Assembly: GCA_016196035.1 (NCBI GenBank)
Contig: JACPYM010000135.1
Location: 1-64,000, forward strand
Direction of reading: 5' to 3'
DNA length: 64,000 nt
Source of the DNA: Acidobacteriota bacterium
GTDB lineage: Bacteria > Acidobacteriota > Blastocatellia > RBC074
The notes under the pieces were generated by a model. The model did no database searches, was not told the origin of the DNA, and saw nothing but the letters and a program-made list of their open reading frames with translations. A program made the translations under genes and the position numbers. This document shows, piece after piece, positions 1 to 64,000 of the stretch. The first letter of the stretch is position 1. Every line of letters begins with the position of its first letter.

Positions 1-7
1 CGCAGCA

Positions 8-97
8 GTTCCGCGTCGCGTCAGCGACGCTTGAATTCAGGCGTCGCTGACGCGACGCGGAACCGTTGCCAAGCTTTCCCGGCGTTGAAACGCCGGG
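8..97. repeat. Paired hairpin repeats at window start
   Basis: Two inverted repeats lie side by side. Bases 8-30 and 41-63 are perfect 23-bp complements around a 10-nt loop. Bases 78-85 and 90-97 form an 8-bp stem with loop TGAA. Related words (a GCGTCGC/GCGACGC stem and a CCGGCGTT/AACGCCGG stem) recur at 40,149-40,257, so this looks like a dispersed repeat family rather than a terminator of one gene. Nothing coding is supported in 1-233. Confidence 0.7.
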
Positions 98-233
98 CTA
101 AAATCGGGTCGCCGCTACGCGGCTGCAAAACCACAGCCTTACATTTTTACCACTACCGTTTCCAGGCTAACTTGTCCACAATGTCTCTGAGCCAAATAAC
201 ACTGTCAATCTTCATGCGGCTTCATCCGGCTTT

Positions 234-1860
234 TCAGTTCTTCTGGGCCGATTGCACCGCGCCGCCGTTGATGCCGAAGCAATACTGATAGCCATCGAAC
301 GTGTTGAGATAAACCTTGCCATTCGCCAACGACAGCCCGCCCCAGTGGCTCCACGAAGCGATTTGCTCGCCGCTGTTCCAAAGCTCCTTGCCGGTTTGCG
401 CGTCGAGCGCGTAAAGCACCGCGTGCGTCGAGCCTTTGATGCGGTTGGCCGCGCTGTTGTAAGCCAGCCCGATGTCGTAGGCCGCCTGATCGGTGTCTTC
501 GCCGTTGCCGTAAGCGAAGACCACGCCATTGGCGAGGATCGGCGGTTCGGCGTGATTCATGTCGCGCGAGACCCAGGCCGGCGTGAGCGTGGGCTTGCCC
601 GCTTTCTCTTCCACCTTGAACGCGACGATGGCGCCGTATTTGACCGGGCCGTATTCGAGCGGCGCGGTGAATTTGGAATGCTTCGGCCCCCAGAAGGGCG
701 AGAGCGCCCAGCGCGTGCCTTTGGCGTCTTCCCACGTCGCCAGCGAACCCCAGACGCCCGCCGAGGCGAAGTTGACGTCTTCGTTGCAATAGAGCGCCGT
801 GCGTTGCAGCGGCGTGCGGTGATCGTCGCCGCCGATGGATTCGGTGTCCATCAGGTACATGCGGCATTCCTTGCCCGCGTCCACCATCAACTCTTTGCCT
901 TTGAATTTGAAGATCGCGGGCGTGACCTGCATATCCAGGTCGCGCTTCCACAACCATTCGGCGTTCGTGGGGCCGTAATAATCCACCAGCTTCGCTTGCT
1001 TGGTCACGGGGTCTTGTTGTACGCCGATGATGCCGTTGCCATAGATGCCGTGTTCAGGATTCCACGGCCCGTCGCCCGTGCCCGTGTAAAGCGTCCCGTT
1101 GCTGCTGATGGCCGGGCCGGTGCGGCCCCACATGCCACCGCCCGCCGGGCCCCAGGTGCCGACCTTATCCGTCGCCAGGTCGTAGATGTAAACCATGTTC
1201 GGATTGCCGCCGCAGCCCTGCGCCGTGTGTGTGTAAAGCACATTGTTGCGCAGGCTCAGCGCATACGGCTTGCCGTTGGGCGGCATGAATTTGGCGGGCG
1301 GCGCGATTTCTTTGCCGTCGGCCAGATTCAAGCGGCGCAAGGTGCCGTCCCAGGCAGCGGCATAGACTGTATATTTGCCTGGCGTGTCCGTAGGCCCGAT
1401 GACCGGCGTCGCCGTGATGCCGCCGGGGCACAGCACGCCCCCGCCGCGTCCGCCGCCTGCGGGCGGAACCCAATCGGTGGCGAAGTGATGCTGCCAGAGA
1501 ATGGCGCCGTTCTCGGCATCCAGCGCATAAAGGTTATCGGTGACGCCCGTCGCCAGCACGATTTGCTTCGGCCCTTTGTCGGTGGTGACGCGCCCGGCGA
1601 TCAGCACCGGCAGCAGGTTGTGCATCTGGCGCGGCTCGTTATCGAGCTTGGTCTTCCAGAGCAGCTTCATGTTTTTGGCGGTGGCCGTCGAAAGAAGGGT
1701 TTCGTTGCGCTGCCAGCCGGTGCGTTCGAGGTCGTAACCGTCGGTCAACCAATCGGCGGGTTTGCCGCTTTGGGTCAGCGCGGGCGGCGTCCAATTTGTC
1801 AGGCAGGCAGGCCAAGGTCATCAGCACGCCCGCAATCTTCAAAAATGTTCGGTATCTCAT
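234..1860 (-). CDS. Secreted PQQ-type beta-propeller protein, frameshifted near the N-terminus
   Basis: The main reading frame (234-1748) encodes about 500 residues of a PQQ-dehydrogenase/BamB-like propeller. Blade motifs such as [13 protein letters not shown] and [16 protein letters not shown] are visible. A good signal peptide ([19 protein letters not shown]) starts at 1860 behind a GGAG site, but it is in another frame. The two frames join if one unit of a threefold CAGG repeat (1800-1811, plus strand) is removed, giving [20 protein letters not shown] and running smoothly into the propeller. The gene lies 100 bp downstream of a TonB-dependent receptor on the same strand and probably shares its transcript. 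A cytoplasmic protein starting at the internal Met (1748) is the alternative, but it would lack any export signal. The substrate is unknown; no catalytic dehydrogenase residues were identified. Confidence 0.8.
1800..1811. repeat. CAGG x3 tetranucleotide tract
   Basis: Three CAGG units lie inside the signal-peptide region of the PQQ-propeller gene. Two units would put signal peptide and mature protein in one frame; three units break it. This may be a slippage (phase-variation) site, a fixed mutation or an assembly error. Confidence 0.7.
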
Positions 1861-1959
1861 GTGAAACTTCTCCGAAGGAAGTGTTGGACAGGTGCTCAAC
1901 CTGCCCTGCCAGTGACGGGCCGGACAGGTAGAGCGCCTGTCCGGCCCATCGTAGTTTCG

Positions 1960-4900
1960 TTAGAAAATCAGCTTCAACCCCAGTTGGACGTTGCGCTGAT
2001 CATTGGCCTGCGTAAGTGTGACGACGCCAAAAGTTCCCCCAGTCGCCGTCGTATTTGGCCCGCCGAACCACGGCGTGTTGGCGAAGTTGAACGCTTCGGC
2101 GCGGAATTGCAACGACGCCTTTTCTTTGAACGAGAAAGTCTTGAACAAAGAGATGTCGAAGGTCGGCGGACGATCCGTGCGAATGTTCGAGAACCGCGTG
2201 CTGTGCGAACGCAGCGTGAAGGCGGGTTGAATCTGGAAGACCGGCGTCTCGCTCGCGTCGGCGCAATTTTGCCGTGCGCCCGCTGCCGTCAACGTGCAGG
2301 TATTGAACCAGCGCGCCCAGGTTTGCTTGCCATCCGCCAGCTTCGGATCACCGATCAGGAACACACCGCCCGGCGTGCCGACGGGCAGGCCCGATTGGAA
2401 CGTGCCGATGAGATTGAACTTCCAACCGCCCGCAATGCCGCGCACCATTGCGCTGCTGTTCTTGAACAACGGCAGGTCATAACCGCCGCTGATCGTCGCG
2501 CGATGCGGCGCGTGATCCGCCGTGATGACCGACGCCAGTTGCCCAATCGGGTCTTGCGCATTCAGATAACCCACCGCTTCCATGTTCTTCGAGAAGGTAT
2601 AGCTAAACAGGTAATGCAAGCCGTTGGTCAGCCGTTTCTCCAAACGCAACTGCGCGGAGTTGTACCACGCGCGGCCAATCGTCATGCGGTCTTGCGTCAG
2701 GCTGCCGAATTGCGGGAATGGGCGCAGCAATTGCGATTGGACAATCGTTGGGCCATTCAAGGCCGCGTTGCTCGGAATCAAGCCGGCCATGGGATTCGGC
2801 ACTTGCAAATTCAAAACCGCCGCGCCTTTGGCCAAATCCGCCGCCGAGACTTCGTTGATGCTTTGCGACGTGATGAGGCTGCGCGTGCGGCTGCCGATGT
2901 AAGAAACGTCCAGCGACATCCGCCACGGCAGTTCACGTTGCACCCCGAATGAAAACTGATGGTTCAAGGGAATCACGGGAGCCTGATCATAGAACGTAAA
3001 GCTCTGTCCGATCAACGTGCGCAAGCCCAACGCGCTGCCGCTCGGGCGAATCAGGCCGTTGGGATAGGGGTTGCTCAACGTATTGGCGGGTTTCAAATTG
3101 CCGTCCGTCGAAGCGACGTAATCGGTGCTGACTGAAAAACCCAGGCGCGTGCCGGGATCGAACGCGGGCAGATAGCTCAAGCCATAGCCGCCGCGCAACA
3201 CCGTTTTCTGATCGAGTTGATAGGCCACGCCGACGCGCGGGCCAAAGTTGTTGCGGTCACGTTGGTAAGGCAGACGATTGTCTGTGTTGACAAACAGCAA
3301 TCCGCCTTTGAGCGACAGCCCCGGCGCTTGCAACGGACTCGCGCTCGTCTTGTCGAAGCCGGCATTGAGTTGGTTGTAACGTTCGCTGGTCGGCGATTCG
3401 TAATCCCACCGCACTCCCAAGTTGAGCGTCAGCTTCTTGCTGATGCGCCAGTCGTCCTGAAAGTACGCGCCGTAATACAAATGCTGGAAAGCATACGTCG
3501 CATTGATCGGCACGGAGGCGCTGGCCGCGTAGCCGAGCAATAACGAAGCGAACGAATTGCCCGAAGCCGAGTCCGCCGCCAGCGCGTTGCGCTGCGTAAA
3601 GCCCGGCGTGAAATTGAACGTGCCGAACGACGAAGTCGGTTGAATGTAGTTGTCACGCAACACGCGCATTTCGCCGCCGAATTTCAAGCTGTGATTGCCC
3701 GCCGTCTTATTCAACGCTTCGGAAAACGACGACGCATCGCTGAACGTATACGTGCTGCCGTTGCCGAAGCCCAGACCGCCCAGGCTGTCGTAACCGCCCG
3801 ACAGCGTGATGCCGGGGAAGAACTGCCGCCCCAATTGGCTCTTGAGCGCCGCCGGGAAACCCAGTTGCGTGATGTCGAAGTTGTCGCCGTATTGGTCAAT
3901 GGTGAATTCGTGGCGAATGAAGTTGATCTTGAAGTTGCTCACCAGCGTCGGCGTCAAGCTCGAAGTCAAATCTATGCCGCCGCCGAAATTCTTGCGCGAG
4001 TGCAGGAAGAACGGCGAAGCCTCTTTGCGATAGCCCGCCAGGCCGCGCGTTTCGTGCCGATTGTTGCGCAACCAGCGGCCCGACAATTTGTGCTTGTCGC
4101 TCAGGTTGTAATCGAGCCGCGAAGCAAATTGATCGTATTCATCGGTGCGCGCATTCGGGCTGTTGAAGAAATTCAAGAATCCCTGCGTATTGCCCGCTTG
4201 ATTCGGCAAGGGGATATATTCCAACAGCTTTTTCGCCACGGGATCAATGCGATTGATTGGGATGGCGTTGTTGGCGAAGGCCGTGCGCGTGCAAGTATTC
4301 CCCACGCAAGCCGTCGTCAGCGGGTCGTAAATCGTGACGGGTTGTCCGTTACCTTGCAGCGTCTTTGAGAAATCGCCGTTACGCTGTTCGAGCGTCGGCA
4401 CGCTGCGCACGACGGGCGAAGGCAGGCTCGATTTGATCTTCTCCCACGAGAACATAAAGAACGCCTTGTCCTGGCCGTTGTAAACCTTGGGAATCCGGAT
4501 CGGGCCGTCAACGACCAAACCGGGCTGATTCCAGCGAAAGGCCGTGCGCGGGGCGCCCGCCGCGTTGTTCTGGAACGAATTGGCGTTGAGTACGTCGTTG
4601 CGGAAGAAGTGATAAAGCGCACCGTGAAACTTGTTCGTGCCGCCTTTCAAGCTCACGTTGATCGTCCCGCCGCCCGTGCGACCGAACTGCGCGTCATAGG
4701 TGTTCGATTGCACCTTGAATTCCTGCACCGCGTCGGGCGAAGGCACGAACGACAACGCGCCGATGCCGCCGTTTTCCGTGCCGGTGTTCGGCGCGCCGTC
4801 AATCAGGAATTCATTGGAACGTTGCCGTCCGCCATTGATCGAGATGGCGTCCATGCCGCCGTTGTCAAAGGGGCGAAACGAAATGCTGCCTTGTGACGAA

Positions 4901-5418
4901 GTAATTTGTACACCCGAAGCCAGCGCGGCCAGCAAAAACGGATTGCGTCCGAGCAGCGGCAGATCATGGACTTTCTGCTCGTCAATCACCTGCCCGCGGC
5001 TCGCCGTCGCCGTGTCGAGCAGCGGCGTTTCAGCCGACACGGTCACGGTTTCCGACACTGAACCGACTTCCATGTGAAAGTCGAGTTGGAGGCGAGACCC
5101 AACGCGCAACTCGATGCTGTCGTGCACCGCAGTTTTCATGCCCTTCGCGGTCACCGTGATTTGATATTTGCCGATGGGCAAAAACGGCAACGAATAAATG
5201 CCCGCCTCATTCGAGGTCGTCGTCGTCGTCGTGTTGGTTTCGGAGTTTAAGGCTTTGACGGTCGCGTTGGGCAGCGCGCCGCCATTTTGATCTGCCACCG
5301 TTCCGACAATGGTGGCGCGGTTTTCCTGCGCCGCCACCGGCGTCTTCAACGCCACTGTTATAAGCAACAAGGCTGCTGTAAGAGTTAGCAACCAACGGGA
5401 AGTTTTTTTGACTAACAT
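1960..5418 (-). CDS. TonB-dependent receptor, Oar-like
   Basis: Outer-membrane receptor of 1152 residues. A signal peptide (KKTSRWLLTLTAALLL...VAAQ) is followed by a carboxypeptidase-regulatory-like beta-sandwich (about residues 30-115, VGTVADQNGGALPNATVKAL). A plug domain follows, containing SINGGRQRSNEFLIDGAPN and GRTGGGTINVSLKGGTN, and then a long barrel ending LGLKLIF with the terminal aromatic typical of Bam-inserted proteins. An upstream Met at 5499 is possible, but the Met at 5418 has a strong AGGAGGTAA site directly before it and starts the signal peptide, so it is preferred. The ligand is unknown; in Acidobacteriota such receptors are generally linked to uptake of oligosaccharides or other large substrates. 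The downstream neighbour is the PQQ propeller. Confidence 0.93.
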   Translation of the reverse strand: MLVKKTSRWLLTLTAALLLITVALKTPVAAQENRATIVGTVADQNGGALPNATVKALNSETNTTTTTTSNEAGIYSLPFLPIGKYQITVTAKGMKTAVHDSIELRVGSRLQLDFHMEVGSVSETVTVSAETPLLDTATASRGQVIDEQKVHDLPLLGRNPFLLAALASGVQITSSQGSISFRPFDNGGMDAISINGGRQRSNEFLIDGAPNTGTENGGIGALSFVPSPDAVQEFKVQSNTYDAQFGRTGGGTINVSLKGGTNKFHGALYHFFRNDVLNANSFQNNAAGAPRTAFRWNQPGLVVDGPIRIPKVYNGQDKAFFMFSWEKIKSSLPSPVVRSVPTLEQRNGDFSKTLQGNGQPVTIYDPLTTACVGNTCTRTAFANNAIPINRIDPVAKKLLEYIPLPNQAGNTQGFLNFFNSPNARTDEYDQFASRLDYNLSDKHKLSGRWLRNNRHETRGLAGYRKEASPFFLHSRKNFGGGIDLTSSLTPTLVSNFKINFIRHEFTIDQYGDNFDITQLGFPAALKSQLGRQFFPGITLSGGYDSLGGLGFGNGSTYTFSDASSFSEALNKTAGNHSLKFGGEMRVLRDNYIQPTSSFGTFNFTPGFTQRNALAADSASGNSFASLLLGYAASASVPINATYAFQHLYYGAYFQDDWRISKKLTLNLGVRWDYESPTSERYNQLNAGFDKTSASPLQAPGLSLKGGLLFVNTDNRLPYQRDRNNFGPRVGVAYQLDQKTVLRGGYGLSYLPAFDPGTRLGFSVSTDYVASTDGNLKPANTLSNPYPNGLIRPSGSALGLRTLIGQSFTFYDQAPVIPLNHQFSFGVQRELPWRMSLDVSYIGSRTRSLITSQSINEVSAADLAKGAAVLNLQVPNPMAGLIPSNAALNGPTIVQSQLLRPFPQFGSLTQDRMTIGRAWYNSAQLRLEKRLTNGLHYLFSYTFSKNMEAVGYLNAQDPIGQLASVITADHAPHRATISGGYDLPLFKNSSAMVRGIAGGWKFNLIGTFQSGLPVGTPGGVFLIGDPKLADGKQTWARWFNTCTLTAAGARQNCADASETPVFQIQPAFTLRSHSTRFSNIRTDRPPTFDISLFKTFSFKEKASLQFRAEAFNFANTPWFGGPNTTATGGTFGVVTLTQANDQRNVQLGLKLIF

Positions 5419-5476
5419 CTTTACCTCCTGACGGAAATCTAGGTGTGAAAGTGAAGCCTCAAGCAAAGATTTTTCC

Positions 5477-5551
5477 CACGAAGTAACGCGCAGTCTCACG
5501 AAGAAAAATCCCTTTTCCTCTTCTTCGTGTCTTTCTTCGTGCGTCTTCGTG
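5477..5551. repeat. CACGAAG / CTTCGTG short-repeat hairpin
   Basis: CACGAAG occurs at 5477-5483 and 5497-5503. Its complement CTTCGTG occurs at 5523-5529, 5535-5541 and 5545-5551, around an AT-rich centre. The tract sits just upstream of the receptor start (5418), so it would lie in its leader or promoter. It shares the 'short direct repeats, loop, complementary repeats' design of the heptamer hairpins at 13-16 kb. Confidence 0.6.
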
Positions 5552-5612
5552 GAGAAGATTTTTTCTTGAAGTTGGAGAAAGGCGGAGGGGAGTGTCCGCC
5601 GCTTGCTTCATC

Positions 5613-5721
5613 CTAGTACTCCATCAAGCTGAAAATGAGGGATGTAGGGCGGGATTTAATCCCGCCCTACATCCCGGATGCGCTCTCAGCATCCATCACT
5701 TACAGCTTGATGGAGTACTAG
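5613..5721. mobile_element. 109-bp miniature inverted-repeat element, copy 1
   Basis: The element begins CTAGTACTCCATCAAGCTG and ends with its exact 19-bp complement. Inside is a near-perfect stem (GGGATGTAGGGCGGGAT and complement, about 5639-5675) and a smaller GGATGC/GCATCC stem. It is base-for-base identical to 21,194-21,302. CTAG at both ends could be a target duplication. It has no coding capacity. It looks like a MITE- or REP-type element moved by a transposase encoded elsewhere. It lies 24 bp from the stop of the decayed isomerase remnant. Confidence 0.85.
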
Positions 5722-5744
5722 CCGCAAGCCCGTTGCACAAGTCG

Positions 5745-6072
5745 TCATGCCAGCGCGTCTTTGCAATACTGCACACACTTCGCCAATTCCTCCATCACAT
5801 CCGAACCATCCGGCGTCGAATATTCCAACTCGATGCAGGCCGGGAAGGTGTATTTCTCTTTCTTCATCATCTGCAAAATCGCTTTGAGCTACGTATCGCC
5901 CTGCCTCCACGGCACGTTCGGCCCCTGATTCACCTTGCGGTCTTTCAGGTGTAGGTGCGTGCTGCGCGCGTGATGTTTCTTGATAAACTCCGCCGGCGAG
6001 AAACCATTGCCGGCGGTGAAATGACCTATGTCAATATTGCAGCCGTTGAAGGGCGAATTCGCCATTGCCGTT
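5745..6072 (-). pseudogene. Sugar-phosphate isomerase/epimerase remnant (C-terminal part)
   Basis: Translating the minus strand gives the C-terminal third of an AP-endonuclease-2-type TIM barrel: FNGCNIDIGHFTAG (family motif around a metal-binding His), then FIKKHHARSTHLHLKDRK, then PACIELEYSTPDGSDVMEEL, ending KDALA and a stop at 5745-5747. An in-frame TAG at 5889-5891 interrupts it (GDT*LKAIL), and the frame has a stop upstream at about 6072, so the N-terminal two thirds are missing. It sits between two TonB receptors and next to the miniature element. It was probably once a working sugar enzyme of this operon. Confidence 0.75.
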
Positions 6073-6235
6073 TCCCAGCTTTACCGCTTCGCAAGGCAGC
6101 ACTACTTTCAAGTTGGATTGGTGCGGTAGCGCACCTGTGACTACCAGAGAAATTGAGCGGGAAGTGAGAATGCAAGAGCCGCCGAAACGGCTCTTGCATT
6201 CTCTATGTTCAGCAGTCTGTTTCAACAGTGCCGCA

Positions 6236-9200
6236 TTAGAAGTTGAGCTTCAGCCCCATCACGATGCGGCGCACGTTCGCCGCCCCAGTGTAAGAACCGA
6301 ACAGCGCATTCACCTGCGCGCCCGTCGTCAGGTCATAGCGGCCCGTCGTGTCCACCGAGGTGAATTGCGTGTGGTTGAACGTGTTGTACGTCTCCAGGCG
6401 ATATTGCAAGCGGAAGGTGCCTTCACGGCCAAACACGAAATTCTTGAACAGCGAAATGTCCCAATTGTTGGTGCCCGGCAAGCGAATCAGGTCTTTCGCG
6501 GCGTTGCCAATGCCCAGTTCCGCCTTGGTCGGCGGACGGAAGGCCGCTGTGTTGAAGAAGCGCGCAAAAGTACGCTCGCTCTTCGGCAACACCGGATCGG
6601 CGAGCAGCACGAGGCGACTGTCAACGCCGCCGCCGCTTGCGCCTGCCAGATCGGTGCCTTGCACGGTGCTGAAGCCGATGCCCGACGGCGCACCGCTGAC
6701 AAACGACGTGATGCCCGACAATTCCCAGCCGTCGAAGACTTGCTTGGCAATCGCGTGCCCGCCCAATTGCTTGCTCAGGCCCGGCAGTTTGTAAACGTAG
6801 TTGATCGTCAGGTTGTGCGTGCGGTCAAAGCCCGCTCTGCCATAGTTGCGAATGTGCGGGTCAATGAACGGGTTGACGTTGTTGCCATTCCCATCCACCA
6901 AATCCATTGCCTTCGACCAGGTGTAGCTCAGGCCGAATGACAAGCTGGACGAGAAGCGGCGATTCGCCTGCACCTGCAAAGCGTGATAGTTCGAGTTCGA
7001 AGCGAACTCCAGGTAGTTGATGTCACCGTAGCCCTTGTACGGACGCAGGAAGTTATCGGGCAGCGGTGTCACGCCCCCCGAAACGGTTTGATCAATTGCC
7101 GATGCCTGGAAGCGGCCGCCATACGGCACGGCATTGATGCTGCGGCGTTGCATCAGGTGGCGCGCCAGCGAACCAACGTAAGCCACGTCGAGCACGGTAT
7201 GAAAACCGATGTCGCGCTGGACGCCGAGACTGAAGTTGTAAACCGCTGGTGAATCGTAATCGCGTTGAATGCCAAAGACGCCCGCCGGAGCAACGCTCAG
7301 CGGCGTCGCCAGCAGGTCTTTGATCGTCGTGAAGTTGGCCGTCGCCGTGATTACGTTCGGCGGCAGTTCGACCAACTGCAACACCTGATCGTCATTGAAG
7401 CGGTCGTAAAAGATGCCGAAACCGCCGCGCACCGACGTCTTGCCGTCGCCAAAAACGTCATACGCGAACCCGACGCGCGGGCCGATGTTGATGCTTGGGG
7501 TATTGAGCACGCCCTCTTTGACCACATTCATCCCTTGGAACGCGGTGCCGGTGCCATCCGCAAACGTGCCGATCTTGACCGATGGCAGCGTCTGGCCGGT
7601 GAGCGGATTGCGCGCCACGCGGTTGGTGCCTGAACACGGATTGGCCGTAATGCAAAACGGCGTCATCAACGCGGGCTGCTTCGACGCGTCATACAGCTTC
7701 GGATCGAAGAAAGCCAGATTGTCGCCCGCACTGATCGTCGGCTGGATGCGATAGAAACGCACCCCGTAATCGAGGGTCAGCCGCTTGGTCGCTTTCCAGT
7801 TGTCCTGAATGAACCATTCGATGTTTTTATACCGCGCGTGTCCGTTCAGCTTCTTGTTCGCTTCGGTGTAGGAATTGACCACCCCCAGCAACGCGTTGGA
7901 GAAAGCGTAATTCGTATCCAGCGGGTTATTGGTGTTGCGGTCAAAGCTGAAGGTGCCGTTAAAGGCCGACGCGCGCGCGGCGTTGCGCGTGGTGTATTCC
8001 AGATAAAAGCCCGTCTTTAGATTGTGGCCACCCCAAATCTTTGAAAGGTTATCCGACCAGTTCCAGATGTTGTTCGTGCCAAAGAAGGGGAAGCGTTGCT
8101 CAATATTAAATTGCGGCGCATTGGCGACGCCGCCGAACGTGGCGTTCGGGATCAGGCGCAACGGATTGCTCGCCGGGTAAAACTGCGGCAGCGTCAACCC
8201 GATCTTTTGCCGGTCGTTGCGGTCAATGCCCGCCTGATTAAGCGGCTCGACGGTCTGCAAGGCGCGATTGACGCCAAAAGTAGCCTCGTTGGTCAGCGTC
8301 GGATCAAACGTGTGAATCAGTGTGCTGACCAAACCTTCGCTCTTGATCTGATACTTGATCGGGAACTGCGGCCAGACGTTCGACGCCAGCACGAAGTTGA
8401 AATCGCCCTTGTACTGTTCGTTGTTATGAATGCCGCGCGCATAGAAAGTCGTCTTCGACGAAACGTTCCAGTCCATGCGCAGAATCTCTTCGCGGCGCGG
8501 CTGATTGACCGTGCTCTGGAAGACGTTGTTGTAGTTATTGGTCGGGTCTACGTAATTCGGCAACGGGAAGATGCTCAGCAACTTCTGCCCGTTCGCGTCA
8601 ATGCGGTTGGTCGGAATGACGTTGTTTGGAAACGCCTGTCCGGTCAACGGGTCGCGGATCACAATCAACCGCCCACTGGTATCCAGCGTCTTCGAGAAAT
8701 CACCCGCGCGCTCCAACGCGGAAGGATAGGTGAGCGTTCCCTGCCGCGTCGGATAGGTGCGCGGCAGATATTCCTGCGACCAGAAGAAGAACAGCTTGTT
8801 GCGGTCTTTGTTGAAATTCGTGCCGGGAATCAGCACCGGGCCGCCGATGTTGCCGCCCCAGTAATTGAACCGGTAACGCTGCTTTGGAATGAGGCGCGCG
8901 TTGTTGAAATATTCGTTGGCGTTGAATTGTTCGTGGCGTTTGAAATAGAAACCGCCGCCGTGAAAGTCGCGTGTGCCGTTTTTGATGACGACGTTGATTG
9001 TGCCGCCGCTGCTGCGGCCATATTCGGCCTGATAGTTGGTCAGCAGCACTTTGACTTCGCCGATGGCGTCGAGGCCGGGCGCGAGGTAAGGCCCTTGTTG
9101 CGAACCGGTGTCGAGGCTCGACACGCCATCGAGCGTCAGGTTCAGCGTGCCGGTGCGGCTGCCGTTGATGTTGACGCCGACCAGGTTGTTCCAGCCGGGC

Positions 9201-9724
9201 GCTTCACGGTTGGCCGTATCCACTACGCCGGGCAGCAAACGCACGAGGCCCATGTAATCGCGCCCTTTGAGGGCGATGCCTTGAATTTGCTGTTCGTCAA
9301 TTAAACCGGAACGCTCGGCGCTTTCGGTTTTGACGAGCGCCGTTTCCGCCGTCACGGTGACGGTTTGGCTGACATCGCCGACTTCGAGAATGAGCTTGTG
9401 CACGTCCACGCGCTCGTTGGCGGTCAGCACAATATTTTTTTGCTCAAACTTCTTAAACCCATTGGCCGTCACGACCAGGCGGTAATTGCCTGGCAGCAAC
9501 TGCGGGGCGATGAAATTGCCGTCGCTATCAGCGGTGATCGCCACCATCCGCGCGGTTTCCTGGTTAATGATTTCGATTTTGGCATTCGGCACGACCCCGC
9601 CATTGGCATCGGTCAGGGTGCCAGAGATTTGCCCGGTCAGGCCTTGGGCGTTCGCGCTCAGGCAACCGCAAACGAAAACAAGGCAGAGCAAAAGGAAATT
9701 GATCCTATTTCTACTCGGTGACAT
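6236..9724 (-). CDS. TonB-dependent receptor, Oar-like
   Basis: Outer-membrane receptor of 1162 residues with signal peptide (NRINFLLLCLVFVCGCLSANAQG). A carboxypeptidase-regulatory-like domain follows (ISGTLTDANGGVVPNAKIEI), then a plug (VNINGSRTGTLNLTLDGV; GRSSGGTINVVIKNGT) and a barrel ending VMGLKLNF. The start has an AAGGAG site 6 nt upstream. The downstream neighbour on the strand is the isomerase remnant and then a second receptor. A GntR/FCD regulator lies immediately upstream and a palindrome at 9774-9788 is in the promoter region. The ligand is not predictable from the sequence. Confidence 0.93.
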   Translation of the reverse strand: MSPSRNRINFLLLCLVFVCGCLSANAQGLTGQISGTLTDANGGVVPNAKIEIINQETARMVAITADSDGNFIAPQLLPGNYRLVVTANGFKKFEQKNIVLTANERVDVHKLILEVGDVSQTVTVTAETALVKTESAERSGLIDEQQIQGIALKGRDYMGLVRLLPGVVDTANREAPGWNNLVGVNINGSRTGTLNLTLDGVSSLDTGSQQGPYLAPGLDAIGEVKVLLTNYQAEYGRSSGGTINVVIKNGTRDFHGGGFYFKRHEQFNANEYFNNARLIPKQRYRFNYWGGNIGGPVLIPGTNFNKDRNKLFFFWSQEYLPRTYPTRQGTLTYPSALERAGDFSKTLDTSGRLIVIRDPLTGQAFPNNVIPTNRIDANGQKLLSIFPLPNYVDPTNNYNNVFQSTVNQPRREEILRMDWNVSSKTTFYARGIHNNEQYKGDFNFVLASNVWPQFPIKYQIKSEGLVSTLIHTFDPTLTNEATFGVNRALQTVEPLNQAGIDRNDRQKIGLTLPQFYPASNPLRLIPNATFGGVANAPQFNIEQRFPFFGTNNIWNWSDNLSKIWGGHNLKTGFYLEYTTRNAARASAFNGTFSFDRNTNNPLDTNYAFSNALLGVVNSYTEANKKLNGHARYKNIEWFIQDNWKATKRLTLDYGVRFYRIQPTISAGDNLAFFDPKLYDASKQPALMTPFCITANPCSGTNRVARNPLTGQTLPSVKIGTFADGTGTAFQGMNVVKEGVLNTPSINIGPRVGFAYDVFGDGKTSVRGGFGIFYDRFNDDQVLQLVELPPNVITATANFTTIKDLLATPLSVAPAGVFGIQRDYDSPAVYNFSLGVQRDIGFHTVLDVAYVGSLARHLMQRRSINAVPYGGRFQASAIDQTVSGGVTPLPDNFLRPYKGYGDINYLEFASNSNYHALQVQANRRFSSSLSFGLSYTWSKAMDLVDGNGNNVNPFIDPHIRNYGRAGFDRTHNLTINYVYKLPGLSKQLGGHAIAKQVFDGWELSGITSFVSGAPSGIGFSTVQGTDLAGASGGGVDSRLVLLADPVLPKSERTFARFFNTAAFRPPTKAELGIGNAAKDLIRLPGTNNWDISLFKNFVFGREGTFRLQYRLETYNTFNHTQFTSVDTTGRYDLTTGAQVNALFGSYTGAANVRRIVMGLKLNF

Positions 9725-9773
9725 AGTTGCTCCTTACTTTGGTTGGAGTTACGGGTAATACACACACCTTGCC

Positions 9774-9788
9774 GCGTCTAGTAGACGC
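9774..9788. promoter_or_regulatory. Candidate operator palindrome
   Basis: GCGTCTA-G-TAGACGC is a perfect 15-bp odd palindrome 50 bp upstream of the receptor start at 9724, in the 134-bp gap after the GntR/FCD gene. FCD-type regulators bind short palindromes in such positions. Linking this site to that regulator is inference. Confidence 0.4.
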
Positions 9789-9858
9789 AACGAGATGTGT
9801 CTCACAAGGTTATTGAATTGAGAGCGGTTTATCCCAGCAATGGACTAGCTGGACTTTG

Positions 9859-10527
9859 CTAGTCTTTATCTTTTGGCAGCACCGCGTTGAAAACCTCGGT
9901 CCGCCAGTCGGAAATCGAATCGAGCATCAGCAAACGCAATTTCGTCCCGCTCAGCTTGGGCAGCAATTCAACAATCTTTTCGTGTTGGGCGACGCTCAGC
10001 AAGTACGACTCGCGCGGGCGGCGATCCTTCATCAAAAAGAAGGCGAAGAGTGGCACCACGATGCGTTCCAGACATTCGACCAGATACTCGTTGCCCGACA
10101 CTTCCCAGAGTTTGCGATGAAACGCCAGATCGTATTGATAAAACTGATCGAGATCGTGCGCCTGCGCCCCCGCCTTCATCTTTGCGGTAATGCCGCGCAA
10201 CTCTTCGATGTCTGCGGCTGTGATGTTCTCCTTGACCCACTCGATAGCCAGCGATTCCAGTTCGGCGCGCAGGCGGAAGATTTTCTCCACGTCGCGGCGC
10301 GCCAGCTTGGTGACCGTCGTGCCTTTGTAGGCGACTTTCTGCACATACCCCTGATACTCCAACTCAATCAGCGCCTCACGCACCAGCGGAATGCCCGCGC
10401 CAAGCTGCTGCGCAACCTTGCTCTCGACGATGGGCTCGCCGGGTTGAATCAGGCCGTGCATGATCGCCTCTTTGAACGAAGCAACGACTTGATCGCGTTT
10501 CGACACCGACTGAATCAGCTTTAACAC
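9859..10527 (-). CDS. GntR-family regulator, FCD type
   Basis: 222 residues: an N-terminal winged helix (about residues 8-72, with GEPIVESKVAQQLG and PLVREALIELEYQGYV as recognition region) and a C-terminal FCD all-helical effector domain (IFRLRAELESLAIEW; FHRKLWEVSGNEYLVECLERI). The start is GTG at 10,527, with AGGAG a few bases upstream. FCD regulators usually sense small carboxylates or sugar acids and control the neighbouring catabolic or transport genes. The likely target is the receptor downstream, given the palindrome between them. The FCD metal-ligand set could not be assigned with certainty. Confidence 0.9.
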   Translation of the reverse strand: MLKLIQSVSKRDQVVASFKEAIMHGLIQPGEPIVESKVAQQLGAGIPLVREALIELEYQGYVQKVAYKGTTVTKLARRDVEKIFRLRAELESLAIEWVKENITAADIEELRGITAKMKAGAQAHDLDQFYQYDLAFHRKLWEVSGNEYLVECLERIVVPLFAFFLMKDRRPRESYLLSVAQHEKIVELLPKLSGTKLRLLMLDSISDWRTEVFNAVLPKDKD

Positions 10528-10717
10528 CTTACGGCTCCTAGCGTGATTTCAAATGATTGTTGTGTGATCCCAGCAAACTTTCTTGAATGGTGCGCGGATA
10601 GTACACCTGGAATTCGCAGAAGACAAGATCATAAGATGATCTGTAAATCATCGTTACTGACTAGAGCATTCAGTACACGGCGGCGGAGCCTGTGTGTGAG
10701 CGACGGCCACTGGCGGT

Positions 10718-11551
10718 TCAGTCCTTTGCGCCGCTCACTTCCCCTTTTTGCAATTGCCGAATCTCTTCAATGTCTTTGGGTGGCTGCATCCACAGCGGCG
10801 CTTCCTTCTCCAAAAATTCGCGGATGGTGGCGGGCAGTTCCTGATAGCGGTTCACCCGATAGGCGAGCAGTTGGATCATGCTGCGGCCGGGGCCGTAAAA
10901 CGCCGGTTGGTCGCCGTAGCGGTTCCAACTGAGTTGGTATTGCGGCGCACCGGTCTCTTTGGGTTGGCGCAGAAAATCGTAATTCTCGTAGGCTTCATAT
11001 TTGCCGCGTGGCGTCTCGATGTTCAAAAAGAGCGGCGCGCTGAAGATGCTCAGTTCGCCAAAGCGGCGCACGGTGATCGGATTGCTGCCTTCGATCTTTT
11101 GGATGCGCGGGGCGACGCCTTGTTCGACGGCGGTCGTGACAGTTCCATCTTTGAGCCGGTAGGTGATCATCTGGTACGGATATTCGATGTGTTTGACGCG
11201 CTGGCCGTTCACTTCGCGCAAGACGGCGTTGGTCGTGAGGTCGCGGTAGATGAACACCTTGCGGCTGAGTTGCGTGGCGCTGTCCGGCTTGCGTTCGGAC
11301 TTAAGCAGACGGTCGGTGTCAATGCCTTCGACTTTGGCGAGCAGCTTGCCAGTGGGATAGGCGTAGAGTTCGCCGTAACAGTACCAGTAAACCGGCTCGC
11401 CCGTGCCCACGCGCATTTCGATGAACTGATCGAAATGTTGCTGGGTGAAGCCCGCCTGTTGCGCGTTGACCGGGTTAAGGGTTGAACCAGTGAACGCTGC
11501 CAGACCGAGCCAGACAGCCATGAGTAAGGTCGCAAAAACTAATGTCTTCAT
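10718..11551 (-). CDS. Secreted DUF1838-family protein
   Basis: 277 residues with a signal peptide (KTLVFATLLMAVWLGLAAF). The body matches my memory of DUF1838: an early GEPVYWYCYGELYAYPTG segment and a late QLSWNRYGDQPAFYGPGRSM segment followed by a proline-rich end. Members have no established biochemical function. The start at 11,551 is chosen because GGAG lies 10 nt upstream; a Met 15 bp earlier has no such site. It lies downstream of the MFS gene but is separated from it by an inverted-repeat element, so co-transcription is uncertain. Confidence 0.65.
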   Translation of the reverse strand: MKTLVFATLLMAVWLGLAAFTGSTLNPVNAQQAGFTQQHFDQFIEMRVGTGEPVYWYCYGELYAYPTGKLLAKVEGIDTDRLLKSERKPDSATQLSRKVFIYRDLTTNAVLREVNGQRVKHIEYPYQMITYRLKDGTVTTAVEQGVAPRIQKIEGSNPITVRRFGELSIFSAPLFLNIETPRGKYEAYENYDFLRQPKETGAPQYQLSWNRYGDQPAFYGPGRSMIQLLAYRVNRYQELPATIREFLEKEAPLWMQPPKDIEEIRQLQKGEVSGAKD

Positions 11552-11594
11552 CGTTTTATTCTCCAAATCAGAAACTCAAATTTCCTAGTCCCAC

Positions 11595-11785
11595 CGGATT
11601 TTGTGGTTTGGTGTTTTCCAGCGCCAGCGGCGCGAAATGTTTATAGCGACCAGCCAAATCTAGGCTTAGCTCCGTTAGGAGCGACATCTGAGCGCCGGCA
11701 GATACCGCCCCGCTGGGGCTCGCGTGCTTTTTCGCACTCCAACTATAAACATTTCGCCCCGCCGGGGCTGTCACCACAAAATCCG
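11595..11785. repeat. Inverted-repeat element in gene spacer
   Basis: Outer arms 11,595-11,607 and 11,773-11,785 are complementary (CGGATTTTGTGGT). Inner arms 11,632-11,646 and 11,743-11,757 are complementary (GCGAAATGTTTATAG). The middle holds GC-rich small hairpins (CCCGCTGGGGC and similar). It fills nearly the whole 250-bp gap between the MFS and DUF1838 genes. No mobility gene is present. Confidence 0.65.
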
Positions 11786-11801
11786 ATGTGATCAGCAAAT
11801 T

Positions 11802-13085
11802 TCAGGACGCCACGGCGCGTTTGGGTACGAGTTTCACCAACAACAGTGCGGCTACAAACGCGATCACCGAAGCGCCAAACACGGCGGTGAAGCCCGCGCT
11901 GTAATCACCCGCCGCTTGGGCCAGTTTGCCGGTCAGGAAATTGCCCAGCGCGCCGCCGACCGTTTCGACGACGGTGATGACGCCGAGGATGCGGCCTAGT
12001 TCGCGCAGCCCGAAACATTCGGCCACCATCAATTGCACCAACACGAACGCGCCGCCGTAACCAAACCCAAAGGCCAGCGCAAAGGGATACGCCGAAGCCG
12101 CCGTCAGGCTCAGCAACAAAGTGCCGGCCAGACAAAGCACGCCGCAACAGATCAGGTTGATCCAGACTTTGGGGAAACGGTCGCTGAGCCAGCCGAAACC
12201 CAGCTTGCCCACGATGCTGGCCGCGCCCATCGTGGATTGAATGTTGGCTGTCGCGGTTAACGACAAGCCCACGCGCGGGCTTTGCAAAAAGAGATTCAAT
12301 TGCTGCACGACGGCCAGAATTGAATAAAAGGCCGTCGCCGCACACAGCGAGAAAACATAAAACATCGGCGTGCGCAGCGCTTCGCCCAAGGTCAGACCGG
12401 GCAAGTTGGCGGGTACGTCTGTGGGCGCAACCGTTGCGCTGTCGTTCGTACCTGGCGCAGCGCCATCCGGCTCCAACCCAAGCTCACGCGGATGCACCTG
12501 CACGATCAGCCAAATGGCGGGGAGCAAAACAAACCAGATGAGCATGCTCACCGCCAGCATGGCGACGCGCCAGTTGTATTTTTCGATCAGCGGGCGTGCC
12601 AGTTGCGGAATCAGGATGCCGCCCAGGCTGGTGCCCATCACCACCAATCCCAGCGCGGAACCGCGTTGCCGTTTGAACCAATTCGAGATGAGCCAGGTGT
12701 TGGGGATGAGGGCGCTAAAGCTCAACCCCAGCCCGAGCAAAATGTGCGCCAGGTAAATCTGTGTGGGGTTGTGGGCGCGTGAGTAAATAAACAGACCGAT
12801 GCCCATCGCCACACAGCCAAAGCTCATCAACCCCCGCAGATTGACGCGGCCCAGCAAGTTGCCCGACAGCGATGACAAACCGCCCGAAATCAGGAAGGTC
12901 AGCATCGTGGCCGTCCCGATCACCGAACGATCCGTAATGCCCAAATCGGTCAGCAGCGGTTTGAAAAAGACCGGCAAACCGCCGATCGCCAGGCCGTTGG
13001 TGACGAGCATCGCCAGCGTAGAGACAGCGACGATCAGCCAGCCATAGAAAAATTTGGCGCCCTCGCGCGTGGTGGTTTGCGCCAT
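11802..13085 (-). CDS. Major facilitator superfamily transporter
   Basis: 427 residues with about 12 hydrophobic segments. The FFYGWLIVAVSTLAMLV opening and SGGLSSLSGNLLGRVNLRGL loop recall the oxalate/formate or monocarboxylate branch of the MFS. The central cytoplasmic loop (about residues 200-225) is polar. The start at 13,085 is preferred because GAGGA precedes it by 8 nt; an upstream Met at 13,100 overlaps that site. It lies downstream of the hydantoinase-like and nucleotidyltransferase genes, with a hairpin spacer between. A role importing the small acid or amide degraded by the cluster is plausible but inferred. Confidence 0.85.
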   Translation of the reverse strand: MAQTTTREGAKFFYGWLIVAVSTLAMLVTNGLAIGGLPVFFKPLLTDLGITDRSVIGTATMLTFLISGGLSSLSGNLLGRVNLRGLMSFGCVAMGIGLFIYSRAHNPTQIYLAHILLGLGLSFSALIPNTWLISNWFKRQRGSALGLVVMGTSLGGILIPQLARPLIEKYNWRVAMLAVSMLIWFVLLPAIWLIVQVHPRELGLEPDGAAPGTNDSATVAPTDVPANLPGLTLGEALRTPMFYVFSLCAATAFYSILAVVQQLNLFLQSPRVGLSLTATANIQSTMGAASIVGKLGFGWLSDRFPKVWINLICCGVLCLAGTLLLSLTAASAYPFALAFGFGYGGAFVLVQLMVAECFGLRELGRILGVITVVETVGGALGNFLTGKLAQAAGDYSAGFTAVFGASVIAFVAALLLVKLVPKRAVAS

Positions 13086-13133
13086 TGCGTCTGTCCTCAT
13101 TGTCGGTTTAGTTGAATGCGAGAGGCCGCCAAA

Positions 13134-13323
13134 GGCAGGGCTTTTGCAAAGTCCTCAAAACATCCGCCAAAGACCTTTGACTGACTCCTGATGCCTGACT
13201 CCTGATTCCTGGCAAATTGAAAATCAGCCGGTATGCTCAGTTTGTCAGGAATCAGGAACCGGGCATCAGGAGTCAGTCAAACCGTTCGAGCGCTCGCGCT
13301 GGCGGCTTTGCAAAAGCCCTGCC
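13134..13323. repeat. Nested heptamer-repeat hairpin
   Basis: Outer arms 13,134-13,151 and 13,306-13,323 are perfect 18-bp complements. Inner arms (13,176-13,212 and 13,245-13,281) pair over about 37 nt with four mismatches. The inner arm consists of 7-nt words TGACTCC, TGATGCC, TGACTCC, TGATTCC. It occupies the spacer between the 56-residue gene (ends 13,340) and the MFS start (13,085). Confidence 0.8.
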
Positions 13324-13339
13324 GCCAAAGGTGTCTGCT

Positions 13340-13510
13340 TCAGGTTGGCCTTGACAACACCTGCTTGCCCGTTGCTGCCGCCGCGGCGCGCCGTTCCGCT
13401 TGCGCCAGTTTGGCGCGACGCAACGACAGGCAGAGTTGCCGCAGTTGCTCGACGCGGCGCAAGCGTGTATCTACAGCTTTTGGTGTCATCTCAACTTTGG
13501 GTTCAGTCAT
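13340..13510 (-). CDS. 56-residue protein coupled to nucleotidyltransferase
   Basis: The reading frame starts at 13,510 with MTEPKVEMTPKAVDTRL and continues with RRVEQLRQLCLSLRRAKLAQ, ending KQVLSRPT. Its ATG overlaps the stop of the nucleotidyltransferase as ATGA (13,507-13,510), the usual sign of translational coupling. It is strongly basic and predicted helical. I do not recognise a named family. The tight overlap suggests a functional partner of the nucleotidyltransferase (antitoxin, cofactor or substrate), but nothing in the sequence decides this. Confidence 0.65.
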   Translation of the reverse strand: MTEPKVEMTPKAVDTRLRRVEQLRQLCLSLRRAKLAQAERRAAAAATGKQVLSRPT

Positions 13511-13977
13511 TGCGTTTGTCCTTCCAGCCGGACCAGCCGGGCGATGTCGTCCAGGTCTTGCCCGCTCCCGCGCAAACGTTTCAAGGCGATCAAGCCGGCG
13601 CGCGAGACTACCGTAATTTCTGTGTCAGCCCAAGCCAATGTCTCACGCTGTTGCCAGACTTGGCTTAACTGCTCCGTCACCAGCAGCAAATCAAGCACCA
13701 GCACGTCGCCGGTGTCCGGGTCCGGTTTGGAGACGCGCTGGATTTTGACCGCGCCTTGCGCAAAGGTCATCGGCTTGGCCGAAAAGATGTAGCCTTGCGT
13801 GCGCGCCAACTCCAACACGTCGCCCAACGCTTCAGGCGGAATCAGCAAATCTATGTCCAGCGTGGCGCGCGGTTGATCGTGAATCGCCACGGCCAAGCCG
13901 CCGCACACGGCATACGGGATGCCGCGCTCGTACAAAGCGCGCGCGAGGTTTTTTAGTTCGTCGTAAAGACTCAGCAT
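13507..13977 (-). CDS. Nucleotidyltransferase-fold protein
   Basis: 156 residues. YAVCGGLAVAIHDQPRATLDIDLLIPP contains the GG...(D)xD core of the DNA polymerase beta-like nucleotidyltransferase superfamily. A later DLLLV segment may supply a third acidic position. The C-terminal part is helical (RAGLIALKRLRGSGQDLDDIARL), as in AbiEii/MNT-type and 'nucleotidyl transferase' toxin-related proteins. The start at 13,977 has GGAG 6 nt upstream; a longer frame from 14,046 lies inside the preceding gene and is not supported. It sits 13 bp after the hydantoinase-like gene and overlaps the following 56-residue gene by 4 bp. Substrate unknown. Confidence 0.75.
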   Translation of the reverse strand: MLSLYDELKNLARALYERGIPYAVCGGLAVAIHDQPRATLDIDLLIPPEALGDVLELARTQGYIFSAKPMTFAQGAVKIQRVSKPDPDTGDVLVLDLLLVTEQLSQVWQQRETLAWADTEITVVSRAGLIALKRLRGSGQDLDDIARLVRLEGQTQ

Positions 13978-13990
13978 ACTTCGCTCCGCA

Positions 13991-15466
13991 CTATTCGCCC
14001 GCGTGCAACGCCACCGGGCGTTTGATGAACTCGCCGATTTTATCATCGCTGACCTTGCCGCCGGCGAATTTCACGTGGCCGCGCACGATAGTGTGCGTCG
14101 GCCAGCCTTTGGTCATGAAGCCCTCAAACGGTGTGTGATCCTGCGCCGATTGACAAAGCTCCGCCGTGATCGGTTGTTCCTTCTCCATATCCACGATGGC
14201 GAAATCGGCGTCGCTGCCGATGGCGAGGGCGCCCTTGCGCGGATAGAGGCCGAAGTTGCGCGCCGGGTTGGCGCTGACCAGTTCGGCCACGCGCGCCAGA
14301 CTGATGCCGCGTTTGTGGCAGCCTTCGCTGAGCAGCACCGGATACAGGATTGAAGCGCCGCCGAAACCGGGCAGGCTGCCCCATAAATCATCTTTGTGTT
14401 TGTGCTCTTCGCCGCAACAAGCGTGGTCGCTGACCACGGTGTCCACCGCGCCGTTCTGGATGCCTTCCCAAAGGAATTCGGAATGCTCGCGCGTGCGGAT
14501 GGGCGGATTCACTTTGCCCCGAATGTTATTGAAGCCGCCGTGGCCACTGCGGTCGAGTTCTTCGTGATCGAGCGCGAGGTGGTGCAACGTGGTTTCCAGC
14601 TTGATGTCGTGCGCGGGATATTGCCGCCGCACGTCAAGGCCGGCTTGCAAGGCGTCGCGCGAAGACAGGTGCAGCAAATTGATCGGACAGCCGGTCGCAT
14701 CGGCCAGGATGGCGGCTTCGTGCACGGAGAGGCGTTCTGTTAGCGGCGGGCGGCCTTCGCTGTAGGCTTTCAGCCCCGTCAAACCTTGCTGTTTGGCGCG
14801 TTCGATAAACACGCGGATGAGTTCGGGATTTTCGCAATGCAGCGAGAGCGAGATGCGCGCTTTGTCTTTGTGCTTGGCGGCCATCTGCGCGACGCGCGTC
14901 ATCAGTTCGTAAAGATGGCCGAGGTCGTAATTTTCGGCCATCGTGTACGCGCTGCCTTTGGTCGAACTCGCCGCCAGATTCAGCGCCTTGTAAAACATAT
15001 AAAACTTGAACGAACCGACCCCGGCCTGTTCGACCAGCCAGGCGACTTCGTCGAGTTGCGCCGCCGTCATCACCGCGATGTGGTAGCTGTAATCGGTGTG
15101 AAAGTGGCCGGTCGAAAGCGACAGCACTTCGGGCAAGAGGTCTTTGTACAGGCCGGTCTTGTTCAGGTAATGCTGCCCGGTGCGCCAATAACTGATGAGC
15201 GTCGAAACGCCGCCGACCAGCGCCGAACGCGATTCGCTTTCGGCGTCTTCGCTATGCGGGCGATAGATGCCGACGTGGAAGTGCGAATCCACCGCGCCGG
15301 GAAAAACATATTTGCCGCGCGCGTCAATGACTTCGCTCGCCGCGCTGGCGGCAATGTCGTCGGCGATGGCGGCAATTTTGCCGTTGCGCACGCCGATGTC
15401 ACATCTGACTGTGCCGTGATAGGGGAAAACTGCGGTGCCGTTTTTGATGAGTAAGTCGTAGCGCAT
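13991..15466 (-). CDS. Dihydropyrimidinase/hydantoinase-like amidohydrolase
   Basis: 491 residues, a typical length for hydantoinase/dihydropyrimidinase. The complete binuclear metal set can be read: H62 and H64 (DSHFH), K154 (GSFKFYMFYK, the expected carboxylated lysine), H210 (SLHCENPE), H266 (LLHLSSR) and D347 (VVSDHAC). The C-terminal beta-domain is present (KGALAIGSDADFAIVD). The family hydrolyses cyclic amides (dihydropyrimidines, hydantoins, dihydroorotate, allantoin). The exact substrate is not settled, but the intact site argues for an active enzyme. The start at 15,466 lies just below a heptamer-repeat spacer. Confidence 0.88.
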   Translation of the reverse strand: MRYDLLIKNGTAVFPYHGTVRCDIGVRNGKIAAIADDIAASAASEVIDARGKYVFPGAVDSHFHVGIYRPHSEDAESESRSALVGGVSTLISYWRTGQHYLNKTGLYKDLLPEVLSLSTGHFHTDYSYHIAVMTAAQLDEVAWLVEQAGVGSFKFYMFYKALNLAASSTKGSAYTMAENYDLGHLYELMTRVAQMAAKHKDKARISLSLHCENPELIRVFIERAKQQGLTGLKAYSEGRPPLTERLSVHEAAILADATGCPINLLHLSSRDALQAGLDVRRQYPAHDIKLETTLHHLALDHEELDRSGHGGFNNIRGKVNPPIRTREHSEFLWEGIQNGAVDTVVSDHACCGEEHKHKDDLWGSLPGFGGASILYPVLLSEGCHKRGISLARVAELVSANPARNFGLYPRKGALAIGSDADFAIVDMEKEQPITAELCQSAQDHTPFEGFMTKGWPTHTIVRGHVKFAGGKVSDDKIGEFIKRPVALHAGE

Positions 15467-15471
15467 AGGAT

Positions 15472-15590
15472 TCAGACTTCAGACCTCAGACCTCAGACCT
15501 CAGACCTCAGACCTCAAACTACTGACCTTCGGTTTGCTTGCTACGCAAAGAATCAAAAGTCTGAAGTCTGAAGTCTGAAGTCTGAAGTCT
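15472..15590. repeat. TCAGACC / AGTCTGA heptamer hairpin
   Basis: Seven tandem 7-nt units (TCAGACT, five TCAGACC, TCAAACT) run 15,472-15,520. The complementary unit AGTCTGA occurs 4.7 times at 15,558-15,590. The right arm runs into the stop codon of the GntR/UTRA gene (15,589-15,591). The left arm ends 6 bp before the start of the hydantoinase-like gene. The whole spacer is therefore one hairpin in the transcript. Confidence 0.85.
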
Positions 15591-16374
15591 ATTTCTTCCG
15601 TGGTTTTTTGCCGTCCTGCCCGTCGCGTGTCAGATAGACCGAGTAGCAGTACAAATCGCTGCGATACAGCACGTGCACATATTCAACCGGCTTGCCTTCG
15701 TTGGTGTACACGGTGCGTTCGATGCAGAGCAGCGCGGAGCCTACGCGGACGTCGAGTAGCCCGGCGACATAAGGTTCAGCCAGCGCCGCCGTGATTTGCT
15801 GTTTGGCGTCTTTGAGCCGGAGGCCGAATTTCTTTTCGAGCAATTGCATCAACGCGCCCGCACTCAGGTCTTCGCGCGTCAGCCGCGCGCCAACTTCGGC
15901 AGGCAAATAATTCACGATAAAGCTGTACGGTTTGCCTTCGAGCGAACGCAACCGCTTGATGCGGTAAATAGGTGCGCCCGGCTGCAACCCCAGCAACTCG
16001 GCTTCGTGCCTGTCGGCCTCGATGCGATTCATCTCGATGACTTTGACCGGCGTATCCCGGCCCATCGCGATGACCTCGTCGAGCGAACCGGTCAGGTGTG
16101 TTTGGCCCTCGAAGGTGCGGCGCCGGGTGCGGCGTTCGGCGACGAAGGTACCACGGCCCTGGCGGCGATCAATCAAACCTTCATCCGCCAGCGCGGTCAA
16201 CGCCTGGCGCACCGTGATGCGGCTGACGCCATATTGCTGAATCAATTCGCTCTCGGTCGGCAGCCGGTCACCCGCGACAAACTTGCCCGAAGTGATCGTT
16301 TCGCGCAGCAAATTCTCTAACTGGTAGTAGAGCGGGATGCGCTTGCTGACAAAGGCGCTGCTGGGCTTGGTCAT
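15589..16374 (-). CDS. GntR-family regulator, HutC/UTRA type
   Basis: 261 residues: an N-terminal winged helix (PLYYQLENLLRETITSGKF; LPTESELIQQYGVSRITVRQ; DEGLIDRRQGRGTFV) and a C-terminal UTRA ligand-binding domain (PIYRIKRLRSLEGKPYSFIV; CIERTVYTNEGKPVEYVHVL). HutC-type regulators are usually local repressors relieved by a pathway intermediate, so control of the surrounding hydantoinase, cupin, amidohydrolase and ligase genes is likely. The start MTKPSSAF at 16,374 is chosen because the frame upstream is only translated heptamer repeat (reading QLPTANC repeatedly). No good ribosome site is visible. Confidence 0.9.
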   Translation of the reverse strand: MTKPSSAFVSKRIPLYYQLENLLRETITSGKFVAGDRLPTESELIQQYGVSRITVRQALTALADEGLIDRRQGRGTFVAERRTRRRTFEGQTHLTGSLDEVIAMGRDTPVKVIEMNRIEADRHEAELLGLQPGAPIYRIKRLRSLEGKPYSFIVNYLPAEVGARLTREDLSAGALMQLLEKKFGLRLKDAKQQITAALAEPYVAGLLDVRVGSALLCIERTVYTNEGKPVEYVHVLYRSDLYCYSVYLTRDGQDGKKPRKK

Positions 16375-16381
16375 AGTGAGT

Positions 16382-16468
16382 AGTTGGCAGTTGGCAGTTG
16401 GCAGTTGGCAGTTGGCAGTTGGCAGTTGGCGGTGAACCAATGCTTGCCGCATCAGCCAACTGCCAACT
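16382..16468. repeat. AGTTGGC x7 / GCCAACT x2 heptamer hairpin
   Basis: Seven perfect AGTTGGC units fill 16,382-16,430. Two complementary GCCAACT units lie at 16,455-16,468, overlapping the cupin stop codon (16,467-16,469). The tandem block ends 8 bp before the GntR/UTRA start. The layout matches 15,472-15,590, but the word differs. Confidence 0.85.
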
Positions 16469-17408
16469 ATTTATGTTTGTGTTTACGCAGTCCGCCTAGC
16501 GCGTCTAGGTGCGCGTGGTCGAAGCCCTCACTGTCTTCTGGAAATTCAAAGTCGTTGAAATGAATATGATTGTGATCGGTGGCGATGATCCACTTGTGCA
16601 ATTCAGGCTTTTGCCGTGTCAGACGCGCGGCAGCGCGGTCGGCGTTTTCTTCCGGCGTAGACCAGGGGTTCCAGTGGAAGTGGTTATGCAATTCGCCATC
16701 GGTGCGACCAAAGGCCAGCACGCCATGTTCGCTGGCAAACGCGCCGTGGTTGATATAGGCCGGGCGATAGAAATAGCCGCCCGTCGGCAGTTCGCCAAAT
16801 TGCATCATCCACGACGTGCCGTAGATGTGATAGGCCTCTTCCGAACAATCGTGGTACGAGATGTTGTCCTGCCAGAAACCGGGCACCATCGAATAGAGGA
16901 ACGTCATCGCGTGCGTCTTCTCGTCAAAGCGTAGCAGCTTGAGCAAACAACCCGACGCCGTTTGCGGGAAGAGCGTCGGCACCTGCCAGGGCATGTCTTC
17001 GTAAGATTGAATCTTGATGAATTGCTCGCGCTCAGCGCCCGCGATGTCCTCGTCCGATTCGACCAGATGCGGCTCGGTTTCGTTGTACATCAACAGGCAG
17101 AGCGCGCCTTTCGGGCTGGTGAGCGCGGGCAGCGAGACGCCTTTGGGTACGAAGAAATAATAGCCGGGGCCGCATAGTTGCTCGCCGACTTGCAGGCCGC
17201 CTTCCATCACCAGCAACTCGACGTCGGAGTAACACACGGTGGGCGGCTGGTGGTAACCGGCTTCGTATTGCACGGTCATCGAGCATGCGCCGGTGTCGCC
17301 GTCAATGCTCAGCATCTTGTAGTGCATGCCCAACGGAAAGCCGGGCAGGGTCATCTTTTTGAATCCGACCTCGCGGTCAACAAAGGGTTCGATATGCGGG
17401 CGGGCCAT
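16467..17408 (-). CDS. Bicupin-like protein
   Basis: 313 residues. The first half carries a cupin-like strand pattern (VCYSDVELLVMEGGLQVG...GPGYYFFVPKGV). The second half has a second such unit and many histidines near its end (GELHNHFHWNP, TDHNHIHFNDFEF) that could bind a metal. I do not recognise the subfamily; ChrR-like and homogentisate-type cupins are possibilities. A much longer frame runs upstream to 17,849, but it overlaps the Uma2 gene. The Met at 17,408 (MARPHIEPFVDREVGFKK) has AAGGAG upstream and is the evident start. It sits between Uma2 (26 bp upstream) and the GntR/UTRA gene in the catabolic cluster. A dioxygenase or isomerase role on a ring-cleavage intermediate is a guess. Confidence 0.75.
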   Translation of the reverse strand: MARPHIEPFVDREVGFKKMTLPGFPLGMHYKMLSIDGDTGACSMTVQYEAGYHQPPTVCYSDVELLVMEGGLQVGEQLCGPGYYFFVPKGVSLPALTSPKGALCLLMYNETEPHLVESDEDIAGAEREQFIKIQSYEDMPWQVPTLFPQTASGCLLKLLRFDEKTHAMTFLYSMVPGFWQDNISYHDCSEEAYHIYGTSWMMQFGELPTGGYFYRPAYINHGAFASEHGVLAFGRTDGELHNHFHWNPWSTPEENADRAAARLTRQKPELHKWIIATDHNHIHFNDFEFPEDSEGFDHAHLDALGGLRKHKHK

Positions 17409-17434
17409 TGGGTGTCGTGCTCCTTCGCTTGAGT

Positions 17435-18223
17435 TCAGCGCCGTTTGCGGCGGGCGGCGGTTTTCATTGTGCGGGCTTGTTGTTTGACGAATTCGGCATA
17501 CGCGGGCGCAGCCAAGCCTTGCTGCAATTCGGCCAGCACTTCTTTCATGCGGCCTGCCAGCAGGGCTTTGACTTTCAAACGCAGGCCCGGAAAGACGGCG
17601 CTTTCGATCACGCCGCGCCGGTCGGGTTTGATGCGGACGTAAACGCCCTCTTGCAAGCGGAACCAGATGAATTGCTCTTCGGACAACAGCCAGACGAGAT
17701 ACTCTTTCACGCCGTTGCGGCGATAGGTTTCCTGCTTGTCGTGCAGGTCGTAGGAAGCCGTGCTGAACGCGACCTCGACGACCAATTCCGGCGCGCCTTC
17801 CAGATAAACCGTCTTGCCGCGCGGCGTTTGCACCGGCGCGCTGAGCCACGACGTGCCGCCTTCGATCAAACGTAACGAAGCATCCGGCTGTGGTTCGTCA
17901 TCAACACCCATGCGTGTGGTGGCATTATCGCCGCCATCTACGTTAGGCGTGACGAACTGATAAGCACCCAACCAGTTGCTGATTAGTCTAGTTGCGTAGC
18001 CGTGCGGCCAACCTAATGGTGAAGGCATATAAACAACCCCTCCGATCAATTCGGCTTTGATATGTGCGGGCGTGGCTTCGTAACGGCGCTCGAATTCGGC
18101 GCGCGTCAAACGGTCGCCCGCCATCAGCGGCGGACAATCAGCGCCGTCTGCCTGCGCCGTTTCGGCCAAGCGCCGTTTGATCAGTTGCCCTTTGCTTGTT
18201 TGCTGCACTGCCGCGACTGCCAT
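17435..18223 (-). CDS. Uma2-family putative endonuclease
   Basis: 262 residues with the Uma2/DUF820 PD-(D/E)xK core: KAELIGGVVYMPSP, then EPQPDASLRL (catalytic Asp region), then PELVVEVAFSTASYDLHDK (ExE-type strand) and YRRNGVKEYLVWLLSE. A basic tail (MKTAARRKRR) follows. Uma2 genes are abundant and dispersed in Acidobacteriota and Cyanobacteria; their function is not established. Position inside the catabolic cluster may be incidental. Confidence 0.88.
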   Translation of the reverse strand: MAVAAVQQTSKGQLIKRRLAETAQADGADCPPLMAGDRLTRAEFERRYEATPAHIKAELIGGVVYMPSPLGWPHGYATRLISNWLGAYQFVTPNVDGGDNATTRMGVDDEPQPDASLRLIEGGTSWLSAPVQTPRGKTVYLEGAPELVVEVAFSTASYDLHDKQETYRRNGVKEYLVWLLSEEQFIWFRLQEGVYVRIKPDRRGVIESAVFPGLRLKVKALLAGRMKEVLAELQQGLAAPAYAEFVKQQARTMKTAARRKRR

Positions 18224-18238
18224 GACTTTTGTACCTCG

Positions 18239-18505
18239 TTAAAACACGACTTTGGCTTTGCGTTTGAGACGTGGGTAAAGCTCTTCCGATTTGATCCTGC
18301 GCCGGATGTCGGCGTGCGTATTGAAACCGCGCGTCTGGATGCGCGCTTCGAATTCGGCGTACCAGATTTCGCGTTGCGGCGCGAGATCAACATTCATCGC
18401 TTGTGCGATCTTTTTGTAGCGGGCTTTCTGCTCTTTGAGTTCTTGTTTGATCCAGGCCTCGGCTTTATTGCTCCGAGCCGGTTTGACGAGTTTCGTTTTA
18501 GCCAT
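18239..18505 (-). CDS. Small basic hypothetical protein (88 aa)
   Basis: 88 residues, strongly basic at both ends, predicted helical (AWIKQELKEQKARYKKIAQ; ADIRRRIKSEELYPRLKRKA). AGAGGAG stands directly upstream of the ATG, which supports real translation. It ends 15 bp before the Uma2 start, so the two are probably co-transcribed. I do not recognise a family; a nucleic-acid-binding partner of the Uma2 protein is possible but unproven. Confidence 0.6.
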   Translation of the reverse strand: MAKTKLVKPARSNKAEAWIKQELKEQKARYKKIAQAMNVDLAPQREIWYAEFEARIQTRGFNTHADIRRRIKSEELYPRLKRKAKVVF

Positions 18506-18527
18506 ACTCTCCTCTCAAAATGTACCG

Positions 18528-18655
18528 CAGGCTGTCAGCCTGCGGCGGTCTTCACAAAACAGCCTATTCGCAGTGACCGCAAGTTGCCAGCCAGCGGCGG
18601 TCTTCGCCATACGTCCCAGTTGAGACCATCAGCAGGCTGGCAGCCTGCTGTACGG
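18528..18655. repeat. GC-rich hairpin repeats between genes
   Basis: The spacer holds CCGCAGGCTG...CAGCCTGCGG near 18,525-18,545 and AGCAGGCTG/CAGCCTGCT near 18,630-18,652, with GCGGCGGTCTTC repeated (18,541 and 18,594). This is a palindromic intergenic repeat and is not coding. Confidence 0.55.
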
Positions 18656-19504
18656 TTAAAGCCAGTCTTCCAGGTTGTAGACGCGCGCGGCATTCTCGAC
18701 CAGCAGCTTGCGTTTTGCAGCTTCACGTAATTCCAGCTTGTCGAGTTCCTGCATTGCGCGTTTGAAATCCACCACGGGCCAGTCGGTGCCGAACAGCACT
18801 TTGTCCTGCCCGCGCGAGTTGATGAATTTGATGAGCGCGGCATCCCAATACTTCGGCAGATGCGCGTCGGTGCCGATGTAAACGTTGGGATGCTTCCAGG
18901 CCAGCGAGATCATCTCTTCCGTCCAGGGGTGACCAATGTGGATACCGATGATTTTCAATTCCGGGAAATCAATCGCCACGCGATCCAGCGTGATCGGTTG
19001 CGCCACCGTGCGCAAAAACCATTGCGCCGAATGCCCGACCTGAATCTGAATCGGCACGCCCAACTCGGCGCACTTGGCGTAAAACGGATAATACATACGA
19101 TCATCGGGCGGCGCGTCGAACCAGTGCGGATAGAGGTGCGCACCGACGAAACCGTATTCTTTGACCGCGACTTCCAGCTTGCGCACCCAGGTCATGATCC
19201 GCGATGGATTGACGCCGATGAGGCCTTTGAAGCGGTCAGGATGCTGCGCGCAAACGGCGGCGATTTTTTCAAACGGCTTTTCAAAAAAGATGCTCGAACC
19301 GACCGGCGCGCCGGTCGTGGCGACGAGCAAGCCTTTATCAATGCCTGCCTCGTCCATCATCCGCAATTCCTCTTCGACCGTGACGCCGCGTTTGGTCATG
19401 TCGAGGATGTGGATCAACTCCCAGAATTGATCGAGTTCGGGCGGATAGTGCGCGGTGATCTCCTGCGTCCAAAGGTTGACGACGATGTCTATTGCCCTAG
19501 TCAT
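18656..19504 (-). CDS. ACMSD-like amidohydrolase (amidohydrolase_2 family)
   Basis: 282 residues of a TIM-barrel metal hydrolase/decarboxylase. Visible are GLIGVNPSR, VGAHLYPHWFDAPPDD, PIQIQVGHSAQW, IGIHIGHPWTEEMISLAWKH and the late VLFGTDWPVVDF with the metal/catalytic Asp. Members include aminocarboxymuconate-semialdehyde decarboxylase, resorcylate decarboxylases and 4-oxalomesaconate hydratase-like enzymes. The usual N-terminal HxH metal pair is not obvious: the protein starts MTRAIDIVVNLWTQE, where family members often have D-H-H. It may therefore be atypical or a hydratase-like variant. The start at 19,504 lies 8 bp after the ligase stop; a longer frame would overlap the ligase. Confidence 0.8.
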   Translation of the reverse strand: MTRAIDIVVNLWTQEITAHYPPELDQFWELIHILDMTKRGVTVEEELRMMDEAGIDKGLLVATTGAPVGSSIFFEKPFEKIAAVCAQHPDRFKGLIGVNPSRIMTWVRKLEVAVKEYGFVGAHLYPHWFDAPPDDRMYYPFYAKCAELGVPIQIQVGHSAQWFLRTVAQPITLDRVAIDFPELKIIGIHIGHPWTEEMISLAWKHPNVYIGTDAHLPKYWDAALIKFINSRGQDKVLFGTDWPVVDFKRAMQELDKLELREAAKRKLLVENAARVYNLEDWL

Positions 19505-19512
19505 AACTGTTG

Positions 19513-21147
19513 CTAAATCTTCCGCGTGTGCCCCAACCAATATGGCTCGCGCAATTCCCGCCGCAAAACCTTGCCGGTCAAATTGCGGGGCAAGCGGGCC
19601 ACGAAGTCTACCGACTTCGGCTTTTTGAAGCCAGCCAATTGCCCGGCGCAATGCGCAATCAATTCAGCCTCGGTTGGCGTTTGACCTGCGCGCACGACAA
19701 CGACGGCTTTGACGGCTTCGCCCCACTCTGCGCTGGGCACGCCGATGACGGCGCATTCATACACCGCCGGATGCATGTGGAGCACGCGCTCGACTTCGGA
19801 CGGATAAACATTCAGCGCGCCGCTGACGATCAGGTCGTTCTTGCGATCCACCAGGTAAATGTAGCCGTCTTCATCCACGCGTGCCAGATCGCCGGTAAAG
19901 ACCCAGCCGTCACGAATCGTTTTCGCTGTCGCTTCGGGATTGTTCCAATAGCCGGTCATGTTCGCTTCGGTGCGCACGCCGATTTCGCCGACTTCACCCG
20001 GCGGTAAGACCTGACCGTCAACGCCAAAGACCTGCACATCCACACATACCTGCGGGCGTCCGCACGAGAGCAGGCGATGTGTCAGGGCCGGATTCTCCAA
20101 CGCCTCGCGGTGTTCGCGCGGTTCGAGCACCGTACCCGAACAGCCCGTCTCGGTGGCGGCGAAAGTCTGGCGAAAGCTGCAATTCGGCAAACGTACCATC
20201 GCGTCGCGCAACACCGGTTCAGGCATCGGCGAGCCGCCATACAAAAGCACTTCCAGCGAAGACAGGTCGTAAGTGCCGATGTCTGCGCGCGCCAACAGCA
20301 TCTGGATCGTCGTGGGAACCAGATTGGTAAAAGTGATGCGTTCGCGCTGGATGGTTTCGAGCGCAAGCCGGGCTTCAAAGTTGAGTAGCGCGATCTGCGA
20401 ACCGACAAAGACGGCGCAATAGATGCCCGCAATACCCGCCGCTGAATACAACGGCGAAGGCAGCATCACGCGATGGGTGCGGCGGCTGCCAATGGCGTGG
20501 ACGTGCACGAACATCCCGACCAGCAAGCTGCCGTGCGTATAGATCGCGCCTTTCGGAAAGCCGGTCGTGCCGCTGGTGTAAAGCAACAGCGCTGGCTCAT
20601 CAAAACGTAACGGCGCTTCTAACTGTGGTTCGTCCTCAGCACCGCTGGCAACCAATGTCTCGTATGCTTCGATACCTGCGCCGGTCGCCCCATTCACGCC
20701 GATCAGCCAGCGCACTGAATCCACGCTGTCGGCAACGGTGCGCGCGGTTTCGGCTTCGGTTGCGCCGCAGAGGATGGCGCGCGCGCCGGCATTACTGACA
20801 ATGTATTCGACTTCGGGCGCGGTCAGCCGGTAGTTGACTGTCACTGACACCGCACCAATTTTCGCCAAGCCGAACAAGGCTTCGACCCATTGGTGTGAGT
20901 TGCGGGCAAAGAGCGCCACGCGGTCACCGCGTTGCAAGCCCAGTTTGCGCAAAGCATTCGCCAACCGGCAGACGCGCGCATTCAATTCACGCCAGGATAA
21001 ACGCACGTCCGCACCAAAACCGCTGAAGCTCAGACCTGTTTGATTGCCCAGCACTTCAGCGTTTTTGCGCAAGAGGTCACCCGCACCGCCGTAGCCGCCG
21101 AAAAGGATCGCCGCCGAATTTTGATATGGATGGGCTTGGTTCGACAT
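19513..21147 (-). CDS. Acyl-CoA synthetase / AMP-dependent ligase
   Basis: 544 residues of the ANL superfamily. The P-loop is LLYTSGTTGFPKGA. A LLYGGSPMPEP segment and adenylate-binding FAATETGCSG are present. DGWVFTGDLARVDEDGY is the hinge region, and LPRNLTGKVLRRELRE carries the catalytic lysine. Such enzymes activate a carboxylate as acyl-AMP and transfer it to CoA. It is the first gene of the minus-strand cluster, so activation of an acid produced by the hydrolases is likely. The ATG at 21,147 is taken; TTG at 21,153 is the alternative. A miniature element ends 47 bp upstream. Confidence 0.9.
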   Translation of the reverse strand: MSNQAHPYQNSAAILFGGYGGAGDLLRKNAEVLGNQTGLSFSGFGADVRLSWRELNARVCRLANALRKLGLQRGDRVALFARNSHQWVEALFGLAKIGAVSVTVNYRLTAPEVEYIVSNAGARAILCGATEAETARTVADSVDSVRWLIGVNGATGAGIEAYETLVASGAEDEPQLEAPLRFDEPALLLYTSGTTGFPKGAIYTHGSLLVGMFVHVHAIGSRRTHRVMLPSPLYSAAGIAGIYCAVFVGSQIALLNFEARLALETIQRERITFTNLVPTTIQMLLARADIGTYDLSSLEVLLYGGSPMPEPVLRDAMVRLPNCSFRQTFAATETGCSGTVLEPREHREALENPALTHRLLSCGRPQVCVDVQVFGVDGQVLPPGEVGEIGVRTEANMTGYWNNPEATAKTIRDGWVFTGDLARVDEDGYIYLVDRKNDLIVSGALNVYPSEVERVLHMHPAVYECAVIGVPSAEWGEAVKAVVVVRAGQTPTEAELIAHCAGQLAGFKKPKSVDFVARLPRNLTGKVLRRELREPYWLGHTRKI

Positions 21148-21193
21148 CGCCAATTGCGTTTATGCCACGAAAGATGGCGGATTGGTATTGCAG

Positions 21194-21302
21194 CTAGTAC
21201 TCCATCAAGCTGAAAATGAGGGATGTAGGGCGGGATTTAATCCCGCCCTACATCCCGGATGCGCTCTCAGCATCCATCACTTACAGCTTGATGGAGTACT
21301 AG
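21194..21302. mobile_element. 109-bp miniature inverted-repeat element, copy 2
   Basis: Identical over all 109 bases to 5613-5721, including CTAG at both ends and the 19-bp terminal complements. It lies 47 bp upstream of the acyl-CoA ligase start, where it could influence transcription of the catabolic cluster. Flanking bases outside CTAG differ from copy 1, as expected for independent insertion. Confidence 0.85.
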
Positions 21303-21880
21303 AACAAAAGCAGACAACTTTTCATTGCCGCTTTTTGCTTAACGGTCGCCACTATACATTTGTCCTAAGCTTATGACAATACTGGCTTTCGCCAAACTCT
21401 GGCGGAATTGCTCGGCCCAATTCAGCACCAAATTCAAACGCACACCTGGGTGCTCAAGCAGCGAGTTCCCAACTTGGCAACTCCATCTCCAGAACTGTCC
21501 CATAAACTTCTTTGAAGAGTGTTTGTAGGGAGCATTGTAGTCCTGTCGGTATCCGGCTGACACCGCGTAAAAATTACTCACAAAATATTGTCACTAGCGA
21601 TAATTTTCCTATTTACCTATGCATTTTCGTACAGGACATAGTCTATTAGACCGTAACAAAATCGTCAGGAGATTCACTCTAAGTGAACAAAGTGCCTATC
21701 TGAAACTGACAGGCCGAGGTTAACGCAAGACCATTTCGGCCTGTCACTCATACGTTGCAAGACAGCAGCGTTACCTGGCTCACCCCAGGCGGCGTTGTTA
21801 AAACAAAGGCAAAGACCCAAACAATGCAGAATGGACCTACGAGCCTTACAAGACCCCAAGCAAAGAAAGGATCTATCCCC
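21303..21880. other. Spacer without a supported gene
   Basis: The spacer is AT-richer than its surroundings and lies between the divergent ligase and NTF2-like genes. An 80-residue frame on the minus strand (21,339-21,581) has no ribosome site and no recognisable motif. The stretch 21,755-21,880 is open in frame with the NTF2-like gene but looks non-coding. Promoters for both directions probably lie here; no convincing -35/-10 pair was found. Confidence 0.5.
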
Positions 21881-22321
21881 ATGGCTCCAAGAGCAGAAGC
21901 GAAAATGGCGGCGCCCGAAGTTGACACACAACTAATCGCACAGACCTTGAGCACGGGTCTGCGCGGATTCGAAGCGTTCAAACAGGGCTTGGCGAAAGGT
22001 GAGTGGCAGGAATTCCTCGACATGCTCACAGAGGATTTCGAGTTTTATTTTCCGGTCGGCCAATACAAAGGCCACCATCAGGGCAAAGCCAAAGCGCAGG
22101 AATTTTTTGGCTACGTGCGGGAGGTTTACAACCAGGGTTTGCACGTGGTGGAGTTGCTGCGCCTGACGGCCAATGAAAAGACCATCGTCTTTGAATTTCG
22201 TGACGAAGGGATGCTGCGGGGCGAGCTGTACCGCAATCGGGTCACCGTTTCGTGGGACATCCAGGACGGCAGAATTGCCAGTTACCGCGAATACTTTGGT
22301 AGCGACGGCAAATCGAATTAA
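21881..22321 (+). CDS. NTF2-like/SnoaL-type protein
   Basis: 146 residues of the nuclear-transport-factor-2 fold: AFKQGLAKGEWQEFLDMLTE, DFEFYFPVGQYKG, HHQGKAKAQEFFGYVREVY, then VVELLRLTANEKTIVFEFRD and a final beta strand (YRNRVTVSWDIQDGRIASYR). The family includes isomerases, cyclases and ligand-binding proteins, so no reaction can be given. The start MAPRAEAK at 21,881 is chosen for the AAAGGA upstream; a frame open from 21,755 has no such site. It precedes a Tat-exported nitrilase by 200 bp. Confidence 0.7.
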   Translation: MAPRAEAKMAAPEVDTQLIAQTLSTGLRGFEAFKQGLAKGEWQEFLDMLTEDFEFYFPVGQYKGHHQGKAKAQEFFGYVREVYNQGLHVVELLRLTANEKTIVFEFRDEGMLRGELYRNRVTVSWDIQDGRIASYREYFGSDGKSN

Positions 22322-22523
22322 CGCGGTGCCGGTGACCTGGGCGCGCAGATTCCTAACCGTCGGAGCGCGCGCCTTCTGTTACCAACAGATGCATCCCGCT
22401 CAAGATCAGCGCGTGGTGCAACATCGCGTGCGCTGAGTTTTGTTAGATCGTCAGTGGACGAGCAAACCAGCGCATGCGATGCTGCATCGCGCGTTTTTCA
22501 TTTTTCACCCAGGGAGAGGCTCT

Positions 22524-23684
22524 ATGAGCAAATCTATTTCCCGCCGCAAGCTCTTGCGGCAAACCGCTTCCACAATGGCAGGCGCAGTCGCGGGCAGTGT
22601 TTTGGTGAATGACGTTCCGCCGGCTGCCGCGTCAACAGCACTTGCAGTTCAGCAAATCGAACCGGTCCGCTTCAACGGCAACAAATACGCCACCGTGCCG
22701 CTGCGCCAGCCCGAAATCCTGGCCGCCGCCATCCAATCGCGAGTACGCGCCGTGGATGGCGATAATCCTGCGCCGGGGTTAAAAGCCAATCTCGATTACA
22801 TGCTCAAGCTGATTGACAAGGCGCAGTATTACGCCGGACGCAAAGACCTGCTCTGCTTTCACGAGTTCCCTCTCACTGGCTGGGACAAATGGTCGCGCAA
22901 ACAGGCGCTGAACATCGCCCGCGAGATTCCCGGCCCCGAAACCGAAGCCATTGGTAAGAAGGCCAAGGAATATAACTGCTACATCACGTTCGGCACCTAT
23001 CTCAAAGACAAGGATTGGCCCAGCCATTTAATCAGCGCCACCATCATCATCAATCCGCAAGGCCAGGTCATCGCCAAGCACTGGAAGCAGCGCAACATCC
23101 GTCTCGCGTTTTTGGGTTTCGAGTTATTCACCTCCTCGGTTTATGACGTGCTGGATCGTTACGTGGAGATGTACGGCTGGGACGCGGTGATTCCGATTGC
23201 GCGCACGGACATCGGTAACCTCGGCTGTTCGTCGTGTCAATGGGAGCCGGAATTGTTCCGCACAATGGCGGTCAAGGGCGTAGAGATTATCGTGCGCACG
23301 GCCAGCGGCGGCGGTTCGCAGGAAGATTTGAAATTTGCCTGCCGCACCAACGGCGTGTATGGCGTGCACATCAACAATGCGGTCTCGCCCGACAATCCGA
23401 ATTTCTTTGAAGATGCGGGCGGCGGCAGTTCGGCCATCCTCGGCCCGCGCGGCGACATCGTGACGCAAGCCAATAACGAACACGAAGCTGCGGTGATTGG
23501 CGCGATTCCGATTGGCGCTTTTCGCGCGCGGCACAAATTGCCGGAGATCAACACCGAGTTGTATGCGCACGATATGGCGCAGTATCAATCCGAGTATCCG
23601 CCCAGCGTCTTTTCGCAGGCGCAGCCGGAAAATCTGGAAAGCACGGGCGAATTTCTCAAACAGAAAGTGAGATGGCCGCGCTGA
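22524..23684 (+). CDS. Exported carbon-nitrogen hydrolase (nitrilase superfamily)
   Basis: 386 residues with a twin-arginine signal (SKSISRRKLLRQTASTMAG). The nitrilase Glu-Lys-Cys arrangement can be read: E114 in CFHEFPLTGW, Lys in AKHWKQRN (K185 or K188), and Cys in GCSSCQWEPELFR (C238 most likely). The later VHINNAVSPDN and GPRGDIVTQANNEHEA segments fit aliphatic-amidase-like members. It would hydrolyse an amide or nitrile in the periplasm. An AGGGAGAGG site precedes ATG at 22,524; the longer frame from 22,440 is not needed. It is followed after 7 bp by an acetyltransferase, so the two form an operon. Functionally it fits an amide-degrading neighbourhood with the hydantoinase-like enzyme. 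Confidence 0.85.
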   Translation: MSKSISRRKLLRQTASTMAGAVAGSVLVNDVPPAAASTALAVQQIEPVRFNGNKYATVPLRQPEILAAAIQSRVRAVDGDNPAPGLKANLDYMLKLIDKAQYYAGRKDLLCFHEFPLTGWDKWSRKQALNIAREIPGPETEAIGKKAKEYNCYITFGTYLKDKDWPSHLISATIIINPQGQVIAKHWKQRNIRLAFLGFELFTSSVYDVLDRYVEMYGWDAVIPIARTDIGNLGCSSCQWEPELFRTMAVKGVEIIVRTASGGGSQEDLKFACRTNGVYGVHINNAVSPDNPNFFEDAGGGSSAILGPRGDIVTQANNEHEAAVIGAIPIGAFRARHKLPEINTELYAHDMAQYQSEYPPSVFSQAQPENLESTGEFLKQKVRWPR

Positions 23685-23691
23685 GCAACCA

Positions 23692-24198
23692 ATGAACCAG
23701 CAACTTCAAATCAAACCCGCCACCGCCGCCGATGTCCCGCTGATTTTGGCATTCATTCGCGGGCTGGCCGAATACGAAAAACTCGCCCACGAAGTTATCG
23801 CCACCGAAGCGTTGTTGCACGAGCAGCTTTTCAGCGAACGGCCTAACGCCGAAGTCGTCATCGCATATCTGGTTGGTGAACCCGTCGGCTTCGCGCTCTT
23901 CTTTCACAACTTTTCAACGTTCCTGGGGCGGCGCGGTTTGTATCTGGAAGACCTCTTTGTCAAACCTGAAGTGCGTGGGCAGGGCGTCGGGCGCGCGTTG
24001 CTGGGCTATCTGGCGCGGCTGGCAGTGGCGCGCGGCTGTGGCCGGTTCGAATGGGCTGTGCTCGATTGGAATGAACCTGCGATCAAGTTTTACAAAAGTC
24101 TCGGCACCCAGCCGCTGAACGAATGGACGGTGTACCGGCTGACTGGCGAAGCACTGAACCAATTAGCGGAGTCACCTAACCAGCAGTCAGTTCTTTAG
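23692..24198 (+). CDS. GNAT acetyltransferase, diamine (SSAT)-like
   Basis: 168 residues. LAEYEKLAHEV, GLYLEDLFVKPEVRGQGVGRALL (acetyl-CoA loop RGQGVG) and FEWAVLDWNEPAIKFYKSLG are the signature segments of the spermidine/spermine N-acetyltransferase-like branch. The enzyme transfers an acetyl group from acetyl-CoA to an amine, perhaps a polyamine or thialysine; the substrate is inferred from family resemblance only. It starts 7 bp after the nitrilase stop, probably translated by reinitiation because no clear ribosome site is visible. Confidence 0.85.
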   Translation: MNQQLQIKPATAADVPLILAFIRGLAEYEKLAHEVIATEALLHEQLFSERPNAEVVIAYLVGEPVGFALFFHNFSTFLGRRGLYLEDLFVKPEVRGQGVGRALLGYLARLAVARGCGRFEWAVLDWNEPAIKFYKSLGTQPLNEWTVYRLTGEALNQLAESPNQQSVL

Positions 24199-24493
24199 AA
24201 GCTTGCGACCAATCGCCTTTCGTCCCACCCTATAGATGGGCGGCGACGGCCTGAACGGCAACCAACGGCGCGCGAGCGAGATCACCAATTTCTGCCGCGC
24301 GGCTGGCGCTCACATCCAAGCCATCGTCATAACGCAAACCTGCTCGCAATACAGTGTTCCGGCCAGCGTCCCGCGCGTCAGCGGGTACGGGAGAATGGCT
24401 CTTGTCAACGGAGCTAAACTCGCCGCTTGGCTGTTCGCGTTTGGCTTCGCACAAACCGCGCTGACGCGCGCGACGCTGGCCGGCTGCAACAGC
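24199..24493. other. Spacer with repeat-like sequence
   Basis: No gene is supported between the convergent acetyltransferase and barrel-protein genes. The stretch contains GC-rich imperfect repeats (GCGCGTCAGCGGG near 24,370 and GCTGACGCGCGCG near 24,460). Small frames on both strands lack ribosome sites and known motifs. Confidence 0.45.
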
Positions 24494-25270
24494 CTATTTG
24501 CTCGCTGTGGCGGCGGGCGCGGGCAGAATGCTCAGTTCCGGCATGATGCTGTAAACCGAACGGGTCGAATGCAGGATGACGCCCTTCGTTCTGCCGGACG
24601 CAATCAGTTGGCGGTAGCTTTCGTCTTTGTTGAGCGCTTCCGTCACTTTCTCGTATTCGGCAAACGAGTCATACGAATCCACCGTGGAATAGGCGTAGCT
24701 GTCGCCGCCCAGCATCAGCCTTGAAACGCGACATCCTCGGAGTCCGGCTTTTTTGAGCAGCGGCAACAGGTCTTTCTGATAGCTTTCGAAATCCGCCCGG
24801 TAGCCCGCCGCCACGCTGACTTCGCGGCGCACCAACAGCTTCTCCGTGCCGGTGAGTGGCAGCGAGAGTTCGGGGATGGAGCGGATGACATAAGCGTTCC
24901 CGCCGGTAATCATCGTGCGCCGCTTGGCCTGATACGCCTTGTATTTCTCCGGGCCGAGGGCTTTGGCGACGCTGCTGCCTTCGTCAAATTGCGCGAGGCT
25001 GTCAACGGGTTGCACGACGCGCAATTCAAAGCTCTGGCCGATGGGGCCGGACGCTTGCAGCACGAGCGAACGTTTGACGCCCGCTTTCTTCAGCGCGGGC
25101 AGCGTTTCGTTTTTGTAGAACGCCAGAAACTGCTCCCACATTTCGGGTTTGACCTGTGTCACCGAAACGCGCGAAAGCTGCGGTTTGGGTGCGTCCTGCG
25201 CCAAGCAGAGCGCGGCGAGTGCCAGAGTCAGCAGCAAAGCGCTGACCATTCCGATACTTTGTCTTTTCAT
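24494..25270 (-). CDS. Secreted protein with two ferredoxin-like barrel repeats
   Basis: 258 residues with a signal peptide (MVSALLLTLALAALCLAQ). Two units of the same design follow: VTQVKPEMWEQFLAFYKNET with PALKKAGVKRSLVL, and VSVAAGYRADFESYQKDLLP with LLKKAGLRGCRVSRL. This resembles dimeric alpha/beta-barrel (NIPSNAP/ABM-like) domains fused in tandem. No catalytic residues were assigned. It is adjacent to a second protein of the same kind (51 bp upstream on the strand), suggesting a duplicated pair in one operon. Function unknown. Confidence 0.65.
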   Translation of the reverse strand: MKRQSIGMVSALLLTLALAALCLAQDAPKPQLSRVSVTQVKPEMWEQFLAFYKNETLPALKKAGVKRSLVLQASGPIGQSFELRVVQPVDSLAQFDEGSSVAKALGPEKYKAYQAKRRTMITGGNAYVIRSIPELSLPLTGTEKLLVRREVSVAAGYRADFESYQKDLLPLLKKAGLRGCRVSRLMLGGDSYAYSTVDSYDSFAEYEKVTEALNKDESYRQLIASGRTKGVILHSTRSVYSIMPELSILPAPAATASK

Positions 25271-25321
25271 GATTCGATCTCCTCTTGGGTTAGAGCGCGA
25301 AGGGTTTTGGTTTGCGTTGCG

Positions 25322-26188
25322 TTACTGCAAATGCTCCTGCAAGACCAGCAGTTCAGAGCGGACGGTTTTGCTGATGGCGCCCATCTGTCCAGTGATGTCG
25401 GCGGCTTTGACGTTCGGATGAACTTTCTCCCACAGGCCACGCGACGGATTGCCTTCCAATTGCTCGAACTTGTCGAAGAACTGGACGGTGGTAAAGCCGT
25501 ACTCACGCTCTGTCCCGCTGGGATAACGCGCGCCCCACACAGCCCAGCCGCGCATCGTCCCGGCATCCACGGCGGCCTGCCAGAGCGGCTTGTAGAACTT
25601 GCGTTCGTTGGCGACGTAATCCGCGTTCTTGCCCGGCTCAATCCGCTTGTAATCAACCCGGACGTAGCGGGCGGGCGCGGCTGAAGAGCGCGGGTCTTCA
25701 GCGCCCGGCCAGGCCGATTCCACCAGCGCGATGACTTCGGTGCGCACGATCTTGCGTGTGAGCGCGGCGCGCGCGCTGAATTCTTCGCGCTTCATGTTCG
25801 GATTCGCTTTGGTGAAAACTTCTGGCGGCGCGCTGTTTTCGAGGTCTTTGAAATTGTCGTAAAGCGTCACGGCCACGACGTCATATTCACGCGCCGTGCC
25901 GCCGGGGTAGCGCACGCCAAACAACTCCCAGCCGCGAATGAGCTTGGCCTTGATGCGTTCGCGATGCACCGGCATCCAGACTTCCTGCTCCATCTTGCGA
26001 TACTCCGCCGCCTTGCCTGGCTCGATTTTCATGTATTCGACCAGCGCATAGCGCGGTTGGGCTGACGGCTGGGCTGACGGTTGAGTTTGTGCTTGCGTTG
26101 CCTGTCGTAGCGCTCCGGCGAGCAGCGCTACGACCAACAGACGCAGGGCGGTTGACAGACTGTTGCGAAAGAAACGTTGAAATTTCAT
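25322..26188 (-). CDS. Secreted protein with two ferredoxin-like barrel repeats
   Basis: 288 residues. A signal peptide (LRLLVVALLAGALRQATQAQ) is followed by a short PSAQPSAQP repeat and two homologous units: YALVEYMKIEPGKAAEYRKM ... RGWELFGVRYPGGTAREYD and YVRVDYKRIEPGKNADYVAN ... RGWAVWGARYPSGTEREYG. The paired units again suggest a tandem dimeric alpha/beta barrel. It is upstream of the related 258-residue protein. No enzymatic residues could be named; a heme- or ligand-binding role is only a guess. Confidence 0.65.
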   Translation of the reverse strand: MKFQRFFRNSLSTALRLLVVALLAGALRQATQAQTQPSAQPSAQPRYALVEYMKIEPGKAAEYRKMEQEVWMPVHRERIKAKLIRGWELFGVRYPGGTAREYDVVAVTLYDNFKDLENSAPPEVFTKANPNMKREEFSARAALTRKIVRTEVIALVESAWPGAEDPRSSAAPARYVRVDYKRIEPGKNADYVANERKFYKPLWQAAVDAGTMRGWAVWGARYPSGTEREYGFTTVQFFDKFEQLEGNPSRGLWEKVHPNVKAADITGQMGAISKTVRSELLVLQEHLQ

Positions 26189-26366
26189 GGTGATGCTCCT
26201 TGTTCGTTAAGGGCTGTCTGCACAGCCAGGTGGTGACGAGCGGTTACAACGGATACTGCCAAAACGGTCATGGATATTTGCCTTCACTTACACATGCGCA
26301 GTGGCCAGACGAAACCCGCCACGCCCGCCAAAAATAATTTCGTACAATGAAAATCCAGGATCGGTT

Positions 26367-26505
26367 CCTGGGAGCGCAGGCACCCCTGCCTGCTGTGAGA
26401 AAAGCCGCGTAGCGTTCCGCTTCTCTGAACAAGCCATCGGCGAAAACAGGAATAAGGAGGCTGCGCGGCCTCTTTTCAGCAGGCAGGGGTGCCTGCGCTC
26501 CCAGG
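26367..26505. repeat. 139-bp element with perfect 29-bp inverted ends
   Basis: Bases 26,367-26,395 and 26,477-26,505 are exact 29-bp complements (beginning CCTGGGAGCGCAGGCACCCC). The 81-bp interior has no open frame of note. It lies in the 535-bp spacer between the divergent barrel-protein and BNR genes. The rest of that spacer (26,189-26,366 and 26,506-26,724) shows no gene. Confidence 0.8.
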
Positions 26506-26724
26506 AGGCCGCCCCGAATTTTTTACAGGAAGAAATTTTTCCTCCGCTAAGAAATTTTCTGCGCCACGGGTTTTTCGATCCGCCGGGAAGACGGCAGCTA
26601 GTGGCGGGCACGCGGTTGCCAATGCTTGCCTGTCGCCAGCGTGCCTGCTACCGTGCACGCGCATTGCAACAGCAGTCTCCATTCCAACTCACAACTCATC
26701 GGTTCACTTCAGGAGGAACGCGTC

Positions 26725-29700
26725 ATGGCATCCCAACGCAGCGTCACCCGCATTGGCTTGAGCATTTTGCTGGCCGTGGTTTTTGTCTTGGCTTTTATGC
26801 TGATGGGGTTGCCCGTCGGCTTCACCCAGAACGGCGGCACGACGACAACCGCGCCGCTCGACAAACTGCACTTCCGTGAAATCGGCCCCGCGACGCCGTC
26901 GGGCCGCATTGATGATTTCGCCGTGCTCGAAAGCAATCCGGCGGTGTTTTATGTCGCGTCAGCGACGGGTGGTTTGTGGAAGACCGTCAATCAGGGCACG
27001 ACGTTTGAGAACGTCTTTGTCAACGAAACGACCTCGTCCATCGGCGACGTAGCCATCGCACCCAACGACGCCAACCTCGTCTGGATCGGCAGCGGCGAGA
27101 ATAACAACCGGCAAAGCTCTTCGTGGGGTGATGGCGTTTATAAATCCACCGACGGCGGCAAGACCTGGAAGAACATGGGGCTGCGCGAGAGCAAACATAT
27201 CGCCCGCGTCATCGTTGACCCGGTGGATCACGATGTCGTGTATGTCGCGGCGCTTGGTTCGTTGTGGGGCGCGGGCGGCGAGCGCGGCGTTTACAAAACG
27301 ACCGATGGCGGCCTGACATGGAATCGTGTACTGACAACGGATGAACACACCGGCGCGACCGAGTTGGTGATGGATCCGTCGAATAACAAGACGCTCTATG
27401 CCGCGACCTATCAGCGCCGCCGCGCGCCCTGGGGCATGAATGGCGGGGGCACGGGCAGCGCAATTTGGAAATCATCTGACGCCGGGCGCACGTGGACGAA
27501 ACTGACTAAAGGCATCCCCGAAGGCCCGCTCGGCCGCATCGGGCTGGATGTTTATCGCAAAAACGCGAACATCGTTTACGCGCGCATCGAACACGCCAAA
27601 GAGAGCGGCACCTATCGCAGCGATGACGCGGGCGCTTCGTGGACGAAGATGAGCGCGACCAATCCGCGCCCGATGTATTTCAGCCAGATTCGCATTGACC
27701 CGAACAACGACCAGCGCATTTACGTGCTCGGCGTTTCGCTGCACGTTTCCGATGACGGCGGCAAGACATTCCGTGGCGATGGCGCGAACAAGATTCACGT
27801 AGACTTTCACGCCGCCTGGATCAATCCCGCCAACTCTGACCACGTGATGATCGGCGGCGATGGCGGCGTCGGCATTTCGTATGACAAGAGCAAGACGTAT
27901 GTCTGGTTGCGCAACTTGCCCGTCAGCCAGTTCTATCACATCGCCTTTGACAACGCGGTGCCGTTCAATGTGTGCGGCGGTTTGCAGGACAACAACACTT
28001 GGTGCGGCCCGTCGGCAGTGCGCAGCGCCAGCGGCATCGGCCTCGATGAATGGTTCGTCATTCAAGGCGGCGACGGCTTTCAAGCGCAGATGGACCCGAA
28101 CAACCCGCGCATCCTTTACGGCGAATCGCAGGACGGGCGCATGAGCCGCGTTGACCGCGTGACCAACGAACGCACCACCATTCGCCCCGAACCGCCTGAT
28201 GGCGAGAAGCCCTATCGTTTTAATTGGGACACGCCGATGGTGATCTCGCCGCACAACGCCGCGACGCTCTTTGTGGCGGGCAATCGCTTGTTCAAATCAA
28301 CCGACCGCGGCCATTCGTGGAAAGCCGTCAGCGAAGACCTGACCAACAACATTGACCGCGAAACTTTTGAACTGCTGGGCGTCAAAGCCAAAGAGATCGC
28401 CATCGCCAAGAACGACGGCGTTTCGTCGTATGGCAATCTGGTGACGTTTAACGAATCGCCGAAGAAAGCGGGCCTCTATTACACCGGCTCTGACGACGGC
28501 GTGCTGAGCGTGTCAAAAGACGATGGCGCGCATTGGGAAAACGTGACGAAAAAGATTTCGGGCTTGGCGGCGAATACTTATGTCTCACGCGTCGCGCCGT
28601 CGCGCTTTGACGAAGCGACGGTTTACGCCACCTTCGACGGCCATCGCGGCAACGATTTCAACGCCTATGTTTATGCGAGCAAGGATTACGGCCAATCGTG
28701 GCAGAGCATCGCGGGCGATCTGCCCAAAGGTGAAGTCGCGCGCACGATCACCGAAGACCACAAAAATCCCGACGTGCTTTACCTCGGCACCGAGCGCGGC
28801 CTCTATGCCAGCTTTGATCGCGGCAAACAGTGGACACGGCTCAAGGCCAATCTGCCGACCGTGCCGATTTATGAAATCACACTGCACCCGCGCGACAACG
28901 CAATGCTGCTCGCCACGCACGGACGCGGCGTCTGGATTCTCGATGACCTCGCGCCGCTGCAACAATTCGCCCAGGCGCGCCAGGCCGAGGCCTTCGTGTT
29001 TGCCGTCAGCAACGCGACGATCATGAATCCGGCCGGCGACCGCAGCCGCGAGTTTGAAGGCGATATGACTTTCCTCGGTGAAAACCCCGCGCGTGGCGCG
29101 ACGATCAACTACCACTTGAAAGCAGCGGCCAAGGCTGTCGCCCTGACGATCAAAGATGTATCAGGCAAAGTCGTGCGCGAACTCACCGGCCCCGCGCTCA
29201 AAGACAAAAACGCCGCCGGCTTGAATTCCGTGCTCTGGGATTTGCGCGTAGAGCCATTGCCCGCGCCGCGTCCGCAACCCGGTCAAGGGCCAGGCGGTGG
29301 TGGCGGCGGTGGTGGTGGTGGTGGTGGTTTTGGCGGCGGCGGTTTGACCGGGCCGTTTGTGCTGCCCGGCCAATACAGCGTCACGCTGAAAGTGGATGGC
29401 AAAGAAAGCGGCCCGCAAAGCTTCAACGTGCAAGGCGACCCCGACATCACGATTGCCGCAGCGCATCGCCAAGCCGCCTTTGACGCCGCTATGGAATTGC
29501 ACTCGATGCAAAAGCAATTCAACACTGCCGCCGAAAGCGTGACCGCGCTCAACGAACGGCTGCGCGCTATTCAGGCCGCCGTCAAAGACAACAAAGACGC
29601 GCCCGCCGCGCTCAAGACCAAAGTCGAAGAGTACGCCAAGAAATTCGCGCCGCTCGCCACGACCTTCGGTTTGAATCAAGGCGATCCGTTGGCGACCGGC

Positions 29701-29937
29701 GATTTTTCGGCCTTCGCACGGCAATTGCGCGCCCGCATCGGCCAGTTGAAAGGCGGCATCATGGCTGCGACCGCGCGCCCGACTGAAACGCAGACGCGCC
29801 AAATTCCCGAAGTCCGCGCCGCGCTGGAAAAAGCCCTCACCGACGCCAACGCGCTGATCGGCGAATTCAACGCGGTCAGCAAAGAGGCGGCGGACAGCGG
29901 CGTTTATCCGGCGGCGGTAAAGCCGATTCAACGCTAG
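26725..29937 (+). CDS. Secreted BNR/VPS10-type beta-propeller protein
   Basis: 1070 residues. An N-terminal hydrophobic segment (ISLAVVF-like region, residues 10-32) is followed by many Asp-box/BNR motifs: STDGGKTWKNMG, TTDGGLTWNRVL, SSDAGRTWTKLT, SDDAGASWTKMS, SDDGGKTFRGD, SKDYGQSWQSIAG. These span about residues 40-760 and form a VPS10/sortilin-like propeller. A glycine run of about 20 residues (near residue 860), a beta-sandwich region and a helical C-terminal tail (residues 920-1070, QKQFNTAAESVTALNERLRA) follow. The start at 26,725 has CAGGAGG upstream. Such proteins are often called 'glycosyl hydrolase' in databases, but no sialidase catalytic set is visible. It is likely a periplasmic or surface binding protein. 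Confidence 0.85.
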   Translation: MASQRSVTRIGLSILLAVVFVLAFMLMGLPVGFTQNGGTTTTAPLDKLHFREIGPATPSGRIDDFAVLESNPAVFYVASATGGLWKTVNQGTTFENVFVNETTSSIGDVAIAPNDANLVWIGSGENNNRQSSSWGDGVYKSTDGGKTWKNMGLRESKHIARVIVDPVDHDVVYVAALGSLWGAGGERGVYKTTDGGLTWNRVLTTDEHTGATELVMDPSNNKTLYAATYQRRRAPWGMNGGGTGSAIWKSSDAGRTWTKLTKGIPEGPLGRIGLDVYRKNANIVYARIEHAKESGTYRSDDAGASWTKMSATNPRPMYFSQIRIDPNNDQRIYVLGVSLHVSDDGGKTFRGDGANKIHVDFHAAWINPANSDHVMIGGDGGVGISYDKSKTYVWLRNLPVSQFYHIAFDNAVPFNVCGGLQDNNTWCGPSAVRSASGIGLDEWFVIQGGDGFQAQMDPNNPRILYGESQDGRMSRVDRVTNERTTIRPEPPDGEKPYRFNWDTPMVISPHNAATLFVAGNRLFKSTDRGHSWKAVSEDLTNNIDRETFELLGVKAKEIAIAKNDGVSSYGNLVTFNESPKKAGLYYTGSDDGVLSVSKDDGAHWENVTKKISGLAANTYVSRVAPSRFDEATVYATFDGHRGNDFNAYVYASKDYGQSWQSIAGDLPKGEVARTITEDHKNPDVLYLGTERGLYASFDRGKQWTRLKANLPTVPIYEITLHPRDNAMLLATHGRGVWILDDLAPLQQFAQARQAEAFVFAVSNATIMNPAGDRSREFEGDMTFLGENPARGATINYHLKAAAKAVALTIKDVSGKVVRELTGPALKDKNAAGLNSVLWDLRVEPLPAPRPQPGQGPGGGGGGGGGGGGFGGGGLTGPFVLPGQYSVTLKVDGKESGPQSFNVQGDPDITIAAAHRQAAFDAAMELHSMQKQFNTAAESVTALNERLRAIQAAVKDNKDAPAALKTKVEEYAKKFAPLATTFGLNQGDPLATGDFSAFARQLRARIGQLKGGIMAATARPTETQTRQIPEVRAALEKALTDANALIGEFNAVSKEAADSGVYPAAVKPIQR

Positions 29938-29994
29938 GCAGGATGCTGTTGAGTATGTCCTTACCCAAACTTTTTGCGTTTTCTTCGCCCTGAA

Positions 29995-30047
29995 AGGGCA
30001 GTGGATATTAGCCGGTGGTTTCACCACCGGCTAATATCCACTGCCCT
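29995..30047. repeat. Perfect 25-bp hairpin
   Basis: A 25-bp perfect stem with loop TTC (29,995-30,019 and 30,023-30,047) lies 57 bp after the BNR gene. It could terminate transcription, but no T-run follows. Eighteen bases of one arm (GGATATTAGCCGGTGGTT) recur at 33,073-33,090, which points to a dispersed repeat. Confidence 0.75.
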
Positions 30048-30232
30048 CCGGTGCCAAAAAGAGCGGCACTCAATCACCTCACCTTGGCGCACTTTGGCAG
30101 GCGGCTTCATTCCACTTGCGTTCACCTCGCCAGAAATAATTTTTTCATCACGCCGAAAAAAGCGCGCGCCAATTGTCTTAGGCTGTGAAGGCGCTTCTGT
30201 CTTTACTTTGTGCAAACTAAATCTTCGCAACA

Positions 30233-30868
30233 GTGCCACAGCAGGCAATAAACCTGACGCTTGACCGATTGCTGATGCCACCGGATTTACCAGTCAGTGA
30301 AATCACCTTACAGGCCGAACTGCGGACAGGTGAAGAACTGCGGCAAGCCGGACAGGAAACTGTGAGCCTCGAAAAGAAAGTCACCCGCTATTTTGAACAA
30401 TGGCGCGACCCGGTCTATCGCTATCTGGTCGCGGTCTTCGGGCAGCCTGAATTGGCTGAGGAATTCGCGCAGGAAGCCTTTCTGCAACTCTACAACACAT
30501 TGCACAGCGGACAATCCATCACGAATATCCGCGCCTGGGTTTTTCGCGTCGCCCACAATCTGGCCGTCAATCAGATCAAGCAGCGGCAGTTCATTGCGCC
30601 GCTCGCTGATGAGGCGTGGGAGGAGCTTTGCCGCACGCTGAAAGACGCCGCGCCCGGACCGGAACAGCGGCTGTTGCAACTGGAAAAGCTGCAACGCTTA
30701 CACGCCGCGATTGCGCGGCTGACGCAGGCCGAGCGCGAATGCCTGCATCTGAGAAGCAAGGGGTTTCGCTACCGCGAGATGGCCGAGATTCTCGGCCTGA
30801 GTACGACCACCGTAGCCGAAACGCTTTATCGAGTAATTGAAAAACTGGCGAGAGACAGTAATGAATGA
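30233..30868 (+). CDS. ECF-type RNA polymerase sigma factor
   Basis: 211 residues from GTG at 30,233; ATG at 30,275 is an alternative start giving 197. Sigma region 2 is visible (VYRYLVAVFGQPELAEEFAQ, AFLQLYNTLHSG, IRAWVFRVAHNLAVNQIKQ). Region 4 has the helix-turn-helix AECLHLR-type stretch (RLTQAERECLHLRSKGFRYR, EMAEILGLSTTTVAETLYRV). It directs RNA polymerase to a small regulon. The stop overlaps the start of the following anti-sigma gene by 8 bp (ATGAATGA), so the pair is translated together. Confidence 0.9.
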   Translation: MPQQAINLTLDRLLMPPDLPVSEITLQAELRTGEELRQAGQETVSLEKKVTRYFEQWRDPVYRYLVAVFGQPELAEEFAQEAFLQLYNTLHSGQSITNIRAWVFRVAHNLAVNQIKQRQFIAPLADEAWEELCRTLKDAAPGPEQRLLQLEKLQRLHAAIARLTQAERECLHLRSKGFRYREMAEILGLSTTTVAETLYRVIEKLARDSNE

Positions 30869-32861
30869 CTTTGCTGGGACAACTTACGGACAGGACACTG
30901 AACCGCATCCGCTGCGCGAGCAGTTGCTGCTCTATGTGGACGGCGAATTGACCGAGAAGGAAGCGGGGCTGGTCAGAGCGCATCTGGAAGCCTGTTGGAA
31001 ATGCCGCGCCCGCAGCGCCGCGCTGGAAGAGACCATCGCGGAGTTCAGCCGCTTCGATGAGGCAACGTTGACGCCGCACCTGCCTGCGCCACCGAATAAC
31101 TGGCGCGGCTTCAATCCACACTTGCGCCGTTTAGCCGCGGAAAATGGCAGCCCTAAGTTGCTGTCACGCTTGCGCGGACTGTTGACGATGAACTTCACCG
31201 CGCTCCCGCTGGCTGCGCCTCTGACAGCGATAGTTGTGACAGCACTGCTCCTGCTGGCAGCAGGCGTCTGGTTGAGCCGCTCGCAAATTTGGCTTCCGCA
31301 AGTTTCCGCGCAGGAATTGTTGCAACGCGCCACGCAGTCAGAAACCGCTATGTTGGAGCGCGTCGCGGAGCCGGTGGTTTATCGCAAACTTCAGGTTCGA
31401 CGTTCCGGCGCAAGTGAAGCAGTGGCAGCGCCGGTAATATGGGAAAGCTGGAAGGATGCGCAGCGCAATCAATTCCGGCAGCGTGTCGCCGATCAACAGG
31501 GGCTGCGGTTCATGCGCGACAATGAAACGCCACCGCCGCTCATCGCTGAGTTGACCACCGTCTTGCAGGCCAATCATTTCGATCGGCAACGCCCGCTGTC
31601 AGCAGCGGCCTTTGCCGAATGGCGCAAAACCATCAAGACCAAAGCCGAATCCGTTGTTGCGAGCCGAGATGAATTGAAGCTGACCACCATTGCGCGGGAG
31701 CCGCATGCCGAGAACGCGATCATCGAAGCCGCGTTGGTGGTTCACAAATCTGACTGGCATGCGGTTGCCTTGAAACTAAAAGTGCAGGGCGTGGGCGAAA
31801 TCCGTGAATATGAATTGAGTGAGACGGCGTATGAAGTCTTGCCCTTGCAAGCGTTGAATGTGTTTGCCGAATTCGCGCCACTGCCTGTGCCTTCCGCCTT
31901 GCCGGCAACTGCGCCGACCGCTTTGCCAACACGCGCTGCCGCGATTGCTGTGCCGTCGCCTGCGATCCCCTTGCCTACGGAAGCTGAATTACCAAGCGAA
32001 GCCGCACTAAAAGATGCCGAAGTCGCGGCGTTGTATGCGCTGCATCAATTGCAGGCCGACCTCGGTGAACAGCTTGAAGTAGTGCGCGCGGCGGACAGGC
32101 AAATCATCGTGCGTGGTTTGGTTGAGCAGGCCGCGCGCAAAGAGCAACTGACGCAAGCGCTCAAGCACCTGCCGCTGGTCACGGCGCGAATTCAGACCGT
32201 TGAAGAAGCCGTCCGGCAGACACAGCAAAACAGCCCGCCTGCCGCAGCTACGATTTCAACCAATGAAATCAGTGTGAATGCCGGGTCGGCGGCGGCGAGC
32301 GTCAACCCTTTCCAGCAAAAAATGGCGGAGCATTTCGGCGGGCGCGCCGGATTGAGTGAAGCGGAGCGCCAGGAAATCAATCGCCAGGTCGCCCAGCTAG
32401 CCAACGCCATTGAAACGGACGCTTCGGCGGCAATGGCTGAAGCGTGGGCGCTGCGCCGTTTGGCGGAACGCTTCGGCCAGCCGACGGACGCCAATGCCAG
32501 CGCGGCCAGCCCGGCAGCGCGGCAACGCATTGACGAGATGATCGGGAACCACGCGGCGCGGCTGAAGCTGCGGACGCGCAATTTACGCGCCCGGCTGGAA
32601 CCGCTGCTGGTCACGTTGGCGGGCGCAGCGCCTGCGGTCTCATTCAACCCCGCAGCCTCTAGCCAGGCGCAAATTGGCTGGCAGGCGCAAATTGGCACGA
32701 TCTTCAAAACCGTCGAGCAGGTCAGCCGTCTGACCGATCAATTGCTGGACGGCAACGAGCAGTCGGCAGCCGCGACGCGCCAAGCAGCGCGTCAGTTGCT
32801 GACGGAACTAGCGCGGCTTGAGCAGGCGTTGCCGCTAGCAGAGCAACAACGCGCCAGATAA
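30861..32861 (+). CDS. Large membrane anti-sigma factor
   Basis: 666 residues. The N-terminal zinc-finger anti-sigma domain has the H-x3-C-x2-C motif (H41, C45, C48 in RAHLEACWKCRA). One membrane helix follows at about residues 112-134 (PLTAIVVTALLLLAAGVWL). The remaining 530 residues would be periplasmic, rich in Ala, Gln and Glu, with probable coiled coils (about residues 380-470 and 500-620). This external part is much longer than usual for the family and could be the sensor or a protease-controlled region. The start at 30,861 is chosen because it overlaps the sigma stop; the longer frame from 30,837 is not required. Confidence 0.85.
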   Translation: MNDFAGTTYGQDTEPHPLREQLLLYVDGELTEKEAGLVRAHLEACWKCRARSAALEETIAEFSRFDEATLTPHLPAPPNNWRGFNPHLRRLAAENGSPKLLSRLRGLLTMNFTALPLAAPLTAIVVTALLLLAAGVWLSRSQIWLPQVSAQELLQRATQSETAMLERVAEPVVYRKLQVRRSGASEAVAAPVIWESWKDAQRNQFRQRVADQQGLRFMRDNETPPPLIAELTTVLQANHFDRQRPLSAAAFAEWRKTIKTKAESVVASRDELKLTTIAREPHAENAIIEAALVVHKSDWHAVALKLKVQGVGEIREYELSETAYEVLPLQALNVFAEFAPLPVPSALPATAPTALPTRAAAIAVPSPAIPLPTEAELPSEAALKDAEVAALYALHQLQADLGEQLEVVRAADRQIIVRGLVEQAARKEQLTQALKHLPLVTARIQTVEEAVRQTQQNSPPAAATISTNEISVNAGSAAASVNPFQQKMAEHFGGRAGLSEAERQEINRQVAQLANAIETDASAAMAEAWALRRLAERFGQPTDANASAASPAARQRIDEMIGNHAARLKLRTRNLRARLEPLLVTLAGAAPAVSFNPAASSQAQIGWQAQIGTIFKTVEQVSRLTDQLLDGNEQSAAATRQAARQLLTELARLEQALPLAEQQRAR

Positions 32862-32870
32862 ATTTTCAGA

Positions 32871-33030
32871 TCTAAATCAGAACAACAAAGATGGGGACAG
32901 GATTCACAGGATTCACAGGATTGGCCGAAGGTCAATTCTGCCCGTCCTGCTGGCTGAATCCTGTGAATCCTGAAAATCCTGTGAATCCTGGCAAAAAACT
33001 TCTGCCCCAATGTTGGTTGCTCTGATTTAG
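32871..33030. repeat. 160-bp imperfect hairpin with 9-nt repeats
   Basis: Outer arms CTAAATCAGA...TGGGG (32,871-32,896) and its near-complement (33,005-33,030) enclose tandem CACAGGATT words (about 32,897-32,922) and their complements (about 32,955-32,991). The terminal word CTAAATCAGAACAACCAA recurs at 63,019-63,036. It occupies most of the spacer between the anti-sigma and receptor genes. Beyond it, 33,073-33,090 repeats part of the hairpin at 30,003-30,020. Confidence 0.75.
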
Positions 33031-33177
33031 CATTCAAGCAAATGTTTTGCGGTTTGGCGCCGGAGGCGCTACGGATATTAGCCGGTGGTTCCGTTCGGCT
33101 CCACTGTCCCTTCGGGACGCATTTCGGAAATTCTTTTTCTTGAAACCTATGGCATCACCCATGAACGGAGAAATCAG

Positions 33178-36100
33178 ATGAACCACCAACAACTAATTCG
33201 TTTGGGCTGCCTCAGCATTTTGCTGCTGGCCGCCGCCATTACAGCTTCCGCGCAAACCGCGCAGGTCACGGGGCGCGTGAGCGATCCGACGGGCGCGGTC
33301 GTTCCCGGCGCGCAACTGACGGTCACGAACATCAATACCGGGGTGAACCGTGAATCGGTCTCCAATGGCGAAGGCTATTTCACGATTCCTTTATTGCCGC
33401 CGGGCGAGTATCGGATTGCGGTGAAAAAAGATGGCTTCAAACCGGTCATTCAATCCGGCATCACGTTGCAGGTCGAACAGGTGCTGCGGCTAGATTACAC
33501 GCTCGAAACCGGCGCGGTCACGGAAACGGTGAGTATCACCACTGATGCGCCGCTGCTCGAACGCGAATCGGGCGCGAAAGGACAGGTCATTGACAACAAA
33601 GAGATCGTTGACCTGCCGCTCAACGGACGCAATTTTGCCGACCTCGCGTTGCTGACGCCGGGAGTCGTGGATCTGCCGGAAGGCCTCGCCAACAGTGGCA
33701 GCACTTCGATCAACGGCGGACGCGCGGACGGCGTGAATTATCAGGTGGACGGCATGAACAATCGCAACGTTCGCACAGGCAGCCCGGTTTCACAGCCTTC
33801 GGTGGACGCGGTGCAGGAATTCAAAGTGCAGACCAGCGCCTACGCCGCCGATTTCGGCACGGTCGGTTCCGGCCTCATCAACGTGGTGCTCAAAGGCGGC
33901 ACCAATCAGTTGCGCGGCTCGCTTTATGATTTCGTGCGCAATGATATGTTCGATGCGCGCAACTTTTTCGACACCGACAAACACAAGCTGCGCCGTAACC
34001 AGTTCGGCGGCACCATCGGCGGCCCCGTCACCTTGCCCGCGCGGCTCTTTGGCCCGCTGGCGTATCGCGGTCAGGATCGCACCTTCTTTTTCTTTTCTTT
34101 TGAAGGCTTGGCCGAACGGCGCGGCGATACGCGCCTGGCCAGCGTGCCGACGCTCGCGCAGCGCGCCGGAGATTTCTCTTCCTTGTTGCAAGGCACCACG
34201 AAAATTTACCTGCGCGATCCGGCCCTCACGGGGACGTGTAGCGCCACCAGTCAAGCCGCCTGTTTTCCGGGCAATATCATTCCGGCGGCGCGCTTTCATC
34301 CGCTGGCGCTGAAGGTGCTGAATTTGGTGCCGCTGCCCAATCGCGCGGGCGCCAACAACTTCGTGAGTTCGCCGGTCATTCCAGCAGATGATCGGAACTA
34401 CATCATCAAGCTGGATCAAAAGATCGGCCAGAACGGCAATCTGGCGCTCAATTATGTCAGCGGCAGCAGCCCCGGCGGCGATCCGTTCGGAGCGAGCAAC
34501 CTGCCGGGCTTCGGTCTCAAAAGCAACAGACGCGATAAACTGGCGGGCATCCGTTTTACACAAGCCTTCAGTCCGACTTTCACCAATGAGTTGCGCTTCG
34601 CCTTTTCGCGCGCGAAAGATTACACCGACTGGCGGCGGCGCGATGACCCGGCGTTGCTAGACGCGGTCAATGCGCTGTCCCTCTCGAAAGACCCAATCTT
34701 CGCCGGGCTGCCGCGCTTCAACATCACGGGTTACGATGTCATTGGTCATCACCAATCGTACCCGGCCATCATCGCGGTCAACGGCTTTCAGTTTTTCGAT
34801 TCACTCACACTCGTCAAAGACAAACATTCTCTGCGCACGGGTGCTGAGGTCATTCGGACGCAATACTTCCAATACTTCCCCAACAACGCGCGCGGCAACC
34901 TCGCCTTTCTGGGCCGCGTCACGGGCAGCACAGCGACACCAGTGCCCTTCGCCGATTTTCTGCTCGGCTTGCCCGACAATACGAGCCGCTTGCTTGATCC
35001 CCGCATGAATTATCTGTTCAACACGACCTACGGATTTTTCATCCAGGACGATTACAAGGTCGCGCCACGACTGACGCTCAATCTAGGCTTGCGTTATGAC
35101 CTGCTCCTGCCTCAGACCGAGAAGTACAACATCCTGTCCAACTTCATTCCCGAGCAAAATCGCATCGTCCAGTCCGGGGACAAGGCTTTCCCCAAAGCGC
35201 TGATCAAGACGGACAAGACCAACTTTGCGCCGCGCTTCGGCTTTGCGTGGCAGCCGCTGAACAGCAGCAAATTGGTCGTGCGCGGCGGCTACGGAATTTT
35301 CTATACGAACTCGGCGCAAAACGGCATTCGCATTCTGCTGGCCAACAATTTTCCTTTCTCGAACAGTCAGAATTTCCAGCGCAGCACGACCAACCCGCTG
35401 GCCTTCACCCTCTCCGATCCGTTTCCGGCTTCGAGCAGTGGCGTGATTGCGACGACGATTCCCACCGGCATCGCGTTCGATACGCCGACCGCCTACATGC
35501 AAAATTACAACCTGGCTATCGAACGCGAAGTCTGGCAGCAGACGGCGGTGGAGTTGGCGTATGTCGGTTCGCGCGGCTTGCATCTGTCGCGCAAGTACGA
35601 CATCAACCAGCAGATTCGCCGCAGTCCCACCGACATCGTGCGCCCGTTCCCGCAATACAGCGGCGCGATTCAGTATGTCAGCTACGGCGGGAGCTCGAAT
35701 TACCACAGCCTGCAAGCGACGCTGCGCCGCAATTTTCGCAGCGGGGTGGGCTTTCGCGCCAATTTCGTCTGGTCGAAATCCATTGACGATACCTCGGGTT
35801 TGACCGGCACCGGCAGCGAAGGCGGCGCGCAGGACTCGCGCAATCTGGGGCTGGAACGTGGTCTGTCCAGCTTCAATCGCCCGCGCGCCTTCACGCTCGA
35901 CTTCTCCTACCTGCTGCCCTTCGGTAAAGGCAAAAAACATTTCACCGAAGGCCTGGTCAACACGCTCATTGGCGGCTGGCAATTCAACGGCATCGTGCGC
36001 ATGTACGACGGGCAGCCGTTCACGCCGGGCGTTGCGAGCTTCAACTTTGCCACCGGTGGAGCCAGCCGCCCGGATCAGCTTGGCAGCGGCAAGCTCGATA

Positions 36101-36408
36101 ATCCGACGGTGGAGAAATGGTTCAAGGTCGAAGATTTCGTGCCCGTCCCGACTGGCTCATTCCGCTTTGGCACGGCGGGACGCAACGTTTTGTCCGGCCC
36201 GGCGCGCAAACAGGTTGACCTGTCGCTGATGAAAAACTTCGCCCTCAGCGAACGGCAGAAAGTGCAATTCCGCTTTGAGGTTTTCAATGCGCCGAACATT
36301 GCCAACTTCTTCCTGCCGGTCGCGAACGTTGACGTGGCGAACGCCGCCACCATCAGCCGTGCGCGCGCCGGACGCGAGATTCAGTTGGCGCTGAAATACA
36401 TCTTCTGA
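33178..36408 (+). CDS. TonB-dependent receptor, Oar-like
   Basis: 1076 residues. Signal peptide (IRLGCLSILLLAAAITASAQ), carboxypeptidase-regulatory-like domain (VTGRVSDPTGAVVPGAQLTV), plug (DLPLNGRNFADLALLTPGVV; GLINVVLKGGTNQLRGSLYD) and barrel ending LALKYIF. The start at 33,178 has GGAG 8 nt upstream, so the longer frame from 33,085 is rejected. It lies downstream of the sigma/anti-sigma pair, which may control it. Its last 20 bases are repeated at 37,311-37,330 beyond the next gene. Confidence 0.93.
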   Translation: MNHQQLIRLGCLSILLLAAAITASAQTAQVTGRVSDPTGAVVPGAQLTVTNINTGVNRESVSNGEGYFTIPLLPPGEYRIAVKKDGFKPVIQSGITLQVEQVLRLDYTLETGAVTETVSITTDAPLLERESGAKGQVIDNKEIVDLPLNGRNFADLALLTPGVVDLPEGLANSGSTSINGGRADGVNYQVDGMNNRNVRTGSPVSQPSVDAVQEFKVQTSAYAADFGTVGSGLINVVLKGGTNQLRGSLYDFVRNDMFDARNFFDTDKHKLRRNQFGGTIGGPVTLPARLFGPLAYRGQDRTFFFFSFEGLAERRGDTRLASVPTLAQRAGDFSSLLQGTTKIYLRDPALTGTCSATSQAACFPGNIIPAARFHPLALKVLNLVPLPNRAGANNFVSSPVIPADDRNYIIKLDQKIGQNGNLALNYVSGSSPGGDPFGASNLPGFGLKSNRRDKLAGIRFTQAFSPTFTNELRFAFSRAKDYTDWRRRDDPALLDAVNALSLSKDPIFAGLPRFNITGYDVIGHHQSYPAIIAVNGFQFFDSLTLVKDKHSLRTGAEVIRTQYFQYFPNNARGNLAFLGRVTGSTATPVPFADFLLGLPDNTSRLLDPRMNYLFNTTYGFFIQDDYKVAPRLTLNLGLRYDLLLPQTEKYNILSNFIPEQNRIVQSGDKAFPKALIKTDKTNFAPRFGFAWQPLNSSKLVVRGGYGIFYTNSAQNGIRILLANNFPFSNSQNFQRSTTNPLAFTLSDPFPASSSGVIATTIPTGIAFDTPTAYMQNYNLAIEREVWQQTAVELAYVGSRGLHLSRKYDINQQIRRSPTDIVRPFPQYSGAIQYVSYGGSSNYHSLQATLRRNFRSGVGFRANFVWSKSIDDTSGLTGTGSEGGAQDSRNLGLERGLSSFNRPRAFTLDFSYLLPFGKGKKHFTEGLVNTLIGGWQFNGIVRMYDGQPFTPGVASFNFATGGASRPDQLGSGKLDNPTVEKWFKVEDFVPVPTGSFRFGTAGRNVLSGPARKQVDLSLMKNFALSERQKVQFRFEVFNAPNIANFFLPVANVDVANAATISRARAGREIQLALKYIF

Positions 36409-36409
36409 G
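36390..36409. repeat. 20-bp direct repeat, left copy (receptor 3' end)
   Basis: GCTGAAATACATCTTCTGAG at the end of the receptor gene (coding LKYIF and stop) is found again, exactly, at 37,311-37,330. The two copies bracket the phytanoyl-CoA-dioxygenase-like gene. Bases outside the 20-mer do not match. Confidence 0.75.
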
Positions 36410-36440
36410 AAAACCCGTGTGAACTGTGGCAAAAATACTT

Positions 36441-37283
36441 ATGGAAAACTCTGCGACTTTTGTCCCTGTTCCTACGCCTGACCCACAAGACATTCATTCG
36501 CAAGAACGCGATTTGCGTTTTCATCCGAGCACAACTGTGCATCCGCGAAAGCTCACGTCTGCGCAAATCACCAAATTCAATACGGATGGATTTCTGACTG
36601 GTATTACGATTTTTGGCGCGCAGGAAATTAACGAAATTCGCTTATCCTTTGATAATTTGCTGGCGCAATATTTTGCGGCAGGAAAAGACAGCTATGCGAT
36701 TTCGACGGCGCATATGCGGCACGGCAAGGTTTACGATTTGCTCACGCACCCGCGCATCGTGGCGTATGTCAAAGACATTTTGGGCGAAAATGTAAGCGCG
36801 TGGGGATCGCATTTTTTCTGCAAAATGCCACGCGACGGCAAAAAAGTTTCGTGGCATCAGGACGCTACCTATTGGCCTTTATCGCCGTCCAAAGCCATCA
36901 CGGTTTGGCTGGCGATTGATGATGCCAATGTCGAAAACGCCTGCGTGCGTTTCATTCCCGGTTCGCATCATCACGGCGAATTGACGGCAAACATGCATGA
37001 AAACGACGAATCCGAAGTTCTCTATCAATCCGTAGCCGCCGCCGAAAATTTTGGTGAGCCCTTCGACAACATTCTGCAAGCGGGACAAATTTCGCTTCAC
37101 TCAGATTTGCTTTTGCACGGCTCCAAAGCCAATGAATCTGATCGTCGCCGTTGCGGGTTGACGTTGCGTTATTGCACAGCGGATGTGACGGCATATTTAG
37201 ATTGGCATGCGAAGGGAATTCTCGTCAGCGGCGTAGACCCGCGTGGGCATTGGGCAAATCCGCCGCGCCCGGTTGAGGATTAG
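36441..37283 (+). CDS. Phytanoyl-CoA dioxygenase-family protein
   Basis: 280 residues of an Fe(II)/2-oxoglutarate dioxygenase. The iron-binding HxD is in VSWHQDATYW, the distal His in ISLHSDLLLHGS, and an Arg that could bind 2-oxoglutarate in RRRCGLTLRY. The N-terminal segment (LTSAQITKFNTDGFLTGITI) is typical of PhyH members. It would hydroxylate an unknown small molecule in the cytoplasm. ATG at 36,441 is taken; GTG at 36,426 is possible. The gene is visibly AT-richer than the receptor before it, and it is flanked by a 20-bp direct repeat, so it may be an acquired cassette. Confidence 0.85.
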   Translation: MENSATFVPVPTPDPQDIHSQERDLRFHPSTTVHPRKLTSAQITKFNTDGFLTGITIFGAQEINEIRLSFDNLLAQYFAAGKDSYAISTAHMRHGKVYDLLTHPRIVAYVKDILGENVSAWGSHFFCKMPRDGKKVSWHQDATYWPLSPSKAITVWLAIDDANVENACVRFIPGSHHHGELTANMHENDESEVLYQSVAAAENFGEPFDNILQAGQISLHSDLLLHGSKANESDRRRCGLTLRYCTADVTAYLDWHAKGILVSGVDPRGHWANPPRPVED

Positions 37284-37310
37284 ATGAAAACGAAAGCTGA
37301 AATTGTAAGG

Positions 37311-37330
37311 GCTGAAATACATCTTCTGAG
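37311..37330. repeat. 20-bp direct repeat, right copy
   Basis: Exact second copy of 36,390-36,409, lying 27 bp after the dioxygenase stop. In the receptor's frame it would again read LKYIF and stop, as if the receptor's end had been duplicated by insertion of the cassette. Confidence 0.75.
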
Positions 37331-37461
37331 GGCAGTGATAAAAGGCGGGGAGGCGCTTGATGTTTTTACTGACGTTGAGGGCGTAGCCCAAAATCAAATA
37401 TCCCCCCTGCCGGAAAGGCACAGCCTTTCCGCACATCGGGCGGCAGAGCCGCGAAAAAAAT

Positions 37462-40033
37462 ATGCGTAGATACCAATGGATATTCCGCCTTGGCGGCTGT
37501 GCTGCTGTGTTCGTACTTACGGCGGCCATCGCGGTGCTGTGCGTCCGCGCCGCTATAGGTACGAATGTGATCGTACTCCCGGCTGGCGCAACGAATACTA
37601 AATATCAGGCGACGGTCGCGGACAATACGCTGATTGACGCCACGCAGTGGACCAGCACGGCGGTCGGAGCACACGTCTCCCAGCGGTACGACCTTCACTG
37701 CGGCAGATATTTCAGGGACAGGCACAGGGGGCGGAGGGAACAACATCGTCTGGCGGGGCGGCGTCATCAATGGATCAATCCCCACGACGTGGGATTGGCG
37801 GACAACGCATGACTCTCCGCATGGAGGAACTGGCATAAGAATTCAGAACAACGGTCTGGCGGAATGGCAATATCTCCGTGTCCACAACGTGGAAGACGCC
37901 ATGAAATCGCGTGAAGCTCCGGAGTACTCCAACACCGCGAGCTGGGTCGTGCGCGACTGCTATTTTACTGCGATCCGCGATGACGCAGTCGAGGACGACC
38001 GTTTCGAGCCGGGCACGGTGCAGGACTGCCTCTTCGATGGCGTCCACACTTTCATCAGCGAGCAGAATGAGAACGTCGGGACAAACAACCCCATCGGCCC
38101 CGCCGAAGACACCACGATCTATGTCAAGCGCGTCGCCGTGCGGCTTTACCCGACTAACGATACTAGCAACGAGACAAACAAGGGCGGCGGGAAATGGTTC
38201 AAGTGGCAGGGACGCGGAGTAGCCAACCACCGGCTCGCTGTGAGTGATTCGGTCTTCGCCGTCGGGACAATCCCGCGCGGCGGGTGGAAGAGCCTCGACA
38301 TGCCATCGCAACTAACTTGGGTCGGCACGAACAACTTCATCCTCTGGCTGGGCGCTCCGGGCGGTTACGGCGGCCCGAAGCCCGCTACAGTAACGTTTCT
38401 CGAAGGCACAGCCGCCAGCAACAAGTGGATCAAGGTTCGCAACCAATGGCTGACCAGTCACGGGCTACCGGCGCAATCCTTCGCCGCTGACTATAACCCG
38501 CACACAGCACCCCTTCAGCAGATTCCGGTCTCAGCATCGCCCAACGGCAGTAGTAGCGCCACCGGCAACACTGCTAACAAAGGGCCGAACGTCGTGCTGA
38601 TCTATGCTGACGACCTGGGGTACGGCGATCTTTCAGCGTATGGCGCAACCGCTGTGCAGACGCCGCACATGGATCGGCTCGCCCAGGAAGGCTTGCGTTT
38701 TACGGACGCGCACGCGGCGGCAGCAACTTGCACACCGTCGCGTTACGCCTTGCTCACGGGCGAATATGCGTTTCGCAAAAAAGGGACGGACATTTTGCCG
38801 GGCGATGCGGCGCTCATCATCGAACCGGGACGCACCACGCTGGCTTCGCTGATGCAGAAAGCAGGCTACACGACAGGCGTGGTCGGCAAATGGCATCTCG
38901 GTTTGGGGCCGCAGGGCGGGCCGGATTGGAATGGCGAAATTGCGCCGAGTCCGAATTATATCGGCTTCAACTACTCGTTCATTATGGCGGCAACTGGTGA
39001 CCGCGTGCCGACCGTGCATGTCGAAAACAACCGCGTCGTGGGCCTTGATCCGGCTGACCCGATCAAAGTGGATTACCGCAAACTGATTGGCGATTGGCCG
39101 ACGGGCAAAGCGAATCCTGAGTTGCTGAAGATGCGTCCGAGTCACGGTCACGATATGACCATCGTCAACGGCATTAGCCGCATCGGCTATATGACCGGCG
39201 GCAAAGCCGCGTTGTGGAAGGACGAAGACATGGCCGATGTCTTCACGAGCAAAGCGGTGGCGTTCATCGAGCAGAACAAAGCCAAACCATTCTTCCTTTA
39301 TTTTGCGCTCCACGACCCGCACGTACCGCGTGTGCCGCATCCGCGCTTTGTCGGCAAGACGACGATGGGGCCGCGTGGCGATGCGATTGTGCAAGCGGAT
39401 TGGTGCATCGGTGAAATTCTCGCGGCGCTGGATCGCTTGCATCTGGCGAACAACACCATCGTCATCTTCACCAGCGACAACGGCCCGGTCGTGGACGATG
39501 GGTATCAAGACGACGCCGTGACGAAGCTCGGCAATCACAAGCCAGCGGGGCCGTGGCGCGGCGGCAAGTACAGCAACTTTGAAGCGGGCACGCGCGTGCC
39601 GCTGCTCGTTCGTTGGCCCGGACAGGTAAAGCGCGGCGTATCGAATGCGCTCGTGTCACAGATTGATTTTCTGGCCTCGTTCGCGTCACTCACCAAACAA
39701 TCGCTCGCGGCACAAGATGCGCCGGACAGTTTCGATGTGCTGAAGGCGTTGTTGGGCCAGGCCAAAACCGCCAACACTGGACGCCAAGCACTGATCGAAC
39801 AAGCCAGTGCGCTCGCGTTGCGGCAAGGCCAGTGGAAATACATCGAACCCGGCAGCGGCCCCAAAATGAATAAAGACACCAACACCGAGTTAGGTAACGA
39901 TCCCGCGCCGCAGCTTTACGATCTGGCTGCCGATCCCGGCGAAACCAGGAATGTCGCGGCGCAGCACCCCGCCCGCGTGCAAGCGATGGCGGCGGAGTTG
40001 CAGCGCATTCGACAATCAGGACGCAGCAGGTGA
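37462..40033 (+). CDS. Exported beta-helix/arylsulfatase fusion with N-terminal frameshift
   Basis: The long frame 37,634-40,033 joins two domains. Residues about 30-290 look like a right-handed beta-helix (GTGIRIQNNGLAEWQYLRVH; ASWVVRDCYFTAIRDDAVED; GTVQDCLFDGVHTFI). After a Ser/Asn-rich linker comes a complete sulfatase: PNVVLIYADDLGYGDLSAYG (metal Asp pair), CTPSR near residue 365 (Cys converted to formylglycine), GYTTGVVGKWHLGLG, and FTSDNGPVVDDGY. The signal peptide (LGGCAAVFVLTAAIAVLCV) starts at 37,462 in another frame. Dropping one C of the CCC run at 37,679-37,681 joins them as HVSSGTTFTAADISG. Target is probably a sulfated polysaccharide; the fusion is unusual. A likely activating enzyme of the formylglycine type begins at 63,826. 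No clear ribosome site is seen. Confidence 0.85.
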
Positions 40034-40119
40034 GTAACTGTTGGCGCGCCTGACTTACATTTTTTATTTACCTTTTACTGGCTGAGGCCAGGACTCTTTT
40101 GAAAAACCGGCTTTGTTTT

Positions 40120-40318
40120 CGCCGCGCTAGCGGCGGCTGATTTTAGCCCCGGCGTTTCAACGCCGGGAAGCAGCGCCCGAATTGACGCGCGTCGCGTAGC
40201 GACGGTTGAAATTAGAGCTATTGTCGTGCGGGTTTCAAGCGTCGCTACGCGACGCTCCTTTGCTCGTCTCACCCAGCCCTAAAGGACTGGGCTAAAGTCA
40301 GCCGCCGCTAGCGCGGCG
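40120..40318. repeat. 200-bp nested inverted-repeat element
   Basis: Outer arms 40,120-40,149 and 40,289-40,318 are near-perfect complements over 30 bp (CGCCGCGCTAGCGGCGGCTG...). Inside are a CCGGCGTT/AACGCCGG hairpin (about 40,149-40,166), a GCGTCGCGTAGCGACG pair (about 40,188-40,257) and CCCAGCC/GGACTGGG (about 40,272-40,291). A related piece occurs at 43,551-43,592. The flanks 40,034-40,119 and 40,319-40,386 hold no gene. Confidence 0.75.
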
Positions 40319-40386
40319 AAGAGCAGAGTTTTCCGATAAAAACAAAATGCCCTGACTTCAGCTTATACCAGAGGAATAATGAACCT

Positions 40387-41823
40387 ATGAAATTTGCTTC
40401 ACGCACAATCACCCAATCAATTCTGCTGATCTGTCTTTGTCTGCTCCTACTGCTGTCAGTCAATGCTCAGCAGGCAAAGCCAGCTACCGACCGACAGGCA
40501 TCCGCTATAGCTGGAAAACCCGATGTCAATTTGCTGCCAGAGGCGCTGCGCGAACGCGGGCAGAAACTGCTCAACCAGAAAGACGAACTGAAGCGCACCA
40601 AGCTGACCGGAGAGTTGCTTGCCGCTGACCCCAGAGCCACGCTCGATTTCATACTGGCACTGTTTGCCACCGACCCGGCGGTGGCGGTGCGGCGCGTCAT
40701 CCTTTACGAACTGGGCAGGCGGCCCGCTGTCAGTTCCAACCCGCGTTTTGTGCAGACGCTGGAACGCTGTGTGACGACTGAACCTGATGCTGAAGTCGCC
40801 GTCTCTGCACTCGATAAATTGCGCGCGCACCGGATGAGGGAGATGCGCAAGCTGCTCACGCAGCGTCTCGAAGCCGCACGGCAAAAGAATGATGACGCGG
40901 CATTCAAGGTGTTGGCGCAGGATGATGAGCGTTGGATTTCGCTGGTCAACGGCACGATGCTGCCTGCTTTCATGCGCACGCCGCCGCCGCTCTTTGCGTT
41001 GAAAGAGGGCAGCCAGACGGTGCGCGTGTTCAGCTTCGGCGATTTCGGCAACGGCGCGCCGGAGAACCACAAGCTCGCGGGCGCAGAGCAGAAACAGGTC
41101 GCGGCGGCGATGCTGCAAGCGCATCGGCAAACGCCTTTCGATTTCGGTCTCACCGTGGGCGACAATTTTTACCCCGATGGCATGGAGAGTCCTGCAGACG
41201 AGCGCTGGCAGACGCAATGGCGTGAACTCTACGATCCGCTCGGTGTGAAGATTTATGCCACGCTGGGCAATCACGACTGGCATGCGGCGGACAGCCCCGC
41301 CGCCGAGTTGCTCTACACGCAGCAGAGCGCAAGCTGGCGCATGCCCGCGCCCTACTTCACCTTCACGGCTGGCCCGGTGCAGTTCTTCGCGCTCGACACG
41401 AACGAAGTTTCAGAAGCGCAGTTGCTCTGGTTGCAGGCTGCGCTCAAGCAGAGCCGCGCGCGCTGGCGTGTGGTCTACGGCCATCATCCGATTTATTCGG
41501 GCGGCCAGCACGGAGTGAGTCAGATATTGCTCAAGCGCCTGCTGCCGTTGCTTGAGGGCCGCGCGGACATATACCTGGCCGGTCACGAACACGACATGCA
41601 GCACCTCAAACCCGCCGACAGCCAAGTGCATTTCTTCGTCAACGGCGCGGGCGGCGCGACCATTCGCACCACCGGAGAAAAGCCGAACTCGCTGTTTGCG
41701 CTGGGCGGGACGCACGGTTTCGCCACGCTCGAAGCCAACGCGAATACGCTGACGGTGAAATTCATCGGAACAGATTTGAAGACCTTGTACGAATACACGC
41801 TGAGCAAGAACGGTGCGCCATAG
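40387..41823 (+). CDS. Secreted metallophosphoesterase (purple acid phosphatase-like)
   Basis: 478 residues. Signal peptide (SILLICLCLLLLLSVNAQ), an N-terminal helical, HEAT-like stretch (about residues 45-170) and a calcineurin-type phosphoesterase domain. All blocks of the dimetal site are visible: FSFGDFGNG, TVGDNFYPDG, TLGNHDWH, YGHHPIYSGG and AGHEHDMQ. It would release phosphate from extracellular or periplasmic esters. ATG at 40,387 is preceded by AGAGGA at 12 nt. It is separated from the sulfatase by the nested inverted-repeat element; the two may act on the same polymeric material, but that is inference. Confidence 0.88.
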   Translation: MKFASRTITQSILLICLCLLLLLSVNAQQAKPATDRQASAIAGKPDVNLLPEALRERGQKLLNQKDELKRTKLTGELLAADPRATLDFILALFATDPAVAVRRVILYELGRRPAVSSNPRFVQTLERCVTTEPDAEVAVSALDKLRAHRMREMRKLLTQRLEAARQKNDDAAFKVLAQDDERWISLVNGTMLPAFMRTPPPLFALKEGSQTVRVFSFGDFGNGAPENHKLAGAEQKQVAAAMLQAHRQTPFDFGLTVGDNFYPDGMESPADERWQTQWRELYDPLGVKIYATLGNHDWHAADSPAAELLYTQQSASWRMPAPYFTFTAGPVQFFALDTNEVSEAQLLWLQAALKQSRARWRVVYGHHPIYSGGQHGVSQILLKRLLPLLEGRADIYLAGHEHDMQHLKPADSQVHFFVNGAGGATIRTTGEKPNSLFALGGTHGFATLEANANTLTVKFIGTDLKTLYEYTLSKNGAP

Positions 41824-41930
41824 ATTCCGTAGAGGCCGCTATAACAGCGGAAGTGGCGGCGCACCACCTGCACTCCTGCGGCTGGAGCACGCGCCGACAT
41901 TTACCACCGCAGTGGGGGCTTTACCGGGTT

Positions 41931-43514
41931 TTATCCGGATGCCAATCTATAGGTGATGGCGCGCTGAAGCGCGATCTTCTTTCCCTTCGAGCGCGCATCG
42001 GCGTCAGCGCGCAGCACGATTCTGAGGGTGTGCGCGCCGTGTTTGAGGCCGTAAACGTGCCACAGCGCGTTGTCGTGTGTGCGTTCGATGATGAAGGCAT
42101 CGAGTTGCCCGGCCTTTTTGCCATCAAGGTAAATATCGGCCCGTCCACCGTCCTGCGAGAACTCGCCGACGAGCGCCAAGGCCACGCCATTGAAGTTGAG
42201 CGAGACTTCCGCGCCCGCGCCGTGCGCCGCTTTGCCGATGATCTTTTTGTCTTTGCCAACCGTGTCGTCCACCCACGCGCCTTTCCATTGCCACGCCGCG
42301 TCATCGAATTTGATGAGCTTGTCGGGTACGCCCGGATTCCACTGTTCCAGTTTCCAGGGCTTGGGCTGTTGCGGCGGGATGCTCACTTCAGCGTCAGTGA
42401 CCTTACCGCCCGCCATCTCGATGACCTTCAGCGCCCGCTTGACCGTTGATTCCGTGATCGTATTGAACGAATAGTTGGTGTAGTCGAATTTCTTGTCAGC
42501 GATGGCGGCGATGCCGGATTTCCATCCATCAGGAATTTTGCCGTAGCCCAGCATCACACCCAGCACGCCCGCCGCGCTTGAAGGATTGCAATCGGAATCC
42601 TGCCCGGCGCGCGTCGAAACATCCAGTGTCCGGGCGAAATCGCCTTTGCCATACAACAACCCAAGCGCGACATAAGCGCCGTTCAGACGCGCGTCAATAT
42701 TGAACGGAGCATTCGCGCCATCCGGGCAGACATCATTTTTATCCCACTTGTCTTCAAGCAACTGCCAGGTCTTTTTCCAGTCGTCAGGATGCTGCGCCGA
42801 CCAATCCAGCACGTCACGAATCACCTTCGCATAACCGCTCTGCGCCGGAATACTCTTCAACCCCAGTTCGACTACTTGGCGCGGATCGTTTTCAAAGAAA
42901 GCCGCCGCGTACATCCCGCCGAAAAACATTCCGCCATACACGCCGTCGCCGTAATTCATGACGTGGCCGACGCGGTCTGCGTATTTGTTCGCTTCCTGCG
43001 GCAAGCCCGGCGTCATCATGCCGATGAAGTCGGATTCGATCTGGAAATCAATGTCGTTCGCGTGAATGTTGTACTTCGGATGCCCTGACCACGGAGCCTT
43101 GATACCCTGATTGAGCAAGCGCCGGCCGCCCGCGTTCGCATGCCAGAGGTGATACTTTGAATCCTTGAAAGCCTCGCCGTACTGTTCGCTGGTCGCGTCG
43201 AGGCCGACGCGATCCATCACTTCCGTAAAGGTCATCTCGACGTACAGGTCATCCTGCACAATTGAGTTCGAGACCATCTCCGGTTTCCATTTGATCTCGC
43301 CTTCGTTGATTTTGCCGTTGGATTTGAATTCAGTCGGCGCGCCGAATGAAACGCCGATCATCTGTCCGGCCCAGCCGCCGCGAATTTTATCTTCCAGAGT
43401 TTGCCGCGTCAGGCTACGCGCCTTAACACCGCTGCTGTTGTTTGCTCCAACAATCTGTAAGGCAATGCCGGTGATACTGACCAGCAATAACGCAATGATG
43501 ATTCGTGTCCGCAT
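41931..43514 (-). CDS. Exported ADP-ribosylglycohydrolase-family protein with C-terminal beta domain
   Basis: 527 residues. Signal peptide (IIIALLLVSITGIALQIVGA), then an ADP-ribosylglycohydrolase fold: DKIRGGWAGQMIGVSFGAPT, a QDDLYVEMTF metal-site segment, MNYGDGVYGGMFFGGMYAAA, and GQDSDCNPSSAAG with Mg-binding acidic residues. From about residue 385 a separate beta domain follows (WNPGVPDKLIKFDDAAWQWK; GAEVSLNFNGVALALVGEFS), resembling a carbohydrate-binding or galactose-binding jelly roll. Export and the added domain suggest that it cleaves an N-glycosidic ribose compound outside the cytoplasm rather than ADP-ribosyl proteins. It is the last gene of the operon with ribokinase and sugar transporter. 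AGGA precedes the ATG. Confidence 0.85.
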   Translation of the reverse strand: MRTRIIIALLLVSITGIALQIVGANNSSGVKARSLTRQTLEDKIRGGWAGQMIGVSFGAPTEFKSNGKINEGEIKWKPEMVSNSIVQDDLYVEMTFTEVMDRVGLDATSEQYGEAFKDSKYHLWHANAGGRRLLNQGIKAPWSGHPKYNIHANDIDFQIESDFIGMMTPGLPQEANKYADRVGHVMNYGDGVYGGMFFGGMYAAAFFENDPRQVVELGLKSIPAQSGYAKVIRDVLDWSAQHPDDWKKTWQLLEDKWDKNDVCPDGANAPFNIDARLNGAYVALGLLYGKGDFARTLDVSTRAGQDSDCNPSSAAGVLGVMLGYGKIPDGWKSGIAAIADKKFDYTNYSFNTITESTVKRALKVIEMAGGKVTDAEVSIPPQQPKPWKLEQWNPGVPDKLIKFDDAAWQWKGAWVDDTVGKDKKIIGKAAHGAGAEVSLNFNGVALALVGEFSQDGGRADIYLDGKKAGQLDAFIIERTHDNALWHVYGLKHGAHTLRIVLRADADARSKGKKIALQRAITYRLASG

Positions 43515-43550
43515 ATTTTTTTCCTAGATAGCTTGTCTGACGTTAGGGCG

Positions 43551-43592
43551 CTTTTGAAAAAACGGCTTTGGTTTTCGCCGCGCTAGCGGCGC
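43551..43592. repeat. Fragment related to the 40-kb inverted-repeat element
   Basis: CTTTTGAAAAA.CGGCTTTG followed by TTTTCGCCGCGCTAGCGGCG is shared with 40,095-40,136, with small differences. It lies in the 98-bp gap between the YjbR and ADP-ribosylglycohydrolase genes. Confidence 0.7.
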
Positions 43593-43612
43593 GAATAGAA
43601 ACTCTTTGCGGA

Positions 43613-43969
43613 TCAAAGACTGAGTTCCGCTCGTATTTTCCTTGTTAATTTTTTGACGGCTAAGTTATACGAATTATCAATCCATTCCAGTAATAACTTA
43701 TCAGGAATCGTCTGATCCATAATAATTGTCGTCCAATGTCTGTCGCTAAAATATGGCGGCTTTTGCAGCGCCGCATACTCTGTCCGCAATTCATCAATAG
43801 TTAGCGGATCACAGCGTATGCCGATGCTTTCAAAGGAATCTACCTCAGTTACGGCAAACATTTTTCCTGCAACCTTGAATACCAACAAGCTAGGCAAGTT
43901 TGGAAAAGGAAACCCTTCCGTAACACATTTTTTACCCAGACAATAATTTCGATATGATTCAATATCCAT
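43613..43969 (-). CDS. MmcQ/YjbR-family protein
   Basis: 118 residues of the MmcQ/YjbR double-wing fold: IESYRNYCLGKKCVTEGFPF, LLVFKVAGKMFAVTEVDSFE, IGIRCDPLTIDELRTEYAAL, PPYFSDRHWTTIIMDQTIPD and a final helix (LLEWIDNSYNLAVKKLTRKI). The family is DNA-binding-like in fold but of unclear function. The gene is clearly AT-richer than its neighbours, as is the NTF2-like gene 12 bp upstream, suggesting they arrived together. Confidence 0.85.
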   Translation of the reverse strand: MDIESYRNYCLGKKCVTEGFPFPNLPSLLVFKVAGKMFAVTEVDSFESIGIRCDPLTIDELRTEYAALQKPPYFSDRHWTTIIMDQTIPDKLLLEWIDNSYNLAVKKLTRKIRAELSL

Positions 43970-43981
43970 CGTAAATCGGTC

Positions 43982-44341
43982 TTAGGCATCCCAAAAGAAG
44001 CCTGTCATTTTCGTCAAACGTCTATCAGTTGCGTACTCCCCAAAACTTGCCCCTTTACTAAGTATTTCACCTTCGACGTTCACCATATTCCAATGTGCCA
44101 AACTTTGGTTATGATGTTCCCTAAAAGCTGTCGTAACAAATTTGGCGCCGGGAAAGCCTTGTTGAAATTGCGCCATGTAATTTGAAAGGCTTTGATAACC
44201 GACCGTTTGAATGTTTGGATCTGTGTAGGTGCAATCCGAATTCAGGTTCTGTTCCAATGTAGTTTTTCTTGTTTCAGCATCGGTGTCAGACCACGATGAC
44301 GTATAAGCTTCCCAAGTATCTTGATGTGTTTTATTTCCCAT
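43982..44341 (-). CDS. NTF2-like/SnoaL-type protein
   Basis: 119 residues with an NTF2 fold: TWEAYTSSWSDTDAETRKTT, LEQNLNSDCTYTDPNIQTVG, YQSLSNYMAQFQQGFPGAKF, then AHWNMVNVEGEILSKGASFG and a closing RLTKMTGFFWDA strand. Members bind small hydrophobic ligands or act as isomerases; no catalytic dyad is obvious. Low GC relative to the flanking ribokinase gene. It starts 36 bp after ribokinase and precedes the YjbR gene by 12 bp. Confidence 0.75.
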   Translation of the reverse strand: MGNKTHQDTWEAYTSSWSDTDAETRKTTLEQNLNSDCTYTDPNIQTVGYQSLSNYMAQFQQGFPGAKFVTTAFREHHNQSLAHWNMVNVEGEILSKGASFGEYATDRRLTKMTGFFWDA

Positions 44342-44377
44342 GTTTATGTCTATCTCCCTCGATTTACAATTTTCTTC

Positions 44378-45292
44378 CTATCTGGTTGATAAAAACGCTT
44401 CGATCTCCTGGCGATATGGCGCGGATGGTTGAGCGCCCAATTTGGTTACCGAGAGAGCCGCTGCCGCATTGGCAAAGCGCACCGCCTCTCGCAGAGGCTT
44501 CTTCTCAGCCAGCGCCACCGCCAAAGCGCCGTTGAAGACATCGCCAGCCGCCGTCGTATCTACCGGCGTGACGTTGAAGCCAGGAACGATGCCGCAAAAA
44601 TCATCGCTGGCGACAAACACTCCTTGTGCGCCCAGTGTGATCAGTACCGTTTCCACTCCCCGGGCACGCAGCGCCGTGGCTGCCGTCGCGGCGCCTGCTT
44701 CATTTTCAATGGTCACGCCCGTCAGTAATTCCGCTTCTGATTCGTTGGGCGTGAGGATTGAAACGTAGCGGAGAATCTCATCATCAAGCGGTTGCGCTGG
44801 CGCGGGGTTGAGTATCACCGTCGCCCCGTGAGCAGCGAGCCGCACCGCTGCCTTTACAGTCTCAATCGGCGTTTCTAACTGGATGAGCAGAACTCCCGCC
44901 GAAGAAATGACTGCTCGTGTTCTCTCAATATCCTCTACTGACAACTTCGCATTCGCCCCGGAAGCCACGCCGATGCTGTTCTCGCCATCACTGCCGACAA
45001 AGATCAGCGCGACCCCCGAAGGTGCGTCTGCATCTTTGATGATGTAGTCCACATTGATGCCGTCGTCGGCAAACCCCTTGGTTGCCTGCTCGCCGAATAA
45101 ATCATTGCCAACGCGCGCAATGAAAGCCACCTGTCCGCCGGAGCGCGCTGCGGCCACTGCCTGGTTCGCGCCTTTCCCACCCGCCGCCATCAAGAAGTCT
45201 CCGCCGATGATGGTCTCGCCCGGTTTGGGGATTCTCTGCATTTTGATGATCATGTCGGTATTGGAACTGCCGACTACGACGATTCTTTCCAC
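44378..45292 (-). CDS. rbsK: Ribokinase
   Basis: 304 residues of the PfkB family: VVVGSSNTDMIIKMQRIPKP at the N-terminus, GGKGANQAVAAARSGG (sugar-binding signature), ILNPAPAQPLDDEILRYVSI, TPNESEAELLTGV and the C-terminal PfkB signature DTTAAGDVFNGALAVAL with catalytic Asp and anion hole. It phosphorylates ribose to ribose-5-phosphate in the cytoplasm. GTG at 45,292 is preferred because GAGG lies 7 nt upstream; TTG at 45,298 is too close to that site. The sugar transporter ends 13 bp upstream on the same strand, and an ADP-ribosylglycohydrolase lies in the same operon, which fits scavenging of ribose. Confidence 0.92.
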   Translation of the reverse strand: MERIVVVGSSNTDMIIKMQRIPKPGETIIGGDFLMAAGGKGANQAVAAARSGGQVAFIARVGNDLFGEQATKGFADDGINVDYIIKDADAPSGVALIFVGSDGENSIGVASGANAKLSVEDIERTRAVISSAGVLLIQLETPIETVKAAVRLAAHGATVILNPAPAQPLDDEILRYVSILTPNESEAELLTGVTIENEAGAATAATALRARGVETVLITLGAQGVFVASDDFCGIVPGFNVTPVDTTAAGDVFNGALAVALAEKKPLREAVRFANAAAALSVTKLGAQPSAPYRQEIEAFLSTR

Positions 45293-45305
45293 AGCCAAAC
45301 CTCAC

Positions 45306-46310
45306 TTATGCAAATCTTGAAAAGATGATCAATCCCAGGCCAACGATGAAGGACGCAAACATCACGGCGAGCAAACGGTTGGTGCCAGCGGGCGCTTGCT
45401 TGAATTCCTTCCACACGAAAACACCCCAGCAGGCGGCGACCAGCGTTGCCCCTTGTCCCAAACCATAAGAGATGGCAAACCCCGCGGCTCCCGATGCGAT
45501 GATGCTGAAAGACATTCCGAGTCCCCAGATCATCCCGCCAAGGGTGCCGATCCCATGCAAGCGCGCGTTGCCTTTACTGAAATAGTCGCGATAAGAAACC
45601 GGCTCGCCAACAAAAGGCTTCATCATCACGATGCTGTTCCACAGAAAATTCGACAGGAACAAACCCAGCGAGAAAATCACCACAGCCGTGTACGGGCTTA
45701 GTTTTCCCGCTTCAAGGTGAGAAAAATCGGCGGACATCGAAGCCGCGACGAAGCGATAGAAAAAGCCCATCAGCACACCGGCCAGGATTGATAGAACACC
45801 GCCCAGGCCAGAGACTTTCTTGCCTTGCGATGGCAGTTTTTTGTAAGCCATCGCGTCAACGATGATTGCCACCACCACTGCCGCCACACCGGTGAACAGC
45901 AAGTAAGGATTGCCAACCGGAGCCGCAACGTAATTAGTGACGACTCCCAGCGCGAGTGCCAGTCCCACGCCGATGGGGAATGCCACGGCCATGCCGGCAA
46001 TATCAATGGCCGCGACCAAAAGTATGTTCGAGACGTTGAAAATCACTCCGCCCAAAAAGGCCGACCACAATGCCTGATTGCTGGCCTGATTGAGATCGGG
46101 CAGGAAACTGCGCCCGGCAGACCCCAAACTTCCCATCGTCAGCGCCAGAATCAACGCGAACAACAAAACGCCGATGGCATAGTCCCAGTAAAAAAGCTGA
46201 AAGCGCCATTCTTTGCTGGCAAGTTTCTGTGTATTCGCCCACGAACCCCAGCAGAGCATGGTGATAAGACACATCACGACTGCCAGGGCATAAGATTCGA
46301 TGATGATCAT
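45306..46310 (-). CDS. GRP-type sugar transporter (ribose/glucose uptake-like)
   Basis: 334 residues with about 10 membrane segments in the DMT/GRP arrangement: LAVVMCLITMLCWGSWANTQ at the start (the W-G-S-W motif of GlcU/RbsU-type carriers), VFPIGVGLALALGVV-like middle and GLGQGATLVAACWGVFVWKE near the end. A GAGGAG site precedes ATG at 46,310 and overlaps the stop of GH16. Directly followed by ribokinase, so ribose is a reasonable substrate. RhaT-like rhamnose transport is the main alternative. Confidence 0.8.
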   Translation of the reverse strand: MIIIESYALAVVMCLITMLCWGSWANTQKLASKEWRFQLFYWDYAIGVLLFALILALTMGSLGSAGRSFLPDLNQASNQALWSAFLGGVIFNVSNILLVAAIDIAGMAVAFPIGVGLALALGVVTNYVAAPVGNPYLLFTGVAAVVVAIIVDAMAYKKLPSQGKKVSGLGGVLSILAGVLMGFFYRFVAASMSADFSHLEAGKLSPYTAVVIFSLGLFLSNFLWNSIVMMKPFVGEPVSYRDYFSKGNARLHGIGTLGGMIWGLGMSFSIIASGAAGFAISYGLGQGATLVAACWGVFVWKEFKQAPAGTNRLLAVMFASFIVGLGLIIFSRFA

Positions 46311-46324
46311 TTTCGGGCTCCTCG

Positions 46325-47146
46325 CTACTTTCCCTGTTGATAAACACGGACGTAGTCAATCTCCATGCGCTGCGGGAAGATCGTGTCGTCAACACCTTCG
46401 GCGCCACCCCAAAACCCGCCAATCGCCAGGTTCAAAACCAGATGGAAGTTCTGATCGAACGGCCAGGCTTCCCAGCCGCTGCCTTCGTTCTTGTCGCTGA
46501 AGATTTTGGTGTCATCAATGTACACATCCAGCTTCTCCGCGCTCCATTCCAGCGCGTAGGTATGAAAGGCGGTTTGCGCATCCGGCACTTTCAGCGTGGC
46601 GGTTTTTTGATTTTTGCGCGGCCAGTTATAAGCCTTGGTATGCGTCGAAGCGTGAATAACACCCGGGTCGTGGCCGACGTGTTCCATGATGTCAATCTCG
46701 CCATTATCCGGCCAGTAACGGTCGCTGTAGCTTGTCTTTGAGGGTAACATCCAAATAGCAGGCCAGGTGCCGCGCCCGGCAGGAAGCCTGGCCCGGATTT
46801 CAAAACGCCCGTATGTCCAGTCGCCTTTTCCCGCTGTTACCAAGCGAGCCGAGGTGTAGTTATTCGAATTAATCTTTTCCTTGCGGGCTTCGATAACAAG
46901 GTTACCGCCCTCAACACGCGCGTTAGCTAGCTTGCCGGAGGTGTAATACTGAAGCTCGTTATTCCCCCAGCCATCGCCACCGACTTTGTATTCCCACCTC
47001 TTTGGGTCTGGCAAGCCTTTGTAATTGAACTCATCCGCCCAAACCAGTTTCCAGTCCGCCCGACGCGCAATCTGCACAGGACGATTTTGTCCGCTTCCGA
47101 CTAACAGCAAGTTAAACGTCAAAAGCAAAGTCAGTGCTATTTTCAT
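46325..47146 (-). CDS. Secreted glycoside hydrolase family 16 (beta-glucanase/laminarinase-like)
   Basis: 273 residues. After a short signal peptide (IALTLLLTFNLLLVGSGQ) comes a GH16 jelly roll: WKLVWADEFNYKGLPDPKRW, YTSARLVTAGKGDWTYGRFE, GTWPAIWMLPS and the catalytic EIDIMEH (nucleophile E150, D152, acid/base E155), then HTYALEWSAEKLDVYIDDTK and a C-terminal MEIDYVRVYQ. Retaining hydrolysis of beta-1,3 or mixed-linkage glucan is the usual activity; the exact linkage is inferred. It follows a TonB receptor and precedes the sugar transporter by 14 bp. Confidence 0.92.
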   Translation of the reverse strand: MKIALTLLLTFNLLLVGSGQNRPVQIARRADWKLVWADEFNYKGLPDPKRWEYKVGGDGWGNNELQYYTSGKLANARVEGGNLVIEARKEKINSNNYTSARLVTAGKGDWTYGRFEIRARLPAGRGTWPAIWMLPSKTSYSDRYWPDNGEIDIMEHVGHDPGVIHASTHTKAYNWPRKNQKTATLKVPDAQTAFHTYALEWSAEKLDVYIDDTKIFSDKNEGSGWEAWPFDQNFHLVLNLAIGGFWGGAEGVDDTIFPQRMEIDYVRVYQQGK

Positions 47147-47266
47147 AACTTGATATAACTACCAGGATGAAACTTCGCGCGGGGAGCGCAGGTGGGAACG
47201 GACAACGCTGTAAGCTAACAGTCAAACGCCGAAGGAGCATCTACTCCTTCGGCGTTCGGTACTAAC

Positions 47267-50200
47267 TCAAAACTCGAACCGTACATGCCATTGCACGGTG
47301 CGATTCGGTCTATAACCGCCATTGGCAATGGCGCCGGAACCGGTACGATTTGTTAGCGGATCAGCCGCATTACCATTGACTAAGGTACTGCTGCCGGGGG
47401 CGGTGTAACTCTGAGAGAAGAAGTTAGTAAATCCGCCTTGAGTATGATTCAGGGCATTGAACGCATCAAAGCGCGCTTCAACCCTCATCTTTTCCCGGAA
47501 GTAAAGCTTCTTGGAAAGCGACATATCCCAGTTGTTGATCGGCGGCGCTTTGATCAGCAGTTTATCGCGGACTGTTTCCGTCCCCGTGCTGCCGACGCTC
47601 GGAGCCTGAAAAGCGGCAATGTTGTACCAATGAAAGTCATCTTTATTGGGTACTTTATTGGGGTCACCAATGAGCACGCAACGCGCGCTATTGCCGCTCG
47701 ATGAACCGGTCAGATTGACTGTGCCGTAGCCTGTGACGCCGCACGAAACCAGCTCCGGCTCACCTGATTGAAAACGGTAAATCCCTGAGAGTTGCCAGCC
47801 CTTGGTAACATATCCGAGGTAACGATTCTCCGTTAAACTTGGCAATTCATACACCCAGTTAAAGACAAAGTTATGAGTGCGGTCAAAGCTTAACCGCCCG
47901 TAGTTAATTTTGTCATTCTGGTCAATCCTGGCGCCATCTTGGTCGCCGGATGAAATGCCCCGCGCTAGGCTCCGGGTGTAATTTGCACTCAAGAGCAATC
48001 CTTTGGCAAAACGGCGATTCCCGGAAATTTGCAGCGAATGATAATTCGAGTTTTCCCTGAACTCTGTTAATGAGATGTCAGCAAATCCCTTGTATGGGCG
48101 GTACAAATTGGCAGGCAGTGCGTTAGAACCTGGTACTGTTGGATTCAAGGCCTTGGTGGGGTCTTGATTCACCGCCAAAAATGCCGAGCCAAATGGCGTC
48201 GAATTGATTGAACGAACGTGCGGTAAATGGTGTCCTTGCGAACCGACATAAGCAACATCGAGCACAGTATCAAAGGGTAGCTTGTACTGAATGCCGGCGT
48301 TATAGGAGTTGGTTGAAGGTATTTTGGCATTGAGTTCAATCGCCCTGACACTCGGCGGGTTAAACGTAGAAGTTGCGATGCTGCTGGTCAGTGTTTGCAG
48401 CAGGCCAAAGTCCAGGATGTTAGTAACCGTGGTGGGCGGGTTTTCGTTGTAGTCATAGACCAGGTTACCTTGCGGCCGGTCATAAAAAACGCCGAAACCG
48501 CCGCGCACAATCAGGTCGTGTTTACCTGTGACATCAAACGCGAAACCGAATCTTGGGGCGAACAGTGCCCCTTGATCCTTAGCCAGTCTTTTTGGAATTC
48601 CATTTTGCCCGGTAAGAAAAAGCCCGTTTGAAAGACCACCTGAGCCCGGCACGATTCTGCCCACAAAAACGGTATCAAGCAAAGTATTGGCTAAAGTGAG
48701 CGGAACGCCGGAAGCAAGCACAGCCGGATCAACCGCGCGCCGGGCAGAGGTTTGGCTGCCACCGGAGCAAGTCGCCGCGCCATTGATACAGACCGGCACA
48801 TACAGTCTGGGAGCGGCAGAAAGTTTGTATTGACTCGGATCAAAATTCGAAGCTGCCCCGCTGGCATCAAAGGCGGGCGGAAACCACGAGACGCGCATGC
48901 CATAATCGAGCGTAAAGCGCTTGCTGAATTTCCAGTTATCTTGCACAAACCCGTCAACATCGGTGTACTTGTAATTACCGAAGGTACTGGCCGAAGCTTG
49001 GGTGTAATTTGCATAAACACCCGTTAGCGCGTTTGAGAATCCCTGTTGTGTGTCAAAGGGATTATTGGCAGAATCCGAAAAACTAATACCGCCATTGAAT
49101 TGCACGCGGTTTGTTTGCTTCTTCTTCGCCCGTTCATAAACGCCGCCAAACTTAGTCACATGATCGCCCCAAACTTTAGACAGGTTTCCGCCAATATCGT
49201 CAGTCCTGCTTGAGTTGAGAAACGGACCATTGCCCACGCGGTAACTCGGGGTATTGGCAAGTCTGCCGCCATAACCAAGTTGACTCAGCAGGTCTTCTTG
49301 AACGGCATTCGGATAAATTATCGGGAGCGCGGAAAGCCCGGTTGCGGTTCTGGTGTAAGTGCCGCTCTCGGTTCTGGCCTCAATCAGGTTTTTACTGAAG
49401 CCGTAGGTGAATTCAACTGCCATTGTCGGGCTAAGCGTTCCATTGACCGTGCCGGCATAACTAATTCTGGGGGTGTTATTCTTAAACCCATATTGCACGA
49501 TGTTACCGCCCAGGATAAATCCAAGCCCGGCATAAGGCGCTAGCGAGCTATTCACGTTATTGAGCACCCGGCCGTTGATGCGCCAGTTATCATTGAAGTT
49601 GTAATCAACGCGAACCGTGTCGTTGCGCTCTTTGGTCGTATTCGAAACCTGATCCTTGAAATTGAAGTTCTCGCTGCCTACCGGGGTGTAATTCGGCAAG
49701 GGATACAAATTTAGAATCTTTTGCCCAAGCGCATAAAACCGGCTGGCCGGAATTTTCCCAACCACGCCGCCATCCGCGAAACAACCCGATGTATTGGCCG
49801 CAGTGCAAGGCTGATTCAAAGTGTAGTCTCTGATGTACGGGAAAATATTTCCGTTGCTGTCGCGCGACTGAGAGAAATCGCCGGCGCGTTCTAGCGCGGT
49901 CGGCACGCGAACGCGATTTTCGTTATTCGGAGTGATGCGGGGCGCCCATTCCTGATTCAGGAAAAAGAATAACTTCTTCTTCTCAGTATTGAAGAGCTTG
50001 GGAATATAAACCGGCCCGCCGATTGAGTAACCTTTTTCCTCTTGGTCTGTAATTGGCCGCGGGTTGTTGGTGGCGGGATTGTTTCTGTTATTTTGAAACG
50101 TGTTGGCATTCAGCCCAGTGTGGCGGCGGTAATAATAAACCGAACCGTGAAAAGCTTGTGACCCGCTGCGAGTAGTAGCAATAAATTGAGCACCCGAAGA

Positions 50201-50893
50201 GCGTCCATATTCAGGTTGATAGGTCGAAGTCAGCAGCTTGAATTCGCCAACCGCATCCAGCGGAATGCGCGAAAGCTCCGAATTGTTACCCACGTCAACG
50301 CTGGTGATGCCGTCAATCTGGACATTGTTTGAATTTAGCCGGGCGCCATTCACACTAAGGCCGCTGCTGGTACTGCTGTTACCATCTCCGGCACCATTAG
50401 CTACAACACCTGGGGCTAAAGTAGCTAGATTAATGTAACTTCGGGTTTTAACACCCACGTTGCGAATCTGTTCGCCTTGGATGGCAAATGACCGCTCGCC
50501 GCTATCGGCCTGGATATGCGTGGCTTCGCTGGTGACACTGACCGTTTCGGTGACCGCCCCAACTTCCAAACCTAAGTTGCCAAGTGAGAGCCTGTCGTTT
50601 GGAGTGAGTGTTACCCCTTTCCGCTGTTGTTTCTTGAAGCTCGCGGCTTCAATGCTCAGGGTGTAGGTTCCCGGTGGAACAATCGGAAAAACAAACCGGC
50701 CTTCACCATCAGTGGTGGCAGTCAGAGAATAGCTCTTGCCCTCTTCGGTAATGGTCACGGTGGCTTTTGCAACAGCGGCTTGTTGTGGGTCAACGACCGT
50801 CCCGGTAATCGAACCGCTGGTGGTTTGAGCCAAACCCACTCCCGTGCAGAGCACGACGAGCGAGATCAACATTGATAGCATTCTTAGACGCAT
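47267..50893 (-). CDS. TonB-dependent receptor, Oar-like
   Basis: 1208 residues. Signal peptide (RMLSMLISLVVLCTGVGLAQ), carboxypeptidase-regulatory-like domain (ITGTVVDPQQAAVAKATVTI), plug (SGLSVNGARLNSNNVQIDGI; GRSSGAQFIATTRSGSQAFH) and barrel ending VQWHVRFEF. The start at 50,893 is chosen for TGGAGG 7 nt upstream; the longer frame from 50,944 is not needed. It leads the operon with GH16, transporter and ribokinase, so uptake of the glucan or ribose-containing fragments made outside is the likely role. The gene is somewhat AT-richer than the receptors at 2-10 kb. Confidence 0.93.
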   Translation of the reverse strand: MRLRMLSMLISLVVLCTGVGLAQTTSGSITGTVVDPQQAAVAKATVTITEEGKSYSLTATTDGEGRFVFPIVPPGTYTLSIEAASFKKQQRKGVTLTPNDRLSLGNLGLEVGAVTETVSVTSEATHIQADSGERSFAIQGEQIRNVGVKTRSYINLATLAPGVVANGAGDGNSSTSSGLSVNGARLNSNNVQIDGITSVDVGNNSELSRIPLDAVGEFKLLTSTYQPEYGRSSGAQFIATTRSGSQAFHGSVYYYRRHTGLNANTFQNNRNNPATNNPRPITDQEEKGYSIGGPVYIPKLFNTEKKKLFFFLNQEWAPRITPNNENRVRVPTALERAGDFSQSRDSNGNIFPYIRDYTLNQPCTAANTSGCFADGGVVGKIPASRFYALGQKILNLYPLPNYTPVGSENFNFKDQVSNTTKERNDTVRVDYNFNDNWRINGRVLNNVNSSLAPYAGLGFILGGNIVQYGFKNNTPRISYAGTVNGTLSPTMAVEFTYGFSKNLIEARTESGTYTRTATGLSALPIIYPNAVQEDLLSQLGYGGRLANTPSYRVGNGPFLNSSRTDDIGGNLSKVWGDHVTKFGGVYERAKKKQTNRVQFNGGISFSDSANNPFDTQQGFSNALTGVYANYTQASASTFGNYKYTDVDGFVQDNWKFSKRFTLDYGMRVSWFPPAFDASGAASNFDPSQYKLSAAPRLYVPVCINGAATCSGGSQTSARRAVDPAVLASGVPLTLANTLLDTVFVGRIVPGSGGLSNGLFLTGQNGIPKRLAKDQGALFAPRFGFAFDVTGKHDLIVRGGFGVFYDRPQGNLVYDYNENPPTTVTNILDFGLLQTLTSSIATSTFNPPSVRAIELNAKIPSTNSYNAGIQYKLPFDTVLDVAYVGSQGHHLPHVRSINSTPFGSAFLAVNQDPTKALNPTVPGSNALPANLYRPYKGFADISLTEFRENSNYHSLQISGNRRFAKGLLLSANYTRSLARGISSGDQDGARIDQNDKINYGRLSFDRTHNFVFNWVYELPSLTENRYLGYVTKGWQLSGIYRFQSGEPELVSCGVTGYGTVNLTGSSSGNSARCVLIGDPNKVPNKDDFHWYNIAAFQAPSVGSTGTETVRDKLLIKAPPINNWDMSLSKKLYFREKMRVEARFDAFNALNHTQGGFTNFFSQSYTAPGSSTLVNGNAADPLTNRTGSGAIANGGYRPNRTVQWHVRFEF

Positions 50894-51212
50894 AAACGAC
50901 CTCCAGTTAAACGGATTATGATTCTGGGTGACCGGGCGTCCCAAAGCAGAAGACGATTCCTACGGCCCGGTCAGGCAAATTGAATTTGAGCTAGCGATTG
51001 AACTTTGAAACGCGAGTCATCTTTGGCGCAGGCAAGCATCCCGCCCGTTTGTTTGTTTGTTTCACCCCAGCTTGTGCTCGCTTGTTTAGTAGTGGCGGTC
51101 TATACTTTTGACCTTGACAGAAAGTACTCGTGTGGAACTGGCAAAGTCTTTGCAGGTTGGCGGTAAAATTTCTGAAAAATTTATCGCGCGCCTGAAAAAA
51201 TCCTGAAACGCG
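50894..51212. promoter_or_regulatory. Divergent control region with 11-bp-spaced CTGAAA words
   Basis: The 319-bp spacer separates the receptor operon from the CadC-like regulator. CTGAAA occurs at 51,172, 51,192 and 51,203 on the plus strand; the last two are exactly 11 bp apart, a spacing typical of OmpR/PhoB-type winged-helix sites. They stand close to the regulator's start (51,213). Autoregulation is inferred. No confident -35/-10 pair was found. Confidence 0.4.
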
Positions 51213-53567
51213 ATGGATGTTCGGCATTTAGAGTCGCTTAAACCGAAAAGATCAGACGTACTTTACGAATTTGGCCCGTATGTCGTAGACGTGGCGAAGT
51301 CTGTCTTGTTACGCAATGACGAGGTTGTGCCGCTTGGGTTGAAGGCTTTTGAGGTTCTGTTAGTGCTGATCCAGCACCACGGCCAGGTGGTCATGAAGGA
51401 CGAACTGCTCAGCCAGGTCTGGCCTGACACTGTCGTTGAAGAGAACAATCTGGCCCGCACCATTTCGGCCCTCAGAAAGGCGCTGGGGGAAAGCCTCGGC
51501 GCGCCGCAGTTCATTGCCACAATACCGGGGCGCGGCTATCGCTTCGTGGCCGATGTGCAGGAGGTCGAACATGTCAGCGAGCCCGTCCATCTGCCTTGGC
51601 AACCACGGTCAAACGGCCATTCAACTGCCCGTGATTTGAATTCGCCCAACGTCCCGGCCATTGCCGCTTTTGCTGATGAACGGCTGACCAAACAACTGCG
51701 CTATTACAAACTGGCGCTGGGAGCCGTGCTGTTTTTGCTGATTGCCGGAATCATGGCCGCGCTGGTGGTTCCACAACTTCGCCAACCGGCGCAGGTCTCG
51801 TTGCCACGCAAACTCTGGCAGTTGAGCTTCGACCCCGGTTTGGAAAGCGAGCCGACCTGGTCGCCTGACGGACGACTGATCGCTTACAGTTCGGATCGTT
51901 CCGGCAATTTTGACATCTGGGTGCAGCCCGTTGGCGAAGGCCAGCCTGTCCGCGTCACGACTTCAACAGCACACGACTGGCAGGCGGATTGGGCGCCCGA
52001 AGGCAATCGCCTCGTCTTCCGCTCTGAACGTGACGGCGGCGGGCTATACGTCGTGCCGGTGCTGGGCGGCAACGAACATAAGATTGCGTCTTTCGGTTAC
52101 CGCCCGCGTTGGTCGCCCGACGGCACGCAAATTCTGTTTTACAGCTCTATTCTGCGCACTAACACGGCGGAGATTCCCAAACTCTATCTCGTCGGGCTGG
52201 ACGGCAAACCGCCGCGCGAAGTGTTGACGGATTTTCTCACCGGATTCAAATCGTTCTGTGCGGCCTGGCATCCTGACGGTCAACGGCTCTCGCTGTGGGG
52301 AAATCACCTTAAACAAGGCAACGGATTCTGGACGATCCCGCTGGCAGGTGGCGCGCCAATCAAATCGGAGTTCACGGTGGCGGCGGCCCAACAGTTAAAA
52401 GAATCGGGCGTATATTTCAGTGGCTTTCAGTGGGCGTCTGACGCGGCGGCGCTCTATTTCGAAGGTGTTTCCGCGAGCGTGAAAAGCATTTGGAAAGTTG
52501 CCGTGGAAACAACCAGCCTGCGCTGGATCGCCGGCCCCGAACGCTTGACTGCGGGCGCGGGGTTAGACACAGATGTGGCGCTTTCGCGCAATGGCCGGAA
52601 TGTGGCCTTTACTTCCCGCATTGAGCAAACCCGCCTCTGGTCATTTCCCTTTAACGCCGCCACCGGGAAGCTCGGCAACGCTGGCCAACCCATCACTACG
52701 GCAGGCACGGATGCGTATTTCCCCGACCTGTCCGCCGATGGCCGCAAGCTGGTGTTTGTGACCAATCGCGCTGGCAAGCGTGAACTGCGCGTCAAGTCGC
52801 TCGCTGACGGCAGCGAAACGATTTTGATCACCGATGATTTATCGCGTTCGTCGCCGCGCTGGTCGCGTGATGGCAAACGGCTGGCGTACAGCCGTGAAAA
52901 TACGGCCAAATCGGTGAGCGCACAAAACCGTTGGGACATCGCCACCCTGCCGGTCGCGGGCGGCGACGAGCAAGTGCTGACCACGGCAGGCCCCTTGGTC
53001 GAACCGACCTGGGATTGGTCAACCGATGGCACACGTATATTAGTAGGCTTCATGCGCAGCACTCCGGTGCGCCGGTTGATCGGCACGATTCCGGTGTCGG
53101 CGGCCCCACACGCCGAAGCGCAAATGCATGTCGTCACGTCGCATCCGGACGAGAATCTCTATCAGGCGCGTTTTTCTCCCGATGATCGTTGGATCAGCTT
53201 TTGCACGGCCAAGATGAATCAAGCCGGCATCTCGACAATCTATGTCGTGCCGGCGGCGGGCGGTGAATGGACGCGCCTCACCGAGGGCCACAGCTTTGAC
53301 GACAAACCGCGCTGGTCACCGGACGGGCGTATGCTCTATTTCATTTCCAATCGCACCGGTTTCTTCAACGTCTGGGGCATCCGTTTCGATCCGGTCACGG
53401 GCCAGCCTGTCGGCGCGCCCTTCCGCGTGACTCCCTTTGACAGCCCAAGCCAGATGATTCTTGAGGACGTGCGAATCATGGAACTGGCGCTGGCGGCTGA
53501 CCGGCTAGTTCTGCCGTTGATGGAAGTCACCGGCAACCTCTGGATTCTGGAGAATGTCGGGCAATAA
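51213..53567 (+). CDS. CadC-like transmembrane regulator with TolB-type propeller
   Basis: 784 residues. An OmpR/PhoB-type winged helix is at about residues 17-115 (YEFGPYVVDVAKSVLLRNDE; LGLKAFEVLLVLIQHHGQVV; VVEENNLARTISALRKALGE; TIPGRGYRFVADV). A single membrane helix is at about 168-190 (LGAVLFLLIAGIMAALVV). A large periplasmic PD40/TolB propeller follows, with repeated WSPDGRLIAYSSDRSG, WSPDGTQILFYSS, WSRDGKRLAYSRE and WSPDGRMLYFISNRTG motifs. This is a one-component sensor. It is divergent from the receptor/GH16/ribokinase operon, its most likely target. No ribosome site is evident before ATG 51,213. The stop overlaps the next small gene by 14 bp. Confidence 0.9.
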   Translation: MDVRHLESLKPKRSDVLYEFGPYVVDVAKSVLLRNDEVVPLGLKAFEVLLVLIQHHGQVVMKDELLSQVWPDTVVEENNLARTISALRKALGESLGAPQFIATIPGRGYRFVADVQEVEHVSEPVHLPWQPRSNGHSTARDLNSPNVPAIAAFADERLTKQLRYYKLALGAVLFLLIAGIMAALVVPQLRQPAQVSLPRKLWQLSFDPGLESEPTWSPDGRLIAYSSDRSGNFDIWVQPVGEGQPVRVTTSTAHDWQADWAPEGNRLVFRSERDGGGLYVVPVLGGNEHKIASFGYRPRWSPDGTQILFYSSILRTNTAEIPKLYLVGLDGKPPREVLTDFLTGFKSFCAAWHPDGQRLSLWGNHLKQGNGFWTIPLAGGAPIKSEFTVAAAQQLKESGVYFSGFQWASDAAALYFEGVSASVKSIWKVAVETTSLRWIAGPERLTAGAGLDTDVALSRNGRNVAFTSRIEQTRLWSFPFNAATGKLGNAGQPITTAGTDAYFPDLSADGRKLVFVTNRAGKRELRVKSLADGSETILITDDLSRSSPRWSRDGKRLAYSRENTAKSVSAQNRWDIATLPVAGGDEQVLTTAGPLVEPTWDWSTDGTRILVGFMRSTPVRRLIGTIPVSAAPHAEAQMHVVTSHPDENLYQARFSPDDRWISFCTAKMNQAGISTIYVVPAAGGEWTRLTEGHSFDDKPRWSPDGRMLYFISNRTGFFNVWGIRFDPVTGQPVGAPFRVTPFDSPSQMILEDVRIMELALAADRLVLPLMEVTGNLWILENVGQ

Positions 53568-53961
53568 GCGCGTCGCGCTCAAGCGAGCGCCTCAACCAAC
53601 AACCGTGAAAACACCGTTGCCAGCATTCCTTTTTCTGACCCTTGGATTGTGCTGTCTAACGCCGTCAACACCAGCACAGCGACAGCCCGACCTAACCGCG
53701 CTCACCGACGGTCACTTGCACGTCATCCTGGTCGGCACCGGCTCGCCACTGGCTGATGCCACGCGCGCCGCGCCAAACGCGCGCGCGTCAGCACGACCTA
53801 ACACGCCGCGCCGCTCGAAGTCACCACATTCGCCGCAAATCGAAGCAGCGTTCACGCGCGGCGGCGCTGATGTATTCAAAGGCCAGGTTGTCATCAGCAA
53901 AGACGGGCCGCGCTTTGACCTGTCCGTGAAAACACAAGGAGCACCACAATGGAATTTCTGA
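53554..53961 (+). pseudogene. Internally deleted MBL-fold (RNase Z-like) fragment
   Basis: 135 residues. After a hydrophobic export-like segment (TPLPAFLFLTLGLCCLTPST) come LTDGHLHVILVGTGSPLADA, which is how exported RNase Z-like metallo-beta-lactamases begin, and then a low-complexity Pro/Arg/Ser stretch. The end (IEAAFTRGGADVFKGQVVIS, then KDGPRF) resembles the C-terminus of the same family. The whole HxHxDH metal domain is missing, so this looks like a gene that lost its middle in frame. GTG at 53,605 is another possible start. It is followed by an intact MBL hydrolase overlapping by 13 bp. Family assignment rests on short segments. Confidence 0.5.
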
Positions 53962-55253
53962 CCTGTCGTTTAGCGTTTCTGTCACTAACCTTGCTGCTGT
54001 CTGACGCACACGCGCAACAAGATCAAGTGCCCACCAATCCCATCACGCTGACCGCCGTCGGGCGCGACCAAACCAAAGCGACCAAAATCACCGACAACAT
54101 TTATCAGGCCATCGGCTTCGGCAACACGTTTATGGTCACGACCCCGGCGGGCAACGTCATCATTGACACTTCGATTGCGTTCAACGCCGCGCTGCACACC
54201 AAACTGTTGCGCGCCGAAAGCAACGGCCCCGTCAAATACATCATCCTCACCCACGGCCACGGCGATCACACTGGTGGCGTGACAGCCTGGAAAGAACCCG
54301 GCACGCAGATCATCGCGCAAAAGAATCACGCCGAATTCATGCATTACCAGGCGCGGCTCAACGGCTTTTACGGCCTGCGCAACGCCGCCCAATTCGCCCG
54401 CGCCCTGCCGCCCGGCAACAGCGAATGGCCGGGCAATTACGGCGGCAAGATCGAACCGACGATCCTCTTTGACGACAAATACGAGTTCGAATTGGGCGGG
54501 CTGAAATTCAGCGTGCTGAGCACGCCGGGCGAGACGTATGACCACGCCACGGTGTGGATTCCGCAACTCAAGGCTGCGTTCATCGGCGACAACTACTACG
54601 ATTCGTTCCCGAACATTTACACGCTGCGCGGCACGCAACCGCGCTGGGCGCTCGATTACGTTAATTCACTGAACAAGGTGCTGGCGCTCAAACCGGAAAT
54701 CGTGATCCCTTCGCACGGCATGGCCATTCACGGCAACGCCGAGATCGTCAAACGGCTGACGCGCTATCGCGACGCCATTCAGTACGTGCACGATGAAACG
54801 GTCAAAGGCATGAACGCGGGCAAAGACGTCTGGACGTTGATGAACGAGATCAAGCTGCCGCCCGCGCTCGACATCGGCGAAAGCTACGGCAAACTCTCGT
54901 GGTCGGTGCGCGGCATTTACGAAGGCTACGTCGGCTATTTCGATCTGCAACCGGCGACGATGTACGAAACGCCGGTCACGGCGGTCTATCCCGAAGTCAT
55001 AAAACTCGCAGGCGGGCCGGATGCCATTGCCAAACTGGCGCAGGCGCGCGCGGACGCCGGACAAGCGGTCGAGGCGCTGCATTTGAGCGAAATGGCGTTG
55101 ACGGTGGATGGCAAACACCAAGCGGCGTTGCAGGCGAAGCTGAAGGCGCTGGAGACGTTGCGGGCACGGTGTAAGAACAGTAATGAGCGGGGGTGGCTGG
55201 ATTTCAGCATCAATGGGGTGAAGAGTAAACTCGGCACTGGCGGCGTAAAGTAA
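53949..55253 (+). CDS. Secreted MBL-fold hydrolase, alkylsulfatase (SdsA)-like
   Basis: 434 residues. Signal peptide (CRLAFLSLTLLLSDAHAQ), a metallo-beta-lactamase core with THGHGDHTGG (metal-binding HxHxDH), later VLSTPGETYDHATVWIP and AFIGDNYYDSFPNIYTLRG. A helical dimerisation region follows (KLSWSVRGIYEGYVGYFDLQ; PEVIKLAGGPDAIAKLAQAR), as in SdsA1-type alkylsulfatases. The likely reaction is hydrolysis of an alkyl sulfate or similar ester outside the cytoplasm. AAGGAG precedes ATG 53,949. A C-terminal SCP2-like domain, present in SdsA1, appears to be missing. Confidence 0.8.
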   Translation: MEFLTCRLAFLSLTLLLSDAHAQQDQVPTNPITLTAVGRDQTKATKITDNIYQAIGFGNTFMVTTPAGNVIIDTSIAFNAALHTKLLRAESNGPVKYIILTHGHGDHTGGVTAWKEPGTQIIAQKNHAEFMHYQARLNGFYGLRNAAQFARALPPGNSEWPGNYGGKIEPTILFDDKYEFELGGLKFSVLSTPGETYDHATVWIPQLKAAFIGDNYYDSFPNIYTLRGTQPRWALDYVNSLNKVLALKPEIVIPSHGMAIHGNAEIVKRLTRYRDAIQYVHDETVKGMNAGKDVWTLMNEIKLPPALDIGESYGKLSWSVRGIYEGYVGYFDLQPATMYETPVTAVYPEVIKLAGGPDAIAKLAQARADAGQAVEALHLSEMALTVDGKHQAALQAKLKALETLRARCKNSNERGWLDFSINGVKSKLGTGGVK

Positions 55254-55255
55254 AC

Positions 55256-55446
55256 CTATCTGTTCAGTCCCAACGGGGCGCGATATGATAGCCCGGTGCA
55301 ACGCACCGGGTGAGCGCGTAGAGATTTGCCAAGCCCCAACGGGGCGCAATAGTTATGTCGCCCCGTTGGGGCTTGCTTGATTTGACGGCCTGTTCCCAGG
55401 GCGATGCCCTGGGCTTCATTATGACGCCCCGTTGGGGCTGAGCAAT
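55256..55446. repeat. Cluster of CCCCGTTGGGG-type palindromic repeats
   Basis: The spacer contains CCCAACGGGGCG words and their complements at about 55,268, 55,334, 55,360 and 55,424, with further small hairpins (GCCCGGTGCAACGCACCGGG near 55,291; CCCAGGGCGATGCCCTGGG near 55,396). It fills the gap between the MBL gene and the small orphan gene. It is non-coding. Confidence 0.75.
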
Positions 55447-55484
55447 TACGCATAAAAACAAGCGCTGCTGATTACGATTGGGCT

Positions 55485-55703
55485 ATGTGCAATTTCATGA
55501 CCTTCGACGAATGGATGCTGAAGAATCTGGCGGAAGATGCTGAGGAAGCGGCAGCGCTGCTCCGGCTGACGCTGGCTGAAGACCAGGATGACCCGCAAAT
55601 CCTCCTGACATTGGTGCAGCGCATCGTGCGGGCGCGCGGCGGCATTGACGATTTGGATTTGAGTTTGGAAGAGAAGGCAGAATTGGCGAGCGCACTGAGC
55701 TGA
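55485..55703 (+). CDS. Small acidic protein (72 aa), antidote-like
   Basis: 72 residues: MTFDEWMLKNLAEDAEEAAA, LLRLTLAEDQDDPQILLTLV, QRIVRARGGIDDLDLSLEEK. The middle (DDPQILLTLVQRIVRARGGI) resembles the helix that precedes the helix-turn-helix in HI1420-type addiction-module antidotes, but the usual LSREALYRALS segment is replaced. No toxin gene is adjacent. It may be a divergent or decayed antidote or an unrelated small protein. The second Met (55,497) is an alternative start. It lies 142 bp upstream of the restriction gene. Confidence 0.5.
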   Translation: MCNFMTFDEWMLKNLAEDAEEAAALLRLTLAEDQDDPQILLTLVQRIVRARGGIDDLDLSLEEKAELASALS

Positions 55704-55806
55704 AGTTTGGCGGCCCGCTCCACTACCGCAAGCTGCCTGAATCCAACTCGTTGAGGTAGCGGGATCAGTACCTGTGAAGTTGTGCGGGAATGGAAACGAA
55801 GCAAAC

Positions 55807-55835
55807 TTTGTCCAACAGTCCGCGACATCTATAAT
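55807..55835 (+). promoter_or_regulatory. Candidate promoter of restriction gene
   Basis: A perfect TATAAT (55,830-55,835) stands 17 bp after TTTGTC (55,807-55,812). Transcription would begin near 55,842, only about four bases before the ATG at 55,846, so the nuclease mRNA would be almost leaderless. No ribosome site exists before that ATG. Confidence 0.5.
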
Positions 55836-55845
55836 CCGACGCCAT

Positions 55846-56664
55846 ATGGAAAATAAGAACGCAGCCGCGCAATTCCTCGAACTGCTCCAACAAGAAGCTG
55901 AGAGATTCAACTCCAGCGAGATGATGTCTACGCCGGATGGTGGTTGGACAGTCAAAGGGTTCATAGATGTTTTCAGGAACGTCTATACCATTTCCGGCGA
56001 CACCAAAGTTGTCTCAAAGCTGATTGAGTTGATGCTGTTTCCGCATTTCCTGGCTTTCGCTGACAAACACAACCTCAAAGTTATCCCTGCACCTGAGCAA
56101 AACTACTATCCAGATTTGACCTTCGTAGATAATGCTGGCCGCAAGTTCGCGCTTGATCTCAAGAGTGCCTACCGGATTGATGAGAACACCGTCAGCGGGA
56201 TGACGCTCGGTGCCTTCACTGGTTACTTTCGTGAGCGGCGCTCGGCCAAAAACATCACCTTCCCTTATGGCGAGTATGCTGGGCATTTTGTTTTAGGTGT
56301 CATTTACACGCGCGTCGCCATCAGACCCGATGAATTTAGGAGCCATACCCTTGATGAACTGGAAGAAATTCCTTCAGTCGTCAAAGACCTGCGCTTCTTC
56401 GTTCAGCCAAAATACCGCATCGCGCTTGATCGGCCTGGGAGCGGAAACACTAAAAACATTGGCGCGGTTGGCAAAACCGCTGCTTTGGTGAATGGCAATG
56501 GCCCATTTACGGATTTGGGTGAAGAGATTTTTGATGACTATTGGATGTTCTATCTGACCTCAGATATGGCGCGCAAAGCCGAGTTACCCAAGCCACCCTA
56601 CAACAATCTGCCATCCTATTTTGCGTTTAAGCAACCCCCAGCCAAATCTGGAGGTGACGAATGA
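55846..56664 (+). CDS. Type II restriction endonuclease, EcoRV-like
   Basis: 272 residues. The catalytic PD...DxK is D90 (YPDLTF), D104 and K106 (KFALDLKSAYR). Downstream the order of motifs follows EcoRV: TLGAFTGYFRE, KNITFPYGEYAGHFVLGVIY (EcoRV: KNIVYPFDQYIAHWIIGYVY), TRVAIRP, LDELEEIP and the recognition loop GSGNTKNIGA (198-207; EcoRV GSGNTTNIGS). Because the GSGNT loop that contacts bases in EcoRV is kept, recognition of GATATC or a close variant is predicted. The ATG at 55,846 is preferred to a longer frame from 55,774, which would include promoter sequence. The stop overlaps the methylase start by 4 bp. GC is lower than in neighbouring genes. Confidence 0.92.
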   Translation: MENKNAAAQFLELLQQEAERFNSSEMMSTPDGGWTVKGFIDVFRNVYTISGDTKVVSKLIELMLFPHFLAFADKHNLKVIPAPEQNYYPDLTFVDNAGRKFALDLKSAYRIDENTVSGMTLGAFTGYFRERRSAKNITFPYGEYAGHFVLGVIYTRVAIRPDEFRSHTLDELEEIPSVVKDLRFFVQPKYRIALDRPGSGNTKNIGAVGKTAALVNGNGPFTDLGEEIFDDYWMFYLTSDMARKAELPKPPYNNLPSYFAFKQPPAKSGGDE

Positions 56665-57605
56665 TGCAGCTTCCACTAAAGATCACCCATGCCAAGGCTC
56701 CGCCAATCAAGTGCCAAGGGATCAAAACCAAACTCACGCCGTTTATCCTTAACAGCATTCTATGGAAACCGACCGATGACGCTCGTTGGGTCGAACCGTT
56801 TCTTGGCTCTGGTGTTGTGGCGCTCAATCTTGCTCCGCCCCGCGCGTTATTGACTGACACCAACCAGCACATCATTGCGTTTTATCAGGCCATCCAACGC
56901 GGCGAGTTTACCAGCAGCGCCGTGCGTGAGTTCTTGGTTACGGAAGGTGAAAAGCTGGCAGCCAAAGGTGCTGATTACTATTACGAAGTGCGCGAGCGTT
57001 TCAATACGCACGGCTCATCCTTCGATTTCTTGTTCCTGAATCGGTCTTGTTTCAATGGCGTCATGCGGTTCAATCGGCACGGCAAATTCAACGTGCCGTT
57101 TGGACATAAACCCCAACGCTTCGCGCCTGCTTACATCACGAAAATTGCCAATCAGGTAAATTGGGCAGCCAAACAAATGCGCGACAAAGACTGGAAATTT
57201 CGTGTGGCAAAGTGGGATGAAACGCTTGGTGCCGTGAAACCGGATGATTTTGTTTATCTCGACCCGCCTTACATTGGCAGACACACCGACTACTACAACA
57301 CCTGGGATGAAGAAGAGGCTGCGCGCCTCGCAAAGGTTGCGCAAACTTTATCCTGCGGCTTCGCGCTTTCGATGTGGCTAGAGAACCGTTACCGCAAAAA
57401 CGGCCATCTGGATGAATGTTGGGCGGGCTTGGAAGTGAGGGTTTGCTCGCACTTTTATCACGTTGGCTCGGTTGAGACATTGCGCAATGAAATTGACGAG
57501 GCCTTGGTGATCAAACCAAATTTTGCTACGCCGGACCTAGGCAAACAGAAAACGAAACGCAAAACAATCGTCAATCAACTTTCGCTGGGGTTCTCAGCGA
57601 CATGA
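56661..57605 (+). CDS. DNA adenine methyltransferase (D12 class), partner of the EcoRV-like nuclease
   Basis: 314 residues. N6-adenine methylase of the Dam/D12 class: VEPFLGSGVVALNLAPPRAL (AdoMet-binding FxGxG, residues 45-55), RALLTDTNQHIIAFYQAIQR, FDFLFLNRSCFNGVMRFNRH and the catalytic DPPY (about residues 201-204, FVYLDPPYIGRHTDYY). It protects the host sites from the nuclease. The start ATGATG overlaps the nuclease TGA, so both are made from one message with the nuclease first. That order leaves protection dependent on coupling, since no separate methylase promoter was seen. Confidence 0.93.
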   Translation: MMQLPLKITHAKAPPIKCQGIKTKLTPFILNSILWKPTDDARWVEPFLGSGVVALNLAPPRALLTDTNQHIIAFYQAIQRGEFTSSAVREFLVTEGEKLAAKGADYYYEVRERFNTHGSSFDFLFLNRSCFNGVMRFNRHGKFNVPFGHKPQRFAPAYITKIANQVNWAAKQMRDKDWKFRVAKWDETLGAVKPDDFVYLDPPYIGRHTDYYNTWDEEEAARLAKVAQTLSCGFALSMWLENRYRKNGHLDECWAGLEVRVCSHFYHVGSVETLRNEIDEALVIKPNFATPDLGKQKTKRKTIVNQLSLGFSAT

Positions 57606-57636
57606 GTCACTGCTCAAATTTTGAGGTCAGATAACT

Positions 57637-60093
57637 ATGGAAACTCTCTTTCACGATCTCTCCCACGCCCTCCGTCGCCTCACCCAAAACCCCGGCTTCA
57701 CCGCCGTCGCACTGCTCTCGCTCGCCCTCGGCATCGGCGCGAACAGCGCGTTGTTCAGCGTCGCCAATGCGCTGCTGCTGCGTCCGCTGCCGTTCAAGGA
57801 TGCTGACCGGGTGGCGATTCTGTGGAATCGTTCGCCGGGGTTGAACGTGGAGCAAGACTGGTTTTCGTTGGGCCAGTATCTGGACATCAAGCTCGAAAAT
57901 CGCAGCTTTGAAGCGGTCGCCGTGGCGCGCGACAGCAGCTTCAATCTGACCGGCCAGGGGCAGCCGGAATATGTCGAGGGCGCGCGGGTGTCGTCTTCGC
58001 TGTTTCCGTTGTTGGGGGCGCAACCGGTGTTGGGGCGCGTGTTGACGCCTTCGGAGGACGAGAAGGGGGCCGCGCCGGTTGTGCTGCTTAGCTACGGCTT
58101 TTGGCAACGCCGTTTCGGTGGCGCGCGCGCTGTGCTGGGGCGCACGCTGACGCTGAATGACAACAACTTCACCATCGTGGGCGTCGTCGGGCCGGAATTC
58201 ACGTTGAGCAAAGAGGTGTTGCCGACGGTGAACGGCATACGGCGGGCGGATGTGTTGTTGCCTCTGCCGATGAGCGCCGCTGACCGCAGCAATCGCGGCG
58301 GCGAGGATTTCAACATCCTCGCCAAGCTCAAACCGGGCGTGAGCTTCAAGCAGGCGCAGGCCGAGATGGACGCGCTGGCCGAACAGATGAAACGGCAGTA
58401 TCCCGAAAGCTATCCGGCGAATGGGCGGCTGACGTTGAGCGTGGTACCGCTTTTGGAACAGGTCGTCGGCAACTTGCGGCTGGCGTTGTATGTGTTGCTG
58501 GGCGCGGTCGGCTTCGTGTTGTTGATCGCCTGCGCCAACGTGGCGAACCTGTTGCTGGCGCGGGCGTCCGTGCGGCAGAAAGAGATGGTGATTCGCGCGG
58601 CGGTGGGCGCGAGCCGGGCGCGCATCGTGCGGCAATTATTGACCGAAAGTGTCTTGCTGGGCGTGCTCGGCGGACTGCTGGGCTTGGGCTTGGCGTTGGT
58701 GGCTGGGCGTGCCTTGCGCGCGTTTGGGCCGGAGAATCTGCCGCGCTCGGGCGAGATTGGAGTGGATGGGCGCGTGCTGGCGTTTACGATTGCGGTGTCG
58801 GTGTTGACCGGTGTGATCTTCGGATTGTTGCCCGCGCTGCGCGAGTCGCGGGTGGATTTGAATGAAGTGTTGAAAGATGGCGGGCGCAGTGCGACGGGCG
58901 GTCACCAGCGCACGCGCAAGCTGTTGGTCGTGGTCGAAGTCGCGCTGGCGCTGGTGTTGCTGATCGGCGCGGGATTGTTGCTGCGCAGCTATGCGCACAT
59001 TCTGCGCGCCAATCCGGGCTTCAATCCGAATAACGTTTTGGCGTTGCGCTTGACGCTGCCCGCGACGCGCTACGCGACGCCTGAGGCGGTTTACAACTTT
59101 TATAAACAACTCGGCGAACGCGTGCGGCAAGTGCCGGGCGTAGAGTTCACCGGCACCAGTTATGGCTTGCCGCTCAGCGCGACTTCGGCGGCGTGGGGGC
59201 CGGTGACGGTGGAAGGCTACGTGCCACGGGCGGCGAGCGAACTGATCATCTCGAACGAACGCTTTGTCAGTCCCGACCAGTTGCGCGCGCTGGGCATGCC
59301 GCTGGTCAAGGGCCGCCATTTCGACGAACGTGATGTGCGCAAGGAATTGGGCGGCACGTTGGACGTAACGCTGGTCAACGAAGCCTTCGCGCAACGTTTC
59401 TGGCCGGGCGAAGACCCGCTGGGCAAACATATTCAACGCAGCGGCAAAGGGCCGTGGCGCACAGTGGTCGGCGTGGTGCGCGATGCCAAAGAGGTCGCGC
59501 TGGAAAACGAACCGGCCCTCACGCTCTATCATCCGATTGACCAGTTCAACATCCGCACGCGCTATCTGGTTGCACGCAGTAGTAACAAACCTGAAGCACT
59601 GACCGCCGCGATCACCAGCGCTGTGCACGCGCTGGACGCCCAGTTGCCGGTGTATGAAGCGGCCACGCTGCAACGGCGCTTGCACAACGCGCTGGCGCAG
59701 CGCCGCTTTGCGCTGGTGTTGCTGGGTGTCTTCGCGGCGGTCGCGTTGACGCTGGCGGTACTTGGCATTTACGGCGTGCTGACCTATTGGGTCACGCAAC
59801 GCACACACGAACTCGGCATACGCGTGGCGTTGGGCGCGGCACAGCGCGACATTGTGCGGTTGGTCATCCGGCAGGCGTTGGCGTTGGTGCTGCTCGGCGT
59901 CGGCCTCGGCTTGGCGGGCGCGTTGGCGTTGACGCGCGTGCTGGCGAGTTTGCTTTTCGGCGTCAGCACGACCGATGGGCTGACGTTCGCGGGCCTGGCG
60001 TTGTTGCTGGCCGCGATTGCGTTGCTGACGAGTTATCTGCCGGCGCGGCGGGCGGCGCGCGTTAATCCGCTGGTGGCCTTGCGCTGCGAATGA
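57637..60093 (+). CDS. MacB/FtsX-type duplicated permease (ADOP family)
   Basis: 818 residues. DLSHALRRLTQNPGFTAVAL then LSLALGIGANSALFSVANAL is the standard opening of acidobacterial duplicated orphan permeases. A MacB-like periplasmic domain (about residues 60-260), an FtsX membrane block (about 275-400), a second MacB-like domain (about 450-660) and a second FtsX block (about 690-810, ending RRAARVNPLVALRCE) follow. These proteins lack an ATPase of their own; one would have to come from elsewhere. The exported substrate is unknown. GAGGT lies about 11 nt before ATG 57,637. Confidence 0.92.
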   Translation: METLFHDLSHALRRLTQNPGFTAVALLSLALGIGANSALFSVANALLLRPLPFKDADRVAILWNRSPGLNVEQDWFSLGQYLDIKLENRSFEAVAVARDSSFNLTGQGQPEYVEGARVSSSLFPLLGAQPVLGRVLTPSEDEKGAAPVVLLSYGFWQRRFGGARAVLGRTLTLNDNNFTIVGVVGPEFTLSKEVLPTVNGIRRADVLLPLPMSAADRSNRGGEDFNILAKLKPGVSFKQAQAEMDALAEQMKRQYPESYPANGRLTLSVVPLLEQVVGNLRLALYVLLGAVGFVLLIACANVANLLLARASVRQKEMVIRAAVGASRARIVRQLLTESVLLGVLGGLLGLGLALVAGRALRAFGPENLPRSGEIGVDGRVLAFTIAVSVLTGVIFGLLPALRESRVDLNEVLKDGGRSATGGHQRTRKLLVVVEVALALVLLIGAGLLLRSYAHILRANPGFNPNNVLALRLTLPATRYATPEAVYNFYKQLGERVRQVPGVEFTGTSYGLPLSATSAAWGPVTVEGYVPRAASELIISNERFVSPDQLRALGMPLVKGRHFDERDVRKELGGTLDVTLVNEAFAQRFWPGEDPLGKHIQRSGKGPWRTVVGVVRDAKEVALENEPALTLYHPIDQFNIRTRYLVARSSNKPEALTAAITSAVHALDAQLPVYEAATLQRRLHNALAQRRFALVLLGVFAAVALTLAVLGIYGVLTYWVTQRTHELGIRVALGAAQRDIVRLVIRQALALVLLGVGLGLAGALALTRVLASLLFGVSTTDGLTFAGLALLLAAIALLTSYLPARRAARVNPLVALRCE

Positions 60094-60135
60094 AGGGCGC
60101 TACACCGTTCAGCCGCAATTCCTTTGTCTGACAAC

Positions 60136-60169
60136 GAGCCGCGACAGAGCTGCCACTCTGTCGCGGCTC
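60136..60169. terminator. Strong hairpin after the permease gene
   Basis: GAGCCGCGACAGAG and its perfect complement form a 14-bp stem with a 6-nt loop, 43 bp after the permease stop. No T-run follows, so it may be a repeat rather than a classical terminator. The permease and the Ig-like gene converge here, and it could serve both strands. Confidence 0.5.
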
Positions 60170-60229
60170 GCAGGCTTTCAGCCTAAGCCGCTGTGGCTTT
60201 GGGTTGCTGCCGGGCCGCTCCTACATTGA

Positions 60230-60267
60230 GGCACGCACCGGCAGTGCGCGAAGCGCCGGTGCGTGCC
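60230..60267. repeat. GC-rich hairpin before the Ig-like gene end
   Basis: GGCACGCACCGG (60,230-60,241) and its complement (60,256-60,267) enclose 14 bases that themselves pair partly. It lies 20 bp beyond the stop of the minus-strand FG-GAP/Ig-like gene and could act as its terminator. Confidence 0.5.
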
Positions 60268-60286
60268 CCTCTCTACCCAACCTTCA

Positions 60287-62926
60287 TCAATTGATGACGA
60301 CCGTGTAGCTCCGCATTCCGGCACAGTTGCTCGTGCCGGTTGCCGTGATCGTGAAGTTGTAAGTACCCGCCGCTGTCGGATAGCCGTAAAGCAGGCCCAC
60401 CGTGCCGTATAAGGTCAGACCCGGCGGCAGACTGCCCGCCGTCAGTGCGTATGTGTAACTGCCCGTCGGCGCGGCCAGCGCGTAGCCGACATAGAGTTGG
60501 CCCACCCCACCCGAGGCCAAGGCCGCGAGCGTGATGCCGCCGCAACTGCCGCTGGCAAGCGTGCCGCTGTAGCTGCGACTGCCCGCGCAATTGTTCGTAT
60601 CCGCCGCCCGGATCGTGAAGCTGTATGGCCCCGCCGCCGTCGGCGTGCCCGTGACCGCACCCGTTGTCGGGTTCAATGACAAGCCCGTGGGTAACGCGCC
60701 TGCCGTCACGGTGAAGCTGTAGCTCGCCGCAGGCGCGACAACGAGGCTTTGGTTGTAGGCCGTATTCAGGCTGGGCACGGGCAGGTCGGTGAGCGTGATG
60801 GTCGAGCACACAACCACCGCGCCGATAACGACCGTATAGTCGCGCGTCCCACCGCAGCCATTCGCCTCGTTCGCCTTGAGCGTGAAGTTGTAGCTGCCCG
60901 CTGTCGTCGGATAGCCGTAGACCAAACCGATTGTGCCGTACAAGGTCAGGCCCGGCGGCAGGCTGCCGGACATCAGCGTGTAGCTGTATGTGCCCGTTGG
61001 CGAGGCCGCTACACTGCCGACGTAGTTCTGGCCGACACTGCCCGCCGGCAAACTCGCCAGCGTAATAGTGGGGCAAGTGGGGCCGCAGAAGGGGCAAGCG
61101 AACAGCGTGACGAGATTGTTGACCGCGCGTCCGACCACCAGCCGGTCGCGCACCAGATCGTAGCTGAAGCTGCTGACCTCGCCGGTCACCGTGCCGACAA
61201 AGCTATTGGTCGAATCAATCAAACCGACCGTGCCGCCCGCGCCGTTGCCCAGCGTGACAGCGCGCGCGTTGACAATCGGCCCTGCCGACCCCGCTGGATT
61301 GTCCCAAGCGTTGCTGTAGACCAGATAGTGACCGTTGGCGAGCACCGTCAGCCCGCCGCTGCCGATCTGATCGCCGTCCGTGCCGCCGATGAGCGAGTTG
61401 GCCGCCGTCACCGGGCCGACCATGCCGGCCGCGCCATTGCCCCACGTCACCGCCCCAGCATCCGTCGCCACCATGGGATTGTCCCAACCCGGACTGGACA
61501 CCACGTAATTGCCGTTGGTCAACCGCGCCACGGTGATGCCGATACGGTCCGCCGTCCTTGTGCCGACCAGCGAATTGGCGGCGGAGATCAGGCCCACCGT
61601 GCCCGTGCTGCTGCGCCGCACATACCAGACGCCGTCCGCGGGCCGCCAGACCGCCAAGTCCGCTTTCCCATCGCCATCGTAATCGCCCGGCACGATCACA
61701 TCGTTGAAGGGTGCCAGCGCGGTGCCCCAGGCCGTCACTTGCGGCGTGCTGGTGGAACTCTTAAGCGCATACCAATTGCCTTCGTTGCCGCGCCAGACCG
61801 AGAAGTCGGTTTTGCCGTCGCCATCGAAATCGGCTTTGACTGAAACGGCGGGCGCAAGACGCCCCGAAGAAGTAGACGGCACCCGTTTCGTTATTCTTGG
61901 TATCCGCGCCAGCCACCAGCGTCCCCGCCACCAGCGCGACAGCGGCGCCAAAGCGGTCATTGGCCGTGCCATCGCTGGCGGTGAGCTTTTGCGCTTGGCC
62001 CCAATTGTCTGCGCCGCCCTGATTGCGCCGGAAAACATAAGCCGCGCCCGCGCCCGTTGCAGGGCTTCCGCCATTCGTCCAGCCCAGCTTGCCCGGGCGG
62101 TCAGGCGAAAGCCCCGGCGCACCTGCGACGACGGCATCAACACTGATGCCGACCACGAAGCCGAAGGCCTCATGCGCCACCGCATCGTTGGCAGTGAGTT
62201 TCTGGACTTGGCCCCAATTGTCTGCGCCGCCTTGATTGCGTGCGAACAGATACGCCGCGCCCGTAAAGCTATTTTTGAAGGGCGTGCCCACCACGAGCAT
62301 GTCGCGGCTGAGCGCCAGGCTGGTGCCGAAGCGATCGTTGACCTCCGCGTCGCTGGCGCTCAGCCGCGTGACCAAACCCCAATTGTCGGCTCCGTCCTGA
62401 TTGCGTTCGTGAATCGCGACCGCGCCTCTGGCGGCGTCGCTGCCGTTGAGGCCAAGCGCCACCGTGTCAGCGCTAATGGCGACCGCATAGCCGAATTGGT
62501 CATCCGGCGCGGGGAACCCGGCGGTCAGCTTTTTGACTTCGCCCCAATTGTTCGCGCCGCCTTGGTTGCGCGCGAAGATATACGCCACACCTGAATTGCC
62601 GTTCTTTCTGAGTGCCCCGACGATCACGGTGTCGCCGCTGAGCGCCGCCGCGGAACCGAATTGGTCAACCGCCACGCCATCGCTGGCCGCCAGTTGCTTG
62701 AACTCAGTAAACAGCGCATTGCCCGCCGCCGCCGCGAACCGCGCGACCCGTGCTCTTTCAGGTAATCCACCGCGGCCTGCCCTTGCAAAGCGGGCAATGG
62801 TGGCGGGACCGGGGCCGCGCTGGTCCCGCGCACAAGGTGGCCGGTTGTCAGCCACGCTGCTACCAACAAAGAAAGCAACGCGAGCCAACTTAAACGCAGA
62901 GAAAAGGAATGCTTGGTCATTCGCAC
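60287..62926 (-). pseudogene. Secreted FG-GAP/Ig-like repeat protein split by two frameshifts
   Basis: Three frames make one protein of about 875 residues. N-terminus from GTG 62,926 (AGGA upstream): signal peptide SLRLSWLALLSLLVAAWLTT, then LPALQGQAAVDYLKEH. Middle: FG-GAP/beta-propeller repeats (KLTAGFPAPDDQFGYAVAIS, RLSASDAEVNDRFGTSLALS, KLTASDGTANDRFGAAVALV). C-terminal half: VKADFDGDGKTDFSVWRGNE and GDYDGDGKADLAVWRPADGV calcium-binding repeats, then three putative-Ig units (AGSLPPGLTLYGTVGLLYGY and relatives). The frames join by adding one G at the plus-strand CCC 62,747-62,749 and removing one at CCCC 61,862-61,865. The two changes are opposite in sign and lie at homopolymers, so assembly error is as likely as decay. 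It is a probable surface or adhesion protein. Confidence 0.8.
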
Positions 62927-63018
62927 GATGTGTCCTCAGAAAAGAGATAAGGTTCGACGCAATAGGTTCGGCAAGTTGCTGAACTTGCCAGGCATTGGCA
63001 TCCACACGAGTTTTTCCA

Positions 63019-63042
63019 CTAAATCAGAACAACCAAGCTTGG
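63019..63042. repeat. Partial copy of the 32.9-kb hairpin end
   Basis: CTAAATCAGAACAACCAAG at 63,019 matches the terminal word of the element at 32,871-33,030 (right arm read in reverse). No opposite arm is visible nearby, so it is a fragment. Confidence 0.55.
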
Positions 63043-63080
63043 TACATTCATGCTTCATTGGGTGCGCCAGCACACGGTGT

Positions 63081-63347
63081 TCAGAGTTCCGCTTGATGTT
63101 TGAGCGCGAACTTAATCAAGGCGTGACTGCCGTGGAGGTCGAGTTTGGCGCACATGCTGGTGCGGTAATTTTCGACGGTGCGGTAGTGGATGCCGAGGTC
63201 GTCGGCGATTTCCTTGCTGGTTTTGTAATCGGCGATGAGGCGCAGGATGCGGCGTTCGGTGGGACTTAGGTCGGCCAGATTGGATTGATAAGTCGCGGGT
63301 TGCGGCGCGGGTTGGGTTTGTTGAAAGAGATAAAAGGCACAATCCAA
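63081..63347 (-). pseudogene. LuxR-type DNA-binding fragment
   Basis: The C-terminal LuxR/NarL helix-turn-helix is complete (DLSPTERRILRLIADYKTSK, EIADDLGIHYRTVENYRTSM, CAKLDLHGSHALIKFALKHQ). Only about 20 unrelated residues precede it, the frame has a stop shortly upstream (TGA near 63,374), and the only start is a TTG at 63,347. No receiver domain is found. A free-standing LuxR protein is possible, but a truncated response regulator is more likely. Confidence 0.6.
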
Positions 63348-63542
63348 AGGTGATGCGGGAAAGCGGCTTGCTCATAACCCTATCATCGCACGCCTCTGAC
63401 AGCCTGGCGAGAACGTGGCCTTCACCAGTCCGGCCCTGCGCATCAGCGCCGTGGCGAAAAAACCGTAGGCACGCGCCCCTTGATTTCAGACGATTTGGCA
63501 AATCGTCCCACCCTTTCTCCGTACACTGCATTGAAGTCCGCT

Positions 63543-63665
63543 CTAATTGACGATGACCGTGTAACTCCGCGTTCTGGTGCAACCGTTCGTGTCAGTCGCC
63601 GTGATCGTGAAGCTATAACTGCCCGCTACAACCGGATAGCCGTAAACCAGTCCAATTGCACCAGC
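63543..63665 (-). pseudogene. Scrap of a second Ig-like repeat gene
   Basis: Minus-strand translation reads GAIGLVYGYPVVAGSYSFTI then TATDTNGCTRTRSYTVIVN and a stop (63,543-63,545). This is closely similar to the end of the FG-GAP/Ig-like gene (VGLLYGYPTAAGTYNFTITA ... RSYTVVIN). The frame is lost upstream of about 63,670. It is a duplicated or relic C-terminus. No gene is seen in 63,348-63,542 or 63,666-63,825. Confidence 0.75.
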
Positions 63666-63825
63666 CTTATGCACAGGCAATCAACCAGTCCATAATTGGA
63701 AGAGTCAATTTCAATGATCTTACATTCGTTCGATGGCAAGGGTCTGGCAGCACCAAAGATTACGGCCAGTGACTGAACGCCGACTGGCACAACATTGCGA
63801 ATATCTGCTGTTTTCCGGTTGTCTT

Positions 63826-64000
63826 ATGTTTCCCAAATCAAGCAGCAAACTTTCATTCACCGGCTGTCTCTGCCTCAGCTTGTGGTTCGCGGCTTGCCAC
63901 CGGACAACCAAGCCAGCAACGCCGCTGACCTGGAACGAACCCGCCACGCACATGCAATTCGTCTTGCTCCCGGCGGGCCGTTTCGTGATGGGTTCGCCAC
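63826..64000 (+). CDS. Formylglycine-generating-enzyme-like lipoprotein, N-terminal part
   Basis: Starts MFPKSSSKLSFTGCLCLSLW and runs off the window end after 58 residues. FAAC (residues 22-25) could be a lipobox, so the protein may be an outer- or inner-membrane lipoprotein. The later MQFVLLPAGRFVMGSP is the hallmark opening of the SUMF1/FGE-sulfatase-modifying fold (F-x-MG-S). Members either oxidise the sulfatase Cys to formylglycine or are used as other domains. The sulfatase at 37.5-40 kb has the CTPSR motif that would need such an enzyme, but partnership is inferred. No ribosome site is obvious. Confidence 0.75.
   Translation, partial: MFPKSSSKLSFTGCLCLSLWFAACHRTTKPATPLTWNEPATHMQFVLLPAGRFVMGSP

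Follow-up and report, generated by a model that had tools for sequence, protein, structure and literature searches.

Inverted heptamer arrays with a fixed outward polarity in the gene spacers of a Blastocatellia genome

How do hairpins built from tandem seven-nucleotide words come to stand between the genes of a single run, alike in layout and different in sequence? Intergenic heptamer arrays have been reported piecemeal from several phyla, and there is no agreement on their origin. We addressed the question in a window of 64,000 nt, which makes up most of contig C135 (64.8 kb) of a Blastocatellia MAG of 9.59 Mb (97% complete, 139 contigs). The relatives of this genome are Blastocatellia/Pyrinomonadaceae-type Acidobacteriota MAGs, and Acido-Lenti-1 RNAs are present in it. 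The minus-strand run comprises genes for an MFS transporter (11802-13100; Pfam MFS_1, E=1e-42), a small ORF, a nucleotidyltransferase-like ORF, an amidohydrolase/hydantoinase-like protein (13991-15466; Pfam Amidohydro_1, E=2e-14, with relatives in named Acidobacteriota/Pyrinomonadaceae MAGs), a GntR/UTRA regulator (15589-16374; Pfam UTRA and GntR), a cupin-type protein (16467-17408; profile match to DUF4437/Cupin_7), Uma2 and a further amidohydrolase. Gene edges were taken from a purpose-made codon-usage ORF caller, in which stops are firm and starts approximate. A longer GntR start at 16452 was rejected because it would read through the array of the adjoining spacer. The nucleotidyltransferase-like ORF and the small ORF (~13343-13512) together occupy 13343-13980, between the hydantoinase and MFS genes; both are absent from the corresponding locus of a sister species (L021), where these two genes lie ~30 nt apart, and they are possibly an inserted toxin-antitoxin-like pair.

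An earlier note on this DNA had described three successive spacers of one design, each with its own word: a tandem heptamer array followed by the complementary words. TRF, inverted-repeat detection and the sequence itself bore out this description for spacers 2 and 3. Specifically, spacer 2 (15471-15590) holds TCAGACC x6.4 at 15472-15516, within a plus-strand 5' arm of 15471-15516 that was also found by the array scan and as inverted repeat I6, and then AAGTCTG x4.9 at 15557-15590 (plus strand; TRF, array scan, sequence). In spacer 3 (16382-16469), seven perfect copies of AGTTGGC at 16382-16430 (plus strand; TRF, sequence) are followed by GCCAACTGCCAACTA at 16455-16469 (plus strand; inverted repeat I23, sequence). 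Both spacers are fitted closely between their genes: on the minus strand the outermost repeat unit shares bases with the TAG stop of the gene upstream, and 4 or 7 nt separate the other arm from the next ATG. In spacer 2 these are the GntR stop at 15589-15591 and the hydantoinase-like ATG at 15464-15466 (4 nt), and in spacer 3 the cupin stop at 16467-16469 and the GntR ATG at 16372-16374 (7 nt). Transcripts of the two spacers are predicted to fold into single long hairpins of -68.8 and -41.7 kcal/mol. A scan for intrinsic terminators with loops of 3-8 nt found none at the three spacers, and no T run follows the stems; an Rfam search likewise returned no known RNA family there. Neither a target site duplication (TSD) nor a conserved core was found at spacers 2 and 3.

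Spacer 1 (13.1-13.3 kb), which had been assigned to the same design, proved to be of another kind. It is a 186-bp MITE at 13136-13321, identified by its terminal inverted repeats (TIRs), its TSD and its dispersed copies, and the TGACTCC-type words (TGACTCC, TGATGCC and TGATTCC, ~13177-13281) are degenerate heptamers of its inner sequence. The TIR CAGGGCTTTTGCAAA is present at both ends with 0 mismatches, and identical 10-bp duplications CCGCCAAAGG lie at 13126-13135 and 13322-13331. When 13100-13345 was used as a DNA query against the genome, it matched ~40 places with up to 97% identity, and the 19 best other copies showed 84-97% identity. The aligned copies have the ends CAGGGCTTTTGCAAAG...CTTTGCAAAAGCCCTG in common, diverge sharply outside them, and differ in length in steps of 7 and 21 nt. 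Within the 2.37 Mb (~25%) of the genome that we sampled, four other copies (L009, L071, L072 and L134) are flanked by exact 10-bp TSDs of their own, and a search for an autonomous partner found no IS-sized end pair with a matching TSD. With many dispersed copies and no transposase gene, spacer 1 is a clear-cut mobile case, a true MITE whose internal palindrome also consists of heptamers, of degenerate CTGACTC/CTGATTC type. The three spacers can be called successive only if one passes over the two junctions, very short or overlapping, that lie between spacer 1 and spacer 2.

A second palindromic repeat, CTAGTACTCCATCAAGCTG..., occurs in identical copies at 5613-5721 and 21194-21302 and as 34 BLAST pieces in the sample; it is probably another MITE family.

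A wider search for tandem 7-mers with inverted partners showed that the architecture of spacers 2 and 3 is a genome-wide rule. The 2.37-Mb sample contained 121 period-7 arrays of at least 3 copies, while between 0 and 9 arrays were found at each of the periods 4-6, 8-13 and 15-21, and 12 at period 14, which is twice 7. Since not one such period-7 array was found in ~0.6 Mb of Markov-shuffled sequence, chance is excluded as their source. Extrapolation to the whole genome gives about 400-500 arrays: because the sample was partly picked for AGTTGGC arrays, the figure was derived both from the whole sample (~490) and from a 374-kb subset picked otherwise (~411). Equal frequency inside genes, which the earlier note had named as a refuting outcome, was not observed: coding sequence was called over 77% of the sample, yet the midpoints of 101 of the 121 arrays are intergenic. 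Of 99 intergenic arrays, 55 are no more than 7 nt from a gene edge, where uniform placement would give 19. An inverted partner of the same word within 250 bp was found for 62 of the 121 arrays, where permutation of the words led us to expect 3.9 (maximum 11 in 200 permutations); direct partners of the same word (5 arrays) did not exceed their permutation expectation of 3.9. These arrays form 40 distinct convergent inverted pairs, and a weak inverted partner was detected for a further 18 of 42 unpaired intergenic arrays, against one or none for control words. At least 10 words recur, most of them without GGG. The words of the spacers therefore do differ, as had been noted, but they are sampled from this lexicon and are not one to a spacer.

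Arrays called inside ORFs (L013, L015, L041, L060 and L093) are mostly AATCCGC, a word with no stop codon in any frame, and some ORF calls containing it may merely run through a spacer array. In another spacer (L053:4445-4684) a palindromic repeat lies in the loop between AATGCGG-type and AATCCGC arrays; it is dispersed, with BLAST finding 247 pieces of it in the sample, so that repeats are nested within one spacer.

Short tandem repeats can be mis-assembled, and a MAG in 139 contigs might be thought to suffer from it. However, the arrays measure only ~20-70 bp and have unique flanks, the same architecture is present in independent assemblies of 7 genera, and an orthologous sister spacer carries an array of another word. 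An assembly artefact, which the earlier note had named as a way in which its observation could fail, is for these reasons a practically negligible explanation.

The strongest regularity was absent from that note: a fixed outward polarity of the arrays at gene edges. Because an inverted pair reads alike on both strands, the orientation of the word in its 5' arm is a well-defined property of the pair. TCAGTRG, GGCRGTT, TCAGACY, GCGGATT, GTGAAAA, GATGCTA and CTAGGGG were always found in the 5' arm, and 36 of 37 nearest-word comparisons agreed in polarity. Within 30 nt of gene edges outward exceeded inward orientation by 65 to 4 (39:4 at stops, 26:0 at starts). Word orientation was defined from the pairs, which makes the unpaired arrays an independent test, and among arrays without a called partner the ratio was 28:2. 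This means that each word has one fixed polarity, with the same strand reading out of the gene at stop and start edges alike. The rule extends beyond this species: among 147 genomes of the class, the paired motif [CAGTRGT]2-N8-38-[ACYACTG]2 occurred in 7 genomes of 7 genera (27 loci listed) and its opposite polarity in none. A corresponding search with a second word in 297 genomes was uninformative, as neither polarity gave a match, even in the word's own genome. Published orientation biases in Xanthomonas and Nostoc (PMC4692102) and in Beggiatoaceae (PMC4679880) may, by analogy, be the same outward rule. Random slippage does not predict strict polarity, and the rule can be tested in any genome that bears such arrays; if general, it would point to a shared mechanism of array birth.

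That a shared word keeps one polarity is consistent with descent by copying. We tentatively favour the reading that spacers 2 and 3 belong to a class of dispersed, palindromic intergenic repeats with heptamer arrays for arms, copied with their polarity and altered by slippage in 7-nt steps, and we consider it quite possible, if short of probable. The loops set a limit to it. In this genome they are unrelated even among pairs of one word (within-family 11.8, between-family 12.3); 27 of 32 are unique, and 0 of 36 loop pairs are related. Moreover, a direct repeat of at least 6 nt flanks 0 of 39 heptamer pairs, which together with the unrelated loops argues against simple recent transposition. Simple recent copying of whole elements likewise fails to explain words that recur nearly perfectly beside unrelated loops. 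Internal palindromes were no more pronounced in the loops than in control intergenic DNA (mean z -0.60 and -0.55). In another genus (G121) the loops of different copies are clearly related: 15 of 21 pairs score higher than the 99% level obtained by shuffling.

Unrelated loops are what one would expect if each spacer had acquired its hairpin by local mutation, with replication slippage building an array, snap-back template switching adding the mirror arm, and no copying between loci. The copy-number changes in 7-nt steps agree with this, as does the drifting apart of the two arms of array pairs in dialect. It receives further support from a sister genome (G001; coding DNA ~75% identical), in which the GntR-hydantoinase spacer and the ortholog of L115:5463 are short and empty of arrays, ~13 and 27 nt where the present genome holds hairpins of ~100 nt. 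Nevertheless, local mutation should yield random words in random polarity. Instead, many loci share the same few words, and a strict polarity holds both inside this genome and across 7 genera. Both observations argue against independent slippage at each locus, and we regard a purely local origin as improbable.

Other sister spacers are not empty. The ortholog of L053:6145 has an inverted array of another word (TAGTGGC/GCCACTA), in that of L053:5162 AAAAGTG forms the array where this genome has TCAGACT, and the cupin-GntR spacer of the sister (L021) has a short hairpin of a related word. From these sequence comparisons, arrays appear to come and go between sister species, with words turning over in both arms together. 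Abundance of a word varies as well: three copies of CTGACTA gave 274 overlapping matches here and 0 in the sister, and a further genome, G013, had 1275. Since G013 lacks the tight paired form, heptamer arrays need not be paired.

Hairpins placed so exactly between genes could also be functional intercistronic RNA structures, which would either bring a stop codon near the next start and thereby allow re-initiation, or protect the upstream cistron from decay and set operon stoichiometry. The stop and start codons at the stem foot in spacers 2 and 3 are consistent with this, and so are the two sister spacers that keep an inverted array with a different word and a short hairpin, respectively. Furthermore, a Shine-Dalgarno-like core precedes only 1 of the 20 genes with a start within 12 nt of an array, compared with 31% of genes, which suggests that such starts need another route of being read, although an array at the Shine-Dalgarno position by itself accounts for part of the deficit. 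The sole test of selection at the RNA level gave no sign of it, as arm mismatches had no bias towards G:U compatibility in the mRNA sense (6.5 versus 5.8; 10:10 pairs). The sister lacks arrays in two orthologous spacers, and inverted pairs occur between convergent and divergent genes too. We consider selection for an RNA hairpin unlikely as the reason why the arms are kept, but a serious contender. If the polarity rule is general, many operon junctions in array-bearing genomes would bear strong hairpins without a Shine-Dalgarno site.

The polarity itself would be best explained by templated repeat addition: after a break in a spacer, a heptamer word would be added enzymatically to each of the two 3' ends before they are joined. 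Such a process would produce inverted arms whose word always points out of the gene and is usually G-rich, as it is at telomeres, and it predicts outward polarity, shared words beside unrelated loops, a change of word between species and the lack of TSDs. Some bacterial reverse transcriptases do copy an RNA template into tandem-repeat DNA, exemplified by DRT10 with 9-nt repeats (PMC12632851), and the genome has 5 RVT_1 matches. On the other hand, loops of 8-86 nt are unexpected from simple end joining, and no RNA that could serve as template for these words was found. Two genomes of 98-100% completeness (G012 and G023) bear arrays or pairs without an RVT_1 match, and a dependence of the arrays on a reverse transcriptase was rejected on this ground. 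Templated addition is accordingly very improbable. It is a similarly long shot that the outward polarity is the footprint of template-directed writing of a lineage-specific 7-nt word onto both 3' break ends in spacers, a telomerase-like repair scar that Acidobacteriota, Xanthomonas, cyanobacteria and Beggiatoaceae would have in common.

Under the favoured dispersal reading, the hairpin unit or its arms would be copied with polarity into spacers in the manner of REPINs or MITEs, but without target duplication. Replication slippage in 7-nt steps might thereafter lengthen or shorten the arms and let them drift, and the loop, being unconstrained, would turn over. Insertions would be tolerated mainly where they fall between the stop of one gene and the start of the following one, which would leave the arrays abutting both. 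Transcript hairpins of ~-69 and -42 kcal/mol would probably slow 3'-to-5' decay or uncouple cistrons as a by-product. The weakest link of this reading is how arms could spread without their loops, and no element or enzyme that moves the arrays was identified.

The earlier note was right to connect the arrays with cyanobacterial STRR sequences, but the inverted pairing, for which it could name no type, has a published precedent. Xanthomonas (Xcc and Xac) has GGGAATC heptamers with 70-75 convergent inverted pairs per genome, and Nostoc/Anabaena has GGGGA(C/T)T repeats; GGGAATC-type repeats are spread genome-wide, ~90% intergenic, near gene ends and variable in length between species (PMC4692102). 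The arrays described here resemble them in their tandem 7-nt unit, genome-wide and intergenic distribution, proximity to gene ends and convergent inverted pairs. However, Xanthomonas uses one G-rich word that forms quadruplexes, and 83% of the Xcc repeats have a counterpart at the corresponding position in Xac (PMC4692102), whereas here there are at least 10 words, most without G-tracts, and several sister spacers are empty or other-worded. Lacking one dominant G-tract word, the class of spacers 2 and 3 is a variant and not the same family. The kind is thus already known; the word lexicon, the strict polarity and the word turnover are new.

TAACTGA direct repeats of Beggiatoaceae, cyanobacteria and Bacteroidetes offer a second comparison: a CTGA-type word lies directly before starts, in some species its reverse lies after stops, and close relatives of some Bacteroidetes have shorter spacers without repeats (PMC4679880). 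Like these and the cyanobacterial STRRs, our heptamers lie within short spacers, but the TAACTGA repeats are mostly single direct arrays of the one word studied, with one inverted case in the Guaymas genome. REPINs, which are REP doublets that form hairpins with conserved 16-mer arms and are tied to RAYT transposases (PMC3116915), are also inverted, extragenic and dispersed, with conserved arms and a less conserved spacer. The class of spacers 2 and 3 has their inverted doublet of fixed polarity and variable spacer, but its arms are tandem heptamers in place of a conserved REP 16-mer, and a crude motif scan detected no RAYT-like HUH motif in 2.37 of 9.59 Mb. As to MITEs, spacer 1 fits in its TIRs, TSD, many copies and absence of a gene, in contrast to spacers 2 and 3.

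Other palindromic sequences are present in the window. Its only Rfam matches, two Acido-Lenti-1 RNAs (RF01687) at 78-124 and 55395-55439, lie in or beside larger palindromic repeat regions, and a perfect 25-bp inverted repeat with a 3-nt loop at 29995-30047 is single-copy in the sample. An analogue of the heptamer hairpins is built from 9-nt words at 32872-33030, where ACAGGATTC x2.9 (32897-32922) is followed by the inverted TGAATCCTG x4 (32955-32990), all within an outer inverted repeat CTAAATCAGAAC...; the sample holds one 73% relative (L001:2462).

Follow-up and report, generated by a model that had tools for sequence, protein, structure and literature searches.

The window analysed here is a 64,000-nucleotide stretch of a 64.8 kb contig (C135) from an acidobacterial genome of 9.59 Mb in 139 contigs. 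Seven open reading frames (ORFs) on its minus strand encode, in the 5' to 3' direction, a TonB-dependent receptor, a GH16 enzyme, a permease, a ribokinase, a SnoaL-like protein, a YjbR protein, and a putatively exported protein with the ADP-ribosylglycohydrolase fold (hereafter ARH; 41931-43514). All seven were confirmed in the order and place given in a preliminary description of this DNA. The gaps between them are, in the same direction, 120, 14, 7, 36, 12, and 98 bp; the range of 12-120 bp given earlier is correct at its upper end, but the smallest gap, between the permease and the ribokinase, measures 7 bp. As had been stated, the set contains no SusD-like gene, and none adjoins it. Upstream of the set and divergent from it, a plus-strand gene (51213-53567) encodes a protein with a CadC-like winged helix (Trans_reg_C, 1.1e-16) and a TolB/WD40 propeller (PD40, 1.1e-46), which is a candidate regulator. 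The convergent gene downstream of the ARH gene (40387-41823) encodes, according to its domain match, a HEAT/metallophosphoesterase protein, which is the nearest phosphatase candidate. Judging from the sequences, the seven-gene set falls into layers, with a core of permease, ribokinase, and exported ARH on one side and additions on the other.

The permease of the core (45306-46310) is of the GRP/ureide type and is a probable ribose importer. Its best Pfam family is Ureide_permease (PF07168, 2.1e-23), and its relatives beside rbsK are annotated as 'GRP family sugar transporter'. The adjoining ribokinase, RbsK (44378-45298), has a TTG start and matches the NCBIfam models NF008353 (398.8 bits, cut-off 341) and TIGR02152 (372.5 bits, equivalog cut-off 299.65). 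Thirty acidobacterial permease loci were compared, with the window's own counted in and with flanks of 1.5 kb where the contig allowed. A ribokinase lies within 1.5 kb of the permease in 24 of them and a nucleoside hydrolase is present in five; GH16, SnoaL, and YjbR genes were found in a single locus, namely that of the window. In two acidobacterial relatives (L083 and L092), this permease is accompanied by TonB receptors, LacI, and nucleoside hydrolases.

ARH genes adjoin ribose genes in Acidobacteria, Verrucomicrobiota, Bacteroidota, and Neomarinimicrobiota, and they do so in many independent gene orders. The order is RbsK-permease-nucleoside hydrolase-ARH in L018 and L014, permease-ARH-RbsK in L016, ARH-permease in L013, and sugar-binding protein-creatininase-ARH-permease in L087. 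Other loci include a ribose-binding protein (RBP): L006 reads ARH-RBP-RbsK, genes for RbsK, RbsC, and RBP adjoin ARH in L010 and L011, and L081, from the window's own family, reads RBP-ARH-nucleoside hydrolase-RbsC-type permease. In a Chloracidobacterium locus (L021), ARH-RbsK-permease is followed by a MIP channel, an FGGY kinase, two GH30 enzymes (the second assigned by clustering), and a GH3 enzyme. Among named isolates, Parabacteroides distasonis (NZ_OY725755) has rbsK-ARH-nucleoside hydrolase-GRP transporter, and Flammeovirga has rbsK-GRP-ARH adjoining SusC/SusD. Spirosoma has rbsK-ARH-GRP, in which the ARH is absent from the annotation and its frame was recovered by tblastn. Ribose linkage was found for 8 of the 19 close ARHs (about 49% identity or more to that of the window), whereas none of 20 more distant acidobacterial ARHs is so linked (Fisher p = 0.001, group sizes counted by hand). 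For the other 11 close ARHs, the available stretch shows no ribose gene, several of their contigs being short, and this counts against a role in ribose scavenging. Since the permease-ribokinase-ARH core recurs in several phyla, the association of these genes goes beyond chance. The earlier reading of the locus as a ribose-directed uptake operon without SusD that includes a putative exported hydrolase of the ARH fold is supported.

ARH itself matches PF03747 at 5e-31 (108.9 bits against a curated cut-off of 26.2). In an AlphaFold2 model (pLDDT 93.6), residues 35-365 match ARH3 (6g1p) over 296 residues with a Z-score of 30.9 and an rmsd of 2.8. Residues 396-523 of the model form a β-sandwich that resembles the C-terminal region of BT_2959 (3nqh; Z-score 15.1), a domain of CE2/CEX esterases, and a xanthan-binding module. 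Structural comparison of the model listed no relative outside the ARH-type and sandwich folds, a result that excludes nothing. Against the PDB, the ARH sequence by itself gave no match, and a 39-sequence ARH profile gave matches. In the alignment of these 39 sequences, E62, D88, D89, D306, and D308 are invariant, and by sequence alignment they correspond to the Glu41, Asp77, Asp78, Asp314, and Asp316 positions of ARH3. Thr76 and Thr317 are further ligands of the ARH3 metals (PMC8141533), and the hydroxyl ligands of ARH1 are Ser54 and Ser305 (PMC9738213). In the window's ARH, however, the hydroxyl-ligand positions are occupied by Gln87 and Cys309, so that its activity could be changed or lost. 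Where E. coli YegU has NGAAMR, the window's ARH has ANDIDFQIE in the alignment, and this stretch or a close variant is found in most ribose-linked relatives. NGAAMR-type loops have a role in ADP-ribose binding. Cleavage of ADP-ribose, which had been suggested as a substrate, is thus doubtful, and with these two features of ADP-ribosylhydrolases missing, the protein should not yet be filed among them. ARH3/DraG ADP-ribosylhydrolases have the fold and the acidic metal ligand positions in common with it, at about 11-15% identity in structural alignment, but the window's ARH lacks the Thr/Ser ligands and the loop, is predicted to be exported, and carries the extra β-sandwich. Export of both ARH and the GH16 enzyme is suggested by their N-terminal hydrophobic segments.

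The GH16 gene (46325-47146), the only one in the genome, encodes a predicted laminarinase-like endo-β-glucanase (PF00722, 3.8e-23; 82.3 bits against a cut-off of 22) with the catalytic motif EIDIME, present in the translation as GEIDIMEH (ExDxxE motif). Its best PDB match is the laminarinase 3iln, with 342 bits over the whole catalytic domain. 3iln is the enzyme of Rhodothermus marinus, and it is not known to be linked to ribose genes. Among 396 sampled acidobacterial genomes, a GH16 relative is present in 86 and a permease relative in 40, and the two are neighbours in the window's genome only. Glucan/ribose co-adaptation as a conserved feature was rejected, as none of the other genomes has a GH16 gene near the permease or near a close ARH; the only near case is G301, where a distant ARH (32%) lies about 9.6 kb from a GH16 gene. 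A partial parallel to the combination of a glucan gene with the ribose core is found in L021, with its GH30, GH30, and GH3 glucanases.

Two small genes separate the ribokinase from ARH. They encode a SnoaL/NTF2-like protein (43982-44341; PF12680, 4.7e-4, under the curated cut-off) and a YjbR/MmcQ-like protein (43613-43969; PF04237, 2.6e-21). Their GC contents are 41.9% and 39.5%, respectively, each with a GC3 of 0.38; the GH16, permease, ribokinase, and ARH genes have 53-58% and 0.63-0.71. Both are absent from related loci. On these grounds they were rejected as functional members of the operon, and they look like a recent insertion of foreign appearance.

The receptor gene (47267-50893) encodes an Oar-type protein with an N-terminal signal peptide and matches to the Pfam families OMP_b-brl_4 (1.8e-161), CarboxypepD_reg, and Plug. 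Because 173 stretches in the genome match it, some genes giving two, it has very many Oar-type paralogues. The best of them, at about 49% identity, lies in a neighbourhood of rhamnosidase, esterase, and PQQ-enzyme genes. The number of paralogues and this setting mean that the cargo of the receptor is not told by its sequence. In sequence, the receptor stands nearer to its paralogues within the genome than to the TonB proteins from L083, L092, and L013, and its placement in a ribose-specific branch found no support. The gap between the receptor and GH16 folds at the RNA level with z = -4.85 (0 of 200 shuffles fold as well) and contains, on the minus strand, a hairpin formed by a perfect inverted repeat (47227-47254), a pattern that occurs once in the 9.6 Mb genome. 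The hairpin has no T-run (U-run) and was not listed in a scan for U-tract terminators. It may be a 3' transcript end, a terminator, or a stem stabilising the receptor mRNA. It argues for a break or a site of processing between the receptor and GH16 and counts against the suggested membership of the receptor in the ribose system. The 14 bp gap between GH16 and the permease has no promoter-like site that we could find, and the gaps of 7-120 bp would permit one transcript from the TonB receptor to ARH. The preliminary description had seen glucan and ribose functions as one tuned system. This idea is not supported, in view of the occurrence of GH16 beside the ribose core in 1 of 396 acidobacterial genomes, of the many paralogues of the receptor and the rhamnosidase/esterase surroundings of the closest, of the strong hairpin, and of the foreign-looking SnoaL and YjbR genes.

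The closest system in concept is the ribose utilisation (rus) locus of Bacteroides thetaiotaomicron, BT2803-2809 (PMC12596196; PMC10434189; primary report, Glowacki et al. 2020). Its genes are given as ribokinase, TonB-dependent receptor, SusD, DUF4969, nucleoside hydrolase, and DMT permease (PMC10434189), and RusT is proposed to import free ribose (PMC12596196). In the window, a TonB-dependent receptor, a ribokinase, a DMT/GRP-class permease, and a hydrolase predicted to release ribose are likewise clustered, and the putative ribose permease is linked to the ribokinase; this likeness is one of gene content and not of identity to the BT proteins. Ribose is probably the imported sugar, in view of the ribokinase linkage and of the model for RusT. 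The two loci differ in that rus has a SusC/SusD pair, whereas the window has an Oar-type receptor (OMP_b-brl_4) without SusD, and in that an ARH-fold protein takes the place of the nucleoside hydrolase. Moreover, GH16 is present in the window, and the candidate regulator is different. The P. distasonis cluster shares the core families (permease 60%, ribokinase 52%, and ARH 40% identical) but contains a nucleoside hydrolase and lacks GH16, SnoaL, and YjbR. The gene mix, earlier described as not known, thus has precedents in the published rus locus (PMC12596196) and in the rbsK-ARH-nucleoside hydrolase-GRP clusters of annotated Bacteroidota. Among the papers searched, none was found to discuss ARH in ribose loci. 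ARH genes have reportedly been noted among rus locus variants in Bacteroidota. If so, the link between ribose and ARH is already on record there, and the novelty lies in its acidobacterial version, in the noncanonical active site, and in the addition of GH16.

The core also has a three-part logic in common with E. coli yegTUV, which consists of a transporter, the ARH-family protein YegU, and the sugar kinase YegV (PMC10819704). YegU is 16% identical to the window's ARH and keeps the TDDT/NGAAMR/GDTDT motifs; unlike the window's ARH, it has neither an export signal nor a sandwich domain.

The permease-ribokinase linkage in 24 of 30 loci, the gene orders that join ARH to ribose genes, their occurrence in named isolates, the ARH3 fold, and the conserved acidic ligands lead us to favour, with some reservation, a ribose-scavenging operon that follows the logic of Bacteroidota rus and is built on an ARH-fold enzyme. 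The Oar-type receptor would transport ribose-containing material or glycans through the outer membrane. ARH, held near its substrate by the β-sandwich, would hydrolyse the C1 bond of ribosides with a binuclear metal site, outside the cell or in the periplasm, and release D-ribose. The GRP permease would carry ribose across the inner membrane, and the ribokinase would convert it to ribose-5-phosphate, a substrate of the pentose phosphate pathway. GH16, presumably added upstream in the window's lineage, would cut β-1,3-glucan. The cleavage would either provide sugar from the glucan or loosen polymer or biofilm material that holds ribosides. SnoaL and YjbR would be passengers. A point against ribose scavenging is that the operon contains no nucleoside hydrolase; the single PF01156 gene of the genome is on contig C95.

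We propose that the window's ARH is a ribosidase that feeds ribose uptake. More tentatively, the ribose-linked exported ARH-fold proteins might constitute a ribosidase family not described before, in which the metal ligands are altered and which releases ribose directly from ribosides, perhaps from α-ribosides. The known enzymes ARH1 and ARH3 are specific for the α-anomer (PMC9738213); therefore, the ribose-linked ARHs may take α-ribosides that are closed to β-specific nucleoside hydrolases. Examples may be α-ribazole, α-NAD fragments, and ADP-ribosyl remnants. If true, this would explain why Bacteroidota and L081 have ARH and a nucleoside hydrolase next to each other.

The locus could instead consist of two neighbouring units, in which the TonB receptor, perhaps together with GH16, serves glucan or another polymer and an independent ribose core merely lies next to it. 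Such a division agrees with the hairpin after the receptor (z -4.85), with the lack of any second case of GH16 beside a ribose core in 396 acidobacterial genomes, and with the greater likeness of the receptor to paralogues of its own genome than to the TonB proteins from L083, L092, and L013. However, a gap of 14 bp, in which no promoter-like site was found, separates the end of GH16 from the start of the permease gene, other ribose cores adjoin TonB or SusCD genes (L083, L092, and L150), and that of L021 adjoins glucanases (GH30, GH30, and GH3). We regard the division as possible, although not probable.

Two further explanations concern the proteins of the core. It is unlikely that the permease carries intact nucleosides or ureides while ARH acts on another glycoside, for example an aryl or glycan furanoside. 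The Ureide_permease assignment, the resemblance of the C-terminal sandwich to glycan-binding modules of esterases and a xanthan-binding protein, and the many ARH relatives in non-ribose settings fit this idea, but the ribokinase linkage in 24 of 30 loci and the frequent neighbouring nucleoside hydrolases argue for free ribose. ARH might also be a true ADP-ribosylhydrolase that strips or salvages ADP-ribose from ADP-ribosylated proteins outside the cell, from NAD-related compounds, or from poly(ADP-ribose), as its PF03747 score above the cut-off, ARH3 as its best structural match, and all five acidic ligand positions would suggest. Against this, Gln and Cys replace the Thr/Ser ligands, ANDIDFQIE stands in place of the NGAAMR of YegU, with close variants in most ribose-linked relatives, and the conversion of ADP-ribose to ribose needs a phosphatase/pyrophosphatase, which the operon does not encode. 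We consider a true ADP-ribosylhydrolase quite improbable.

The core is a known kind of system, present in several phyla, but here a little-understood enzyme stands where a nucleoside hydrolase is usual. It points to a widespread family of putative exported enzymes for which the name "ADP-ribosylglycohydrolase" is probably misleading. The operon would be a case of rus-like ribose scavenging in a phylum other than Bacteroidota, with SusCD replaced by an Oar receptor. With this gene set, the acidobacterium probably releases ribose from extracellular molecules that contain it, takes the sugar up, and channels it into metabolism.

The genome (G000, 9.6 Mb) contains 173 stretches that match the family of the Oar-type TonB receptor; these are stretches and not genes, as several genes yield two. 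Several lie inside the window, including matches at 2053-5373 and 6362-9712. An additional TonB receptor gene is located on the plus strand at 33085-36408 (family match, 33166-36300), and downstream of it, on the same strand, are genes for a PhyH-family dioxygenase (36426-37283) and a sulfatase (37634-40033). At 55774-57605, an EcoRV-family restriction endonuclease (PF09233, 3.4e-99) is followed by a D12-class adenine methyltransferase, and the two make up an EcoRV-like restriction-modification pair in an acidobacterial genome.

Four records labeled as Escherichia coli "plasmids" with sizes of up to 4.9 Mb (CP054241, NZ_CP141089, CP088711, and NZ_CP126938) gave 54-60% matches to the Bacteroidota-type GRP permease, where the annotation contains no gene or only hypothetical proteins. 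These records are possibly mislabeled or contaminated.

In genome G275, the ARH adjoining the permease (L087:1113-2810) has one in-frame stop inside the tblastn match. The copy may have decayed, or the stop may stem from a sequencing error or from the match extending too far. In Chloracidobacterium UBA7659 (L021:1-10154), the gene order is ARH-RbsK-YHS-GRP permease, and the permease is followed by an aquaglyceroporin, an FGGY kinase, two GH30 genes, and one GH3 gene. This locus is a second instance of beta-glucanase families adjoining a ribose core.
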